Shown here: positions 1 to 64,000 of the stretch, one piece after another
How the letters are laid out: each line of letters starts with the position of its first letter
Position numbering within the stretch: position 1 is the first letter of the stretch
Assembly: GCA_963402885.1 (NCBI GenBank)
Contig: OY727093.1
Span: forward strand, 21,203,409 to 21,267,408
DNA length: 64,000 nucleotides
Source: Antedon bifida
Lineage: Eukaryota > Echinodermata > Crinoidea > Comatulida > Antedonidae
Direction of reading: 5' to 3'
Notes under the pieces: generated by a model
What the model saw: the letters and a program-made list of their open reading frames with translations, nothing else
Databases searched by the model: none
What the model was told of the DNA's origin: nothing
Program-made: the position numbers and the translations under genes

Positions 1-3000
1 AACAAGTTTTTTCGAAAATCACAACATGGTCTAAAACGTCTCCAAATGCGATTTGAAGCTATTCTGTACACTTTGATGTTTTGTGTGAAAAAGTTTTGTC
101 GAAATGCTCAAAATGTTCTAAAACGTTTTCAAATACCATATTAAGCTATTTTAAGCACTTTGATGTTTCTATGTTAACAAGTTTTTTCGAAAATCACAAA
201 ATGGTCTAAAACGTCTCAAAATGCGATTTGAAGCTATTTTAACCACTTTGGTGATTTTATGTTAACAATTTTTTTCGAAAATCACAAAATGGTCTAAAAC
301 GTCTCCCAATGCGATTTGAAGCTATTCTGTACACTTTGATGTTTTGTATGAAAAAGTTTTGCCGAAATGCTCAAAATGGTCTAAAACGTTTTCAAATACC
401 ATATTAAGCTATTTTGTGCACTTTGATGTTTTTGTGTGAAAAGTTTTATCCGAATGCTTAAAATGGTCTAAAACGGTTTCTAATGTGATTTTAAGCACTT
501 TGATGTTTTTATGTTAACAAGTTTTTTCGAAAATCACAAAATGGTCTAAAACGTCTCCAAATGCGATTTGAAGCTATTCAGTACACTTTGATGTTTTGAG
601 TGAAAAAGTTTTGTCGAAATGCTCAAAATGGTCTAAAACGTTTTCAAATACCATATTAAGCTATTTTGTGCACTTTGATGTTTTTGTGAGAAAAATTTTA
701 TCGAAATCCTTAAAATGGTCAAAAACGTTTTCTAATGTGATTTTAAGCACTTTGATGTTTCTATGTTAATAAGTTTTTTCGAAAATCACAAAATGGTCTA
801 AAACGTCTCAAAATGCGATTTGAAGCTATTTTAACCACTTTGGTGATTTTATGTTAACAAGTTTTTTCGAAATGCACAAAATGTCTGAAACGTCTCCAAA
901 TGCTATTTGAAGCTATTCTGTACACTTTGATGTTTTGTGTGAAAAAGTTTTGTCGAAATGCTCAAAATGTCTAAAACGTTTTCAAATACCATATTAAGCT
1001 ATTTTGTGCACTTTGATGTTTTTGTGTGAAAAGTTTTATCGAAATGCTCAAAATGGTCTAAAACGGTTTCTTTTGTGATTTTATGCACTTTGATGTTTTT
1101 GTGTAACCAAGTTTCGTCGAAATGCACAAAATGGTCTAAAACGTCTCCAAATGCGATTTGAAGCTATTCTGTACACTTTGATGTTTTGTGTGAAAAAGTT
1201 TTGTCGAAATGCTCAAAATGGTCTAAAACGTTTTTCAAATACCATATTAAGCTATTTTGTGCACTTTGATGTTTTTATGTGAAAAGTTTTATCGAAATGC
1301 TTAAAATGGTCTAAAACGGTTTCTGATGTGATTTTAAGCACTTTGATGTTTCTATGTTAACAAGTTTTTTCGAAAATCACAAAATGGTCTAAAACGTCTC
1401 AAAATGCGATTTAAAGCTATTCTAACCACTTTGGTGATTTTATGTTAACAAGTTTTTTCGAAATGCACAAAATGTCTAAAACGTCTCCAAATGCGATTTG
1501 AAGCTATTCTGTACACTTTGATGTTTTGTGTGAAAAAGTTTTGTCAAAATGCTCAACATGGTCTAAAACGTTTTCAAATACCATATTAAGTTATTTTGTG
1601 CACTTTGATGTTTTTGTGTGAAAAGTTTTATCGGAATGCTTAAAATGGTCTAAAACGGTTTCTAATGTGATTTTAAGCACTTTGATGTTTTTATGTTAAC
1701 AAGTTTTTTCGAAAATCACAAAATGGTCTAAAACGTCTCAAAATGCGATTTGAAGCTATTCTGTACACTTTGATGTTTTGAGTGAAAAAGTTTTGTCGAA
1801 ATGCTCAAAATGGTCTAAAACGTTTTCAAATACCATACTAAGCTATTTTGTGCACTTTGATGTTTTTGTGAGAAAAATTTTATCGAAATCCTTAAAATGG
1901 TCTAAAACGATTTCTAATGTGATTTTAAGCACTTTGATGTTTCTATGTTAATAAGTTTTTTCGAAAATCACAAAATGGTCTAAAACGTCTCAAAATGCGA
2001 TTTGAAGCTATTTTAACCACTTTGGTGATTTTATGTTAACAAGTTTTTTCGAAATGCACAAAATGTCTAAAACGTCTACAAATGCGATTTGAAGCTATTC
2101 TGTACACTTTGATGTTTTGTGTGAAAAAGTTTTGTCGAAATGCTCAAAATGTCTAAAACGTTTTCAAATACCATATTAAGCTATTTTGTGCACTTTGATG
2201 TTTTTGTGTGAAAAGTTTTATCGAAATGCTCAAAATGGTCTAAAACGGTTTCTTTTGTGATTTTAAGCACTTTGATGTTTTTGTGTAACCAAGTTTCGTC
2301 GAAATGCACAAAATGGTCTAAAACGTCTCCAAATGCGATTTGAAGCTATTCTGTACACTTTGATGTTTTGTGTGAAAAAGTTTTGTCGAAATGCTCAAAA
2401 TGGTCTAAAACGTTTTCAAATACCATTTTAGGCACTTTGATGTTTCTATGTTAACAAGTTTTTTCGAAAATCACAAAATAGTCTAAAACGTCTCCAAATG
2501 CGATTTGAAGCTATTCTGTATACTTTGATGTTTTGTGTGAAAAAGTTTTGTCGAAATGCTCAAAATGGTCTAAAACGTTTTCAAATACCATATTAAGCTA
2601 TTTTGTGCACTTTGATGTTTTTGTGAGAAATATTTTATCGAAATCCTTAAAATGGTCAAAAACGTTTTCTAATGTGATTTTAAGCACTTTGATGTTTCTA
2701 TGTTAATAAGTTTTTTCGAAAATCACAAAATGGTCTAAAACGTCTCAAAATGCGATTTGAAGCTATTTTAACCACTTTGGTGATTTTATGTTAACAATTT
2801 TTTTCGAAAATCACAAAATGGTCTAAAACGTCTCCAAATGCGATTTGAAGCTATTCTGTACACTTTGATGTTTTGTGTGAAAAAGTTTTGTCGAAATGCT
2901 CAAAATGGTCTAAAACGTTTTCAAATACCATATTAAGCTATTTTGAGCACTTTGATGTTTTTGTGTGAAAAGTTTTATCGAAATGCTTGAAATGGTCTAA

Positions 3001-6000
3001 AATGGTTTCTAATGTGATTTTAAGCACTTTGATGTTTTTATGTTAACAAGTTTTTTCGAAAATCACAAAATGGTCTAAAACGTCTCCAAATGCGATTTGA
3101 AGCTATTCTGTACACTTTGATGTTTTGTGTGAAAAAGTTTTGTCGAAATGCTCAAAATGGTCTAAAACGCTTTCAAATACCATATTAACCTATTTTGTGC
3201 ACTTTGATGTTTTTGTGTGAAAAGTTTTATCAAAATGCTTAAAATGGTCAAAAACGGTTTCTAATGTGATTTTAAGCACTTTGATGTTTCTATGTTAACA
3301 AGTTTTTTCGAAAATCACAAAATGGTCTAAAACGTCTCAAAATGCGATTTGAAGCTTTTCTAACCACATTGGTGATTTTATGTTAACAAGTTTTTTCGAA
3401 ATGCACAAAATGTCTAAAACGTCTCCAAATGCGATTTGAAGCTATTCTGTACACTTTGATGTTTTGTGTGAAAAAGTTTTGTCGAAATGCTCAAAATGGT
3501 CTAAAACGTTTTCAAATACCATATTAAGCTATTTTGTGCACTTTGATGTTTTTGTGTGAAAAGTTTTATCGAAATGCTCAAAATGGTCTAAAACGGTTTC
3601 TTATGTGATTTTAAGCACTTTGATGTTTTTGTGTAACCAAGTTTCGTCGAAATGCACAAAATGGTCTAAAACGTCTCCAAATGCAATTTGAAGCTATTCT
3701 GTACACTTTGATGTTTTGTGTGAAAAAGTTTTGTCGAAATGCTCAAAATGGTCTAAAACGTTTTCAAATACCATATTAAGCTATTTTGTGCACTTTGATG
3801 TTTTTGTGTGAAAAGTTTTATCGAAATGCTTAAAATGGTCTAAAACGGTTTCTAATGTGATTTTAAGCACTTTGATGTTTTTATGTTAACAAGTTTTTTC
3901 GAAAATCACAAAATGGTCTAAAACGTCTCCAAATGCGATTTGAAGCTATTCTGTACACTTTGATGTTTTGTGTGAAAAAGTTTTGTCGAAATGCTCAAAA
4001 TGGTCTAAAACGTTTTCAGATACCATATTAAGCTATTTTGTGCACTTTGATGTTTTTGTGAGAAAAATTATATCGAAATGCTTAAAATGGTCAAAAACGT
4101 TTTCTAATGTGATTTTAAGCCCTTTGATGTTTCTATGTTAACAAGTTTTTTCGAAAATCACAAAATGGTCTAAAACGTCTCAAAAAGCGATTTGAAGCTA
4201 CACTTTGGTGTTTTTATGTTAACAAGTTTATTCGAAAATCACAAAATGGTCTAAAACGTCTCCAAATGCGATTTGAAGCTATTCTGTACACTTTGATGTT
4301 TTGTGTGAAAAAGTTTTGTCGAAATGCTCAAAATGTTCTAAAACGTTTTCAAATACCATATTAAGCTATTTTGTGCACTTTGATGTTTTTGTGAGAAAAA
4401 TTTTATCGAAATCCTTAAAATGGTCAAAAACGTTTTCTAATGTGATTTTAGGCACTTTGATGTTTCTATGTTAACAAGTTTTTTCGAAAATCACAAAATG
4501 TTCTAAAACGTCTCAAAAAGCAATTTGAAGCTATTCTAAACACTTTGGTGTTTTTATGTTAACAAGTTTATTCGAAATGCACAAAATGTCTAAAACGTCT
4601 CCAAATTCGATTTGAAGCTATTCTGTACACTTTGATGTTTTGTGTGAAAAAGTTTTGTCGAAATGCTCAAAATGGTCTAAAACGTTTTCAAATACCATAT
4701 TAAGCTATTTTGTGCACTTTGATGTTTTTGTGTGAAAAGTTTTATCGAAATGCTCAAAATGGTCTAAAACGGTTTCTTATGTGATTTTAAGCACTTTGAT
4801 GTTTTTGTGTAACCAAGTTTCGTCGAAATGCACAAAATGGTCTAAAACGTCTCCAAATGCGATTTGAAGCTATTCTGTACACTTAGATGTTTTGTGTGAA
4901 AAAGTTTTGTCGAAATTCTCAAAATGGTCTAAAACGTTTTCAAATACCATATTAAACTATTTTGTGCACTTTGATGTTTTTGTTTGAAAAGTTTTATCGA
5001 AATGCTTAAAATGGTCTAAAACGGTTTCTAATGTGATTTTAAGCACTTTGATGTTTCTATGTTAACAAGTTTTTTCGAAAATCACAAAATGGTCTAAAAC
5101 GTCTCAAAATGCGATTTGAAGCTATTCTAACCACTTTGGTGATTTTATGTTAACAAGTTTTTTCGAAATGCACAAAATGTCTAAAACGTCTCCAAATGCG
5201 ATTTGAAGCTATTCTGTACACTTTGATGTTTTGTGTGAAAAAGTTTTGTCGAAATGCTCAAAATGGTCTAAAACGTTTTCAAATACCATATTAAGCTATT
5301 TTGTGCACTTTGATGTTTTTGTGTGAAAAGTTTTATCGAAATGCTTAAAATGGTCTAAAACGGTTTCTAATGTGATTTTAAGCACTTTGATGTTTCTATG
5401 TTAACAAGTTTTTTCGAAAATCACAAAATGGTCTAAAACGTCTCAAAATGCGATTTGAAGCTATTCTAACCACTTTGATGATTTTATGTTAACAAGTTTT
5501 TTCGAAATGCACAAAATGTCTAAAACGTCTCCAAATGCGATTTGAAGCTATTCTGTACACTTTGATGTTTTGTGTGAAAAAGTTTTGTCGAAATGCTCAA
5601 AATGGTCTAAAACGTTTTCAAATACCATATTAAGCTATTTTGTGCACTTTGATGTTTTTGTGTGAAAAGTTTTATCGGAATGCTTAAAATGGTCTAAAAC
5701 GGTTTCTAATGTGATTTTAAGCACTGTGATGATTTTATGTTAACAAGTTTTTTCGAAAATCACAAAATGGTCTAAAACGTCTCCAAATGCGATTTGAAGC
5801 TATTCTGTACACTTTGATGTTTTGTGTGAAAAAGTTTTGTCGAAATGCTCAAAATGGTCTAAAACGTTTTTAAATACCATATTAAGCTATTTTGTGCACT
5901 TTGATGTTTTTGTGTGAAAAATTTTATCGAAATCCTTAAAATGGTCAAAAACGTTTTCTAATGTGATTTTAAGCACTTTGATGTTTCTATGTTAACAAGT

Positions 6001-9000
6001 TTTTTCGAAAATCACAAAATGGTCTAAAACGTCTCAAAATGCGATTTGAAGCTATTCTAACCACTTTGGTGATTTTATGTTAACAAGTTTTTTCGAAAAT
6101 CACAAAATGGTCTAAAACGTCTCCAAATGCGATTTGAAGCTATTCTGTACACTTTGATGTTTTGTGTGAAAAAGTTTTGTCGAAATGCTCAAAATGGTCT
6201 AAACGTTTTCAAATACCATATTAAGCTATTTTGTGCACTTTGATGTTTTTGTGTGAAAAGTTTTATCGAAATGCTCAAAATGGTCTAAAACGGTTTCTTA
6301 TGTTATTTTAAGCACTTTGATGATTTTGTGTAACCAAGTTTCGTCGAAATGCACAAAATGGTCTAAAACGTCTCCAAATGCAATTTGAAGCTATTCTGTA
6401 CACTTTGATGTTTTGTGTGAAAAAGTTTTGTCGAAATGCTCAAAATGGTCTAAAACGTTTTCAAATACCATATTAAGCTATTTTGTGCACTTTGATGTTT
6501 TTGTGTGAAAAGTTTTATCGGAATGCTTAAAATGGTCTAAAACGGTTTCTAATTAGATTTAAAGCACTTTGGTGATTTTATGTTAACAAGTTTTTTCGAA
6601 ATGCACAAAATGTCTAAAACGTCTCCAAATGCGATTTGAAGCTATTCTGTACACTTTGATGTTTTGTGTGAAAAAGTTTTGTCGAAATGCTCAAAATCGT
6701 CTAAAACGTTTTCAAATACCATATTAAGCTATTTTGTGCACTTTGATGTTTTTGTGTGAAGAGTTTTATCGGAATGCTTAAAATGGTATAAAACGGTTTC
6801 TAATATGATTTTAAGCACTTTGACGTTTTTATGTTAACAAATTTTTTCGAAAATCACAAAATGGTCTAAAACGTCTCCAAATGCGATTTGAAGCTATTCT
6901 GTACACTTTGATGTTTTGTGTGAAAAAGTTTTGTCGAAATGCTCAAAATGGTCTAAAACGTTTTCAAATACCATATTAAGCTATTTTGTGCACTTTGATG
7001 TTTTTGTGTGAAAAGTTTTATCGAAATGCTTAAAATGGTCTAAAACGGTTTCTAATGTGATTTTAAGCACTTTGATGTTTCTATGTTAACAAGTTTTTTC
7101 GAAAATCACAAAATGGTCTAAAACGTCTCAAAATGCGATTTGAAGCTATTCTAACCACTTTGGTGATTTTATGTTAACAAGTTTTTTCGAAAATCACAAA
7201 ATGGTCTAAAACGTCTCAAAATGCGATTTGAAGCTATTCTGTACACTTTGATGTTTTGTGTGAAAAAGTTTTGTCGAAATGCTCAAAATTGTCTAAAACG
7301 TTTTCAAATACCATATTAAGATATTTTGTGCACTTTGATGTTTTTGTGTGAAAAGTTTTATCGGAATGCTTAAAATGGTCTAAAACGGTTTCTAATGTGA
7401 TTTTAAGCACTTTGATGTTTTTATGTTAACATGTTTTTTCGAAAATCACAAAATGGTCTAAAACGTCTCCAAATGCGATTTGAAGCTATTCTGTACACTT
7501 TGATGTTTTGTGTGAAAAAGTTTTGTCGAAATGCTCAAAATGGTCTAAAACGTTTTCAAATACCATATTAAGCTATTTTGTGCACTTTGATGTTTTTGTG
7601 TGAAAAATTTTACCAAAATCCTTAAAATGGTCAAAAACGTTTTCTAATGTGATTTTAAGCACTTTGATGTTTCTATGTTAATAAGTTTTTTCGAAAATCA
7701 CAAAATGGTCTAAAACGTCTCAAAATGCGATTTGAAGCTATTTTAACCACTATGGTGATTTTATGTTAACAATTTTTTTCGAAAATCACAAAATGGTCTA
7801 AAACGTCTTCAAATGCGATTTGAAGCTATTCTGTACACTTTGATGTTTTGTGTGAAAAAGTTTTGTCGAAATGCTCAAAATGGTCTAAAACGTTTTCAAA
7901 TACCATATTAGGCTATTTAGTGCACTTTGATGTTTTTGTGAGAAAAATTTTATCGAAATCCTTAAAATGGTCAAAAACGTTTTCTAATGTGATTTTAAGC
8001 ACTTTGATGTTTCTATGTTAATAAGTTTTTTCGAAAATCACAAAATGGTCTAAAACGTCTCCAAATGCGATTTGAAGCTATTCTGTACACTTTGATGTTT
8101 TGTGTGAAAAAGTTTTGTCGAAATGCTCAAAATGATCTAAAACGTTTTCAAATACCATATTAAGCTATTTTGTGCACTTTGATGTTTTTGTGTGAAAAGT
8201 TTTATCGGAATGCTTAAAATGGTCTAAAACGGTTTCTAATGTGATTTTAAGCACTTTGATGTTTTTATGTTAACAAGTTTTTTCGAAAATCACAAAATGG
8301 TCTAAAACGTCTCAAAATGCGATTTGAAGCTATTCTGTACACTTTGATGTTTTGTGTGAAAACGTTTTGTAGAAATGCTAAAAATGGTCTAAAACGTTTT
8401 CAAATACCATATTAAGCTATTTTGTGCACTTTGATGTTTTTGTGTGAAAACTTTTATCGGAATCCTTAAAATGGTCTAAAACGGTTTCTAATGTGATTTT
8501 AAGCACTTTGATGTTTTTATGTTAACAAGTTTTTTCGAAATGCACAAATTGTCTAAAACGTCTCCAAATGCGATTTGAAGCTATTCTGTACACTTTGATG
8601 TTTTGTGTGAAAAAGTTTTGTCAAAATGGTCTAAAACGTTTTTAAATACCATATTAAGCTATTTTGTGCACTTTGATGTTTTTGTTTGAAAAGTTTTATC
8701 GGAATGCTTAAAATGGTCTAAAACGGTTTCTAATGTGATTTTAAGCACTTTGATGTTTTTATGTTAACAAGTTTTTTCGAAAATCACAAAATGGTCTAAA
8801 ACGTCTCCAAATGCGATTTGAAGCTATTCTGTACACTTTGATGTTTTGTGTGAAAAAGTTTTGTCAAAATGGTCTAAAACGTTTTCAAATACCATATTAA
8901 GCTATTTTGAGCACTTTGATGTTTTTGTGTGAAAAGTTTTATCGAAATCCTTGAAATGGTCTAAAACGGTTTCTAATGTGATTTTAAGCACTTTGATGTT

Positions 9001-11100
9001 TTTATGTTAACAAGTTTTTTCGAAAATCACAAAATGGTCTAAAACGTCTCCAAATGCGAATTGAAGCTATTCTGTACACTTTGATGTTTTGTGTGAAAAA
9101 GTTTTGTCGAAATGCTCAAAATGGTCTAAAACGTTTTCAGATACCATATTAAGCTATTTTGTGCACTTTGATGTTTTTGTGTGAAAAGTTTTATCAAAAT
9201 GCTTAAAATGGTCAAAAACGGTTTCTAATGTGATTTTAAGCACTTTGATGTTTCTATGTTAACAAGTTTTATCGAAAATCACAAAATGGTCTAAAACGTC
9301 TCAAAATGCGATTTGAAGCTATTCTAACCACTTTGGTGATTTTATGTTAACAAGTTTTTTCGAAATGCACAAAATGTCTAAAACGTCTCCAAATGCGATT
9401 TGAAGCTATTCTGTACACTTTGATGTTTTGTGTGAAAAAGTTTTGTCGAAATGCTCAAAATGGTCTAAAACGTTTTCAAATACCATATTAAGCTATTTTG
9501 TGCACTTTGATGTTTTTGTGTGAAGAGTTTTATCGGAATGCTTAAAATGGTCTAAAACGATTTCTAATATGATTTTAAGCACTTTGACGTTTTTATGTTA
9601 ACAAATTTTTTCGAAAATCACAAAATGGTCTAAAACGTCTCCAAATGCGATTTGAAGCTATTCTGTACACTTTGATGTTTTTGTGTGAAAAGTTTTACCA
9701 AAATGCTTAAAATGGTCAAAACCGGTTTCTAATGTGATTTTAAGCACTTTGATGTTTCTATGGTAACAAGTTTTTTCGAAAATCACAAAATGGTCTAAAA
9801 CGTCTCAAAATGCGATTTGAAGCTATTTTAACCACTATGGTGATTTTATGTTAACAATTTTTTTCGAAAATCACAAAATGGTCTAAAACGTCTTCAAATG
9901 CGATTTGAAGCTATTCTGTACACTTTGATGTTTTGTGTGAAAAAGTTTTGTCGAAATGCTCAAAATGGTCTAAAAAGTTTTCAAATACCATATTAAGCTA
10001 TTTTGTGCACTTTGATGTTTTTGTGTGAAAAGTTTTATCGGAATGCTTAAAATGGTCTAAAACGGTTCTAATGTGATTTTAAGCACTTTGATGTTTTTAT
10101 GTTAACAAGTTTTTTCGAAAATCACAAAATGGTCTAAAACGTCTCCAAATGCGAATTGAAGCTATTCTGTACACTTTGATGTTTTGTGTGAAAAAGTTTT
10201 GTCGAAATGCTCAAAATGGTCTAAAACGTTTTCAGATACCATATTAAGCTATTTTGTGCACTTTGATGTTTTTGTGTGAAAAGTTTTATCAAAATGCTTA
10301 AAATGGTCAAAAACGGTTTCTAATGTGATTTTAAGCACTTTGATGTTTCTATGTTAACAAGTTTTATCGAAAATCACAAAATGGTCTAAAACGTCTCAAA
10401 ATGCGATTTGAAGCTATTCTAACCACTTTGGTGATTTTATGTTAACAAGTTTTTTCGAAATGCACAAAATGTCTAAAACGTCTCCAAATGCGATTTGAAG
10501 CTATTCTGTACACTTTGATGTTTTGTGTGAAAAAGTTTTGTCGAAATGCTCAAAATGGTCTAAAACGTTTTCAAATACCATATTAAGCTATTTTGTGCAC
10601 TTTGATGTTTTTGTGTGAAGAGTTTTATCGGAATGCTTAAAATGGTCTAAAACGATTTCTAATATGATTTTAAGCACTTTGACGTTTTTATGTTAACAAA
10701 TTTTTTCGAAAATCACAAAATGGTCTAAAACGTCTCCAAATGCGATTTGAAGCTATTCTGTACATTTTGATGTTTTGTGTGAAAAAGTTTTGTCGAAATG
10801 CTCAAAATGGTCTAAAACGTTTTCAAATACCATATTAAGCTATTTTGTGCACTTTGATGTTTTTGTGTGAAAAGTTTTACCAAAATGCTTAAAATGGTCA
10901 AAACCGGTTTCTAATGTGATTTTAAGCACTTTGATGTTTCTATGGTAACAAGTTTTTTCGAAAATCACAAAATGGTCTAAAACGTCTCAAAATGCGATTT
11001 GAAGCTATTCTAACCACTTTGGTGATTTTATGTTAACAAGTTTTTTCGAAAATCACAAAATGGTCTAAAACGTCTCCAAATGCAATTTGAAGCTATTCTG
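1..11100 (+). repeat. Satellite array, segment 1
   Basis: Continuous tandem satellite entering from the left edge. Each monomer begins near CACTTTGATGTTTT, contains AAAATGGTCTAAAACG, and is about 87, 78 or 88 bp long (for example starts at 69, 156, 244, 332, 419, 496, 584). Four diverged monomer types alternate: GTACAC.., GTGCAC.., AAGCAC.. and AACCAC../GTAACCAAG... They form composite units of about 253 bp, or about 341 bp when the extra 88-bp monomer is present. Larger blocks are also repeated: a marker GCGAATTGAAG recurs at about 9056 and 10151, a 1095-bp step. No convincing coding sequence is present; open frames arise because 87 and 78 are multiples of three. The array resumes after the transposon at 18423. 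Confidence 0.97.
11098..11100. repeat. Target-site duplication CTG, left copy
   Basis: CTG directly abuts the transposon's GGGCGG end and is repeated at 18423-18425. Joining the flanks at one CTG restores the normal satellite text ATTCTGTACAC, as seen uninterrupted at 20197-20199. A 3-bp TWA or CWG duplication is usual for PIF/Harbinger. Confidence 0.88.
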
Positions 11101-11115
11101 GGGCGGATTGCAATA
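11101..11115 (+). repeat. Harbinger left terminal inverted repeat
   Basis: GGGCGGATTGCAATA, an exact complement of 18408-18422. TTGCAATA recurs inside the left end near 11189 and inside the right end, so the transposase or Myb-like protein may bind several copies (inference). Confidence 0.93.
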
Positions 11116-11125
11116 TAAAGACTTT

Positions 11126-11153
11126 GTCTTAGGCTTAGATCTAAGCCTAAGAC
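11126..11153. repeat. Perfect 28-bp palindrome in Harbinger left subterminal region
   Basis: A perfect inverted repeat centred on AGATCT between 11139 and 11140, built from GTCTTAGGCTTAGA and its complement. The same words (CTTAGGCTTA, TCTAAGCC) occur in the right subterminal region at about 18250-18400, which suggests a functional end rather than chance. It could be a dimer-binding site or a cruciform. Confidence 0.85.
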
Positions 11154-13465
11154 CCCTCGCGAAAGTCTTAGCTAAGCCTCTCAGCAAAGTCGATTGCAAT
11201 ATCGCGGTCTAAGCTAAGCCCGATAGAAAACCTTAGTTACCACCGTTGAGGGCATCATTTGTGTGTACAAAAATAATAAAAGCTATCGTAAATAGATAAA
11301 CGCCCTCAAGCTATAGACAAAATAACACGTGGGTAAAACTCGCGCGAGAAAGTGCTATCAATCATTAAATGACTTTTCTAACAACCAATAACAACACGCC
11401 ATTTACTACAAAAAAGGGATGATTTATGAATATTTATGAGACCCCGCAACCGTGTACGTTGCACGTGTGGATTTTAATAAGGAGGTGTGTGTGTAAACGA
11501 AATATTAGAACAAAATCGAAACACATTTTTATACCACTGACGGCTGAATATTAATTACATATAGGCCTAATTAGTAAGTTTTATATTGTTTATTACTACT
11601 ACTTTACTCTATGACTAGGCTCCTCTAGTCTATCTAGGCCTAGCTAGTAGTATTATAGTAGTACTGTACTGCATATAATACAGCCCGTGGCCTAGCTAGG
11701 CGGGCCTAATGAATTAGTGTAGGCCTAACCTTTCATTCAAGATTAAATTCCACTTATTATTATGCATGTGTAGCCGGCAAATGTACTATCTAGCCTGTAG
11801 AGTATATAGACCTATAATAATAGACTGGCCAATTAATAATATTTCACATTATATTATATTATATATACTGTAATACGATAGTAGTATACCTATACTATAT
11901 AATATTTATTATTATTTATAATAATATATGCTTTCCTTTTTAGACAAATGTGTATGAGGCCTACTTCAACAAGTTCAACAGTCAGAGAATAGATAAAGAT
12001 GGAAAACAACGAATTATACTACTAGGCCTGTTTCACTTTTGTTGAAGGCCAAGCAAGGCTCAGCTAGTAGTATGATTTTTTACATACATCTGGATTATAC
12101 TAGGCCTATTTCATCATGAACTTTGTGTGTAATTTTTTGCAGCAATTTACAACGATGATATTGCCAAAATGCTGTACGAAACAAACATTGACTGAGAATC
12201 AAAATAATATTACTGCATGGCTGTGTACTAAATTGTACTGTAATAATATTATAGTACTAGTAGTAGTAGGCCTAGTAGTAGTAGGGCCTAGATAGTAGCA
12301 AGTAATTACAGATTCATCATCAGCCTATGTTGACACTACACTACTAGGCCTAGCCTACAGAGTACTACAAAACATGGATATATATTTAATGGAATGGCAA
12401 AGCTAAGCAGTAAATAAAAGAATTAAGGTATGCATGTTACTTGACATTGTTAATTGGTTTAAACTAATATTAATAATAATATTAATAATGTGTTCTACTT
12501 GCACTTGTTTTTTAATGTTTTTCTAACAAGTTTAATTTATACACCACTACCTACCTCCTCCCTCCCTTATAAATTATTATTAGATAGTAGGCCTAGTCGT
12601 TGATGTTTATTTAATATTGGTTAACTCCTTTTTTTTGGAATTTGTAATTTTTGTATTGTTCCATATGGACAGTTCAGTCTGAAATAAAGTTGAATTGAAA
12701 ATGAATTGATTGGTATTGTAATTTTGTTTTAGATTCATGCTGAAGAATTTTAGTACCAGTATTGTTATATATAGTGTTTCCATGGGGCCTTTATATTTAA
12801 GGTTAACAATTTTAATTTATACAGTATTTGTTTGTTGTAAACAAATATTAGGATGCAGAATATTTCATTATTTAATTAAAATAAAAGCAATTCTGCTTAA
12901 ATAACGTATACAATTTTATAATAATAATCATTGTTATTATTTGAATATTATTTATAATTAATAACTATCTAGCCTGAGTACAGTAAGAATTGAATATATG
13001 TTTTTTAAATCACTGAAATACTAATTCTATCATTTTTAAATCAAGACAACTTTGTATACTGAACTTCTTTAAGTAGTAGTACTAACTACAGTAATAAAGA
13101 GGCCTAAACTGTAGCCAGGCCAAATTAAATAGCCTAGCTTTGTTTACATTTCCTAGCCTAGACTAAACTTAACTAGCCTAGGCGGTCAGTATTTAGTAGA
13201 GTAGGCCTAGTCTAGTGATCGCCGATGTTTAAATTTTTTTTTCTTTATATCACTATTTGGTTAATTCGATGAATAAATCATTGTGGGAGATCCGCATTAT
13301 ATATTAATTATTAAAGCTTTAAAAAAATGAAAAGACTCTTGATTGTACTATTTTATGTTACGGTATCGCGCGGGGATTTTCCCTTCGTTTTATCGTCTGA
13401 CTACTGACAAACGACTCGGGAGTTATTAATAGGCGGCCTAGTTGTAGTATAGTAATAACGCGACG
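11154..13465. other. Non-coding 5' region of the Myb-like gene
   Basis: About 2.3 kb with no convincing coding sequence, rich in AGGCCTA/TAGGCCTAG words and AT-rich simple repeats. The stretch at about 12656-12712 (a GAAATAAAGTTGAATTGAA-type string) resembles the 3' tail of a LINE or SINE, but no body is recognisable upstream. The promoter of the 13466 gene must lie here or in the left end; I cannot place a TATA box with confidence. Confidence 0.6.
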
Positions 13466-14407
13466 ATGGACAACAAGCGTAGGCCGACGTTCACCGAAAC
13501 TGAAAAAATATGCCTTATAGAAGCTTTCTCATACAAAAAAGACATTTTGAACTCAAAATTTTCGTCAAGAGTTTCGTTGCACTCAAAGGCTGAGGCATGG
13601 AAAGAGGTTTTAAGTAGTGTAAATGCCGTAAATGGTGAGGTTAATCGAACCGTCGACGAAATTTAAAAAAAATGGAAAAATTTATTGGCAGATGCCAAAA
13701 AAGACCTGAATCGTCAAAAAAATCCTCCTACTGGAGGGGGTCCACAATTTGTTATGCCGAAATGCAGTGAAATGGTTATCAATGTATACGGTGGGGAAGA
13801 CTCCAGTTTGTTTGCTGGTTTATCCAGTGGAGTGGAAAGTTCAATTGGGAGTCGGTCAGCACTATCATCAGCTGCAGCAGGTGTGTATTTTTTTTTTAAT
13901 AGGGCTAGCCTAGGCCTAGGCATATTCATAAGCCTAGAGGTCCTAGGCCTATTTGTTATGAATTTGGTCACAGGTGTACTAATTCAAATTTTAAATTCAA
14001 TGCCTATGTATTGCAAACATTGTTAACATAGGCCTAGTTGTAAACAGTAATAATATTATTATTAATTTTAAATATTTTTTATAAAATAGCAAATGACGAT
14101 AATAAATGAGTTTCATTTATTTTAAGGACCATCATCATTATTAGAGCTCCCTACCAATATTCCCTCGGCCTCGACATCTCAAGAACCAGCAGAACCGATG
14201 AGGAAAAGAACAAAACATGGTGATGATGATGACGCATACCAATCTTTTTTAAAGTGGCAGACGGTATTAGCTCAGAAGAAAGTTGAGAAAATTGAATTGG
14301 AGAAAATTAAACTAAATGAAGAGGCCAAATACTACAAAGTTGCAACACAGAAGTGTGAATTAGAGCTAGCTGTATTGCAGTCCCAAGTTACAATTTTTGA
14401 AGAATAA
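13466..14407 (+). pseudogene. Harbinger Myb/SANT-like DNA-binding accessory protein, one nonsense codon
   Basis: Two exons, 13466-13880 and 14127-14407. The donor is CAG|GTGTGT, the acceptor TTTAAG|GACC, and the intron phase matches (G|GA), giving 231 codons before the stop. The N-terminus (RRPTFTETEKICLIEAF ... KKWKNLLADAKKDL) is a Myb/SANT-like three-helix domain, as in the second protein of Harbinger elements, which helps bind DNA and bring in the transposase. The C-terminus (about residues 160-231) is charged and likely coiled-coil (KKVEKIELEKIKLNEEAKYY). The ATG lies in a good context (CGACGATGG). Codon 67 is TAA (13664-13666) within an A-rich run, exactly where KKKWKNL is expected. The frame is open on both sides, so one A-to-T change explains it. 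It may be a true inactivation, a base-call error, or readthrough. Confidence 0.85.
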
Positions 14408-14409
14408 TT

Positions 14410-16567
14410 AATTAAATTTGGTGTTTACAAATAATTTGCAAATCTTTAATATATTATATATAAATTACAATTTATATACAATTTAAATATACTGTATTTA
14501 ATGAATAATTCATTAAATTTCTATTGGTGTTTACAAATAATTTAACAATCTCTAATATATTATATATAAATTACAATTTATATATAAATACTGTATTTAA
14601 TGAATAATTCATTAAATTTCTATTGGTGTTTACAAATAATTAACAATCTCTAATATATTATATATCAATTACAATTTATATATAATTTAAATACTGTATT
14701 TAATGAGTCATTCATTAAATTTCTATTGGTGTTTACAAATAATTAACAATCTCTAATATATTATATATAAATTACAATTTATATATAATTTAAATACTGT
14801 ATTTAATGAGTAATTCATTAAATTTCTATTGGTGTTTACAAATAATTAACAATCTCTAATATATTATATATAAATTACAATTTATATATAAATACTGTAT
14901 TTAATGAGTAATTCATTAAATTTCTATTGGTGTTTACAAATAATTAACAATCTCTAATATATTATATATAAATTACAATTTATATATAAATACTGTATTT
15001 AATGAGTAATTCATTAAATTTCTATTGGTGTTTACAAATAATTAACAATCTCTAATATATTATATATAAATTACAATTTATATATAAATACTGTATTTAA
15101 TGAGTAATTCATTAAATTTCTATTGGTGTTTACAAATAATTAACAATCTCTAATATATTATAAATTACAATTTATATTTAAATACTGTATTTAGTGAGTA
15201 ATTCATTAAATTTCTATTGGTGTTTACAAATAATTTAACAATCTCTAATATATTATATATAAATTACAATTTATATATAAATACTGTATTTAATGAGTAA
15301 TTCATTAAATTTCTATTGGTGTTTACAAATAATTAACAATCTCTAATATATTATATATAAATTACAATTTATATATAAATACTGTATTTAATGAGTAATT
15401 CATTAAATTTCTATTGGTGTTTACAAATAATTAACAATCTCTAATATATTATATATAAATTACAATTTATATATAAATACTGTATTTAATGAGTAATTCA
15501 TTAAATTTCTATTGGTGTTTACAAATAATTAACAATCTCTAATATATTATATATAAATTACAATTTATATATAAATACTGTATTTAATGAGTAATTCATT
15601 AAATTTCTATTGGTGTTTACAAATAATTAACAATCTCTAATATATTATATATAAATTACAATTTATATATAAATACTGTATTTAATGAGTAATTCATTAA
15701 ATTTCTATTGGTGTTTACAAATAATTAACAATCTCTAATATATTATAAATTACAATTTATATTTAAATACTGTATTTAATGAGTAATTCATTAAATTTCT
15801 ATTGGTGTTTACAAATAATTTAACAATCTCTAATATATTATATATAAATTACAATTTATATATAAATACTGTATTTAATGAGTAATTCATTAAATTTCTA
15901 TTGGTGTTTACAAATAATTAACAATCTCTAATATATTATATATAAATTACAATTTATATATAAATACTGTATTTAATGAGTAATTCATTAAATTTCTATT
16001 GGTGTTTACAAATAATTAACAATCTCTAATATATTATATATAAATTACAATTTATATATAAATACTGTATTTAATGAGTAATTCATTAAATTTCTATTGG
16101 TGTTTACAAATAATTAACAATCTCTAATATATTATATATAAATTACAATTTATATATAAATACTGTATTTAATGAGTAATTCATTAAATTTCTATTGGTG
16201 TTTACAAATAATTAACAATCTCTAATATATTATATATAAATTACAATTTATATATAAATACTGTATTTAATGAGTAATTCATTAAATTTCTATTGGTGTT
16301 TACAAATAATTAACAATCTCTAATATATTATAAATTACAATTTATATTTAAATACTGTATTTAATGAGTAATTCATTAAATTTCTATTGGTGTTTACAAA
16401 TAATTTAACAATCTCTAATATATTATATATAAAGTACAATTTATATATAAATACTGTATTTAATGAGTAATTCATTAAATTTCTATGGGTGTTTACAAAT
16501 AATTTACAAATCTTTAATATATTATATATAAATTACAATTTATATACAATTTAAATATACTGTATTT
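14410..16567. repeat. AT-rich minisatellite, 98-103 bp monomers, inside Harbinger
   Basis: About 21 tandem copies of a unit with TTTCTATTGGTGTTTACAAA and an imperfect hairpin TATATAAATT-AC-AATTTATATA. Starts of CTATTGGTGT at 14521, 14620, 14723, 14826, 14924 and 15022 give spacings of 99, 103, 103, 98 and 98. A shortened monomer (TATTATAAATTAC) recurs at 15156, 15741 and 16326, exactly 585 bp apart, so six monomers make a higher-order unit. The first (from about 14430) and last (from about 16495) monomers share a variant ('CAAATCTTTAATATATT', 'TATACAATTTAAATATAC') not found inside. It separates the 3' ends of the two convergent Harbinger genes. Confidence 0.95.
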
Positions 16568-16692
16568 AATATATTAATACCTGTATTATGTACAATGATG
16601 ATGCTGTTATGACAGCGCCACAATTATTTTAATTAAAAATTGAATCTAATAAACCTTTAACATTTATACAGTATAAACATTTTTTTGCAAAT

Positions 16693-18234
16693 TTAATTAG
16701 CAATTGCATTTGCAACCATCTGCCTGATTGCACGTCCATTGTTGTCTTCAATTTGTTCATTGCGCTGCCCTGCATCCCCTATATCAATATCCTCTTCATT
16801 TTCAATTTCTGGTAAACCCAAATTACGAGCCATATTATGAAGGACCATTGTTGCTGCTACCACAGCGCAGGTTCTGTGAGGCTGCATACGGTTTTCTTCG
16901 TGCATGCACCGAAACCGCCTTTTCCATGCACCTATTGTCCTCTCGACAATACTTCTTGTTATGGAATGTACATTGTTATACCTTCGTTCTTCCCGAGTAA
17001 TTGGATTTATAAAGGGTGTCAACAGAAATGGCCGTAAAGCATACCCAGAATCCCCCAACAAATATCCTTCTGGCATTTCACCATTTTCAAAGGCTACGCC
17101 AATACCACTCTCTCTGAAAATTCTGGAATCGTGCGTTGAACCGGGCCAACGCACTACACAATTTGTGAATCGCATGTTTGCGTCACATACGACTTGGATG
17201 TTCAGGCTATGATATCCTTTTCTGTTAACATAAACAAATTCGTCAACTGTTGGAGCTTGTATCCGGACATGAGTGCCATCAACCGCTCCAATGACATTTG
17301 GGAAACCAGATATGTCGTGAAATTTAATTTTTGTTTCCCTAATGCTTGCTGCATCCATCGGGAAAAACACATACTCATTCATATGTCTCTGTAAGGCCAG
17401 TGAAACTTGCCTTACAATTCGGCAAGCTGTTGATTCATGAATTCCTACAAACAAAGGAATACAACATATTATAATCTTGAATTAACCTAAAGTATTAAAT
17501 AACAATTGATAATAGAGAATATGTATAAATTTAATTTTATAAATTTATAAGAAAAATGTAACTTAATTTATATATTAAAATTATAGATATTTTTACCATA
17601 ATTTTATTTTTATTAAAAACTAAACTAAAAGATAAAAAAAAAACAAACAAGCAGCCTATTTACTAGTACAAGCTTACTAATTGGCTTGTTGACTCCGCTC
17701 ACTCACCATACCGCCGCCGTGCAGCTGGTGAATATTTTTAAATGGGTAAATAAACTTAAGGTGCGAGAGAGTAAACTAGCGCCGGCGCGATACTAGCGCC
17801 GGCGCGATAGTCATTGTCTAGGCCTAGGCCTAGGCCTAAATAATTATAATTTATTTTACTTAATTAGACTAAGTATTTACTAATTTTATACCTTCATTAT
17901 TATCACTAAAAACTAAACAATATTATTATTGTAGTTGTGCTAATTATTAATATTAATACTTACCAGAAAGATCGCCGGAAATGTTATGCATTGACCCACT
18001 TGCATAAAATCTAAGTGCTGTGCACACTTGGAGGATCGGTGGGACTGCATTATTCCTATTCGTTACATTCAAATCAATTGCTAGATTATCGCTAAGCGTC
18101 ATTATACTTTGCCGGTTGAACCGAAATTTTCTATATAATTCGTTGTCATCATATTTATCAAGCGGATGCAATCTATCGCGAAAAATACGACCTATTCTCT
18201 CGCGATAGCCTTGCACCGCGATAAAGTTCGCCAT
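16693..18234 (-). CDS. Harbinger DDE transposase (HARBI1-like), two exons
   Basis: Exon 1 is 18234-17964 and exon 2 is 17444-16693. The donor is CTG|GTAAGT, the acceptor TTTGTAG|GAATTC, and the phase matches (G|GA), giving 340 residues, the usual size for Harbinger transposases. The start ATG has a good context (AAAATGGCG). Residues 1-125 hold the helical N-terminal part (ELYRKFRF, ALRFYASGSMHNISGDLSG, STACRIVRQVS). The catalytic DDE_4 domain follows, with Asp146 in GAVDGTHV, Asp222 in LLGDSGYAL and Glu258 in IVERTIGAWKRRF. The 35 residues between Asp222 and Glu258 fit the family D35E spacing, and the conserved PGSTHDSRIF is also present. There is no internal stop or frameshift. It cuts and joins DNA at the element's terminal inverted repeats, in the nucleus, with the Myb-like partner. 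All catalytic motifs are present, so it may be active. Confidence 0.93.
17775..17838. repeat. GC-rich palindromic doublet and AGGCCT run in the transposase intron
   Basis: A 17-bp unit, ACTAGCGCCGGCGCGAT, is directly repeated at 17775-17791 and 17792-17808. Each copy contains the 10-bp palindrome GCGCCGGCGC. It is followed by a CTAGGC/CTAGGCCTAGGCCT run at 17818-17838. This is strikingly GC-rich against the AT-rich intron (17445-17963). Confidence 0.85.
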
Positions 18235-18407
18235 TTTTTTTGTCTTCGCGACGAATTCTAAGCCTGCTACGAGGAGGCTTAGAATCTAAGACCGCGAAAC
18301 GTCCTCTCGTAGGCTTAGACTTTATATTGCAAGAGGCTTTATTCTAAGACCTCCATTGAGGGCGGTATAAAGCCTAGGCTTAAGTCTAAGACCGCCGTTA
18401 AGACCTT

Positions 18408-18422
18408 TATTGCAATCCGCCC
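18408..18422 (-). repeat. Harbinger right terminal inverted repeat
   Basis: TATTGCAATCCGCCC, an exact complement of the left end. The next inner bases diverge (left ATATAAAG, right complement ATAAAGG). The subterminal region 18240-18400 repeats CTAAGCC/CTTAGAC words. Confidence 0.93.
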
Positions 18423-18425
18423 CTG
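18423..18425. repeat. Target-site duplication CTG, right copy
   Basis: Matches 11098-11100. The satellite continues directly as CTGTACACTTTGATG. Confidence 0.88.
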
Positions 18426-21400
18426 TACACTTTGATGTTTTGTGTGAAAAAGTTTTGTCGAAATGCTCAAAATGTTCTAAAACGTTTTCAAATACCATAT
18501 TAAGCTATTTTGTGCACTTTGATGTTTTTGTGAGAAAAATTTTATCGAAATCCTTAAAATGGTCAAAAACGTTTTCTAATGTGATTTTAAGCACTTTGAT
18601 GTTTCTATGTTAACAAGTTTTTTCGAAAATCACAAAATGGTCTAAAACGTCTCAAAATGCGATTTTAAGCTATTTTAACCACTTTGGTGATTTTATGTTA
18701 ACAAGTTTTTTCGAAAATCACAAAATGGTCTAAAACGTCTCCAAATGCGATTTGAAGCTATTCTGTACACTTTGATGTTTTGTGGGAAAAAGTTTTGTTG
18801 AAATGCTCAAAATGGTCTAAAACGTTTTCAAATACCATATTAAGCTATTTTATGCACTTTGATGTTTTTGTGTGAAAAGTTTTATCGAAATGCTCAAAAT
18901 GGTCTAAAACGGTTTCTTATGTTATTTTAAGCACTTTGATGATTTTGTGTAACCAAGTTTCGTCGAAATGCACAAAATGGTCTAAAACGTCTCCAAATGC
19001 AATTTGAAGCTATTCTGTACACTTTGATGTTTTGTGTGAAAAAGTTTTGTCGAAATGCTCAAAATGGTCTAAAAAGTTTTCAAATACCATATTAAGCTAT
19101 TTTGTGCACTTTGATGTTTTTGTGTGAAAAGTTTTATCGGAATGCTTAAAATGGTCTAAAACGGTTCTAATGTGATTTTAAGCACTTTGATGTTTTTATG
19201 TTAACAAGTTTTTTCGAAAATCACAAAATGGTCTAAAACGTCTCCAAATGCGAATTGAAGCTATTCTGTACACTTTGATGTTTTGTGTGAAAAAGTTTTG
19301 TCGAAATGCTCAAAATGGTCTAAAACGTTTTCAGATACCATATTAAGCTATTTTGTGCACTTTGATGTTTTTGTGTGAAAAGTTTTATCAAAATGCTTAA
19401 AATGGTCAAAAACGGTTTCTAATGTGATTTTAAGCACTTTGATGTTTCTATGTTAACAAGTTTTATCGAAAATCACAAAATGGTCTAAAACGTCTCAAAA
19501 TGCGATTTGAAGCTATTCTAACCACTTTGGTGATTTTATGTTAACAAGTTTTTTCGAAATGCACAAAATGTCTAAAACGTCTCCAAATGCGATTTGAAGC
19601 TATTCTGTACACTTTGATGTTTTGTGTGAAAAAGTTTTGTCGAAATGCTCAAAATGGTCTAAAACGTTTTCAAATACCATATTAAGCTATTTTGTGCACT
19701 TTGATGTTTTTGTGTGAAGAGTTTTATCGGAATGCTTAAAATGGTCTAAAACGATTTCTAATATGATTTTAAGCACTTTGACGTTTTTATGTTAACAAAT
19801 TTTTTCGAAAATCACAAAATGGTCTAAAACGTCTCCAAATGCGATTTGAAGCTATTCTGTACATTTTGATGTTTTGTGTGAAAAAGTTTTGTCGAAATGC
19901 TCAAAATGGTCTAAAACGTTTTCAAATACCATATTAAGCTATTTTGTGCACTTTGATGTTTTTGTGTGAAAAGTTTTACCAAAATGCTTAAAATGGTCAA
20001 AACCGGTTTCTAATGTGATTTTAAGCACTTTGATGTTTCTATGGTAACAAGTTTTTTCGAAAATCACAAAATGGTCTAAAACGTCTCAAAATGCGATTTG
20101 AAGCTATTCTAACCACTTTGGTGATTTTATGTTAACAAGTTTTTTCGAAAATCACAAAATGGTCTAAAACGTCTCCAAATGCAATTTGAAGCTATTCTGT
20201 ACACTTTGATGTTTTGTGTGAAAAAGTTTTGTCGAAATGCTCAAAATGTTCTAAAACGTTTTCAAATACCATATTAAGCTATTTTGTGCACTTTGATGTT
20301 TTTGTGAGAAAAATTTTATCGAAATCCTTAAAATGGTCAAAAACGTTTTCTAATGTGATTTTAAGCACTTTGATGTTTCTATGTTAACAAGTTTTTTCGA
20401 AAATCACAAAATGGTCTAAAACGTCTCAAAATGCGATTTTAAGCTATTTTAACCACTTTGGTGATTTTATGTTAACAAGTTTTTCGAAAATCACAAAATG
20501 GTCTAAAACGTCTCCAAATGCGATTTGAAGCTATTCTGTACACTTTGATGTTTTGTGGGAAAAAGTTTTGTTGAAATGCTCAAAATGGTCTAAAACGTTT
20601 TCAAATACCATATTAAGCTATTTTATGCACTTTGATGTTTTTGTGTGAAAAGTTTTATCGAAATGCTCAAAATGGTCTAAAACGGTTTCTTATGTTATTT
20701 TAAGCACTTTGATGATTTTGTGTAACCAAGTTTCGTCGAAATGCACAAAATGGTCTAAAACGTCTCCAAATGCAATTTGAAGCTATTCTGTACACTTTGA
20801 TGTTTTGTGTGAAAAAGTTTTGTCGAAATGCTCAAAATGGTCTAAAAAGTTTTCAAATACCATATTAAGCTATTTTGTGCACTTTGATGTTTTTGTGTGA
20901 AAAGTTTTATCGGAATGCTTAAAATGGTCTAAAACGGTTTCTAATGTGATTTTAAGCACTTTGATGTTTTTATGTTAACAAGTTTTTTCGAAAATCACAA
21001 AATGGTCTAAAACGTCTCCAAATGCGAATTGAAGCTATTCTGTACACTTTGATGTTTTGTGTGAAAAAGTTTTGTCGAAATGCTCAAAATGGTCTAAAAC
21101 GTTTTCTAATGTGATTTTAAGCACTTTGATGTTTTTATGTTAACAAGTTTTTTCGAAAATCACAAAATGGTCTAAAACGTCTCCAAATGCGATTTGAAGC
21201 TATTCTGTACACTTTGATGTTTTGTGGGAAAAAGTTTTGTTGAAATGCTCAAAATGGTCTAAAACGTTTTCAAATACCATATTAAGCTATTTTATGCACT
21301 TTGATGTTTTTGTGTGAAAAGTTTTATCGAAATGCTCAAAATGGTCTAAAACGGTTTCTTATGTTATTTTAAGCACTTTGATGATTTTGTGTAACCAAGT

Positions 21401-24400
21401 TTCGTCGAAATGCACAAAATGGTCTAAAACGTCTCCAAATGCAATTTGAAGCTATTCTGTACACTTTGATGTTTTGTGTGAAAAAGTTTTGTCGAAATGC
21501 TCAAAATGGTCTAAAAAGTTTTCAAATACCATATTAAGCTATTTTGTGCACTTTGATGTTTTTGTATGAAAAGTTTTATCGGAATGCTTAAAATGGTCTA
21601 AAACGGTTTCTAATGTGATTTTAAGCACTTTGATGTTTTTATGTTAACAAGTTTTTTCGAAAATCACAAAATGGTCTAAAACGTCTCCAAGTGCGATTTG
21701 AAGCTATTCTGTACACTTTGATGTATTGTGTGAAAAAGTTTTGTCGAAATGCTCAAAATGGTCTAAAACGTTTTCAAATACCATATTAAGCTATTTTGTG
21801 CACTTTGATGTTTTTGTGTGAAAAGTTTTATCGGAATGCTTAAAATGGTCTAAAACGGTTTCTAATGTGATTTTAAGCACTTTGATGTTTTTATGTTAAC
21901 AAATTTTTTCGAAAATCACAAAATGGTCTAAAACGTCTCCAAATGCGATTTGAAGCTATTCTGTACACTTTGATGTTTTGTGTGAAAAAGTTTTGTCGAA
22001 ATGCTCAAAATGGTCTAAAACGTTTTCAAATACCATATTAAGCTATTTTGTGCACTTTGATGTTTTTGTGTGAAAAGTTTTATCGGAATGCTTAAAATGG
22101 TCTAAAACGGTTTCTAATGTGATTTTAAGCACTTTGATGTTTTTATGTAACCAAGTTTGGTCGAAATGCACAAAATGGTCTAAAACGTCTTCAAATACCA
22201 TATTAAGCTATTTTGTGCACTTTGATGTTTTTGTGTGAAAAGTTATATCGAAATGCTCAAAATGGTCTAAAACGGTTTATTTTGTGATTTTAAGCACTTT
22301 GATGTTTTTGTGTAACCATGTTTCGTCGAAATGCACAAAATGGTCTAAAACGTCTCCAAATGCGATTTGAAGCTATTCTGTACAATTTGATGTTTTGTGT
22401 GAAAAAGTTTTGTCGAAATGCTCAAAATGGTCTAAAACGTTTTCAAATACCATATTAAGCTATTTTGTGCACTTTGATGTTTTTGTGTGAAAAGTTTAAT
22501 CGAAATGCTTAAAATGGTCTAAAACGGTTTCTAATGTGATTTTAAGCAATTTGATGTTTCTATCTTAACAAGTTTTTTCGAAAATCACAAAATGGTCTAA
22601 AACGTCTCAAAATGCGATTTGAAGCTATTCTAACCACTTTGGTGATTTTATGTTAACAAGTTTTTTCGAAATGCACAAAATGTCTAAAACGTCTCCAAAT
22701 GCGATTTGAAGCTATTCTGTACACTTTGATGTTTTGTGTGAAAAAGTTTTGTCGAAATGCTCAAAATCGTCTAAAACGTTTTCAAATACCATATTAAGCT
22801 ATTTTGTGCACTTTGATGTTTTTGTGTGAAAAGTTTTATGAAAATGCTTAAAATGGTCAAAAACGGTTTCTAATGTGATTTTAAGCACTTTGATGTTTCT
22901 ATGTTAACAAGTTTTTTCGAAAATCACAAAATGGTCTAAAACGTCTCAAAATGCGATTTGAAGCTATTGTAACCACTTTGGTGATTTTATGTTAACAAGT
23001 TTTTTCGAAATGCACAAAACGGTTTCTTATGTGATTTTAAGCACTTTGATGTTTTTGTGTAACCAAGTTTCGTCGAAATGCACAAAATGGTCTAAAACGT
23101 CTCCAAATGCGATTTGAAGCTATTCTTAGGACTTTGATGTTTTGTGTGAAACAGTTTTGTCGAAATGCTCAAAATGGTCTAAAACGGTTTCTTAAGTGAT
23201 TTTAAGCACTTTGATGTTTTTGTGTAACCAAGTTTCGTCGAAATGCACAAAATGGTCTAAAACGTCTCCAACTGCGATTTGAAGCTATTCTGTACACTTT
23301 GATGTTTTGTGTGAAAAAGTTTTGTCGAAATGCTCAAAATGGTCTAAAACGTTTTCAAATACCATATTAAGCTATTTTATGCACTTTGATGTTTTTGTGT
23401 GAAAAGTTTTATCGAAATTCTTAAAATGGTCTAAAACGGTTTCTAATGTGATTTTAAGCACTTTGATGTTTCTATGTTAACAAGTTTTTTCGAAAATCAC
23501 AAAATGGTCTAAAACGTCTCAAAATGCGATTTGAAGCTATTCTAACCACTTTGGTGATTTTATGTTAACAAGTTTTTTCGAAATGCACAAAATGTCTAAA
23601 ACGTCTCCAAATGCGATTTGAAGCTATTCTGTACACTTTGATGTTTTGTGTGAAAAAGTTTTGTCGAAATGCACAAAATTGTCTAAAACGTTTTCAAATA
23701 CCATATTAAGCTATTTTGTGCCCTTTGATGTTTTTGTGTGAAAAGTTTTATCGGAATGCTTAAAATGGTCTAAAACGGTTTCTAATGTGATTTTAAGCAC
23801 TTTGATGTTTTTATGTTAACAAGTTTTTTCGAAAATCACAAAATGGTCTAAAACGTCTCCAAATGCGATTTGAAGCTATTCTGTACACTTTGATGTTTTG
23901 TGTGAAAAAGTTTTGTCGAAATGCTCAAAATGGTCTAAAACGTTTTCAAATACCATATTAGGCTATTTTGTGCACTTTGATGTTTTTGTGTGAAAAGTTT
24001 TATCGAAATGCTTAAAATGGTCTAAAACGGTTTCTAATGTGATTTTAAGCACTTTGATGTTTTTATGTTAGCAAGTTTTTTCGAAAATCACAAAATGTCT
24101 AAAACGTCTCCAAATGCGATTTGAAGCTATTCTGTACACTTTGATGTTTTGTGTGAAAAAGTTTTGTCGAAATGCTCAAAATGGTCTAAAACGTTTTCAA
24201 ATACCACATTAATCAATTTTGTGCACTTTGATGTTTTTGTGTGAAAAGTTTTATCGAAATGCTTAAAATGGTCTAAAACGGTTTCTAATGTTATTTTAAG
24301 CACTTTGATGTTTCTATGTTAACAAGTTTTTTCGAAAATCACAAAATGGTCTAAAACGACTCAAAATGCGATTTGAAGCTATTCTAACCACTTTGGTGAT

Positions 24401-25534
24401 TTTATGTTAACAATTTTTTTTCGAAAATCGCAAAATGGTCTAAAACGTCTCCAAATGCGATTTGAAGCTATTCTGTACACTTTGATGTTTTGTGTGAAAA
24501 AGTTTTGTCGAAATGCTCAAAATGGTCTAAAACGTTTTCAAATACCATATTAGGCTATTTTGTGCACTTTGATGTTTTTAGTTTTATCGAAATGCTCAAA
24601 ATGGTCTAAAGCGGTTTCTAATGTGATTTTACGCACTTTGATGTTTTTGTGTAACCAAGTTTCGTCGAAATGCACAAAATGGTCTAAAACGTCTCCAAAT
24701 GCGAATTGAAACTATTCTTAGCACTTTGGTGTTTTTATGTTAACAAGTTTTTTCGAGAATCACAAAATGGTCAAAAACGTCTCCAAATGCGATTTGAAGC
24801 TATTCTATACACTTTGATGTTTCATGTGAAAAAGTTTTGTCGAAATGCTCAAAATGGTCTAAAACGTTTTCAAATACCATATTAAGCTATTTTGTGCACT
24901 TTGATGTTTTTGTGTGAAAAGTTTTATCGAAATGCTCAAAATGGTCTAAAACGGTTTCAAATGTGATTTTAAGCACTTTGATGTTTTTGTGTAACCAAGT
25001 TTCATCGAAATGCACAAAATGGTCTATAACGTCTCCAAATGCGATTTGAAGCTATTCTAAGCACTTTGGTGTTTTTACGTTTACAAGTTTTTTCGAAAAT
25101 CACTAAAACGTCTCCAAATGCGATTTGAAGCTATTCTGTACACTTTGATGTTTTGTGTGAAAAAGTGTTGTCGAAATGCTCAAAATGGTCTAAAACATTT
25201 TCAAAAACCATATTAAGCTATTTTGTGCACTTTGATGTTTTTGTGTGAAAAGTTTTATCGAAATGCTTAAAATGGTCTAAAACGGTTTCTAATGTGATTT
25301 TAAGCACTTTGATGTTTTTATGTTAACAAGTTTTTTCGAAAATCACAAAATGGTCTAAAACGTTTCCAAATGCGATTTGAAACTATTCTAACCACTTTGG
25401 TGATTTTATGTTAACAAGTTTTTTCGAAATGCACAAAATGGTCTAAAACGTCTCCAAATGCGATTTGAAACTATTCTAACCACTTTGGTGATTTTATGTT
25501 AACAAGTTTTTTCGAAATGCACAAAATGTCTAAA
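18423..25534 (+). repeat. Satellite array, segment 2
   Basis: Same satellite as 1-11100, in the same orientation, resuming exactly at the transposon edge. It contains a block repeated with a 1774-bp step: text at 18423 (CTGTACAC ... AATGTTCTAAAACG ... GTTGAAATGC ... GATGATTTTGTGTAACC) is repeated at 20197. The end of segment 1 (10061-11100) also matches 19160-20199. The transposon therefore landed in one copy of a tandemly duplicated block. Confidence 0.96.
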
Positions 25535-26196
25535 TTATTATTATTACTGCCTTTCCGCTGAAAAGTCTGCCGACATTTCCGCTTGGGCTGCTCCGTAAAT
25601 CTCTTTTACTAGTTTCTTCCAGTCTGATCTTTCATTGGCTAGTTCTTTAAGTTGTTTCATGTCTTTCTTGGTTTTCAATTGTCCGGGATACTTAATGTCT
25701 GTATTATGCTTAAAAAGGGTGAGTAGGTCGTTGCTGAGAGTTATTGGTAGGGTGGTTCTCGGTCTTCCCCGAAATTTTATATTGGTAGTGTTGCTGAAAT
25801 AATAGCTTATTGCTGTGTTGGCTGGTGTACATGGGTCTTGTCTAAGTATGTGACCCAATAGTCTCCATCTTGCGTCGACTATTTCTAATGAAATCGGTTT
25901 TGTTCCTGTCCTTCTGTATAAATTTATGTTCGATATCCTGTCTGGGAACCTGATACCTATGATTTTGCGAAATTGCTGTCTGTGAAATGTGTCGAGTTTA
26001 TGTGCTTCTTCTTTTGTGAGTCCCCATGTTTCAGAGTTGTAGAGTAATATACTTTTAACTAGTGAGTTGTACAGCTTGATACGTATTTTTAATTTAATTT
26101 TATCTTTTCGAAGCCACATCGAGTTTAGTTTGGTCATTGCTACACGCGCTAGTTGTTTTCTTCTAATTATGTCTTGTCTGTCCCCAAGGAGCGATC
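23176..26196 (+). repeat. Segmental duplication, copy A (satellite plus LINE fragment)
   Basis: About 3.0 kb of satellite and inserted LINE matching 27687-30398 at a 4511-bp (later 4510-bp) offset with very few differences. Shared private variants include TTTCTTAAGTG, CCAACTGCG, AACGACTCAAAATG and TTTTTACGTTTACAAG. Copy B lacks 308 bp (25419-25726 of copy A). Confidence 0.9.
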
Positions 26197-26250
26197 CTAC
26201 TTTTTTCGTGTTTCTCCATTGTTCTTGTATGTCCTCTTTTTCTCGTCTTA
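25535..26250 (-). pseudogene. 5'-truncated LINE fragment: C-terminal part of reverse-transcriptase polyprotein
   Basis: The minus-strand frame is open from the satellite edge (about 26249) to a TAA at 25544, over 230 residues. It shows the region after the polymerase core of non-LTR retrotransposons: NTKKVGSLLGDRQDIIRRKQLA, LLYNSETWGLTKEE, HRQQFRKIIGIRFPDR, DARWRLLGHILRQDP, RGRPRTTLPI, NERSDWKKLVKEIYGAA. No catalytic YADD motif is included. The 3' end is the stop followed by (TAA)n running straight into satellite, as in elements whose tail is a short microsatellite. There is no clear target duplication; about 14 bp of monomer sequence is missing at the site. The clade is uncertain (RTE- or Nimb-like both possible). 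Confidence 0.88.
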
Positions 26251-29200
26251 CGATTTGAAGCTATTCTGTACACTTTGATGTTTTGTGTGAAAAAGTTTTG
26301 TCGAAATGCTCAAAATGGTCTAAAACGTTTTTAAATACCATATTAAGCTATTTTGTGCACTTTGATGTTTTTGTGTGAAAAGTTTTATCGAAATGCTCTA
26401 AATGGTCTAAAACGGTTTCAAATGTGATTTTAAGCACTTTGATGTTTTTATGTAACCAAGTTTCATCGAAAATAACAAAATGGTCTAAAACGTCTCAAAA
26501 TGCGATTTCAATCTATTCTAACCACTTTGGTGATTTTATGTTAACAAGTTTTTTAGAAATGCACAAAATGTCTAAAACGTATCCAAATGCGATTTGAAGC
26601 TATTCTGTACACTTTGATGTTTTGTGTGAAAAAGTTTTGTCGAAATGCTCAAAATGGTCTAAAACGTTTTCAAATACCATATTAAGCTATTTTGTGCACT
26701 TTGATGTTTTTGTGTGAAAAGTTTTATCGAAATGCTCAAAATGGTCTAAAACGGTTTCTAATGTGATTTTAAGCACTTTGATGTTTTTGTGTAACCAAGT
26801 TTCATCGAAATGCACAAAATGATCTAAAACGTCTCCAAATGCGATTTGAAGCTATTCTAAGCACTTTTGTGTTTTTATGTTAACAAGTTTTATCGAAAAT
26901 CACAAAATGGTCTAAAACGTCTCCAAATGCGATTTGAAGCTATTCTAAGCACTTTTGTGTTTTTATGTTAACAAGTTTTATCGAAAATCATAAAATGGTC
27001 TAAAACGTCTCCAAATGCGATTTGAAGCTATTCTGTACACTTTGATGTTTTGTGTGAAAAAGTTTTGTCGAAATGCTCAAAATGGTCTAAAACGGGTTTT
27101 AATGTTATTTTAAGAACTTTGATGTTTTTGTGTAACCAAGTGTCATCGAAATGCACAAAATGGTCTAAAACGTCTCCAAATGCGAATTGAAGCTATTCTA
27201 AGCACTTTCGTGTTTCTATGGTAACAAGTTTTTTCGAAATGCACAAAATGGTCTAAAACGTCTCCAAATGCGATTTGAAGCTATTCTTAGCACTTTGATG
27301 TTTTGTGTGAAAAAGTTTTGTCGAAAAGATCAAAATGGTCTAAAACGTTTTCAAATACCATATTAAGATATTTTGTGCTCTTTGATGTTTTTGTGTAACC
27401 AAGTTTCATCGAAATCCACAAAATGGTCTAAAACGTCTCCAAATGCGATTTGAAACTATTCTAAGCACTTTGGTGTTTTTATGTTAACAAGTTTTTTCGA
27501 AATGCACAAAATGGTCTAAAACGTCTCCAAATGCGATTTGAAGCTATTCTGTACACTTTGATGTTTTGTGTGAAACAGTTTTGTCGAAATGCTCAAAATG
27601 GTCTAAAACGTTTTCAAATACCATATTAAGCTATTTTGTGCACTTTGATGTTTTTGTGTGAAAAGTTTTATCGAAATGCTCAAAATGGTCTAAAACGGTT
27701 TCTTAAGTGATTTTAAGCACTTTGATGTTTTTGTGTAACCAAGTTTCGTCGAAATGCACAAAATGGTCTAAAACGTCTCCAACTGCGATTTGAAGCTATT
27801 CTGTACACTTTGATGTTTTGTGTGAAAAAGTTTTGTCGAAATGCTCAAAATGGTCTAAAACGTTTTCAAATACCATATTAAGCTATTTTATGCACTTTGA
27901 TGTTTTTGTGTGAAAAGTTTTATCGAAATTCTTAAAATGGTCTAAAACGGTTTCTAATGTGATTTTAAGCACTTTGATGTTTCTATGTTAACAAGTTTTT
28001 TCGAAAATCACAAAATGGTCTAAAACGTCTCAAAATGCGATTTGAAGCTATTCTAACCACTTTGGTGATTTTATGTTAACAAGTTTTTTCGAAATGCACA
28101 AAATGTCTAAAACGTCTCCAAATGCGATTTGAAGCTATTCTGTACACTTTGATGTTTTGTGTGAAAAAGTTTTGTCGAAATGCACAAAATTGTCTAAAAC
28201 GTTTTCAAATACCATATTAAGCTATTTTGTGCCCTTTGATGTTTTTGTGTGAAAAGTTTTATCGGAATGCTTAAAATGGTCTAAAACGGTTTCTAATGTG
28301 ATTTTAAGCACTTTGATGTTTTTATGTTAACAAGTTTTTTCGAAAATCACAAAATGGTCTAAAACGTCTCCAAATGCGATTTGAAGCTATTCTGTACACT
28401 TTGATGTTTTGTGTGAAAAAGTTTTGTCGAAATGCTCAAAATGGTCTAAAACGTTTTCAAATACCATATTAGGCTATTTTGTGCACTTTGATGTTTTTGT
28501 GTGAAAAGTTTTATCGAAATGCTTAAAATGGTCTAAAACGGTTTCTAATGTGATTTTAAGCACTTTGATGTTTTTATGTTAGCAAGTTTTTTCGAAAATC
28601 ACAAAATGTCTAAAACGTCTCCAAATGCGATTTGAAGCTATTCTGTACACTTTGATGTTTTGTGTGAAAAAGTTTTGTCGAAATGCTCAAAATGGTCTAA
28701 AACGTTTTCAAATACCACATTAATCAATTTTGTGCACTTTGATGTTTTTGTGTGAAAAGTTTTATCGAAATGCTTAAAATGGTCTAAAACGGTTTCTAAT
28801 GTTATTTTAAGCACTTTGATGTTTCTATGTTAACAAGTTTTTTCGAAAATCACAAAATGGTCTAAAACGACTCAAAATGCGATTTGAAGCTATTCTAACC
28901 ACTTTGGTGATTTTATGTTAACAATTTTTTTCGAAAATCACAAAATGGTCTAAAACGTCTCCAAATGCGATTTGAAGCTATTCTGTACACTTTGATGTTT
29001 TGTGTGAAAAAGTTTTGTCGAAATGCTCAAAATGGTCTAAAACGTTTTCAAATACCATATTAGGCTATTTTGTGCACTTTGATGTTTTTAGTTTTATCGA
29101 AATGCTCAAAATGGTCTAAAGCGGTTTCTAATGTGATTTTACGCACTTTGATGTTTTTGTGTAACCAAGTTTCGTCGAAATGCACAAAATGGTCTAAAAC

Positions 29201-29928
29201 GTCTCCAAATGCGAATTGAAACTATTCTTAGCACTTTGGTGTTTTTATGTTAACAAGTTTTTTCGAGAATCACAAAATGGTCAAAAACGTCTCCAAATGC
29301 GATTTGAAGCTATTCTATACACTTTGATGTTTCATGTGAAAAAGTTTTGTCGAAATGCTCAAAATGGTCTAAAACGTTTTCAAATACCATATTAGTCTAT
29401 TTTGTGCACTTTGATGTTTTTGTGTGAAAAGTTTTATCGAAATGCTCAAAATGGTCTAAAACGGTTTCAAATGTGATTTTAAGCACTTTGATGTTTTTGT
29501 GTAACCAAGTTTCATCGAAATGCACAAAATGGTCTATAACGTCTCCAAATGCGATTTGAAGCTATTCTAAGCACTTTGGTGTTTTTACGTTTACAAGCTT
29601 TTTCGAAAATCACTAAAACGTCTCCAAATGCGATTTGAAGCTATTCTGTACACTTTGATGTTTTGTGTGAAAAAGTGTTGTCGAAATGCTCAAAATGGTC
29701 TAAAACATTTTCAAAAACCATATTAAGCTATTTTGTGCACTTTGATGTTTTTGTGTGAAAAGTTTTATCGAAATGCTTAAAATGGTCTAAAACGGTTTCT
29801 AATGTGATTTTAAGCACTTTGATGTTTTTATGTTAACAAGTTTTTTCGAAAATCACAAAATGGTCTAAAACGTTTCCAAATGCGATTTGAAACTATTCTA
29901 ACCACTTTGGTGATTTTATGTTAACAAG
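26251..29928 (+). repeat. Satellite array, segment 3
   Basis: Same satellite and orientation. Its right part (27687-29928) is the duplicated copy of 23176-25418. A further block around 26821-27550 (markers AATGATCTAAAACG at 26821 and GAAAAGATCAAAATGG near 27328) matches 30537-31266 at a 3716-bp offset. Confidence 0.96.
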
Positions 29929-30398
29929 GTCGTTGCTGAGAGTTATTGGTAGGGTGGTTCTCGGTCTTCCCCGAAATTTTATATTGGTAGTGTTGCTGAA
30001 ATAATAGCTTATTGCTGTGTTGGCTTGTGTACATGGGTCTTGTCTAAGTATGTGACCCAATAGTCTCCATCTTGCGTCGACTATTTCTAATGAAATCGGT
30101 TTTGTTCCTGTCCTTCTGTATAAATTTATGTTCGATATCCTGTCTGGGAACCTGATACCTATGATTTTGCGAAATTGCTGTCTGTGAAATGTGTCGAGTT
30201 TATGTGCTTCTTCTTTTGTGAGTCCCCATGTTTCAGAGTTGTAGAGTAATATACTTTTAACTAGTGAGTTGTACAGCTTGATACGTATTTTTAATTTAAT
30301 TTTATCTTTTCGAAGCCACATCGAGTTTAGTTTGGTCATTGCTACACGCGCTAGTTGTTTTCTTCTAATTATGTCTTGTCTGTCCCCAAGGAGCGATC
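27687..30398 (+). repeat. Segmental duplication, copy B
   Basis: Near-identical copy of 23176-26196 with a 308-bp deletion joining satellite (TTAACAAG, ending 29928) to the interior of the LINE fragment. AG is shared at the two deletion ends. Copy B stops at GAGCGATC (30398), where satellite TCGAAAAT follows. The LINE was therefore present before the duplication. Confidence 0.88.
29929..30398 (-). pseudogene. Second copy of the LINE fragment, truncated at both ends
   Basis: Corresponds to 25727-26196, with only one base difference noticed (CTPAN becomes CTQAN). It lacks the 3' end with its (TAA)n tail and the 5' 54 bp. The minus-strand frame runs from satellite through the LINE piece and back into satellite (30531-29893), giving a 212-codon chimeric open frame with no evidence of function. 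Confidence 0.88.
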
Positions 30399-33300
30399 GA
30401 AAATATTCTGTACACTTTGATGTTTTGTGTGAAAAAGTTTTATCGAAATGCTCAAAATGGTCTAAAACGGTTTCTAATGTGATTTTAAGCACTTTGATGT
30501 TTTTGTGTAACCAAGTTTCATCGAAATGCACAAAATGATCTAAAACGTCTCCAAATGCGATTTGAAGCTATTCTAAGCACTTTTGTGTTTTTATGTTAAA
30601 AAGTTTTATCGAAAATCACAAAATGGTCTAAAACGTCTCCAAATGCGATTTGAAGCTATTCTAAGCACTTTTGTGTTTTTATGTTAACAAGTTTTATCGA
30701 AAATCATAAAATGGTCTAAAACGTCTCCAAATGCGATTTGAAGCTATTCTGTACACTTTGATGTTTTGTGTGAAAAAGTTTTGTCGAAATGCTCAAAATG
30801 GTCTAAAACGGGTTTTAATGTTATTTTAAGAACTTTGATGTTTTTGTGTAACCAAGTGTCATCGAAATGCACAAAATGGTCTAAAACGTCTCCAAATGCG
30901 AATTGAAGCTATTCTAAGCACTTTCGTGTTTCTATGTTAACAAGTTTTTTCGAAATGCACAAAATGGTCTAAAACGTCTCCAAATGCGATTTGAAGCTAT
31001 TCTTAGCACTTTGATGTTTTGTGTGAAAAAGTTTTGTCGAAAAGATCAAAATGGTCTAAAACGTTTTCAAATACCATATTAAGATATTTTGTGCTCTTTG
31101 ATGTTTTTGTGTAACCAAGTTTCATCGAAATCCACAAAATGGTCTAAAACGTCTCCAAATGCGATTTGAAACTATTCTAAGCACTTTGGTGTTTTTATGT
31201 TAACAAGTTTTTTCGAAATGCACAAAATGGTCTAAAACGTCTCCAAATGCGATTTGAAGCTATTCTGTACACTTTGATGTTTTGTGTGAAAAAGTTTTTT
31301 CGAAATGCTCAAAATGGTCTAAAACGTTTTCAAAAACCATATTAAGCTATTTTGTGCACTTTGATGTTTTTGTGTGAAAAGTTTTATCGAAATGCTCAAA
31401 ATGGTCTAAAACGGTTTCTAATGTGATTTTAAGCACTTTGATGTTTTTGTGTAACCAAGTTTCATCGAAATGCACAAAATGATCTAAAACGTCTCCAAAT
31501 GCGATTTGAAGCTATTCTAAGCACTTTTGTGTTCTTATGTTAACAAGTTTTATCGAAAATCACAAAATGGTCTAAAACGTCTCCAAATGCGATTTGAAGC
31601 TATTCTAAGCACTTTTGTGTTTTTATGTTAACAAGTTTTATCGAAAATCATAAAATGGTCTAAAACGTCTCCAAATGCGATTTGAAGCTATTCTGTACAC
31701 TTTGATGTTTTGTGTGAAAAAGTTTTGTCGAAATGCTCAAAATGGTCTAAAACGGGTTTTAATGTTATTTTAAGAACTTTGATGTTTTTGTGTAACCAAG
31801 TGTCATCGAAATGCACAAAATGGTCTAAAACGTCTCCAAATGCGAATTGAAGCTATTCTAAGCACTTTCGTGTTTTTATGTTAACAAGTTTTTTCGAAAT
31901 GCACAAAATGGTCTAAAACGTCTCCAAATGCGATTTGAAGCTATTCTTAGCACTTTGATGTTTTGTGTGAAAAAGTTTTGTCGAAAAGATCAAAATGGTC
32001 TAAAACGTTTTCAAATACCATATTAAGCTATTTTGTGCACTTTGATGTTTTTGTGTAACCAAGTTTCATCGAAATGCACAAAATGGTCTAAAACGTCTCC
32101 AAATGCGATTTGAAACTATTCTAAGCACTTTGGTGTTTTTATGTTAACAAGTTTTTTCGAAATGCACAAAATGGTCTATAACGTCTCCAAATGCGATTTG
32201 AAGCTATTCTGTACAATTTGATGTTTTTTTGTGAAAAAGTTTTGTCCAACGGCTCAAATTGGTCTAAAACGTTTTTCAATACGATATTAAGCTATGTTGT
32301 ACACTTTGATGTTTTTGTGTGAAAAGTTTTATCGAAATGCTCAAAATGGTCTAAAACGGTTTCTAATGGGATTTTAAGCACTTTGATGTTTTTGTGTAAC
32401 CAAGTTTCATCGAAATGCACAAAATGGTCTAAAACGTCTCCAAATGCGATTTGAAGCTATTCAAAGCACTTTGGTGTTTTTATGTTAACAAGTTTTTTCG
32501 AAATGCACAAAATGGTCTAAAACGTCTCCAAATGCGATTTTAAGCTATTCTGTACACTTTGATGTTTTGTGTGGAACAGTTTTGTCGAAATGCTCAAAAT
32601 GGTCTAAAACGTTTTCAAATACCATCTTAAGCTATTTTATGCACTTTGATGTTTTTGTGTGAAAAGTTTTATCGAAATGCTCAAAATGTTCTAAAACTGT
32701 TTCTAAAGTGATTTTAAGCACTTTGATGTTTTTGTGTAACCAAGTTTCATCGAAATGCACAAAATGGTCTAAAACGTCTCCAAATGCGATTTGAAGCTAT
32801 TCTTAGGACTTTGATTTTTTGTGTGAAACAGTTTTGTCGAAATGCTCAAAATGGTCTAAAACGTTTTCAAATACCATCTTAAGCTATTTTATGCACTTTG
32901 ATGTTTTTGTGTGAAAAGTTTCATCGAAATGCTCAAAATGTTCTAAAACTGTTTCTAAAGTGATTTTAAGCACTTTGATGTTTTTGTGTAACCAAGTGTC
33001 ATCGAAATGCACAAAATGGTCTAAAACGTCTCCAAATGCGATTTTAAGCTATTCTAAGGACTTTGGTGTTTTTATGTTAACACGTTTTTTCGAAAATCAC
33101 AAAATGGTCTAAAACGTCTCCAAATGCGATTTGAAGCTATTCTTAGCACTTTGATGTTTTGTGTGAACAAGTTTTGTCGAAAAGCTCAAAATGGTCTAAA
33201 ACGTTTTCAAATACCATATTAAGCTATTTTGTGCACTTTGATGTTTTTGTGTAACCAAGTTTCATCGAAATGCTCAAAATGGTCTCAAACGGTTTTAATG

Positions 33301-35829
33301 TGATTTTAAGCACTTTGATGTTTTTGTGTAACCAAGTGTCATCGAAATGCACAAAATGGTCTAAAACGTCTCCAAATGCGATTTGAAACTATTCTAAGCA
33401 CTTTGGTGTTTTTATGTTAACAAGTTTTTTCGAACTGCACAAAATGGTCTAAAACGTCTCCAAATGCGATTTGAAGCTATTCTGTACAATTTGATGTTTT
33501 GTGTGAAAAAGTTTTGTCCAACGGCTCAAATTGGTCTAAAACGTTTTTCAATACGATATTAAGCTATTTTGTACACTTTGATGTTTTTGTGTGAAAAGTT
33601 TTATCGAAATGCTCAAAATGGTCTAAAACGGTTTCTAATGTGATTTTAAGCACTTTGATGTTTTTGTGTAACCAAATTTCATCGGAATGCACAAAATGGT
33701 CTAAAACGTCTCCAAATGCGATTTGAAGCTATTCTAAGCACTTTGGTGTTTTTATGTTAACAAGTTTTGTCGAAATGCTCAAAATGGTCTAAAACGTTTT
33801 CAAATACCATATTAAGCTATTTTATGCACTTTGATGTTTTTGTGTGAAAAGTTTTATCGAAATGCTCAAAATGTTCTAAAACTGTTTCTAAAGTGATTTT
33901 AAGCACTTTGATGTTTTTGTGTAACCAAGTTTCATCGAAATCCACAAAATGGTCTAAAACGTCTCCAAATGCGATTTGAAGCTATTCTTAGGACTTTGAT
34001 GTTTTGTGTGAAAAAGTTTTGTCGAAAAGCTCAAAATGGTCTAAAACGTTTTCAAATACTATATTAAGCTATTTTGTGCACTTTGATGTTTTTGTGTAAC
34101 CAAGTTTCATCGAAATGCTCAAAATAGTCTCAAGCGTTTTTTAATGTGATTTTAAGCACTTTGATGTTTTTGTGTAACCAAGTGTCATCGAAATGCACAA
34201 AATGGTCTAAAACGTCTCCAAATGCGATTTTAAGCTATTCTAAGGACTTTGGTGTTTTTATGTTAACACTTTTTTTCGAAAATCACAAAATGGTCTAAAA
34301 CGTCTCCAAATGCGATTTGAAGCTATTCTTAGCACTTTGATGTTTTGTGTGAACAAGTTTTGTCGAAAAGCTCAAAATGGTCTAAAACGTTTTCAAATAC
34401 CATATTAAGCTATTTTGTGCACTTTGATGTTTTTGTGTAACCAAGTTTCATCGAAATGCTCAAAATGGTCTCAAACGGTTTTAATGTGATTTTAAGCACT
34501 TTGATGTTTTTGTGTAACCAAGTGTCATCGAAATGCACAAAATGGTATAAAACGTCTCCAAATGCGATTTGAAACTATTCTAAGGACTTTGGTGTTTTTA
34601 TGTTAACAATTTTTTTCGAAAATCACAAAATGGTCTAAAACGTCTCCAAATGCGATTTGAAGCTATTCTGTACACTTGATGATGTTTTGTGTGAAAAAGT
34701 TTTGTCCAAATGCTCAAATTGGTCTAAAACGTTTTTAAATACGATATTAAGATATTTTGTGCACTTTGATGTTTTTGTGTGAAAAGTTTTATCGAAATGC
34801 TCAAAATGGTTTAAAACGGATTCTAATGTGATTTTAAGCACTTTGATGTTTTTGTGTAACCAAGTTTCATCAAAATGCACAAAATGGTCTAAAACGTCTC
34901 CAAATGCGATTTGAAGCTATTCTTAGCACTTTGATGTTTTGTGTGAAAAAGTTTTGTCGAAAAGCACAAAATGGTCTAAAACGTTTTCAAATACTATATT
35001 AAGCTATTTTGTGCACTTTGATGTTTTTGTGTAACCAAGTTTCATCGAAATCCTCAAAATGGTCTCAAGCGGTTTTTAATGTGATTTGAAGCACTTTGAT
35101 GTTTTTGTGTAACCAAGTGTCATCGAAATGCACAAAGTGGTCTAAAACGTCTCCAAATGCGATTTTAAGCTATTCTAAGGACTTTGGTGTTTTTATAGTA
35201 ACACGTTTTTTCGAAAATCACAAAATGGTCTAAAACGTCTCCAAATGCGATTTGAAGCTATTCTGTACACTTTGATGTTTTGTGTTAAAAAGTTTTGTCG
35301 AAAAGCTCAAAATGGTCTAAAGCGTTTTCAAATACCATATTAAGCTATTTTGTGCACTTTGATGTTTTTCTGTAACCAAGTTTCATCGAAATGCTCAAAA
35401 TGGTCTCAAACGGTTTTTAATGTGATTTTAAGTACTTTGATGTTTTTGTGTAACCAAGTGTCATCGAAATGCACAAAATGGTCTAAAACGTCTCCAAATG
35501 CGATTTGAAGCTATTCTGTACACTTTGATGTTTTGTGTTAAAAAGTTTTGTCCAAATGCTCAAATTGGTCTAAAACGTTTTTAAATACGATATTAAGCTA
35601 TTTTGTGCACCTTGATGTTGTTGTGTGAAAAGTTTTATCGAAATGCTCAAAATGGTCTAAAACGGTTTCTAATGTGATTTTAAGCACTTTGATGTTTTTG
35701 TGTAACCATGTTTCATCGAAATGCACAAAATGGTCTAAAACGTCTCCAAATGCGATTTGAAGCTATTCTAAGCACTTTGGTGTTTTTATGTGAACAAGTT
35801 TTTTCGAAAATCACAAAATGGTCTAAAAC
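30399..35829 (+). repeat. Satellite array, segment 4
   Basis: Same satellite, more diverged towards the right, with frequent GTAACCAAGTTTCATCG monomers. A 944-bp step is visible: AATGATCTAAAACG at 30537 and 31481, GAAAAGATCAAAATGG at 31044 and 31988. The array ends at a palindromic strand switch. Confidence 0.95.
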
Positions 35830-35844
35830 GTTTTAGACCATTTT
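35815..35844. repeat. 30-bp perfect palindrome at the satellite strand switch
   Basis: The satellite core AAAATGGTCTAAAAC is followed directly by its complement, centred between 35829 and 35830. Everything to the left is in plus orientation, everything to the right in minus orientation, so this is the exact inversion joint. Confidence 0.95.
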
Positions 35845-37998
35845 GAGCATTTAGATAAAACTTTTCTCACAAAAACATCAAAGTGCACAAAATAGCTTAA
35901 TATCGTATTTAAAAATGTTTTAGACCAATTTGAGCATTTGGACAAAACTTTTTCACACAAAACATCAAAGTGTACAGAATAGCTTCAAATCGCATTTGGA
36001 GACGTTTTAGATTATTTTGTTTATTTCGAAAAAACTTGTTAACATAAAAACACCAAAGTGGTTAGAATAGCTTCAAATCTCATTTGGAGACGTTTTAGAC
36101 CACTTTGTGATTTTCGATAAAACATGGTTACACAAAAACATCAAAGTGCTTAAAATCACATTAGAAACCGTTATAGACCATTTTGAGCATTTCGATAAAA
36201 AATTTTACACAAAAACATCAAAGTTCACAAAATAGCTTGATATGGTATTTGAAAACGTTTTAGACCATTTTGAGCATTTCGACAAAACTTTTTCACACAA
36301 AACATCAAAGTGAACAGAATAGCTTCAAATCGCATTTGGAGATATTTTTGACCATTTTGTGCATTTCGATGAAACTTGGTTACACAAAAACATCAAAGTG
36401 CTTAAAATCACATTAGAAACCGTTATAGACCATTTTGAGCATTTCGATAAAACTTTTCAGACAAAAACATCAAAGTACAAAAAATAGCTTAATATAGTAT
36501 TTGAAAACGTTTTAGACCATTTTGAGCTTTTCGACCAAACTTTTTCACACAAAACATCAAAGTGCTAAGAATAGCTTCAAATCGCATTTGGAGACGTTTT
36601 AGACCATTTTGTGATTTTCAAAAAAACTTGTTAACATAAAAACACCAAAGTTCTTAGATTAGCTTCAATTCGCATTTGGAGACGTTTTAGACCATTTTGT
36701 TCATTTCGAAAAAACTTGTTAACATAAAAAACACCAAAGTGGTTAGAATAGCTTCAAATCGCATTTAGAGACGTTTTAGACCACTTTGTGATTTTCGAAA
36801 AAACTTGTAAACATAAAAACACCAAAGTGCTAAGAATAGCTTCAAATCGCATTTGGAGACGTTTTAGACCATTTTGTGCATTTCGATAAAACTTGGTTAC
36901 ACAAAAACATCAAAGTGCTTAAAATCACATTTTTAAACCGTTTTAGACCATTTTGACCTTTTCGATAAAACTGATCACACAAAAATATCAAAGTGCAACA
37001 AAATAGCATAATATCGTATTTGGAAACGTTTCAGACCATTTTGAGAATTTCGATGAAACTTGGTTACACAAAAACATCGAAGTGCTTAAAATCACATTTG
37101 AAACCGTTTTAGACCATATTGAGCATTTCGAAAAACTTGTTAACATAAAAACAGCAAAGTGCTTATGATAGCTTCAAATCGCATTTGGAGACGTTTTAGA
37201 ACATATTGACCATTTCAATGAAACTTGGTTACACAAAAACATCAAAGTGCCTAAAATCACATTTGAAACCGTTTTAGATCATTTTGAGCATTTCGATAAA
37301 ACTTTTTCACACAAAACGTCAAAGTGTACAGAATAGCTTATTATCCCATTTGGAGACGTTTTAGACCATATTGAGCATTTCGACAAAACTTTTTCATATA
37401 AAAACACCAAAGTGCTAAGAATATCTTCAAATCGCATTTGGAGACGTTTTAGACCATTTTGTGCATTTCGATGAAACTTGGTTACACAAAAACATCAAAG
37501 TGCACAAAATAGCTTACTATGGTATTTGAAAACGTTTTAGACCATTTTGAGCATTTCGACAAAACTTTTTCACACAAAACATCAAAGTGTACTATTCTGT
37601 ACACTTTGATGTTTTGTGTGAAAAATTAAACCATTTTGTGCATTTCGATGAAACTTGGTTACACAAAAACATCAAAGTGCTTAAAATCACATTTGAAACC
37701 GTTTTAGATCATATTGAGCATTTCGAAAAAAACTTGTTAACATAAAAACACCAAAGTGCTTAGAATAGCTTCAAATCGCATTTGGAGACGTTTTAGACCA
37801 TTTTGTGCATTTCGATAAAACATTTTCACATAAAAACAGCAAAGTGCTTAGAATAGCTTCAAATCGCATTTTGAGACGTTTTAGACCATTTTTTTTTAGC
37901 ATTTCGAGGATACTTTGTTACACAAAAACATTAAAGTGCTTAAAATCACATTTGAAACCATTTTATACCATATTGAGCATTTCGAAAAAACTTGTTAA
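35830..37998 (-). repeat. Satellite array, segment 5, inverted and diverged
   Basis: Reverse-complement monomers (CACAAAACATCAAAGTG ... CGTTTTAGACCATTTTG) with more sequence variation than segments 1-3. A local second inversion occurs at 37566-37625. The array ends within a monomer at TTCGAAAAAACTTGTTAA, where a LINE remnant begins. Confidence 0.93.
37566..37625. repeat. 27-bp hairpin within the inverted satellite
   Basis: Two exact 27-nt arms (37566-37592 and 37599-37625, TTTTTCACACAAAACATC... and its complement) around the 6-nt spacer TATTCT. A short stretch of plus-orientation monomer sits inside minus-orientation array. Confidence 0.9.
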
Positions 37999-39182
37999 AA
38001 ATGGTGGTAATGCAATTGAAATATCTCTACGGCAAATATTTAACAAATTAATACAAATTGAATTCCAGTGAGGTTTCAGAACCTAATATAGATGTGAAGA
38101 CTATATTTTTATCCTTAAAAGTATTTTAACGTGTAGATCAAAAGAAGGGAAATATACATATCTAGCCTTCCTGGACTTCCGAAAATATTTCGACAGTGTG
38201 TGGCGTGAAGGCTTATTAAAATCAGCATGGGATGCTGTGATAAGGGGAAAAGTTTGGCGAATCATCAAATGCTTATATAGCAATGTCAAAGCAAAGGTTA
38301 GAGTGTGAAATATTATATTATATATATAATATATTACAGATCAATTCAATATAGATAAAGGTGTTAAACAGGGATGCGTTTTATCACCAATATTATTTTG
38401 TATATTTATAAATGAATTTATCAAAAAGGTTCGTAACAATGATTTAGGAGTTACAGTGAATGGTTCACGGATGTGTGGCTTTTTTTTGGGCCGATGATGT
38501 TGTTTTGCTAGCTAATAATGAATTTGAAATGTTAAAAATGCTAGATATGTATAGGGAAATATGCAAAGGAAGTTAAGCAATTATGACAAATCTAATGTAA
38601 TGGTTATTGGGAAACGTGTCAATCGTGATAAAAAATGGAAAATTGAAGATGAATTTATAACTGAGGTAAACAATTATAAATAATTTGTGCAAATCAAAAA
38701 GAGCATGGTCACTACCAACATGTTATTCAAAACGGAAATTGTTTAATCTCGTATATTAAAGGTATAATAGGAAATCTTGATGATTTTAATAGGGTCTATT
38801 TCGGGAATATCTTATGAAAGACAATAGCACTTCCCTCGATTAATTATGCATGTGATGTATGGCACTGTAATTCAAAAAGAGATAATTACGATTTAGAAAA
38901 ATTACAGCTACAAATGGCCAGATTCCTACTAAAACTCCCAGATGCACACCGCAACAAGCACTATATGGTGATTTAGGATGGAGTCCGTTATCAAAAACAC
39001 ATGAAATTACTAAAGTCAAATACCTCAAACGTGTTATAAATATGAATGTAAATAGATGGCCTAATATTTCACTCCATTGCATGTTTCAACTTAACAGTGA
39101 TTTTGATTCTTTAAAATACAGCTTTCTAGCTTTATGTAAGGAAACCTTAGATAAATGCCAAGGTTTAAACATGTTTGAACAC
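37999..39182 (+). pseudogene. LINE reverse-transcriptase pseudogene, upstream part (LINE A)
   Basis: Degenerate plus-strand non-LTR reverse transcriptase in several frames. It shows motif A FLDFRKYFDSVW (near 38170), motif B KGVKQGCVLSPILFCIFIN (near 38370), motif C region ADDVVLLA (near 38490, disrupted by a T-run frameshift), and a C-terminal part INYACDVWHCNSKRDNYDLEKLQLQMA continuing to KYSFLALCKETLDKC. An AT repeat interrupts it near 38310-38335. It ends at a target-site duplication where a Penelope-like element is inserted; the same frame resumes at 41142. The 5' half is replaced by satellite at 37998. Confidence 0.88.
39170..39182 (+). repeat. 13-bp target-site duplication, left copy
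   Basis: CATGTTTGAACAC, repeated at 41142-41154. It encodes MFEH in the LINE frame on both sides. Confidence 0.82.
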
Positions 39183-39187
39183 AAATA

Positions 39188-39330
39188 AATCATTTTCTTT
39201 GACAAATCCAAAAGAAATTACTCACATATCTTTAGCTTTCGCCATCTTGGCTGATGGCTTGATCACAAGTGATCCGGTCCACTGCTACTTCCTGGAAATA
39301 TGTTGTTATTGTTTCTAGGTGACGTCATAC
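39188..39330 (+). repeat. Inverted end segment of the Penelope-like element, left
   Basis: Matches the complement of 40975-41105 closely (for example GGCTTGATCACAAGTGATCC, CTAGGTGACGTCATAC). It is about 14 bp longer because of an extra stretch near 39227-39243. Confidence 0.88.
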
Positions 39331-40583
39331 CTCCCCCCCCCCCTGATTTGGTGTCCATCGGCACATCATCGCGTCCGTCGGCAAACAAAGGTGCCGGGGA
39401 AAAAATAAAGTTAGACAAATAAGAATATACTATTATTCTGACAATAATTGTACTGTAAACATAATTCGAGTGTTTGTTTATTTACATATCATATCATTCC
39501 CTTCAGATCAACTAATTATTATTTTCATTACATCTAACCAAACACGTAAAAAATTAGGTTAAAATATCTTCTCATCTTGCACGTACGGCCGTACGCGCTT
39601 GATTGTTTACTAAAAAGTCTTTGAACAGTCCGGTGACCTTATCCTATTCAACCTTGTTTTTGCAGTTGACCTGGGATTTGTATGTCTTCCTACGCTAAGA
39701 TTATATAGTTCCACATGCCATGTGCTTTTTTCTCTAAGATATATTTATTATAAGTTCCAAAAACCCGTTTTTTTCTCGATATGAGGCCTTTATTATTCAA
39801 TTTTTTTTAAAGAAAAAGCACACATACCATAACAAATATCCATGTATTTAATTTTGGAACATAATATTCCGTGAGGCTCAACTACAAAACCACCATTGTG
39901 TGATATGATGTCATCGTTAGCCAATCAAAGCTGAGCTTTCCCATGATTATCGGCATTGGTCACGGTTGAATGATTTTGGATTCTGGCTGATTTGATTTGA
40001 TTGGTGGATGCGAATCACTCGCAGCGGAATGTTTTCTCTCGCGCATGTACAGTACCATGAACTCACATGGTCTCTCTGATCGTTACTACACAAAGTTAGA
40101 GCAATGAATTTGCCCGAATTCCGTTAAGTAAACAACTTTTTATATTTTATAAGCATTTAATAACATGTTTTATTGATATTTCCAATGGTGATATATAAAA
40201 TAAATTACTAAAAAACGAAATCATATGTAATTATTTAAACCAAAAATGGCGTAGTTAATAGAATTGTCGACTGAGGCCGGCCGCAAATGGTTTTACTTCT
40301 TTCGTGGATAAAAATGATCTTTTTCGGCGATATTTTAGACCCTATATTTCGAAAACTACAAGTCAGATTTTCGTAATTCTTTTTTTATTGTAATATTAAT
40401 ACAACATACTAACAGATAATGTTTAATTTGGTTTTAATTTTGCATCATTATCCCTATAAGACAACATATGACTATGCAATCCTAGAACATATATTGATCA
40501 GGTGTATGTCGGGGTGTACAGGTAATGACATTAATTTTGTCGGCAAATTGGCAATTCCGCCCCCCCCCCCCGACTTCAAAATC
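39331..40583. other. Non-coding interior with C-tracts
   Basis: No coding sequence seen. C-tracts lie near 39332-39345 and 40560-40571. The words GTCGGCAAA occur near both ends (about 39377 and 40539). The right edge carries AATCCTAGATACGCCATTG (40580-40598), a string that also closes another repeat at about 61515. This may be a separate nested element; its limits are not defined. Confidence 0.5.
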
Positions 40584-40949
40584 CTAGATACGCCATTGTT
40601 CCTCAAACGTGAACTTGATGTTTCCCGTTGGATCGATGGAGTTGATGTGGTCAGTAAGTTTTTGTGTACTGTCTTTTTGAATTATCTCTAACACATCATC
40701 GACGTAGCGACGCCACAGCTTCGGCTTACAATCGAGAGGTGATGTAGCGATGGCTTCCTTCTCTAACCATTCCATAAACAGATTGGCCAGGATTGCACAA
40801 ACAGGGCTGCCCATGACAGCACCAAATATCTGACGATAAATTTGTCCTCTGAAGCTGAAATATGTTGTGCAAATAAATTCTAAAAGAGCAATAACATCGT
40901 CCGGGTTTAAATTAGTTCTTTGGACGAAGGGGCTGTATTTCTCGATCAT
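40584..40949 (-). pseudogene. Penelope-like reverse-transcriptase fragment
   Basis: Minus-strand frame of 121 codons with characteristic Penelope-like reverse-transcriptase motifs: FICTTYFSFRGQIYRQ, AVMGSPVCAILANLFMEWLE, KLWRRYVDDVLEII with the catalytic YVDD, and HINSIDPTGNIKFTFEE. An in-frame stop lies just upstream of the first ATG, and the C-terminal end breaks after FTFEEQ (near 40602) at the repeat string noted for 40580-40598. Only the palm region remains; the GIY-YIG endonuclease part is absent. Confidence 0.9.
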
Positions 40950-40974
40950 GTATACACATCATTGCTACGAAAAA

Positions 40975-41105
40975 GTATGACGTCACCTAGAAACAATAAC
41001 AAAAATAATATTTCCAGGAAGTAGCAGTGGACCGGATCACTTGTGATCAAGCCATCAGCCAAGATGAGTGAGTAATTTCTTTTGGATTTGTCAAACAAAA
41101 TGATT
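40975..41105 (-). repeat. Inverted end segment of the Penelope-like element, right
   Basis: Complement of 39188-39330. It lies immediately upstream of the reverse-transcriptase fragment on the minus strand. Confidence 0.88.
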
Positions 41106-41141
41106 AATTTATTATCTACAATCCTACAAAATGCACTTATT

Positions 41142-41154
41142 CATGTTTGAACAC
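41142..41154 (+). repeat. 13-bp target-site duplication, right copy
   Basis: CATGTTTGAACAC, as at 39170-39182. Confidence 0.82.
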
Positions 41155-41488
41155 GTTTTTGATACTGATAATTTTACTTTTAATTTATTCTCTGTTAGAA
41201 CCATAGATGATCATGTTGCAGATGCATACAATTTAGATTGGTTAAATAATATAAACCAAAAGTCATCCCTTGAAGATTACTCCAAGCTACAAGAAAGTCC
41301 TAGCCTTGAGTGTTATCTCCTTGATAAAACCAATTTCACAGGTGCAAGCTTAAAGATCGAATACTTTTATACCCCTTGATGGACGAACTTGTGAATGGTC
41401 TAAAGAAATATCTGGCCACTGCACTGTCAGAGTGGTGAAATAGAAAATATAAAACATTTTTTATTTAATTGCCAAGCTCTTAATGATA
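41142..41488 (+). pseudogene. LINE A, C-terminal continuation
   Basis: Resumes the LINE A frame directly from the duplicated MFEH (VFDTDNFTFNLFS ... DDHVADAYNLDWLNNINQKSSLEDYSKLQES) until a stop at 41379. Further remnants follow in other frames (IENIKHFLFNCQALNDI near 41445-41487). The region is equivalent to the C-terminal tail of non-LTR polyproteins. It is broken at 41489 by the large inverted repeat. Confidence 0.78.
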
Positions 41489-42566
41489 TTACTCTAGTAG
41501 CTAGATCAACTTTCGTATGCACTTTGAGGTCCAGAGAATTTAACTTCAGATATTAGTTTAGGATGGTCAAACAATCATTTTTGGCTTGGTTACACATTTT
41601 GAAAATGTGGCGAAAGGTCAAAAGGTTATGTGAAAGGTTATAATATCAAACAACAATAGGTCCTTAAATCTCGACAACCACTGGTCACAGCAAGGTAATT
41701 TTGGTCTCAAATTGATCAGAAAGTATATATTTATATTCAGTCTAATTTTAGTCAAAAATGACCGGTAATGCCATTTCTGACCTTTGACCCACAACCCAGG
41801 GCATGTAATGTATCTCCGTAACTACTGGTCGTAGACACTTGAATTTGGTCTTAAATTGTTCGAAATATACATTTTGTTATTTGTTACACATTTTGAAAAA
41901 TGTTACAAAAGGTCAAAGGGTCAGGATCAAGGGTTATATGAACAAACATAAATAGGTACTTGTATCTCGGCAACCACTGGCCGCAGAAAATCAATTTTAG
42001 TCTCAAAATGTTGAGATGGCATGCATTCATATTCTGTCTAATTGGACATTTTAGTGAAAAATGATCAGAAATGCAATTTCTGACCTTTGACTTATATACC
42101 AGGGTATCCTTATATCTATGTAAGTACTGGTTGTAGAAACTGTTGGAAATATACATACTTACATTCATTCTAACAGAACATTTGGTGAAAAGATGATCAG
42201 AAATACTATAATTACTAATGTTTCAAACAAAAAACATACCTCTACACAACTTATTCTTATATAAATGTTATGCAATAACTGATGCTTTAAATGAGAATTA
42301 CAACAAATCCTTTACTGTTCGTAATTGTACTTTTGCTTATAATAATGCTTGAAAATATTGTTGACCCTGAGGACGATCAAACATTGATGATAGAAACGTC
42401 GAACTCAACAGTTCTTTTCAGAATGCTAAAAGTAACTTACCGTATTTATCCGAATAAACGCACTAGACATTTATTGTTCAGAGGGGTGTTTAGGGGAGGG
42501 GTGTTTATTCGGTGGAGGCGTTTATTTTTTTGGTGTAATATGGTAACATGTATAATCAAATAAATA
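41489..42566 (+). repeat. Left arm of the foldback-like element
   Basis: Contains two diverged copies (about 41590-41880 and 41881-42170) of a unit with TTACACATTTTGAAAA, ATCTCGRCAACCACTGG, TTCTGACCTTTGAC and GTAACTACTGGT. The inner part carries CCGTATTTATCCGAATAAACG. Confidence 0.85.
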
Positions 42567-43586
42567 CACCCTAGATATAAAAAAATACAACACAATTAAT
42601 ATCGTAATAAGAATAACTGGATTAAACCTCCTTCATCCGGGTGCAAGTAAAATCATGATATTGAAAAGGTATCGGAGACAACTATATAGACCAATTCATT
42701 CTCATCATTCTGTATGACACTGTTGTATAATATTTTTAAATGTCTACGAAAATTATACATTTACACGTCTGTTCCCAGTGTACATAATAAAACAATATAT
42801 TTTTCTGGTGATTTATTATCATGTACCACTAGAAACTTAGATTTCTTTTACTTTTTGACAATAAAAGCATCAGAAGTGTATTTTAAAATGTTGTAGATCA
42901 TGATAAAATCATACTACAACACACTACAGTACACAAGGGTGTTCTCAGGAAAGCTGGACATATTGTACAATAGTAATGAAACTATATGTATTGGTATATA
43001 TATGCAAAAGACAGTGTTGATTGTTTACAAATTGTAGTCACAAACAGATGATAGAATGAAGATTCATAACAATTGTGTAATCGTGTCTCATATAGTGTCT
43101 CAGGATAATGATGTGTCATTGTTTTATATCATTATACTGGCACCTGGAGATGATTCGTTAAATGGAGCCTGTGACAGTGCCGCTTTTATTCTAAAAGACA
43201 GAAACATTTTGTTACAAAAGTATAAAGAGGAAAATGCATCATGTAAAGTACCTTTTATCAGTGAGAAACAAATTATATATCATTATTAAAATTAGAGTAT
43301 TTATTCAAATAAACACCTGCTTTGAATATAAGCCTCCTACGCTCACCCCTCCCTTCGATTTAAACGCCCCGCCACGTGCATATACACAACAAGGCCATAT
43401 ATATGGATACAGTCGTGTGCTCAAATTTTAGTTAGTGTTTACCGACCAACCGACCGACATAGTGAGCTGTAGAGTTGCGTTGCACGCGACTAATAATTGT
43501 ATCACAACACATTTCAATGACTACCACGATCTACAATTTACCAAGCATAATTGTGCTGAATTTTTTTTTATATCTGCTGTAGGTAG
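42567..43586. other. Loop between foldback arms
   Basis: About 1.0 kb, AT-rich, no convincing gene. It contains one short copy of a dispersed repeat (43388-43493). Small open frames here lack recognisable motifs. Confidence 0.6.
43388..43493 (-). repeat. Dispersed GTCGCGTG...GTCGGTCGG repeat, copy 1
   Basis: The complement begins TTAGTCGCGTG, continues with ACTCTACAGCTCACTATGTC and GGTCGGT units, and ends with GCACACGACTG...GGCCTTGTT. It is a short version of the repeat at 53031-53225. Confidence 0.8.
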
Positions 43587-44690
43587 TATTTATTTGATTA
43601 TACATGTTACCATATTACATCAACAAAACAAAAAATAAATGTTCCCCTAAAAACCCTTCTGAACAATAAATGCCCGGGGCGTTTATTAGGATGAATTCGG
43701 AAGTTACTTCTAGCATTAATTCTGAAAAGAATTCTGTTGGGCTCGACGTTTCTATCAAAATGTTAGTAGATAGTCTTCGGGGGTCAAAAATACTTTCTAG
43801 CATTATTATAAGCAAAAATACAATTACAAACAGGAAAAGGATTTGTTTTAAATCCTATAATGAAACAATTTAAAGCATAAGTTATTGCATAACATTACTT
43901 TCCAAGGATAAGTTGTGTAGAGAAATGTTTTTTGTTTGAAACAATAACATTAGTAATTAATAGTATTTCTGGTCATCTTTTAACCAAATGTTCTATTAGA
44001 ATGAATGTAAATATGTATATTTCGAACAATTTTATACCAAATTTAAGTTTCTACGACAAGTACTTACAGAGATATGAAGATGCCCTGGTATGTGGGTCAA
44101 AGGTCAAAAAGGGCATTTCTGATCATTTTTGACTAAAATTCTCCATTAGACTGAATATGAATGCAGCCTTCTGAACATTTTGAGACCAACATTGACTTGC
44201 TGCGAACAGTGGTTGCTGAGATACAAGTACCTATTTATATTTGTTCATATAACCCTTGACCCTTTGACCTTTTGTAACATTTTTCAAAATGTGTAACATA
44301 TAACAAAATGTATATTACGAACAATTTAAGACCAAATTCAAGTGTCTACGACCAGTAGTTACGGAGATACATACATGCCCTGGGTTGTGGGTCAAAGGTC
44401 AGAAATGGCATTTCCGGTCATTTTTTACTAAAATGTCCCATTAGACTGAAAATAAATGTATACCTTCTGATCAATTGGAGACCAAAATTACCTTTCTGTG
44501 GTTGTCGAGATTTAAGGACATGTTGGTGTTTGGTATTATAACCTTTCACCTGACCTTTTGACCTTTCGCCACATTTTCAAAATGTGTAACCAAGCCAAAA
44601 TTGATTGTTTGACCATCCTAAACCAATTTCTGAAGTCAAATTCTCTGGACCTAAAAGTGCATACGAAAGTTGATCTAGCTACTAGAGTAA
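43587..44690 (-). repeat. Right arm of the foldback-like element
   Basis: Complement of 41489-42566 with the same internal units. Differences are scattered, so the arms are not a recent exact duplication. Confidence 0.85.
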
Positions 44691-45150
44691 GAGTGATTGA
44701 ATTAGTAAAGCTAAATAATGACCTTGACATTTTGGATGAGTCTGCAACATGGGAATATAAATGCTAATGTTAATGAAAAAACAATTTTAGTTTTAGGGGA
44801 GGGGGGAGTTGTGGCATTAACATAGATCTTAGTAAAGCTGTCTTGGCAGCATTTGACAAATATTGTAAACATTTTCTTGAAGTTGCCTGAAAAAAAAGAT
44901 CCAAGTTAAAAAAGAGCTAATTTGCATTGTTGCAAAAAAAGTTTAAAAAGTTAAAAGTTAAGAAAAGCCACTGCATTGGTTTTGTATTACTATTGTATTT
45001 AATGTCTATGTATGTATCGCACATACATACATGTTTGGTTTATAATGTTTATTTGTATGTAATTTAAGTTGACTGCACCACTCATGAGTGTGTTGCCACT
45101 GATCCAAAAATGTTTGTCAATAAAGTTATTTATATTGAAATATGGTTTAT
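44691..45150 (+). other. Possible LINE A 3' end
   Basis: A short frame DLSKAVLAAFDKYCKHFLEVA ends in TGA at about 44888. The segment ends with GTCAATAAAGTTATTTATATTG (about 45116-45137), typical of LINE 3' ends. It may be the tail of LINE A displaced by the foldback insertion. This is inference only. Confidence 0.35.
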
Positions 45151-45469
45151 GATTTTTAAAACATGTCGTCGCCGTTTTGATATGTACAGCAAGTTCTTTA
45201 TAAAACCACTCTCTGCAGTTTTAAAATAATAATAATAATAATAACAGAAAATAAAACATACATTGATTTCCGGCAATTTTCTGATTCTAAAATGGCCACA
45301 GTTCGATCGAAGTATTCGAATAAAAGGAGCTGTTTTTGAAAGGCATTTTTTATTGTGATAAAGGTTATTTAACGGTGGCTAAATCATGGGAACATGTTAC
45401 TTATGGCCCAAAATTGTATGATGTGGGTGTGAGAAAAAATTTAGGTGAGACTTCTTTAATGACGTTTAT

Positions 45470-45705
45470 TGTCAAAGTTATTCATTAGAGTAAATATAAA
45501 CATACAATTTAAGACCAATTTAAGTGGGTTTGACTAGTATTTATTGAGATAATTTTATAATGAGGTAAGAGGTCAATATTTAAAAAATTACCTTTCCCGC
45601 CATTTCTTGACAAACATCTTCATTAGAGCAAATAGAAATATGTATGTTGTAAACAATTTAAGACCAAATAGAAGCGTCTACAGTTAGCGGTTGCCAAGAT
45701 CATAT
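45470..45705 (-). repeat. Diverged copy of the foldback internal unit
   Basis: Strings such as ATTAGAGTAAATATAAACATACAATTTAAGACC and GTAAACAATTTAAGACC..CTACAG..GGTTGCCAAGAT parallel the arm units (compare 44000-44240), in the right-arm orientation and about 800 bp outside the arm. Confidence 0.6.
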
Positions 45706-47544
45706 TAATTACAGTAGGCCATTTTTATAAACAATTAAAAATAAAAGAAAAACGCATCTAAAAAATGGTCCCAAGATGAATTTTTTTGATATGTTATTCT
45801 CCATAAAATTCCGCTTCCAATGATGTAAACATTTCTTTTGTACCAGTTTCCCGGTTAAGCCCTTCAACTACCAGACTAATAGTCTGTTCCGCTGTTGAGT
45901 ACAGTTGTATGCTTTATATCCTGACTTATAAAAAGGTTTACAAAAATAACTAAAACTCTGCCCTTTTTATTAAAATATTTTTTTTCAAAATAAATATATT
46001 GCCGAGTGTTTGATATCCTTTCCTAAACTCGGCTTGCTACAATGTTACATTCATCTGTCCACATTGAATCAGTCTATCGAATGATGATATTGAGTTAGAT
46101 AATTGTTACTGAATAATCATATCCCTATAACTTTGAGGTTCAAAACTTTTTTCATTTTTAGTATAATTACATTAGTGACCCAATGTTCAGGAAAATTTCA
46201 ACTGACAAAATATTAATGTGATCTGGTTCCATTCTTCCGTCAATTGTTAGGGAGTCAATTTCTTTTAAGTGCTCATGCTCGCAAACACTTTTAGTTTCCA
46301 TATTTAGACCACAAGTCGAATTTACTTTTAACAAAATTTAGCTGATCTCTACAATTGTCAATATTTATAATTATAACGATTATCTAGCCCAAGGAATATT
46401 AAAGTCGGTAAACTACAAAGCCTTCTAATCACCAGTATTAATAGCAATATTTGAGTTTTCATTAAAACAAGATTTATGGTTATTTATAATTGCTCGTCAA
46501 TCTTTATATAATAGTGAGTTTCAAACTCTAGGATGGTATTTGTGAATTAATTTACTGTTAAAAGGAACTGCAATTGATATAAATACTGTATTTTTTACAG
46601 ATACTAAAACAATGGAAAGACATCTTACAACAACATAATTTGCTTAACTGAATAAAAATAAAAATTGTATTGATACAATATTTATATTCATAATGTATAT
46701 AGTTTAATTATTTATAATAATTATCATAATAACAACATTCTACATATTAGCTACCGTATTGTATTTTATATTAAAAAAAACAAATATTATAGTCATTTGA
46801 GGATTTTTTTAAAAATGAAACTTTTCTTGATTTATCCTCCTCAGTTCATTATTTGTTTAATGTCTTTTCTTCTCTTTTTAAGTTAAATTTTTTAATAAGG
46901 GTGACTCAAAACAGCCGAGGCTGACATACATGAGCCCTCAACACAAATACGAGAAATAGAATAACAAAAAAATGGAAAAAAATAGACTAATAAAAATATG
47001 AACATTTTGAAACCCTCCGAGACAATGCTTAGTCATAATACAGGGGTCAGATATTTTTTTAGTCGAACTCTAAAAATATTAAATGACGTTGAGTTTCGGA
47101 TTTCGATGGGTCATGCATTGAGCAAATACGGTGCTTTATATAAAAAAAACTGTCCATGAAGGTTTCAAGATGAGGAAAAGGAACAACGAAGTAACATTTT
47201 CGACCTTTTTAGGGTTCTGGTAAGATGTAAGTTATGGTAGTCCGGCGCGCATCATTTTTTTTCCTATGAGATTAAGCCAGAAATCATAAATAATTCATTA
47301 CCTTAATTATTTTCTATTATAAAGATCTTCTTCCTAAATATACTAAACATAACCCTCTAAATAATCTCACTCAACTATTAAAAAAAACATGTTCTTGCTA
47401 GACCTCGAATGTAACAGGTTAAAGCCTTTACCACTAGACAAACAAACAAACAAACGCTGTTTACACAAATTATTTAATCTCTGTCCATGCTTATATAACG
47501 CCCTCTTTGATAGTGCTGTATAGTAATAGGAGGGTTTCTTTTCT
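45706..47544. other. AT-rich non-coding stretch
   Basis: I see no gene, structured RNA or repeat of note apart from short homopolymers and an (ACAA)n run near 47442-47456. Confidence 0.55.
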
Positions 47545-47673
47545 GCAAGTTGCGAGTCGGAAAATGCGAGTTGCGAGTCGGAAAATGCGAGTTGCGAGTC
47601 GGTAAATGTGAGTTGCGAGTCAGGAAATGCGAGTTGCGAATCGGAAAATGCGGGTTGCGAGTCAGGAAATGCG
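47545..47673 (+). repeat. 21-bp minisatellite, six copies
   Basis: Unit GTTGCGAGTCGGAAAATGCGA, with TGCGA starts at 47551, 47572, 47593, 47614, 47635 and 47656 (exact 21-bp spacing). The same family occurs in reverse orientation at 60236-60540. Confidence 0.95.
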
Positions 47674-48679
47674 CCACTGGTCTCGTTTACTCAGCCCTCA
47701 TCTTTTAAATCTGAGTGTAACTCAATTACGATTTTATATTATAGTGAAATTTGATACTGGTATTTGTGAGAAAATGGCGGATTGCTCCTGGGAGTCACTT
47801 AGTAGGATTATACTAGGGTACCTCCTTAGTCGTCCAATATAAGTTAGACTAGGACAGCTGGTCCCGTTTACTCAGCATTTATCTTTTAAATCTGAGTGTA
47901 ACTCAATTACGATTTTTTATATAGGCCTATATACTGAAATTTGATACTGTATTTGTGAGAAAATGGCGGATTGCTCATGGGAGTCACTTGGTGGGATTAT
48001 ACTAGGGTACCTCCTTAGTCGTCCAGTATAAGTAAGGATGGGACCACTGGTCCCGTTTACTCAGCCCTCATCTTTTAAATCTGAGTGTAACACAATTACG
48101 ATTTTTAATATTATAGTGAAATTTGATACTGTATTTGTAAGAAAATGGCGGATTGCTCCTGGGAGTCACTTGGTGGGATTATACTAGGGTACCTCCTTAG
48201 TCGTCCAGTATATGTTAGGGTGGGACCACTGGTCCCGTTTACTCAGCCCTCATCTTTTAAATCTGAGTGCAACTCAATTACGATTTTTTTATAAGTGAAA
48301 TTTGATACTGTATTTGTGAGAAAATGGCGGATTGCTCCTGGGAGTCACTTGGTGGGATTAAACTAGGGTACCTCCTTAGTCGTCCAGTATAAGTTAGACT
48401 AGGACCGCTGGTCCCGTTTACTCAGCATTTATCTTTTAAATTTGAGTGTAACTCAATTACGATTTTTTTATATAGGCCTATAGTGAAATTTGATACTGTA
48501 TTTGTGAGAAAATGGCTGATTGCTCCTGGGATTCACTTGGTGGGATTATACTAGGGTACCTCCTTAGTCGTCCAGTATAAGTTAGGATGGGACCACTGGT
48601 CCCGTTTACTCAGCCCTCATCTTTTAAAGCTGAATGTAACTCAATTACGATTTTTTATATAAAGTAAAATTTGATACTA
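47674..48679 (+). repeat. Tandem array of 179-189-bp units
   Basis: Six units carrying CCACTGGTCCCGTTTACTCAG, AATCTGAGTGTAACTCAATTACG, GAGAAAATGGCGGATTGCTC and ACTAGGGTACCTCCTTAGTC. CGTTTACTCAG recurs at about 47684, 47865, 48054, 48236, 48415 and 48603. The last unit breaks off at AAATTTGATACT (about 48678), where gypsy gag sequence begins. It may derive from the element's own leader or from an unrelated repeat. Confidence 0.92.
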
Positions 48680-51600
48680 CAGCCACGAACAAGGCAACAG
48701 CAACAGGTGGTAGGAAAGTCGCAATGCTATTGTGCATGATGGGAAAAGAATACATTAAGGCTTCATTTTTTAAGCTGGGCAGAGCAAAGATAATTTGAAT
48801 ACTGTATTGGCTAAGTTTGATGGATACTTTGAACCAAAAAAGCTAATTAAGAAATATGTCACAAATTTCCAAAATAGGATGCAGGAAGAATCAGAGTCAC
48901 TAGCTGACTATATAACTGAAATAGAGAATTAGCCAAACATTGTGAGTTTGGAGAGTTAGAAGATAGACAAATTGCAATACAAATATCAAATGTAGTACGT
49001 GATGAAAAATTACGAGAACAATTATGGGATGATGATCTTTCGCTAGATGATATCGTAAAGAAAAGCATGGCATTTGAACAAGCTAAGGAAAATAAGAAAC
49101 TGTGCAGGACAAAACACAATATTAGTAATGGTATAGGTACCACAATCGAAGCTCGTGTTGATTCACATACATTTGGACACCACAGGCCTACAACAAGTAG
49201 CAGAGGAAGAGCGTACCAACAAAGTAACGATCAACAACGACATAGATCACGAGGACGAGGTAGACACACAGTTCAACGCACCTTTTAAACGTGACGTACC
49301 ACAAGGTCCACATCAAAATTATTCGCATGCTAATTATGGAAGACAACCATTTACTTGTCAAAAATGTGGTAATCAGCACAGCAAACGAAACTGCCCAGCG
49401 TATGGACAAGTATATAGACACTGTAATAAGGTTGGACACTATGCTAGATGTTGTAGAATAAGAAAAAATGTTTTGTGTAATGAATTACAAGATAATGTAC
49501 ACAATGATGTAAATGAAAGTTATAATGATGTTGAGGATATCAACTTTACAGATTTGGATTTATTTGCACATTTTAATGATAAGTGTAACAATAATGAATG
49601 GATGATTGAATTCAAAACCGATCAAAATGATACAATAATGTTTAAGATTGATACAGCAGCGGAATGTTCCGTAATTACAAAAACAACATATAACAATATG
49701 AAGAGTATGCCTAAATTAGAGAAAACAAATATTGTCATACATGGATATGGTGGAGCATCTATTAAGCCAATAGGCAAGGTTAGCATTCCTGTAAAAAGAA
49801 ATCATAAAATGTATACGATTGTTTGTGAAGTAATAGAAAGCCAAGTACCTAATGTGTTATCTGGTAAAGATAGTGTTAGATTAAACCTCATAAGAAAAGT
49901 TAATGAAATTAACCTAAATGAAAATAAGAGTCAAAGTTCAAACAAAATCTATGAGAAATATAAGGATGTTACAGTTGGCATAGGTAATGTACCAGGAGTA
50001 TATTCAAAGTAGATCCGACATGTAAACCAGTGGCTCATTCTCCGCGCCATTTGCCAGCGGCATTAAGAGAGCCAACCAAAATTAAATTAGAAAATTTCAT
50101 ACTTATGTATATGGGAAAAGTGATATTACTGTTGAGACAGATCACATGCCGTTAGTGAGAATATTTGAGAAACCATTGCATCAGATTCCATTAAGATTAC
50201 AGAAGATGGTGTTAAGATTACAACAATACTCATTTAAACTGATTGGAAAGTCAGGAAAGGACATACCTGTAGCGGATGCACTTAGTAGAGCATTTGTATC
50301 AGATACTTATTCAGGATTAGTAGATGATCAACAAGGATTTTTAGTATGTGCGAACGAAATCAAAAGCGTTTCATCATTTAGTAACGCAAAAATCAACGAA
50401 ATTAAGGAAGCAACAGCAAATGATTCAGCATTAAGAAAAGTAATAGAAACAATACAAAAAGGATGGCCACAAACTAAATGGAGAACAGAAGCAGAAGTAA
50501 GACCATACTTTGAATTTCAAGAGGAATTATCAGTTGTAGAAGGTATAGTGTTTAAAGGAGATAGAGTAGTAGTACCAAAGAGTAAGCAAAAAGAAATGCT
50601 AGAAATTATACATCAGAGTCATTTAGGAATAGTGAAATGCAAACAATTAGCAAGGGATATACTTTTCTGGATAGGAATGAATAAACAAATTGAAGATAAA
50701 GTTTCACGATGTGACATTTGTCAGGAAAATAGAAACTATCAACCAAAAGAGCCAATGCAACCAAGTGAAGTACCACAACAACCATGGACAGTAGTAGCAA
50801 CAGACTTGTTTGAATATTCAGGAACATCATTTATCATTATAGTAGAGTACTACTCGGAGTTGAAATTGAACGATTAGAGCCAGATTCTACAAGCCAAACA
50901 GCAATAAGAAAATTGAGCAAAATATTTTCAGTGCATGGAATTCCTGAAAAAGTAATATCGGACAATGGTCCTCAGTTCAATTCTCATGAATTTGTTAAGT
51001 TTTCTAAGAAATGGAATTTTCAACATTGTACATCAAGCCCTTTGTATCCACAAAGTAATGGAATGGCTGAGCGAGCTGTACAAACAGTGAAGCGAATCAT
51101 GAAGAAATGCATTGACAATAATGAGAACATATATCTGGCATTACTAAACTTAAGAAATACACCAAGAGACAAAGACATTAGATCACCAGCACAAAGATTA
51201 TTTAGACGAACAAGAACAAGACTACCAACAGCAAAAGCACTACTCGAACTAGAAATAAAAAAAACATCAACAGTTCGAGCACGACTAAACATTCACAGAG
51301 AAACAGCGATCAGCAGATTTAAGTGGATCATGAGGATCAGCAGATTTAAGACCACTTACAGAAGGAGATACAGTACGAATAAGAACACAGGAAAAAACAT
51401 GGAAAAAAGCAGAAGTTTTACCGCAGAACAAACAACCACATCAACCACGGTCTTATACCGTTAAAACACAATCAGGAAGAATATACAGACGCAATAGACG
51501 AGATTTACTCAAAACAAGAGAAGATAACAATCAACCACAATTACATAATTCTAATTCACAAAAATACAAATCATCATACCGAAATAATGATAGCAGCTTA

Positions 51601-51690
51601 AAAACACCAATCATTCAACCTCATGAATATATGACTAAAAGAGGCCGACAAATACACAAACCATCACATTATAAAGATTATTATGAGTAG
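48680..51690 (+). pseudogene. Ty3/gypsy LTR-retrotransposon gag-pol remnant, reverse transcriptase deleted
   Basis: Gag starts near 48690 (KVAMLLCMMGKEYIKA, LAKFDGYFEPKK) with a one-base frameshift near 48930. Gag ends in zinc knuckles (CQKCGNQHSKRNC, then YRHCNKVGHYARC with the first Cys lost). The aspartic protease follows (FKIDTAAECSVI, VLSGKDSVRLNL). The frame stops at 50012. Only the start of the reverse transcriptase remains (HLPAALREPTKIKLE) before a deletion joining near 50095 to RNase H (SDITVETDHMPLV, KDIPVADALSRA). Integrase has its zinc-binding part (HQSHLGIVKCKQLA, CDICQ), Asp in VATDLF, a frameshift near 50850, Asp in SDNGPQF and Glu in NGMAERAVQ. Its C-terminal tail continues in another frame to a stop at 51690, after a small 15-bp duplication near 51310-51345. 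No LTRs are recognised. It is not functional. Confidence 0.9.
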
Positions 51691-51990
51691 AGTTTGAATA
51701 CAGTAGAAATCATATAGTGTATTGTAGAGTTAATTGATTTATGATTAAAACAAGGATAGTTGATTTTTTGTAAATATGTTGGAGAAGAAAAGTTATACTG
51801 TATTATAGTGATTGAAATTGATTGGATTAATTAACATAATCAATGAAAATGTAGAGTTTATAGTTGTTTGGTGGTGCTGCACTGTGGCGACCCGCTTGGT
51901 AAAATTCGTGTCGTTAAATTCTTAATTTATATGTGCTGTTGTATTCTACTTTTTTTGTAGAATGTGTGTTCTTTTACATTCTATGTATAG
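51691..51990. other. Non-coding spacer after the gypsy remnant
   Basis: AT-rich. A purine stretch GGAGAAGAAAAG near 51780 and TGGCGACCCGCTTGG near 51893 could be a polypurine tract and a primer-binding-like site, but no matching LTR pair is visible. Confidence 0.4.
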
Positions 51991-54717
51991 TTGTTACATG
52001 AAATGTTGTACTTGTGGACGTTAATAGTTTTATTTGTCACTGTTATCAAACATTTTCCTGCTAGGCCTACGTACGTGTCTATGATGGTGCGCTCAATGCG
52101 AATCACCTACACGGCAGACGCACTTAAACGGTACCGTAAACCTGACTACTCTAAGCCACTTGACCTTGTGGGCTTGGATCTAAATGCTTGCCTAACAAAA
52201 CGTAAACGTAAAAGGGGGAGAAAAGGTGGTATCCGTCAACGTTTAAGGAGAAGAGGAATTAAACACCCTCTACACCCACTGCAGAACAAAATGAAAGAAC
52301 TGCGAGCTAATATACGATTTCTCCATGAATATAGAGAAGCTTCATTACTATGTTTTACGGAGACATGGCTCAAAGATGAAATCGCTGACTCAGCCATTGA
52401 GCTTGAAAATTTCACACTCCTGAGAAGTGATAGAACCATAAATTCAGGTAAAACTACAGGTGGTGGAGTCTGTCTTTATATTAACCAACAATTTTGTAAC
52501 AACTGGAAGGTTTGGTCAAAAGCCTGTACACCCGACTATGAAGTACTTACTGTTGGTATCAGACCTTTCTACTTACCGCGCGAATTTCCGCAAATTTTTA
52601 TTTTTATAGTATATATTCACCCAGGTGCAAATTATACTATCGCGTGTGAACATATTGCTGAGCAGGTCAATACTATTGAATCGCATTCCCCAGACGTTGT
52701 AAAAATCATGCTCACTGACTACAAAGAAAACCGAAAAAATACGTAGGTAACTGTGACAAGAAGTTTGTGGACTCCTTAAACAAATTTTTCTGCAGATTTG
52801 ATGATGGTCAATATGAAACAGACATGTTGGCTACCAGTGAGAAACTTAACAATCTTAAAGATAATGAATATAATAATAATAATAATAACAATATTGGTAA
52901 TGATGATAATAATAATGTTGTTGAAGACGAGGTTTTAAGAGAATTTGCACGTGCCTAAATTCAATAAGGCAACTGGACCAGATGGGATTTCAAACTTTAA
53001 AAGTGTGCAATATCCAACTATGTCCAATTTTTAGTCGCGTGGACGCGACTCTATAGTTCACTATGTCGGTCGGTCGGTCTGTCGGTCGGTCCGGTATCAC
53101 TATGCTTTTTATCGCTTTTCTGTACTTTTTGAACTGTTTTGATGTACAGAAAAGTTTTAAAGTACATTACTTTTTGAAAGTTCATTTTTTCTGAGAGCAC
53201 GCGACTTATGGCTGTTGGCCTTGTTCCTTATATTTTTTATTATTATTTTTAGAAATGGTACTGTTCCACGCATATGGAAAACTTCTATTATAAATCCATT
53301 GCCTAAAGTTAATAAACCTAGTATACCTAAAGATTTTAGACCAATTGCAATTACTTCAAATAAAATGAAATGCTTAGAAAGGTTGATTGTATCTAGACAA
53401 AATATTGGTAATGCAGATAAGAATCAATTTGCATATAAGAAATAAATAAAAGAATAAGAAATAGAGGGATTGACGATGCTGTAAATTCTTATCTCCATGA
53501 TACATATCATCACCTTGATTCAAAAAAAATTATGTACGGTCTATATTTTTCGATTTCTCTAGTGCTTTTAATACTATTTTACGACATGTTTTAATTGATA
53601 GATTATTAAGTGTTAATGTCTCACCTCAGCTCACCAAAATTATATATAGTTTTTGATTAATAGACCGCAGATGGTTAAGTGCAATGGTATCCTATCCAAC
53701 AAAGAATCTATCAGTGTTGGAGCTCCTCAAGGATGTGTTATTTCCCCAATTTTGTTTTCTTTTTATTCAAGTAGTTTTAATATTTTAAGTAAAGATTGCA
53801 ATATTGTAAAATACGCTGACGATACTGTAATTAGTGGTTTTCTTTGCAATAGTAAGCATAATGTAAATGAATTTGTTAATGAAGTTGGAAGATTTGTTAA
53901 TTGGTGTTAGGATATGAACTTAATACTTAATATTACTAAAACCAAAGAGATGATAATAGATTTTCGTAAAACCGCAGTTGAACATAATGTAATAACTATT
54001 AAGGAAACCGAGGTTGAAAGAGTAACCCAATACAAATACTTAGGTACTATAATTGACAACAAATTAAAATGGGAGTCAAACTCTCTCATGATTTCCAAGA
54101 AGGCATCTCAAAGGCTTTACTTTCTCAGAAAACTCAAGCAAATTAGAGTTTTTTCACTATTTTAATTCTATTTTATCAAAGTATTATTCAAAGTATTTTA
54201 TCTTTTAGCATTGGATGTTTTTATGGTAACTTTACTGAAAATGATAAGAAAAATATTGAGAGACCACGTAAAATTGCACAACGTATTATTAAAGCTGATC
54301 TAACGCCTTGTTCATTTATCTATGAAAAGAGTATTTAAAAAAAAATAAACAATATTATGAAAGACCCCACTCATCCGTTACATTACTGTTATAACTTAAA
54401 TAGATCAGGTATTAGGCTACGACCTCCAAGAGCAAATCTTTGTAGAACTAGAAAATCCTTCGTTGTAAATAGCATTCATATTTTTAATTCTAATGTAAGA
54501 CGATAATGCAATTTTTAAATAGTTTTACATTTTTAACAGTTTTTTTTTTATTTTTAACTCTGATTTTAGATTTTAATCTGTTATTATACTGCACGTTTTA
54601 AATTGTTGCAACAATTTTTATGTTTGTTTTTTATTGTTGTTTTAATCTACCAAGCAAAGTGAATTTCCATTTTTATGGACAAATAAAATTTCTTGAATCT
54701 CTTGAATCTTGAATCTT
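51991..54717 (+). pseudogene. LINE B (CR1/Rex1-like), internally deleted and interrupted
   Basis: The endonuclease (EEP) part at about 52300-52690 shows CFTETWLKDEI, LLRSDRTINSGKTTGGGVCLYIN and RPFYLPREF. The GDFN-to-HD part of the endonuclease is missing. Reverse-transcriptase pieces follow across several frames: FNKATGPDGIS (about 52955-52990); then an inserted dispersed repeat (53031-53225); NGTVPRIWKTSIINPLPKV; FDFSSAFNTIL (motif A, about 53545-53580); APQGCVISPILFSFY (motif B); KYADDTVI (motif C); TKTKEMIIDFRK; QYKYLGTIIDNKLKW; and the C-terminal DPTHPLHYCYNL ... SFVVNSIHIFNSNVRR ending near 54506. The 3' UTR ends in TTGAATC repeats at about 54692-54716, as in CR1-group elements. Not functional. 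Confidence 0.88.
53031..53225 (+). repeat. Dispersed GTCGCGTG...GTCGGTCGG repeat, copy 2, inside LINE B
   Basis: TTAGTCGCGTGGACGCGACTC, then ATAGTTCACTATGTC and five GGTC/CGGT units, ending in GCACGCGACTTATGGC...GGCCTTGTT. The complement of 43388-43493 shares both ends. It splits the LINE B reverse-transcriptase reading near the KATGPDGIS block. Confidence 0.8.
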
Positions 54718-57700
54718 TCCATAAGAGTTTATTAGTGAAACAGAAGGAAGGTTTTGCTATTTTGAAAAAAAGGAAGATGTTATGTATTGTATTTGAGTTA
54801 TGCTGCCCTCTATGGCAACTGTTAATAACGGTTACACAAAATGGCCCCTGTGTGAGTTGCATGTCTGTCTCACGTGTTGAGGTAAAACAGAACATAACAC
54901 CATAGAGCTTTAGGTTGTGTTCAATGCAACTTGAAATGTCACATGAAATGCGGAAAACTTTTTGCAATTGAATGTAGGTCACAGCTACAGGTAAATAACT
55001 TAAACACATTTATTTGCCCACGGTGTCTACTCTCTGCTTTACCTATGTTCGATTTAACTGCCAATGATGAACACGATCCTGAAACTATTCAAGTACATGA
55101 CTGTAGCCTTAATTGCCAACATTTAGAAGAAACAAATCACTGAACTGTATTAGCTTTAATGCTAGGAGTATAAGACACAAAAGTCTTGACTTGGCTGCTT
55201 ATTTAACAATAAATCCATGTGATATTATCTGCGTAACAGAGACATGGCTGGACAATAGCCTTCCATCTTCAATTCTCAACCTAAATGATTATAATATCTA
55301 TAGAAAAGATCGTAACTTGCGTGGTGGAGGAGTGTTCATGGCTATCAGACAGATTTTTCATCAAAACTTTACCATGTTGATGATAATCTTGAACTTATTT
55401 GGATTTCTTTAAAAGTAGGACATCTAAATGTATTGATTGGTACATTATATAGGCCTCCAAATGCTAAGAAAGATTTTTGGAATCACTTCCATACTTCTAT
55501 TTCTGATTTGCAACAGGAGTTCTATAAATTTGATTGCATTCTGTTACCTGGAGATTTTAATGTCAACTGGTGCGATACATCTCACCCCGACTTCACTGCA
55601 CTATCTGACATCACTGAACCTATGGACTTTACCCAACTGATTGATACAATTACACGACCTTCAAATGATCATCAATCTGGAAATAGTATTGACTTATTAT
55701 TTACATGCTCGCCAGAAAAGATATCAGATAATATCGGATAATCCAGTCGATAGTGATCACTATGCAATTCTTTTTCAAATTTCTACAAGGAAATCTGTTC
55801 AACCAAAGTCGACGACACAAAGCTTCTTGCAACGCTCTAAAGCTGATTTTTGTCATTTAAATAATTTGATTCATCTGGCTCCCTGGTGTGCATTCTTAGA
55901 CAGTACAGATGTTAACAAGTCTCTAGAAGGATTCATGGACTTGCTCGATGCTTCTGTTAGAGACAGCATTCCTCGTATATCAAGAAAAGCACGCAACCAT
56001 ACAGACCCTTGGATTACACAAGATATAAAAAAACTGATACAAAAGAAAAGAATACTTTTCAAGAAAGCTAAGTTAACTAAATGCATTTCAGACTGGGAAA
56101 TATATAAGAAATTGAGAAATCGTGTAAAATGTCTTGTACGAAAGAGTTATGGAACTTATGTGGACAATTTGTTTTGCTCAGACAATAATCGTAAACGTTT
56201 TTGGGCATTTGTTAAATCTAAAAAATCGACCTGTGTTACCTCGCAAACATTTAATGTTAATAATCAGATCTTAGAAATTCCACATGATATTGCCAATGCT
56301 TTTAATTCTTACTTTTGCTCTGTTTTTAATTCTCCTAATATCCAATCTCTACCCTTTCCTCCATTGGATAACATTGACTTTACTCGTAAAGATGTTGCTG
56401 ATGCCCTCTCTACATTCTCATCTTTTGCTTCACCTGGTCCTGATAACTTTTCACCTTGGCTTCTTCAGGCTATTTCTTTGCCTATTTCTTATCCTCTGTA
56501 TACTATTTTCTCACAATCTCTTAACTCTGGAACTCTTCCCCTCCAGTGGAAACATGCAGAAGTTGTTCCAATTTTTAAATCTGGTGATGCATCCACTTTG
56601 TCAAACTATCGCCCAGTTGCCCTTACTTCAATCATCTGCAAGTGTCTTGAGAAAATTGTAAAAAAGACCATCTCCTCACATTTATCAGAGATTTTACTAT
56701 TGTACCCAGGCCAGCATGGTTTTGTTAAAGGTAAATCTTGTGCTACTCTTCTAACTAATATTTCTCATAGCTGGTCCTCAATTCTTGACAAGCCACAACT
56801 TCCCATCATCGATGCTGTATTTTTGGACATGTCAAGGGCCTTTGATAAACTTCCTCATGACCTCCTACTTAAGAAACTCGCTCAACAATATAACATTTGC
56901 GGACCCTTATGGCATTGGATTTCATCCTTTTTAACCCACAGAACCCAAAGTGTTCGTTTTGCCGGTAACGTTTCCTTGAAAGGTTTGGTCACATCTGGAG
57001 TCCCACAAGGCAGCGTTTTAGGTCCTCTTTTATTCAACTTATTTGTCAATGACATCAACTCTACTCTGAACTCTACTTCTGTACTCTTTACTGATGATCT
57101 TCTCATTTATAGACCCATTTATTCAGATACCGACTCTACAATTCTTCAATCTGATCTTCATTTCATTCACCAGTGGGCATCTGCAAATTCTATGTCATTT
57201 AACCCAAAGAAGACAAAAGTGATGCATGTTACTCGGAAGAAAATTGACATTCCTCACACTTATTTCTATAATGGTCAACCTCTTCTCACTGTCTCCTCAC
57301 ACAAATATCTTGGTCTTACTCTCGACAACAAATTATCCTGGAATGAACATATAAATAATGTTGTTTCTAAGGCAAACAGAATGTCTGGGCTTATTTTTAG
57401 TGTTGCTAATAATGCTTCAAAACCTGCTTTACTGTCTCTTTTTTTATAAATCTTTAATTTTATCCATTCTTGACTATGGACTTCCTGCTTGGTTGCCTCA
57501 AACCAAGTCCCAGTCAATCCGCTTAGAGCGCATCCAACGAAATTTTACAAGAAGAGTTCTAAAATGTAAAAGAGGAGAGATACCATACCTTACCAGGTTA
57601 AATTCTTTTAACCTCATGTCTCTTGAAAACTGTCGCAACGTCCTTTTTCACTTTATTTTTAAATGTCTTTATGGGTTTACTGACTGCTCTTAGTCTGTCA

Positions 57701-58160
57701 TCCAGAATCTCACTATCAATCCTAAACATACTGAAGACCTCACTTTTAATCATCTCTTTTCTCGAACTCTGGCCCTTCGTAATTCTCCTATAAACTGCTT
57801 CCCTAAACTTTGGTCTCAGTTACCTTCCTCATTACGCCAATTAGCTGTTACTGAATCTTTTCCTCATCTTTTATCATCTATTGACTCTTTCCTTCATGAT
57901 AATTATCTTTAATTATTTTTGTTGTTGTATATTTTATTCAATTTTTTTGTATGTCATATTTGTTCTTCTTTTTTTTTGTATTCTCACAGCTTTTTACTTT
58001 ATTTGTTCATAAAATTATATATTTATTTTAGTTAAAATCATAGGACTGCTGACTCTTGTAGTTACAGTAATCGTATTACTTTAGCAGTCCCTGACCAATT
58101 CATCTTGTACATTGTATATTATGTTTTGTTGGTCAAATAAATAAATAAAATTAAATAAAA
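54718..58160 (+). pseudogene. LINE C (CR1/L2-like), near full length with frameshifts
   Basis: Starts at or near the 3' tail of LINE B. A Cys-rich, PHD-like remnant (FICPRCLLSALPMFD) is followed by the endonuclease: FNARSIRHKSLDLAAYL, ICVTETWLDNSLP, YRKDRNLRGGGVFMAIR, IGTLYRPPNAKKDFW, LLPGDFNVNW, PVDSDHYAI. The reverse transcriptase is open over 55641-57449: SPGPDNFSPWLL, NYRPVALTSIICKCLEK, QHGFVKGKSC, motif A VFLDMSRAFDKLPHD, motif B SGVPQGSVLGPLLFNLFVND, motif C LFTDDLLIY (usual FADD), KYLGLTLDNKLSW. At least three frameshifts or stops occur (near 55405, 55735, 57445). The C-terminal part runs in another frame to a stop near 57912. The 3' end is GGTCAAATAAATAAATAAAATTAAATAAA (about 58130-58160), an AATA-type tail. 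Both catalytic Asp pairs survive, but the reading frame does not. Confidence 0.9.
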
Positions 58161-58924
58161 GAATGTAAAATTAAACTGTACAATTTGTATTGCAAGTGAA
58201 AAGATGCAGTAGAGTCGCATATAAAAAACACTTGATCCTCAAATAAATGAATACACAGTGTTTACAGTAGCTGCTTAACTGCTTATGAATTGATTAAATG
58301 AGGAGAATGCACCCTTATTTATATTATCTTATGGATATTTGGAGGTGCCAATTATGACCTCATCGCATAACTTAGAGATAAGAATAGTTAGCTTTTAGAT
58401 GAAACTTAAATGACATCATCATCTTTAAGAAGAAATTATAGATGACATCATACCAACTTTAAGACACAATCCCTTATTTGGTATAGCACACAACAAGTGT
58501 CCATGACAGGTAAATTTATGGGCCCTTTGGGAGTACCTAGTACAAAAGTCTGCATAGTGTAGTAGGTGCTGACTTGTACAAGTAATAATATGTTAACAAT
58601 TATATGAAAATGATTATATAAATAATAAAGTTAAAAGTAAAGTATAAAAGTAAATATGCATTAGTTGTTTTAGTAAAAGATACCTGCCCCAGGGTGAGAG
58701 TTAATTGCTTCATGGAGACCATGGTTGCAGTGATTGAAATCAGATGTTAAATCCTTCACAGAAGAATTCATTATCTCTTAAACCTACCACCTTAGCTCCT
58801 CTTCCCAACCAAGATCCACATACCATACATCCCTGAGATGGTTCAAACTTTAAATCAGATTATTTGATACATTACCTCTAAATGCCAGTATTTCCTTATA
58901 CATGAACATTCAAACAAATAAAAA
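58161..58924. other. Non-coding spacer
   Basis: No gene or recognised repeat. Short words such as ATGACATCATC recur around 58410-58450, but not as a regular array. Confidence 0.5.
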
Positions 58925-59068
58925 TATGCGAGTTAAAAAAATAATCTGCGAGTAAAAAAAAAATCTGCGAGTTAAAAAAATCTGCGAGTTAAAAAAAAAT
59001 CTGCGAGTTAAAAAAAAATCTGCGAGTTTAAAAAAAATCTGCGAGTTAAAAAAAAATCTGCGATTTAA
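58925..59068 (+). repeat. Minisatellite GCGAGTTAAAAAAAATCT
   Basis: Eight or so copies of a 16-19-bp unit, (TCT)GCGAGTTAAAAAAAAA, length-variable in the A-run. It shares the word GCGAGTT with the 21-bp family, but the remainder differs. Confidence 0.92.
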
Positions 59069-60235
59069 AGATATATTGTCCCCCTAAAAAAATATTTTTT
59101 TGTTGAATATGTTATTTTAATGTCACATAATAGTTATTCACTCTCACAAAAAAATGGGGTCTGAAAAAAATTTATTTACCTGAGAAAAATGTAATTTAAA
59201 GCAAAAAATGGTCAAATTGTCTGGAAGACAATGAGTTTTTGGGTAATTTAACTGTTTATTTTGTCTTTTTATAGGTGAAATAATTTTTTCACCCGTTTTT
59301 TTTCTTATGGAAGTGAACAACTTCATTAAAACTGCAAAATGGCCTATTCAAAGTCCGATTTTAAAAATCTTTATTTTCATGATTTTGGGGGACAATACAT
59401 CTTTAAAAAAAAATCTGTATGGATGACGTGGGTTGAAATTAACATGAAGGGGTCACTTTAATCGGGTCTGACATGACATTTCCGACCTGATATTTTGTCA
59501 TTTTAATTTTTGTTCTTATTTACTCACATACCACTATGTTATTAGTTCATGGATAAGGGGGCTGACATGACCTTTCCAACCTGATATTTTGTAATTTTTT
59601 TGTCCTCACACACTTTGTACAAATTTTGGTCCATGGATGAAATGGAGTGAAATAAACCATTTTAGGGGGGTTTTCGACTAGGTCTGGAGACCAGACCCGA
59701 CCCCCGGGGTCAGGCTGGCAAACTTTTTTTTTAAATGTTTTTGGTAGTATTAACATTAAGGGGTCAAACCTTCTGGGTCGTATGGGGTGAAATCATATGT
59801 TACGGGCTCTTGGCCTATACTCATCTGGTGGAGTATTTGCCTGAGAAACAGTGGCTCTTCATCGAGTGAGTCTAATATAGGCCTACCTCCAGTGCTTAGC
59901 CTAGAACTGTAGACTTAACTAAAATATAAACAAGTTGAGCATTCAGACACAAATAATGCTAAAGTGAATAATAAAACAATATTGTAAGCAGTGTTAAGAA
60001 AATAATTAAATGTCTTGCCATTGTCATATATGCCACAAAAGGTTAATTTTGGTGATCATCCTACACACCTGGGTGGGTTGTATCATGGTGCACTGGTCGC
60101 ACATATGCGAGCAAAAATGCAGATCAAATTTAATGATTAATTGTGTCATTATATCACATGCTCGAGAAATTTGCAAAAACAAATTAGTTCTAACATCCAC
60201 AATACAACCCACTTTATTTTGTTTAGGTAGGACTG
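59069..60235. other. Non-coding stretch with a two-copy direct repeat
   Basis: A unit of about 110 bp occurs twice (about 59464-59565 and 59568-59655): CTGACATGAC.TTTCC.ACCTGATATTTTGT ... CATGGAT. The hairpin GTCTGG-AGA-CCAGAC lies near 59691. No gene is seen. Confidence 0.55.
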
Positions 60236-60540
60236 GTGTCATTTCCGACCAGCAACTCGCATTTTCCGACCAGCAACTCGCATTTTCCGACCCGCAACTC
60301 GCATTTTTCGACCCGCAACTCGCATTTTCTGACCCGCAACTCATATTTTCCGACTCGCAACTCGCATTTTCGACCCGTAACTCGCATTTTCCGACCCCGC
60401 AACTCGTATTTTCCGACTCGCAACTCGCTTTTTTCGACCAGCAACTCGCATATTCCGACTCGCAACTCGCATTTTTCGACTCGCAACTCGCATTTTCCGA
60501 CTCGCAACTCGCACTTTCCGACTCGCAACTTGCATTGAAG
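60236..60540 (-). repeat. 21-bp minisatellite, about 14 copies, reverse orientation
   Basis: Unit CGCATTTTCCGACTCGCAACT (complement of the 47545 unit), with CAGCAACTC variants on the left and TCGCAACTC on the right. One unit lacks a C (near 60368) and the next has one extra (near 60395). Since 21 is a multiple of three, it is open in almost every frame and yields repeated heptapeptides (SDSQLAF, NSHFPTR, CELRVGK). Confidence 0.95.
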
Positions 60541-60755
60541 TAACACTCGTTTCGCGTAGGGTAAGTGGATAAGCATGTAGAAGCTTTATTTTTGCATTTT
60601 TGGATGTTTATATTGGATTCAGATAGTGATCCTCCACACACTGCAGTAATCAATGCGAGAGGGAGAAAAATGGTGTTGGACATAATTATATGTATATTGA
60701 TACATGTACGTGCACGAGCTAAGATGGAAATTGCTCGGCAGAGTTGTTTATGAGT

Positions 60756-60899
60756 TTGAATGATCTTGGTGTAGTTGATTTTAAGATTGATATTTTTATG
60801 TTGACGAAGTTTATTATGGGTTCCAATGAGCATTGATGTTGTCTTCTTAGTGTTGACGATGAGATTATTTTTTAACATTAATTCTAAATCACCCGTTGA
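60756..60899 (-). pseudogene. LINE reverse-transcriptase fragment
   Basis: The minus strand encodes STGDLELMLKNNLIVNTKK followed by TTSMLIGTHNKLRQHKNINL, matching the stretch after the catalytic motif C in CR1-like LINEs (usual form 'NxLxLNxxKTxxMxxG'). Both neighbours are unrelated. Very short, so clade unassigned. Confidence 0.65.
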
Positions 60900-61164
60900 T
60901 ATACTGAAATTTAATTATTTTGAAACGATATGATAAGGAAATCTGTGAGAACTTTTTCTTTTTTATACCCAGCATGGTACGAATTTGCTAGGTCGGTAAA
61001 ATCCGTACAATCTAAACTTTAAAGAATAATAATAAAATATAATAAATAAAAAAAAAAGTTTTATGATGATATTATTTCAAAGTCACGTGTTTAAGTCATT
61101 ATACAATAATTATAAGATTCATCCAAGTCATTGTTAGCAATAGCAGTAGCTCCAGGTAACCTCT

Positions 61165-61266
61165 TTAGTTAACGTAACTTTTCTAACGAGACCATCATCG
61201 TCGGTGAAGACGTTTACAACCAACCACAGTTTTCTACTGTTTCTTGGTACATTGACCTCCAAAACA
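61165..61266 (-). pseudogene. BEL/Pao C-terminal (DUF5641-like) fragment
   Basis: The minus strand reads VLEVNVPRNSRKLWLVVNVF then TDDDGLVRKVTLTKEV, like the beta-barrel at the end of BEL/Pao integrase ('VPRNxWxxGRVxxVxxxxDGLVRxVxV'). It is an isolated relic about 34 residues long; nothing else of the element is recognised. Confidence 0.55.
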
Positions 61267-61504
61267 CAACACAATATGCACTATCGAGGCATTTTCGGAG
61301 TACGGCATTACCAAATGTTCATTTCGTTTAAGGTGTTTTTCGATCAAAGTTTATTATTAGTTCGTTGAAAAAGACCCGTACAGTATTTAGGAAGGATTTA
61401 TTTAAATTTACGCTAATTTACATTACGTAAAATTTGTTATTAAATGTGATGGAAACAGTTGCTCTAGCCTATTAAACAGGTGTGTAAGCATTCATTTTTT
61501 CAAA

Positions 61505-61526
61505 CATTTTCGTCAGATCCTAGATC
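61505..61526. repeat. CAGTGGCGGATCTAGGA-type repeat end
   Basis: GATCCTAGATCCGCCACTGG closes an unidentified repeat. The related AATCCTAGATACGCCATTG lies at 40580-40598. CAGNGGCG starts are common in hAT-type elements, but no partner end was found here. Confidence 0.4.
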
Positions 61527-61601
61527 CGCCACTGGTGGCTCTCCTATTCACACACGACAAACATATACACAAGATGCTCTACAAACAAAGACTTATTACA
61601 A

Positions 61602-61686
61602 GTCTTTGGGAGTGGAGTTGCAAATTGTCATATTGACATATGACAGGACTTGAACCCAGGACCCTTAGATTGGTAGCCACCAAGCC
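61602..61686 (-). mobile_element. tRNA-derived SINE or tRNA pseudogene
   Basis: The minus strand has box A TGGCTTGGTGG and box B GGTTCAAGTCC (perfect consensus), 31 nt apart. In a tRNA the distance is about 44, so the anticodon arm is missing. GTGGAGTTG (61686-61678) pairs exactly with CAACTCCAC (61610-61602), like an extended acceptor stem. An additional TGTCATA/TATGACA stem follows box B. The sequence downstream (61545-61600) contains AAAGACTTGTAATAAGTCTTT-like hairpin DNA and may be the SINE tail. An internal RNA polymerase III promoter is expected from the boxes. Confidence 0.65.
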
Positions 61687-61699
61687 ACAACTCCACTAA

Positions 61700-62536
61700 T
61701 TAGTACATGGACAATTATCTGATTAATGTATTTAATTTATGAACGCTGAACGCAACCTGTACTGTTCTTTAAAATTGAAAACCTGATAGTTTGACGTTTA
61801 GCTATCTGGCTGTACAGGTATGCTGTTGGCATGCTAACCGTGGTCGTGTCTTTTCATTGGTTAAGGTTAAAATTGATGCATCACTGGATTAGCATTATTA
61901 AATCCACCCTCTCTAGGGTTATTAACGCCACCAGCGCGACGCAACAGCTCCCTAACTCCGTGGCCAAGTTCAGACACAAAAATATATACGGCGCTTACAT
62001 AACGCCACCGTAACGCCGTAAGTCTGAACATACCCACATACATGTGTATAGGTGATACAATAGTTAAAACATACGGGTGTTGAAATGTTATAGATATTAA
62101 AGTTTCTTCCTCAAGAAATGGATATTCACTGACCTACATTCCTTATCAACAGTGTTACTACTGTACACAACAGGTTTTAGTTTAAATCATAATCCTGGAA
62201 TACTGTACATGTTGAGGGTATTTTATTTATGTTGTATTTCAATATACTTCTTTTCACACCGCACCTTTAGGCAGTTATATTTAAGAGGATGGAAGCATTA
62301 GGAAACAGTATCACACGGATGCTCATAGTTTACCTGAAAGAATGGGAATTTGTAAACTCTGACCTGGCCATGCGCAAACCTCAAAGCATGTCTATGAGAA
62401 GTATGCAGACAGTAGTCTGTAGACCTCTTCAATAAACAATGTTTTCGTTTTGGCTGTAAGTATGCTAGTGAAGTAATGTTAGCTTGCTCGCTCACTGAAG
62501 ACATTTTATCAACTTTACCCTTCTTATCACTCTTGT
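61700..62536. other. Non-coding stretch
   Basis: No gene recognised. Around 61910-62020 the sequence is locally GC-richer (ACGCCACC words repeated), without a coding pattern. Confidence 0.5.
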
Positions 62537-62574
62537 GTGTTTTGTTCCTTGTTTGCAACCTTGTCTCTTGTCTT

Positions 62575-63020
62575 TTGTCAATGGAAGCACATAATGTCAA
62601 TGATCGATTTTCAATCATTTTCTAATAATAGCAAATTTGACAATATAGACCCGGACAAAAATTTCTTTACGACCCAAAATATTTTTAATTATTATTTTCA
62701 AAATGAATTTACTAATAATTTTTATTAATGACGATTACCAAGACAATTTTTCATGTATATATTTCAATGGTAGAAGCCTACAAAAACTTTGAATCCATCT
62801 CTAACTGTATTCAATCACTTGATTTAATGTTGACATTATCTCTGTAACTGAAACATGGATGAACTGCACAACCCCACTTATCCAATTACCCAATCACAAC
62901 CTCCACGAAAATTACCAATCAGCATACAAAGCCAACCACAGTGAAGAGACAGTGCTTCTACGTGTTTATAATGACATCCTGACATCAATGGATAATCAAC
63001 TTGTTATTCTCAAAATATAA
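62575..63020 (+). pseudogene. LINE D, N-terminal and endonuclease fragment
   Basis: The leader (MSMIDFQSFSNNSKFDNIDPD ... YYFQNEFTNNF to 62725) resembles the acidic N-terminus before the L2/CR1 endonuclease. After a stop it continues in other frames as FSCIYFNGRSLQK (62749 on) and DIISVTETWMN (about 62832-62864), then LPNHNLHENYQSAYKANHSEE. Asn and catalytic Glu motifs are visible; the rest of the endonuclease is lost. Nothing coding follows until 63290. Confidence 0.72.
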
Positions 63021-63289
63021 AATATTACTCATGCCGCGAAAGCATAGCCAACAAGGTTAAAGGTTGTTGAGCATGTGCAGTCAACAATATATTAGGCACG
63101 CGACCGTTTCGTTGTTAACGACGGTGAATTAATCTGTGTTTATTAGAGTCATGGAAGCTTTGATCTCAAACTGATGGTCAGACTAAAATTCTGACCGCCG
63201 TAAAACGTTTAGAAGCCTGCACTGCTGAAATAAGGACATAATGAAAAGACCGAGGCGACCCTATTTGGTTCTGTCATCAGAGAAAGAAG

Positions 63290-63740
63290 GTCCAGTTTCA
63301 TGGCCTACACATTGGCGGCGTGCTAGTCAATCCATCAACAGACGTTCGTAACCTCGGTGTACAACTTGATTCTCAAATGACCATGGAATCACACATCAAC
63401 ACAATCTGCCGGTCTGCTATTTTCCATTTACGTAACATCGCAAAGATCAGACGTTGTTTGAAACATTGTGCAACAGAGCTGATTGTACATGCTTTTGTTA
63501 CCAGTCGGCTTGATATGGGGAATTCCCTGATGTATGGTCTGTCAAATAAGCAATTGCGGACTCTCCAGAAGGTGCAGAATTGGGCAGCTCGCTTGGTGAT
63601 GTGTCCAAAAATTACGATCATGCGACATCATTGTTAAAAAAAATTAAATCGCGTGTCTAATTTGAGATTCTGCTGCTGGTGTTTCGATACATTGTACCTT
63701 CCAAAATTGATAAATTAACTTCTTCTGGAAAATTTCCGAA
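63290..63740 (+). pseudogene. LINE E, reverse-transcriptase C-terminal fragment
   Basis: The frame GLHIGGVLVNPSTDVRNLGVQL ... ICRSAIFHLRNIAKIRRCL ... HAFVTSRLDMGNSLMYGL ... LQKVQNWAARLV runs to a stop at 63637. It then continues in another frame (YDHATSLLKK; FEILLLVFRYIVPSKID), as in L2/CR1-like elements. It is truncated at both ends. Confidence 0.85.
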
Positions 63741-63779
63741 TGAACTGAAAAATAATAAATAATAAATTATAACCATTTA

Positions 63780-64000
63780 AAAAAGATGATCCACGCCAAT
63801 GTTATAATTACCGACACATACCGTTGCTTCACAGGCGAATTTCGAAAAGCGCACTCTACAGACCTTGCAGTTCTCCATATGTATGATTTTGTTAGTAAAA
63901 AACACATACACTCGTCATCTTCCTATAATACCTGTTCAAGGCGTTTGGTACCATCAACCATGATATTTTATTATCCAAACTGTCCCATTATGGCGTTAGT
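63780..64000 (+). pseudogene. LINE F, reverse-transcriptase fragment running off the window
   Basis: TGEFRKAHSTDLAVLHMYDFVSKK (about 63831-63902) is the FRK.HST block. After a frameshift comes FKAFGTINHDILLSKLSHYGV, motif A with its second Asp changed to Gly. The right end is cut by the window edge. Confidence 0.8.

Follow-up and report, generated by a model that had tools for sequence, protein, structure and literature searches.

Does the transposon that interrupts a satellite array of Antedon bifida represent a recent insertion, and can it still move under its own power? The question is raised by a stretch of 64,000 nucleotides (the window; C1:21203409-21267408), which was analysed as a whole together with searches of the 315.6-Mb genome assembly. 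For COX1, located on contig C27 of the assembly, the best reading at conserved positions takes AAA for Asn, ATA for Ile, AGR for Ser, and TGA for Trp; this was assigned to the echinoderm mitochondrial code, although an alternative flatworm code gives the same reading. A previous interpretation based on the letters of the window (the sequence-only reading) had described a complete, young Harbinger element beside a natural empty site, and had proposed that it may still be mobile.

Ends of the element and the unoccupied site

The left end of the element, GGGCGGATTGCAATA, and its reverse complement at the right end each occur once in the window. Their perfect pairing ends at 15 bp, and they start with GGGCGG. 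The perfect 15-bp inverted ends reported in the sequence-only reading were recovered at 11101-11115 and 18408-18422, and the CTG duplication at 11098-11100 and 18423-18425 (Table 1). A chance inverted repeat was dropped as an explanation, because both ends and matching duplications are common to nine long copies in the genome.

Table 1. Positions of the element, its predicted genes and the flanking satellite blocks in the window
Feature	Position	Strand	Basis or remark
Whole DNA transposon, 7,322 bp	11101..18422		Inverted ends without mismatch, duplicated 3-bp target, empty site; eight more long copies in the genome
Left terminal inverted repeat	11101..11115	+	Perfect 15-bp match
Right terminal inverted repeat	18408..18422	-	Perfect 15-bp match
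Target-site duplication CTG, left	11098..11100		Single CTG at empty site
Target-site duplication CTG, right	18423..18425		Single CTG at empty site
Transposase exon 1	17964..18234	-	Predicted; no Pfam match alone
Transposase exon 2, three presumed catalytic residues	16693..17444	-	Pfam PF13359 DDE_Tnp_4, E 1.7e-40
Myb/SANT-like gene exon 1, predicted	13466..13880	+	In-frame TAA at 13664-13666 (codon 67)
Myb/SANT-like gene exon 2, predicted, open to its stop	14127..14407	+	Pfam search up to E 1 without a match
98-bp tandem array, 21.6 copies	14418..16546		Separates the two genes, which converge on it with their 3' ends
Left flank block, identical to 19002-20199	9903..11100		1,198 bp, zero differences
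Right flank block, compared with 20200-21105	18426..19331		906 bp, two one-base indels, zero substitutions
Paralogous block without the element	19002..21105		Overlaps right flank block 18426..19331
Paralogous unoccupied target site CTG	20197..20199		Long flanks on both sides

The host sequence around the transposon is a satellite with monomers of ~87 bp. The orientation of this array flips beyond 35,828, where the reverse-complement consensus occupies 35828-37996. The equality of 10061-11100 and 19160-20199 noted previously is true and was understated, since the identity extends over the whole left flank block. On the right side, the reported equality of the sequence after 18423 with that after 20197 stands as regards substitutions, whereas the two one-base indels show that it is not exact. 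The overlap between the block without the element and the right flank block indicates a tandem unit of 1,774 bp, present in ~2.2 copies.

When the element was removed from the array, the exact match spanning the joined junction (9903 onward against 19002 onward) was 1,483 bp long, the longest among the 725 exact repeats with a length of 100 bp or more. This result identifies the CTG at 20197-20199 as the paralogous empty site, and the alignment of the flanks confirms its proposed identity as a natural unoccupied copy. The 60 bases around the joined junction have five further perfect occurrences in the array; located by the base that follows the junction, these lie at 3702, 6399, 19018, 20791, and 21460. 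As such short matches are common in the satellite, the site is singled out only by its long flanks. The empty site proves that the target duplication is 3 bp in size.

The sequence-only reading also held that the empty site shows the insertion to have followed the duplication of the block. This is the simplest order and the likely one, although it falls short of proof, because excision could mimic it. If the element had been present before the duplication and had later been lost from one copy by precise excision, the same sequence trace would be left. Such precise excision, in which the element leaves together with one of the two 3-bp repeats, is described as usual in the superfamily where it was analysed; for mPing in yeast, it accounted for 109 of 110 events (PMC2836001), and the order of events at this locus is for this reason inferred. 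However, the excision history costs an extra event where an insertion into one repeat unit suffices, and the low divergence of the family argues against it, so that we consider it improbable.

The block without the element might also be an assembly artefact, if the animal was heterozygous for the insertion and its two alleles were joined in tandem. A tandem satellite is hard to assemble, and the two blocks exhibit zero substitutions in about 2.1 kb. Alleles of an outbred marine animal are, however, expected to show substitutions over this length. In addition, the array contains a second long stretch that is duplicated exactly (1,261 bp, at 23160/27671), which indicates that recent duplication is normal in it. 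An artefact is therefore very improbable, and insertion into one of two tandem units remains the preferred reading.

Elsewhere in the window, retroelement remains occupy 50146-57449. An integrase zinc-binding domain lies at 50146-50877, followed at 50913-51464 by a partial integrase core whose match did not reach the Pfam cut-off, and the frame at 55641-57449 encodes a reverse transcriptase domain. Two arrays of related 21-bp units, TGCGAGTTGCGAGTCGGAAAA and TTTCCGACCCGCAACTCGCAT, lie at 47544-47673 and 60242-60536, respectively.

Copies of the element in the genome

The 15-bp end occurs 183 times in the genome with at most one mismatch, as compared to four times for a reversed control pattern. 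The 100 matches listed (79 exact, 21 with one mismatch) were examined, and long copies with imperfect ends could therefore be missed. Among these 100 matches, at least 26 pairs of ends face each other within 10 kb: nine span 3.7-8.5 kb, sixteen span 383-925 bp, and in one the nearest ends are 2.4 kb apart. All nine long copies, which include that in the window (L025), have perfect ends and are flanked by identical 3-bp duplications, which read CAG in five copies, CTG in three, and CCG in one; C precedes the duplication in seven and G follows it in seven. For the other elements L039-L042, matching 3-bp repeats were observed at the outer ends in every case (CAG, CAT, CAG, and CTG, respectively), and L039 contains an extra unpaired left end, flanked by TAG.

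The pairwise divergence of the long copies, computed from three segments, not all of which are present in every copy, was 0.5% or less in 27 of 36 pairs. Eight of the nine pairs above this value involve L023 (0.8-1.5%), in which 12 differences cluster in one short, apparently misaligned stretch, and the ninth is L029-L030 (0.8%). The window copy differs from the others by 0.08-0.5%, but by 0.83% from L023, a value that partly reflects the misaligned-looking stretch. The sequence-only reading had called the element young and proposed a search for further copies with these ends; the nine long copies found, whose divergence across sites is mostly 0.5% or less, agree with that description.

In the nine long copies, the 98-bp internal array comprises between 2.7 and 21.6 repeats, and thus appears to expand or shrink between copies of the element. 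It was also considered as a free genomic satellite, and this was rejected, as the nine long copies account for at least 58 of at least 61 genome matches (11 candidates were scored, which makes these counts lower bounds). The remaining matches comprise two in the locus of an older copy (L032) and one at C10:16981589.

One long copy, L027 (C1:27485653-27494477, element at 501-8325 of the locus), is 7,825 bp long and has both ends and a CAG duplication, but neither gene has a match in it. Units of ~891-901 bp make up its inner ~5.4 kb, roughly two in direct and then roughly four in inverted orientation, and the inverted units are 100% identical to one another in the matches listed. Older relatives of the family, most of them broken, cluster at C8:19.26-21.10 Mb (L033-L038), with transposase and Myb fragments at ~67-94% DNA identity. 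Two of these loci, L036 and L037, are near-identical stretches 347 kb apart that carry an open Myb segment.

An open transposase and an interrupted Myb-like gene

The splice sites of both genes were predicted by eye. After removal of one predicted GT-AG intron, the transposase frame is open and encodes 340 amino acids, in line with the earlier statement that it carries its motifs without a stop. The motifs VDGTH, GDSGY, and VERTI contain D146, D222, and E258, which we take to be the catalytic residues, with 35 residues between D222 and E258. Among relatives with 44-62% identity, all three motifs have matches in L022, L044, and L045, and L035 has counterparts of the first two. A solved structural relative was also sought; three weak PDB sequence matches were obtained (best E 0.31), none of them convincing.

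Both exons are open in all seven long copies that have both (L023, L025, L026, L028, L029, L030, and L031), including L030, which carries a 1.6-kb insert within the intron. For the two other long copies, exon 1 is missing in L024, and no transposase match was found in L027. Only five codons vary among the seven open copies, four synonymously and one between Ile and Val; the chance of at most one non-synonymous change among five variable codons is 0.009-0.021, depending on the transition weight. A 762-bp stretch of the gene has a full-length match in eight copies, including that of the window, at an identity rounding to 100%. No further near-identical transposase was present among the 14 genome matches, the next match being at 93%.

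For the Myb-like gene, the situation is different: it is whole in none of the nine long copies. The domain was recognized through the homologous open exon 1 of L029, which matches the whole of Pfam PF13873 (E 2e-18). The TAA at codon 67 is common to the window copy, L026, and L030, which lie at three sites on two contigs, and L030 additionally has a nine-base deletion upstream of it. L024 and L029 have AAA in place of the TAA, together with an early frameshift in L024 and the loss of exon 2 in L029. In L023, L027, L028, and L031, no match to the window's exons was found at E 1e-10. These results do not support the description of the window element as complete.

The presence of the same stop at unrelated sites indicates that the interrupted form has spread. 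L028 and L031, like L027, diverge from the window sequence near base 1700 of its element, where both carry sequence that matches the inner units of L027 at the same 79%. Since L028 and L031 share this structure and bear the transposase without the Myb-like gene, a form without this gene also appears to have spread.

A search of the genome for the Myb-like gene gave 33 matches. The best candidates outside the long copies for a whole gene belonging to the window family were L036 and L037 (87% over residues 1-127), which were dropped because they have no match to the transposase or to the element's ends. As judged from its open frame, exon 1 of L029 could still yield a shortened working protein. 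The search covered one assembly, and whole copies of the gene may exist in the second haplotype or in further individuals.

Classification and the source of the second protein

As described in PMC4482050, NuwaI elements of the PHIS superfamily have CWG duplications, ends of 12-61 bp usually starting with GGG, and a DDE transposase together with a Myb/SANT gene, and their autonomous candidates average ~4.5 kb. The hosts given there are 16 animal genomes, including fish, beetle, crustacean, mollusc, and anthozoan, with no echinoderm in that list. In the present family, the duplication is CAG or CTG in eight of the nine long copies and CCG in one, with its 3-bp size confirmed by the empty site; the 15-bp ends begin with GGGCGG; the transposase matches PF13359 (E 1.7e-40); and a Myb/SANT gene is present, though interrupted in the window copy. 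PIF/Harbinger elements in the narrow sense have TWA duplications in the same account, and this type was rejected, as the duplications are CNG and none of the nine long copies has TWA.

By these described features of duplication, ends, and two genes, the window transposon fits the NuwaI group of PIF/Harbinger-like elements, and the name Harbinger in the sequence-only reading is supported in this broader sense but not under the TWA definition. The host is likewise an animal, and the duplication was checked through paralogous empty sites both in PMC4482050 and here. In contrast to the NuwaI average given there, the element is 7.3 kb long, about 2.1 kb of which is the 98-bp array, and its Myb gene is broken. 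A potentially active, autonomous PHIS element has both genes intact (PMC4482050), whereas the TAA at codon 67 interrupts that of the window copy. Therefore, the earlier suggestion of continued mobility stands as far as the open transposase is concerned, but not for movement of this copy under its own power.

The likeness to rice Ping, Pong, and mPing, as described in PMC2836001, extends to the pair of genes, a transposase and a Myb-like ORF1, and to the movement of non-coding copies in trans, with the proteins of one element serving another. These elements differ in their plant host, in a 3-bp duplication that is usually TAA, and in an ORF1 that is needed, and intact in the active ones. Both proteins are required in Ping/Pong and in Harbinger3_DR, and those of Ping and Pong are interchangeable (PMC2836001).

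Overall, the window element is very probably a recently inserted and itself probably non-autonomous long copy of a NuwaI-type family, PIF/Harbinger-like and CWG-duplicating. The satellite units would have been duplicated first; a DDE transposase would then have cut a source copy and pasted it at a CTG in one of the two tandem units. Because the Myb-like protein of the window copy is truncated inside its DNA-binding domain, this protein would have come in trans, either from an intact copy outside the assembly or from a sister family in the same genome.

A candidate for the latter was found through the Myb-like matches at 49-51% identity, which comprise four stretches on C11, C12 (two, one with a stop), and C14; the C14 and C11 loci were fetched (L044 and L045). 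The L044 element is 2,855 bp long, is flanked by CAG at either end, and terminates in GGGTGGATTGCTATA and GGGCGGATTGCTATA; the sister-family ends differ from those of the window family at 1 or 2 of 15 bases. The transposase and three Myb segments of L044 appear open, and its transposase is 52% identical to that of the window in an alignment that includes one intron. L045 is near-identical to L044 (8 mismatches in 2,857 bp), although its right end was looked for and not found. The sister family thus resembles the window family in gene layout, ends, and the CAG duplication of L044, and differs in its length of 2.9 kb, in having no 98-bp array, and in that both genes are apparently open. Judged by its ends and frames, it could supply the Myb-like protein to the window family. 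The flank to the right of the L044 element corresponds to the inverted flank to the left of the L045 element at 98%, as if the same repeat had been hit.

The shared stop at unrelated sites, together with L028 and L031, suggests that the copies moved either with help in trans or without the protein. The latter would mean that the lineage has abandoned the Myb-like protein and that its transposase acts alone. This would be consistent with a transposase that is whole in seven of the eight copies with any of it and a Myb-like gene that is whole in none of the five with any (Fisher p 0.005, related copies being treated as independent). However, the stop is one base from an open form, and L024 and L029, which do not have it, carry different lesions, suggesting that the loss of the gene may be recent. 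Supply in trans is also the simpler assumption, and both proteins are required in the systems of PMC2836001; a transposase acting alone is accordingly quite improbable.

Supply in trans remains the preferred explanation for an element that is an ordinary young member of an already known kind of transposon. More speculatively, and in our view unlikely, a NuwaI lineage may keep multiplying with a transposase that is open and apparently conserved even as the Myb-like partner is decaying, the partner being unneeded or the lineage depending on a second, intact NuwaI family, as a naturally split two-protein transposon. The locus provides a clear-cut case of a young NuwaI-type family, with an empty site adjoining the element, in an echinoderm, a group absent from the NuwaI host list of PMC4482050. 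As most long copies keep an open transposase gene whereas the accessory gene is lost or broken in all nine, the source of the second protein becomes a testable question.
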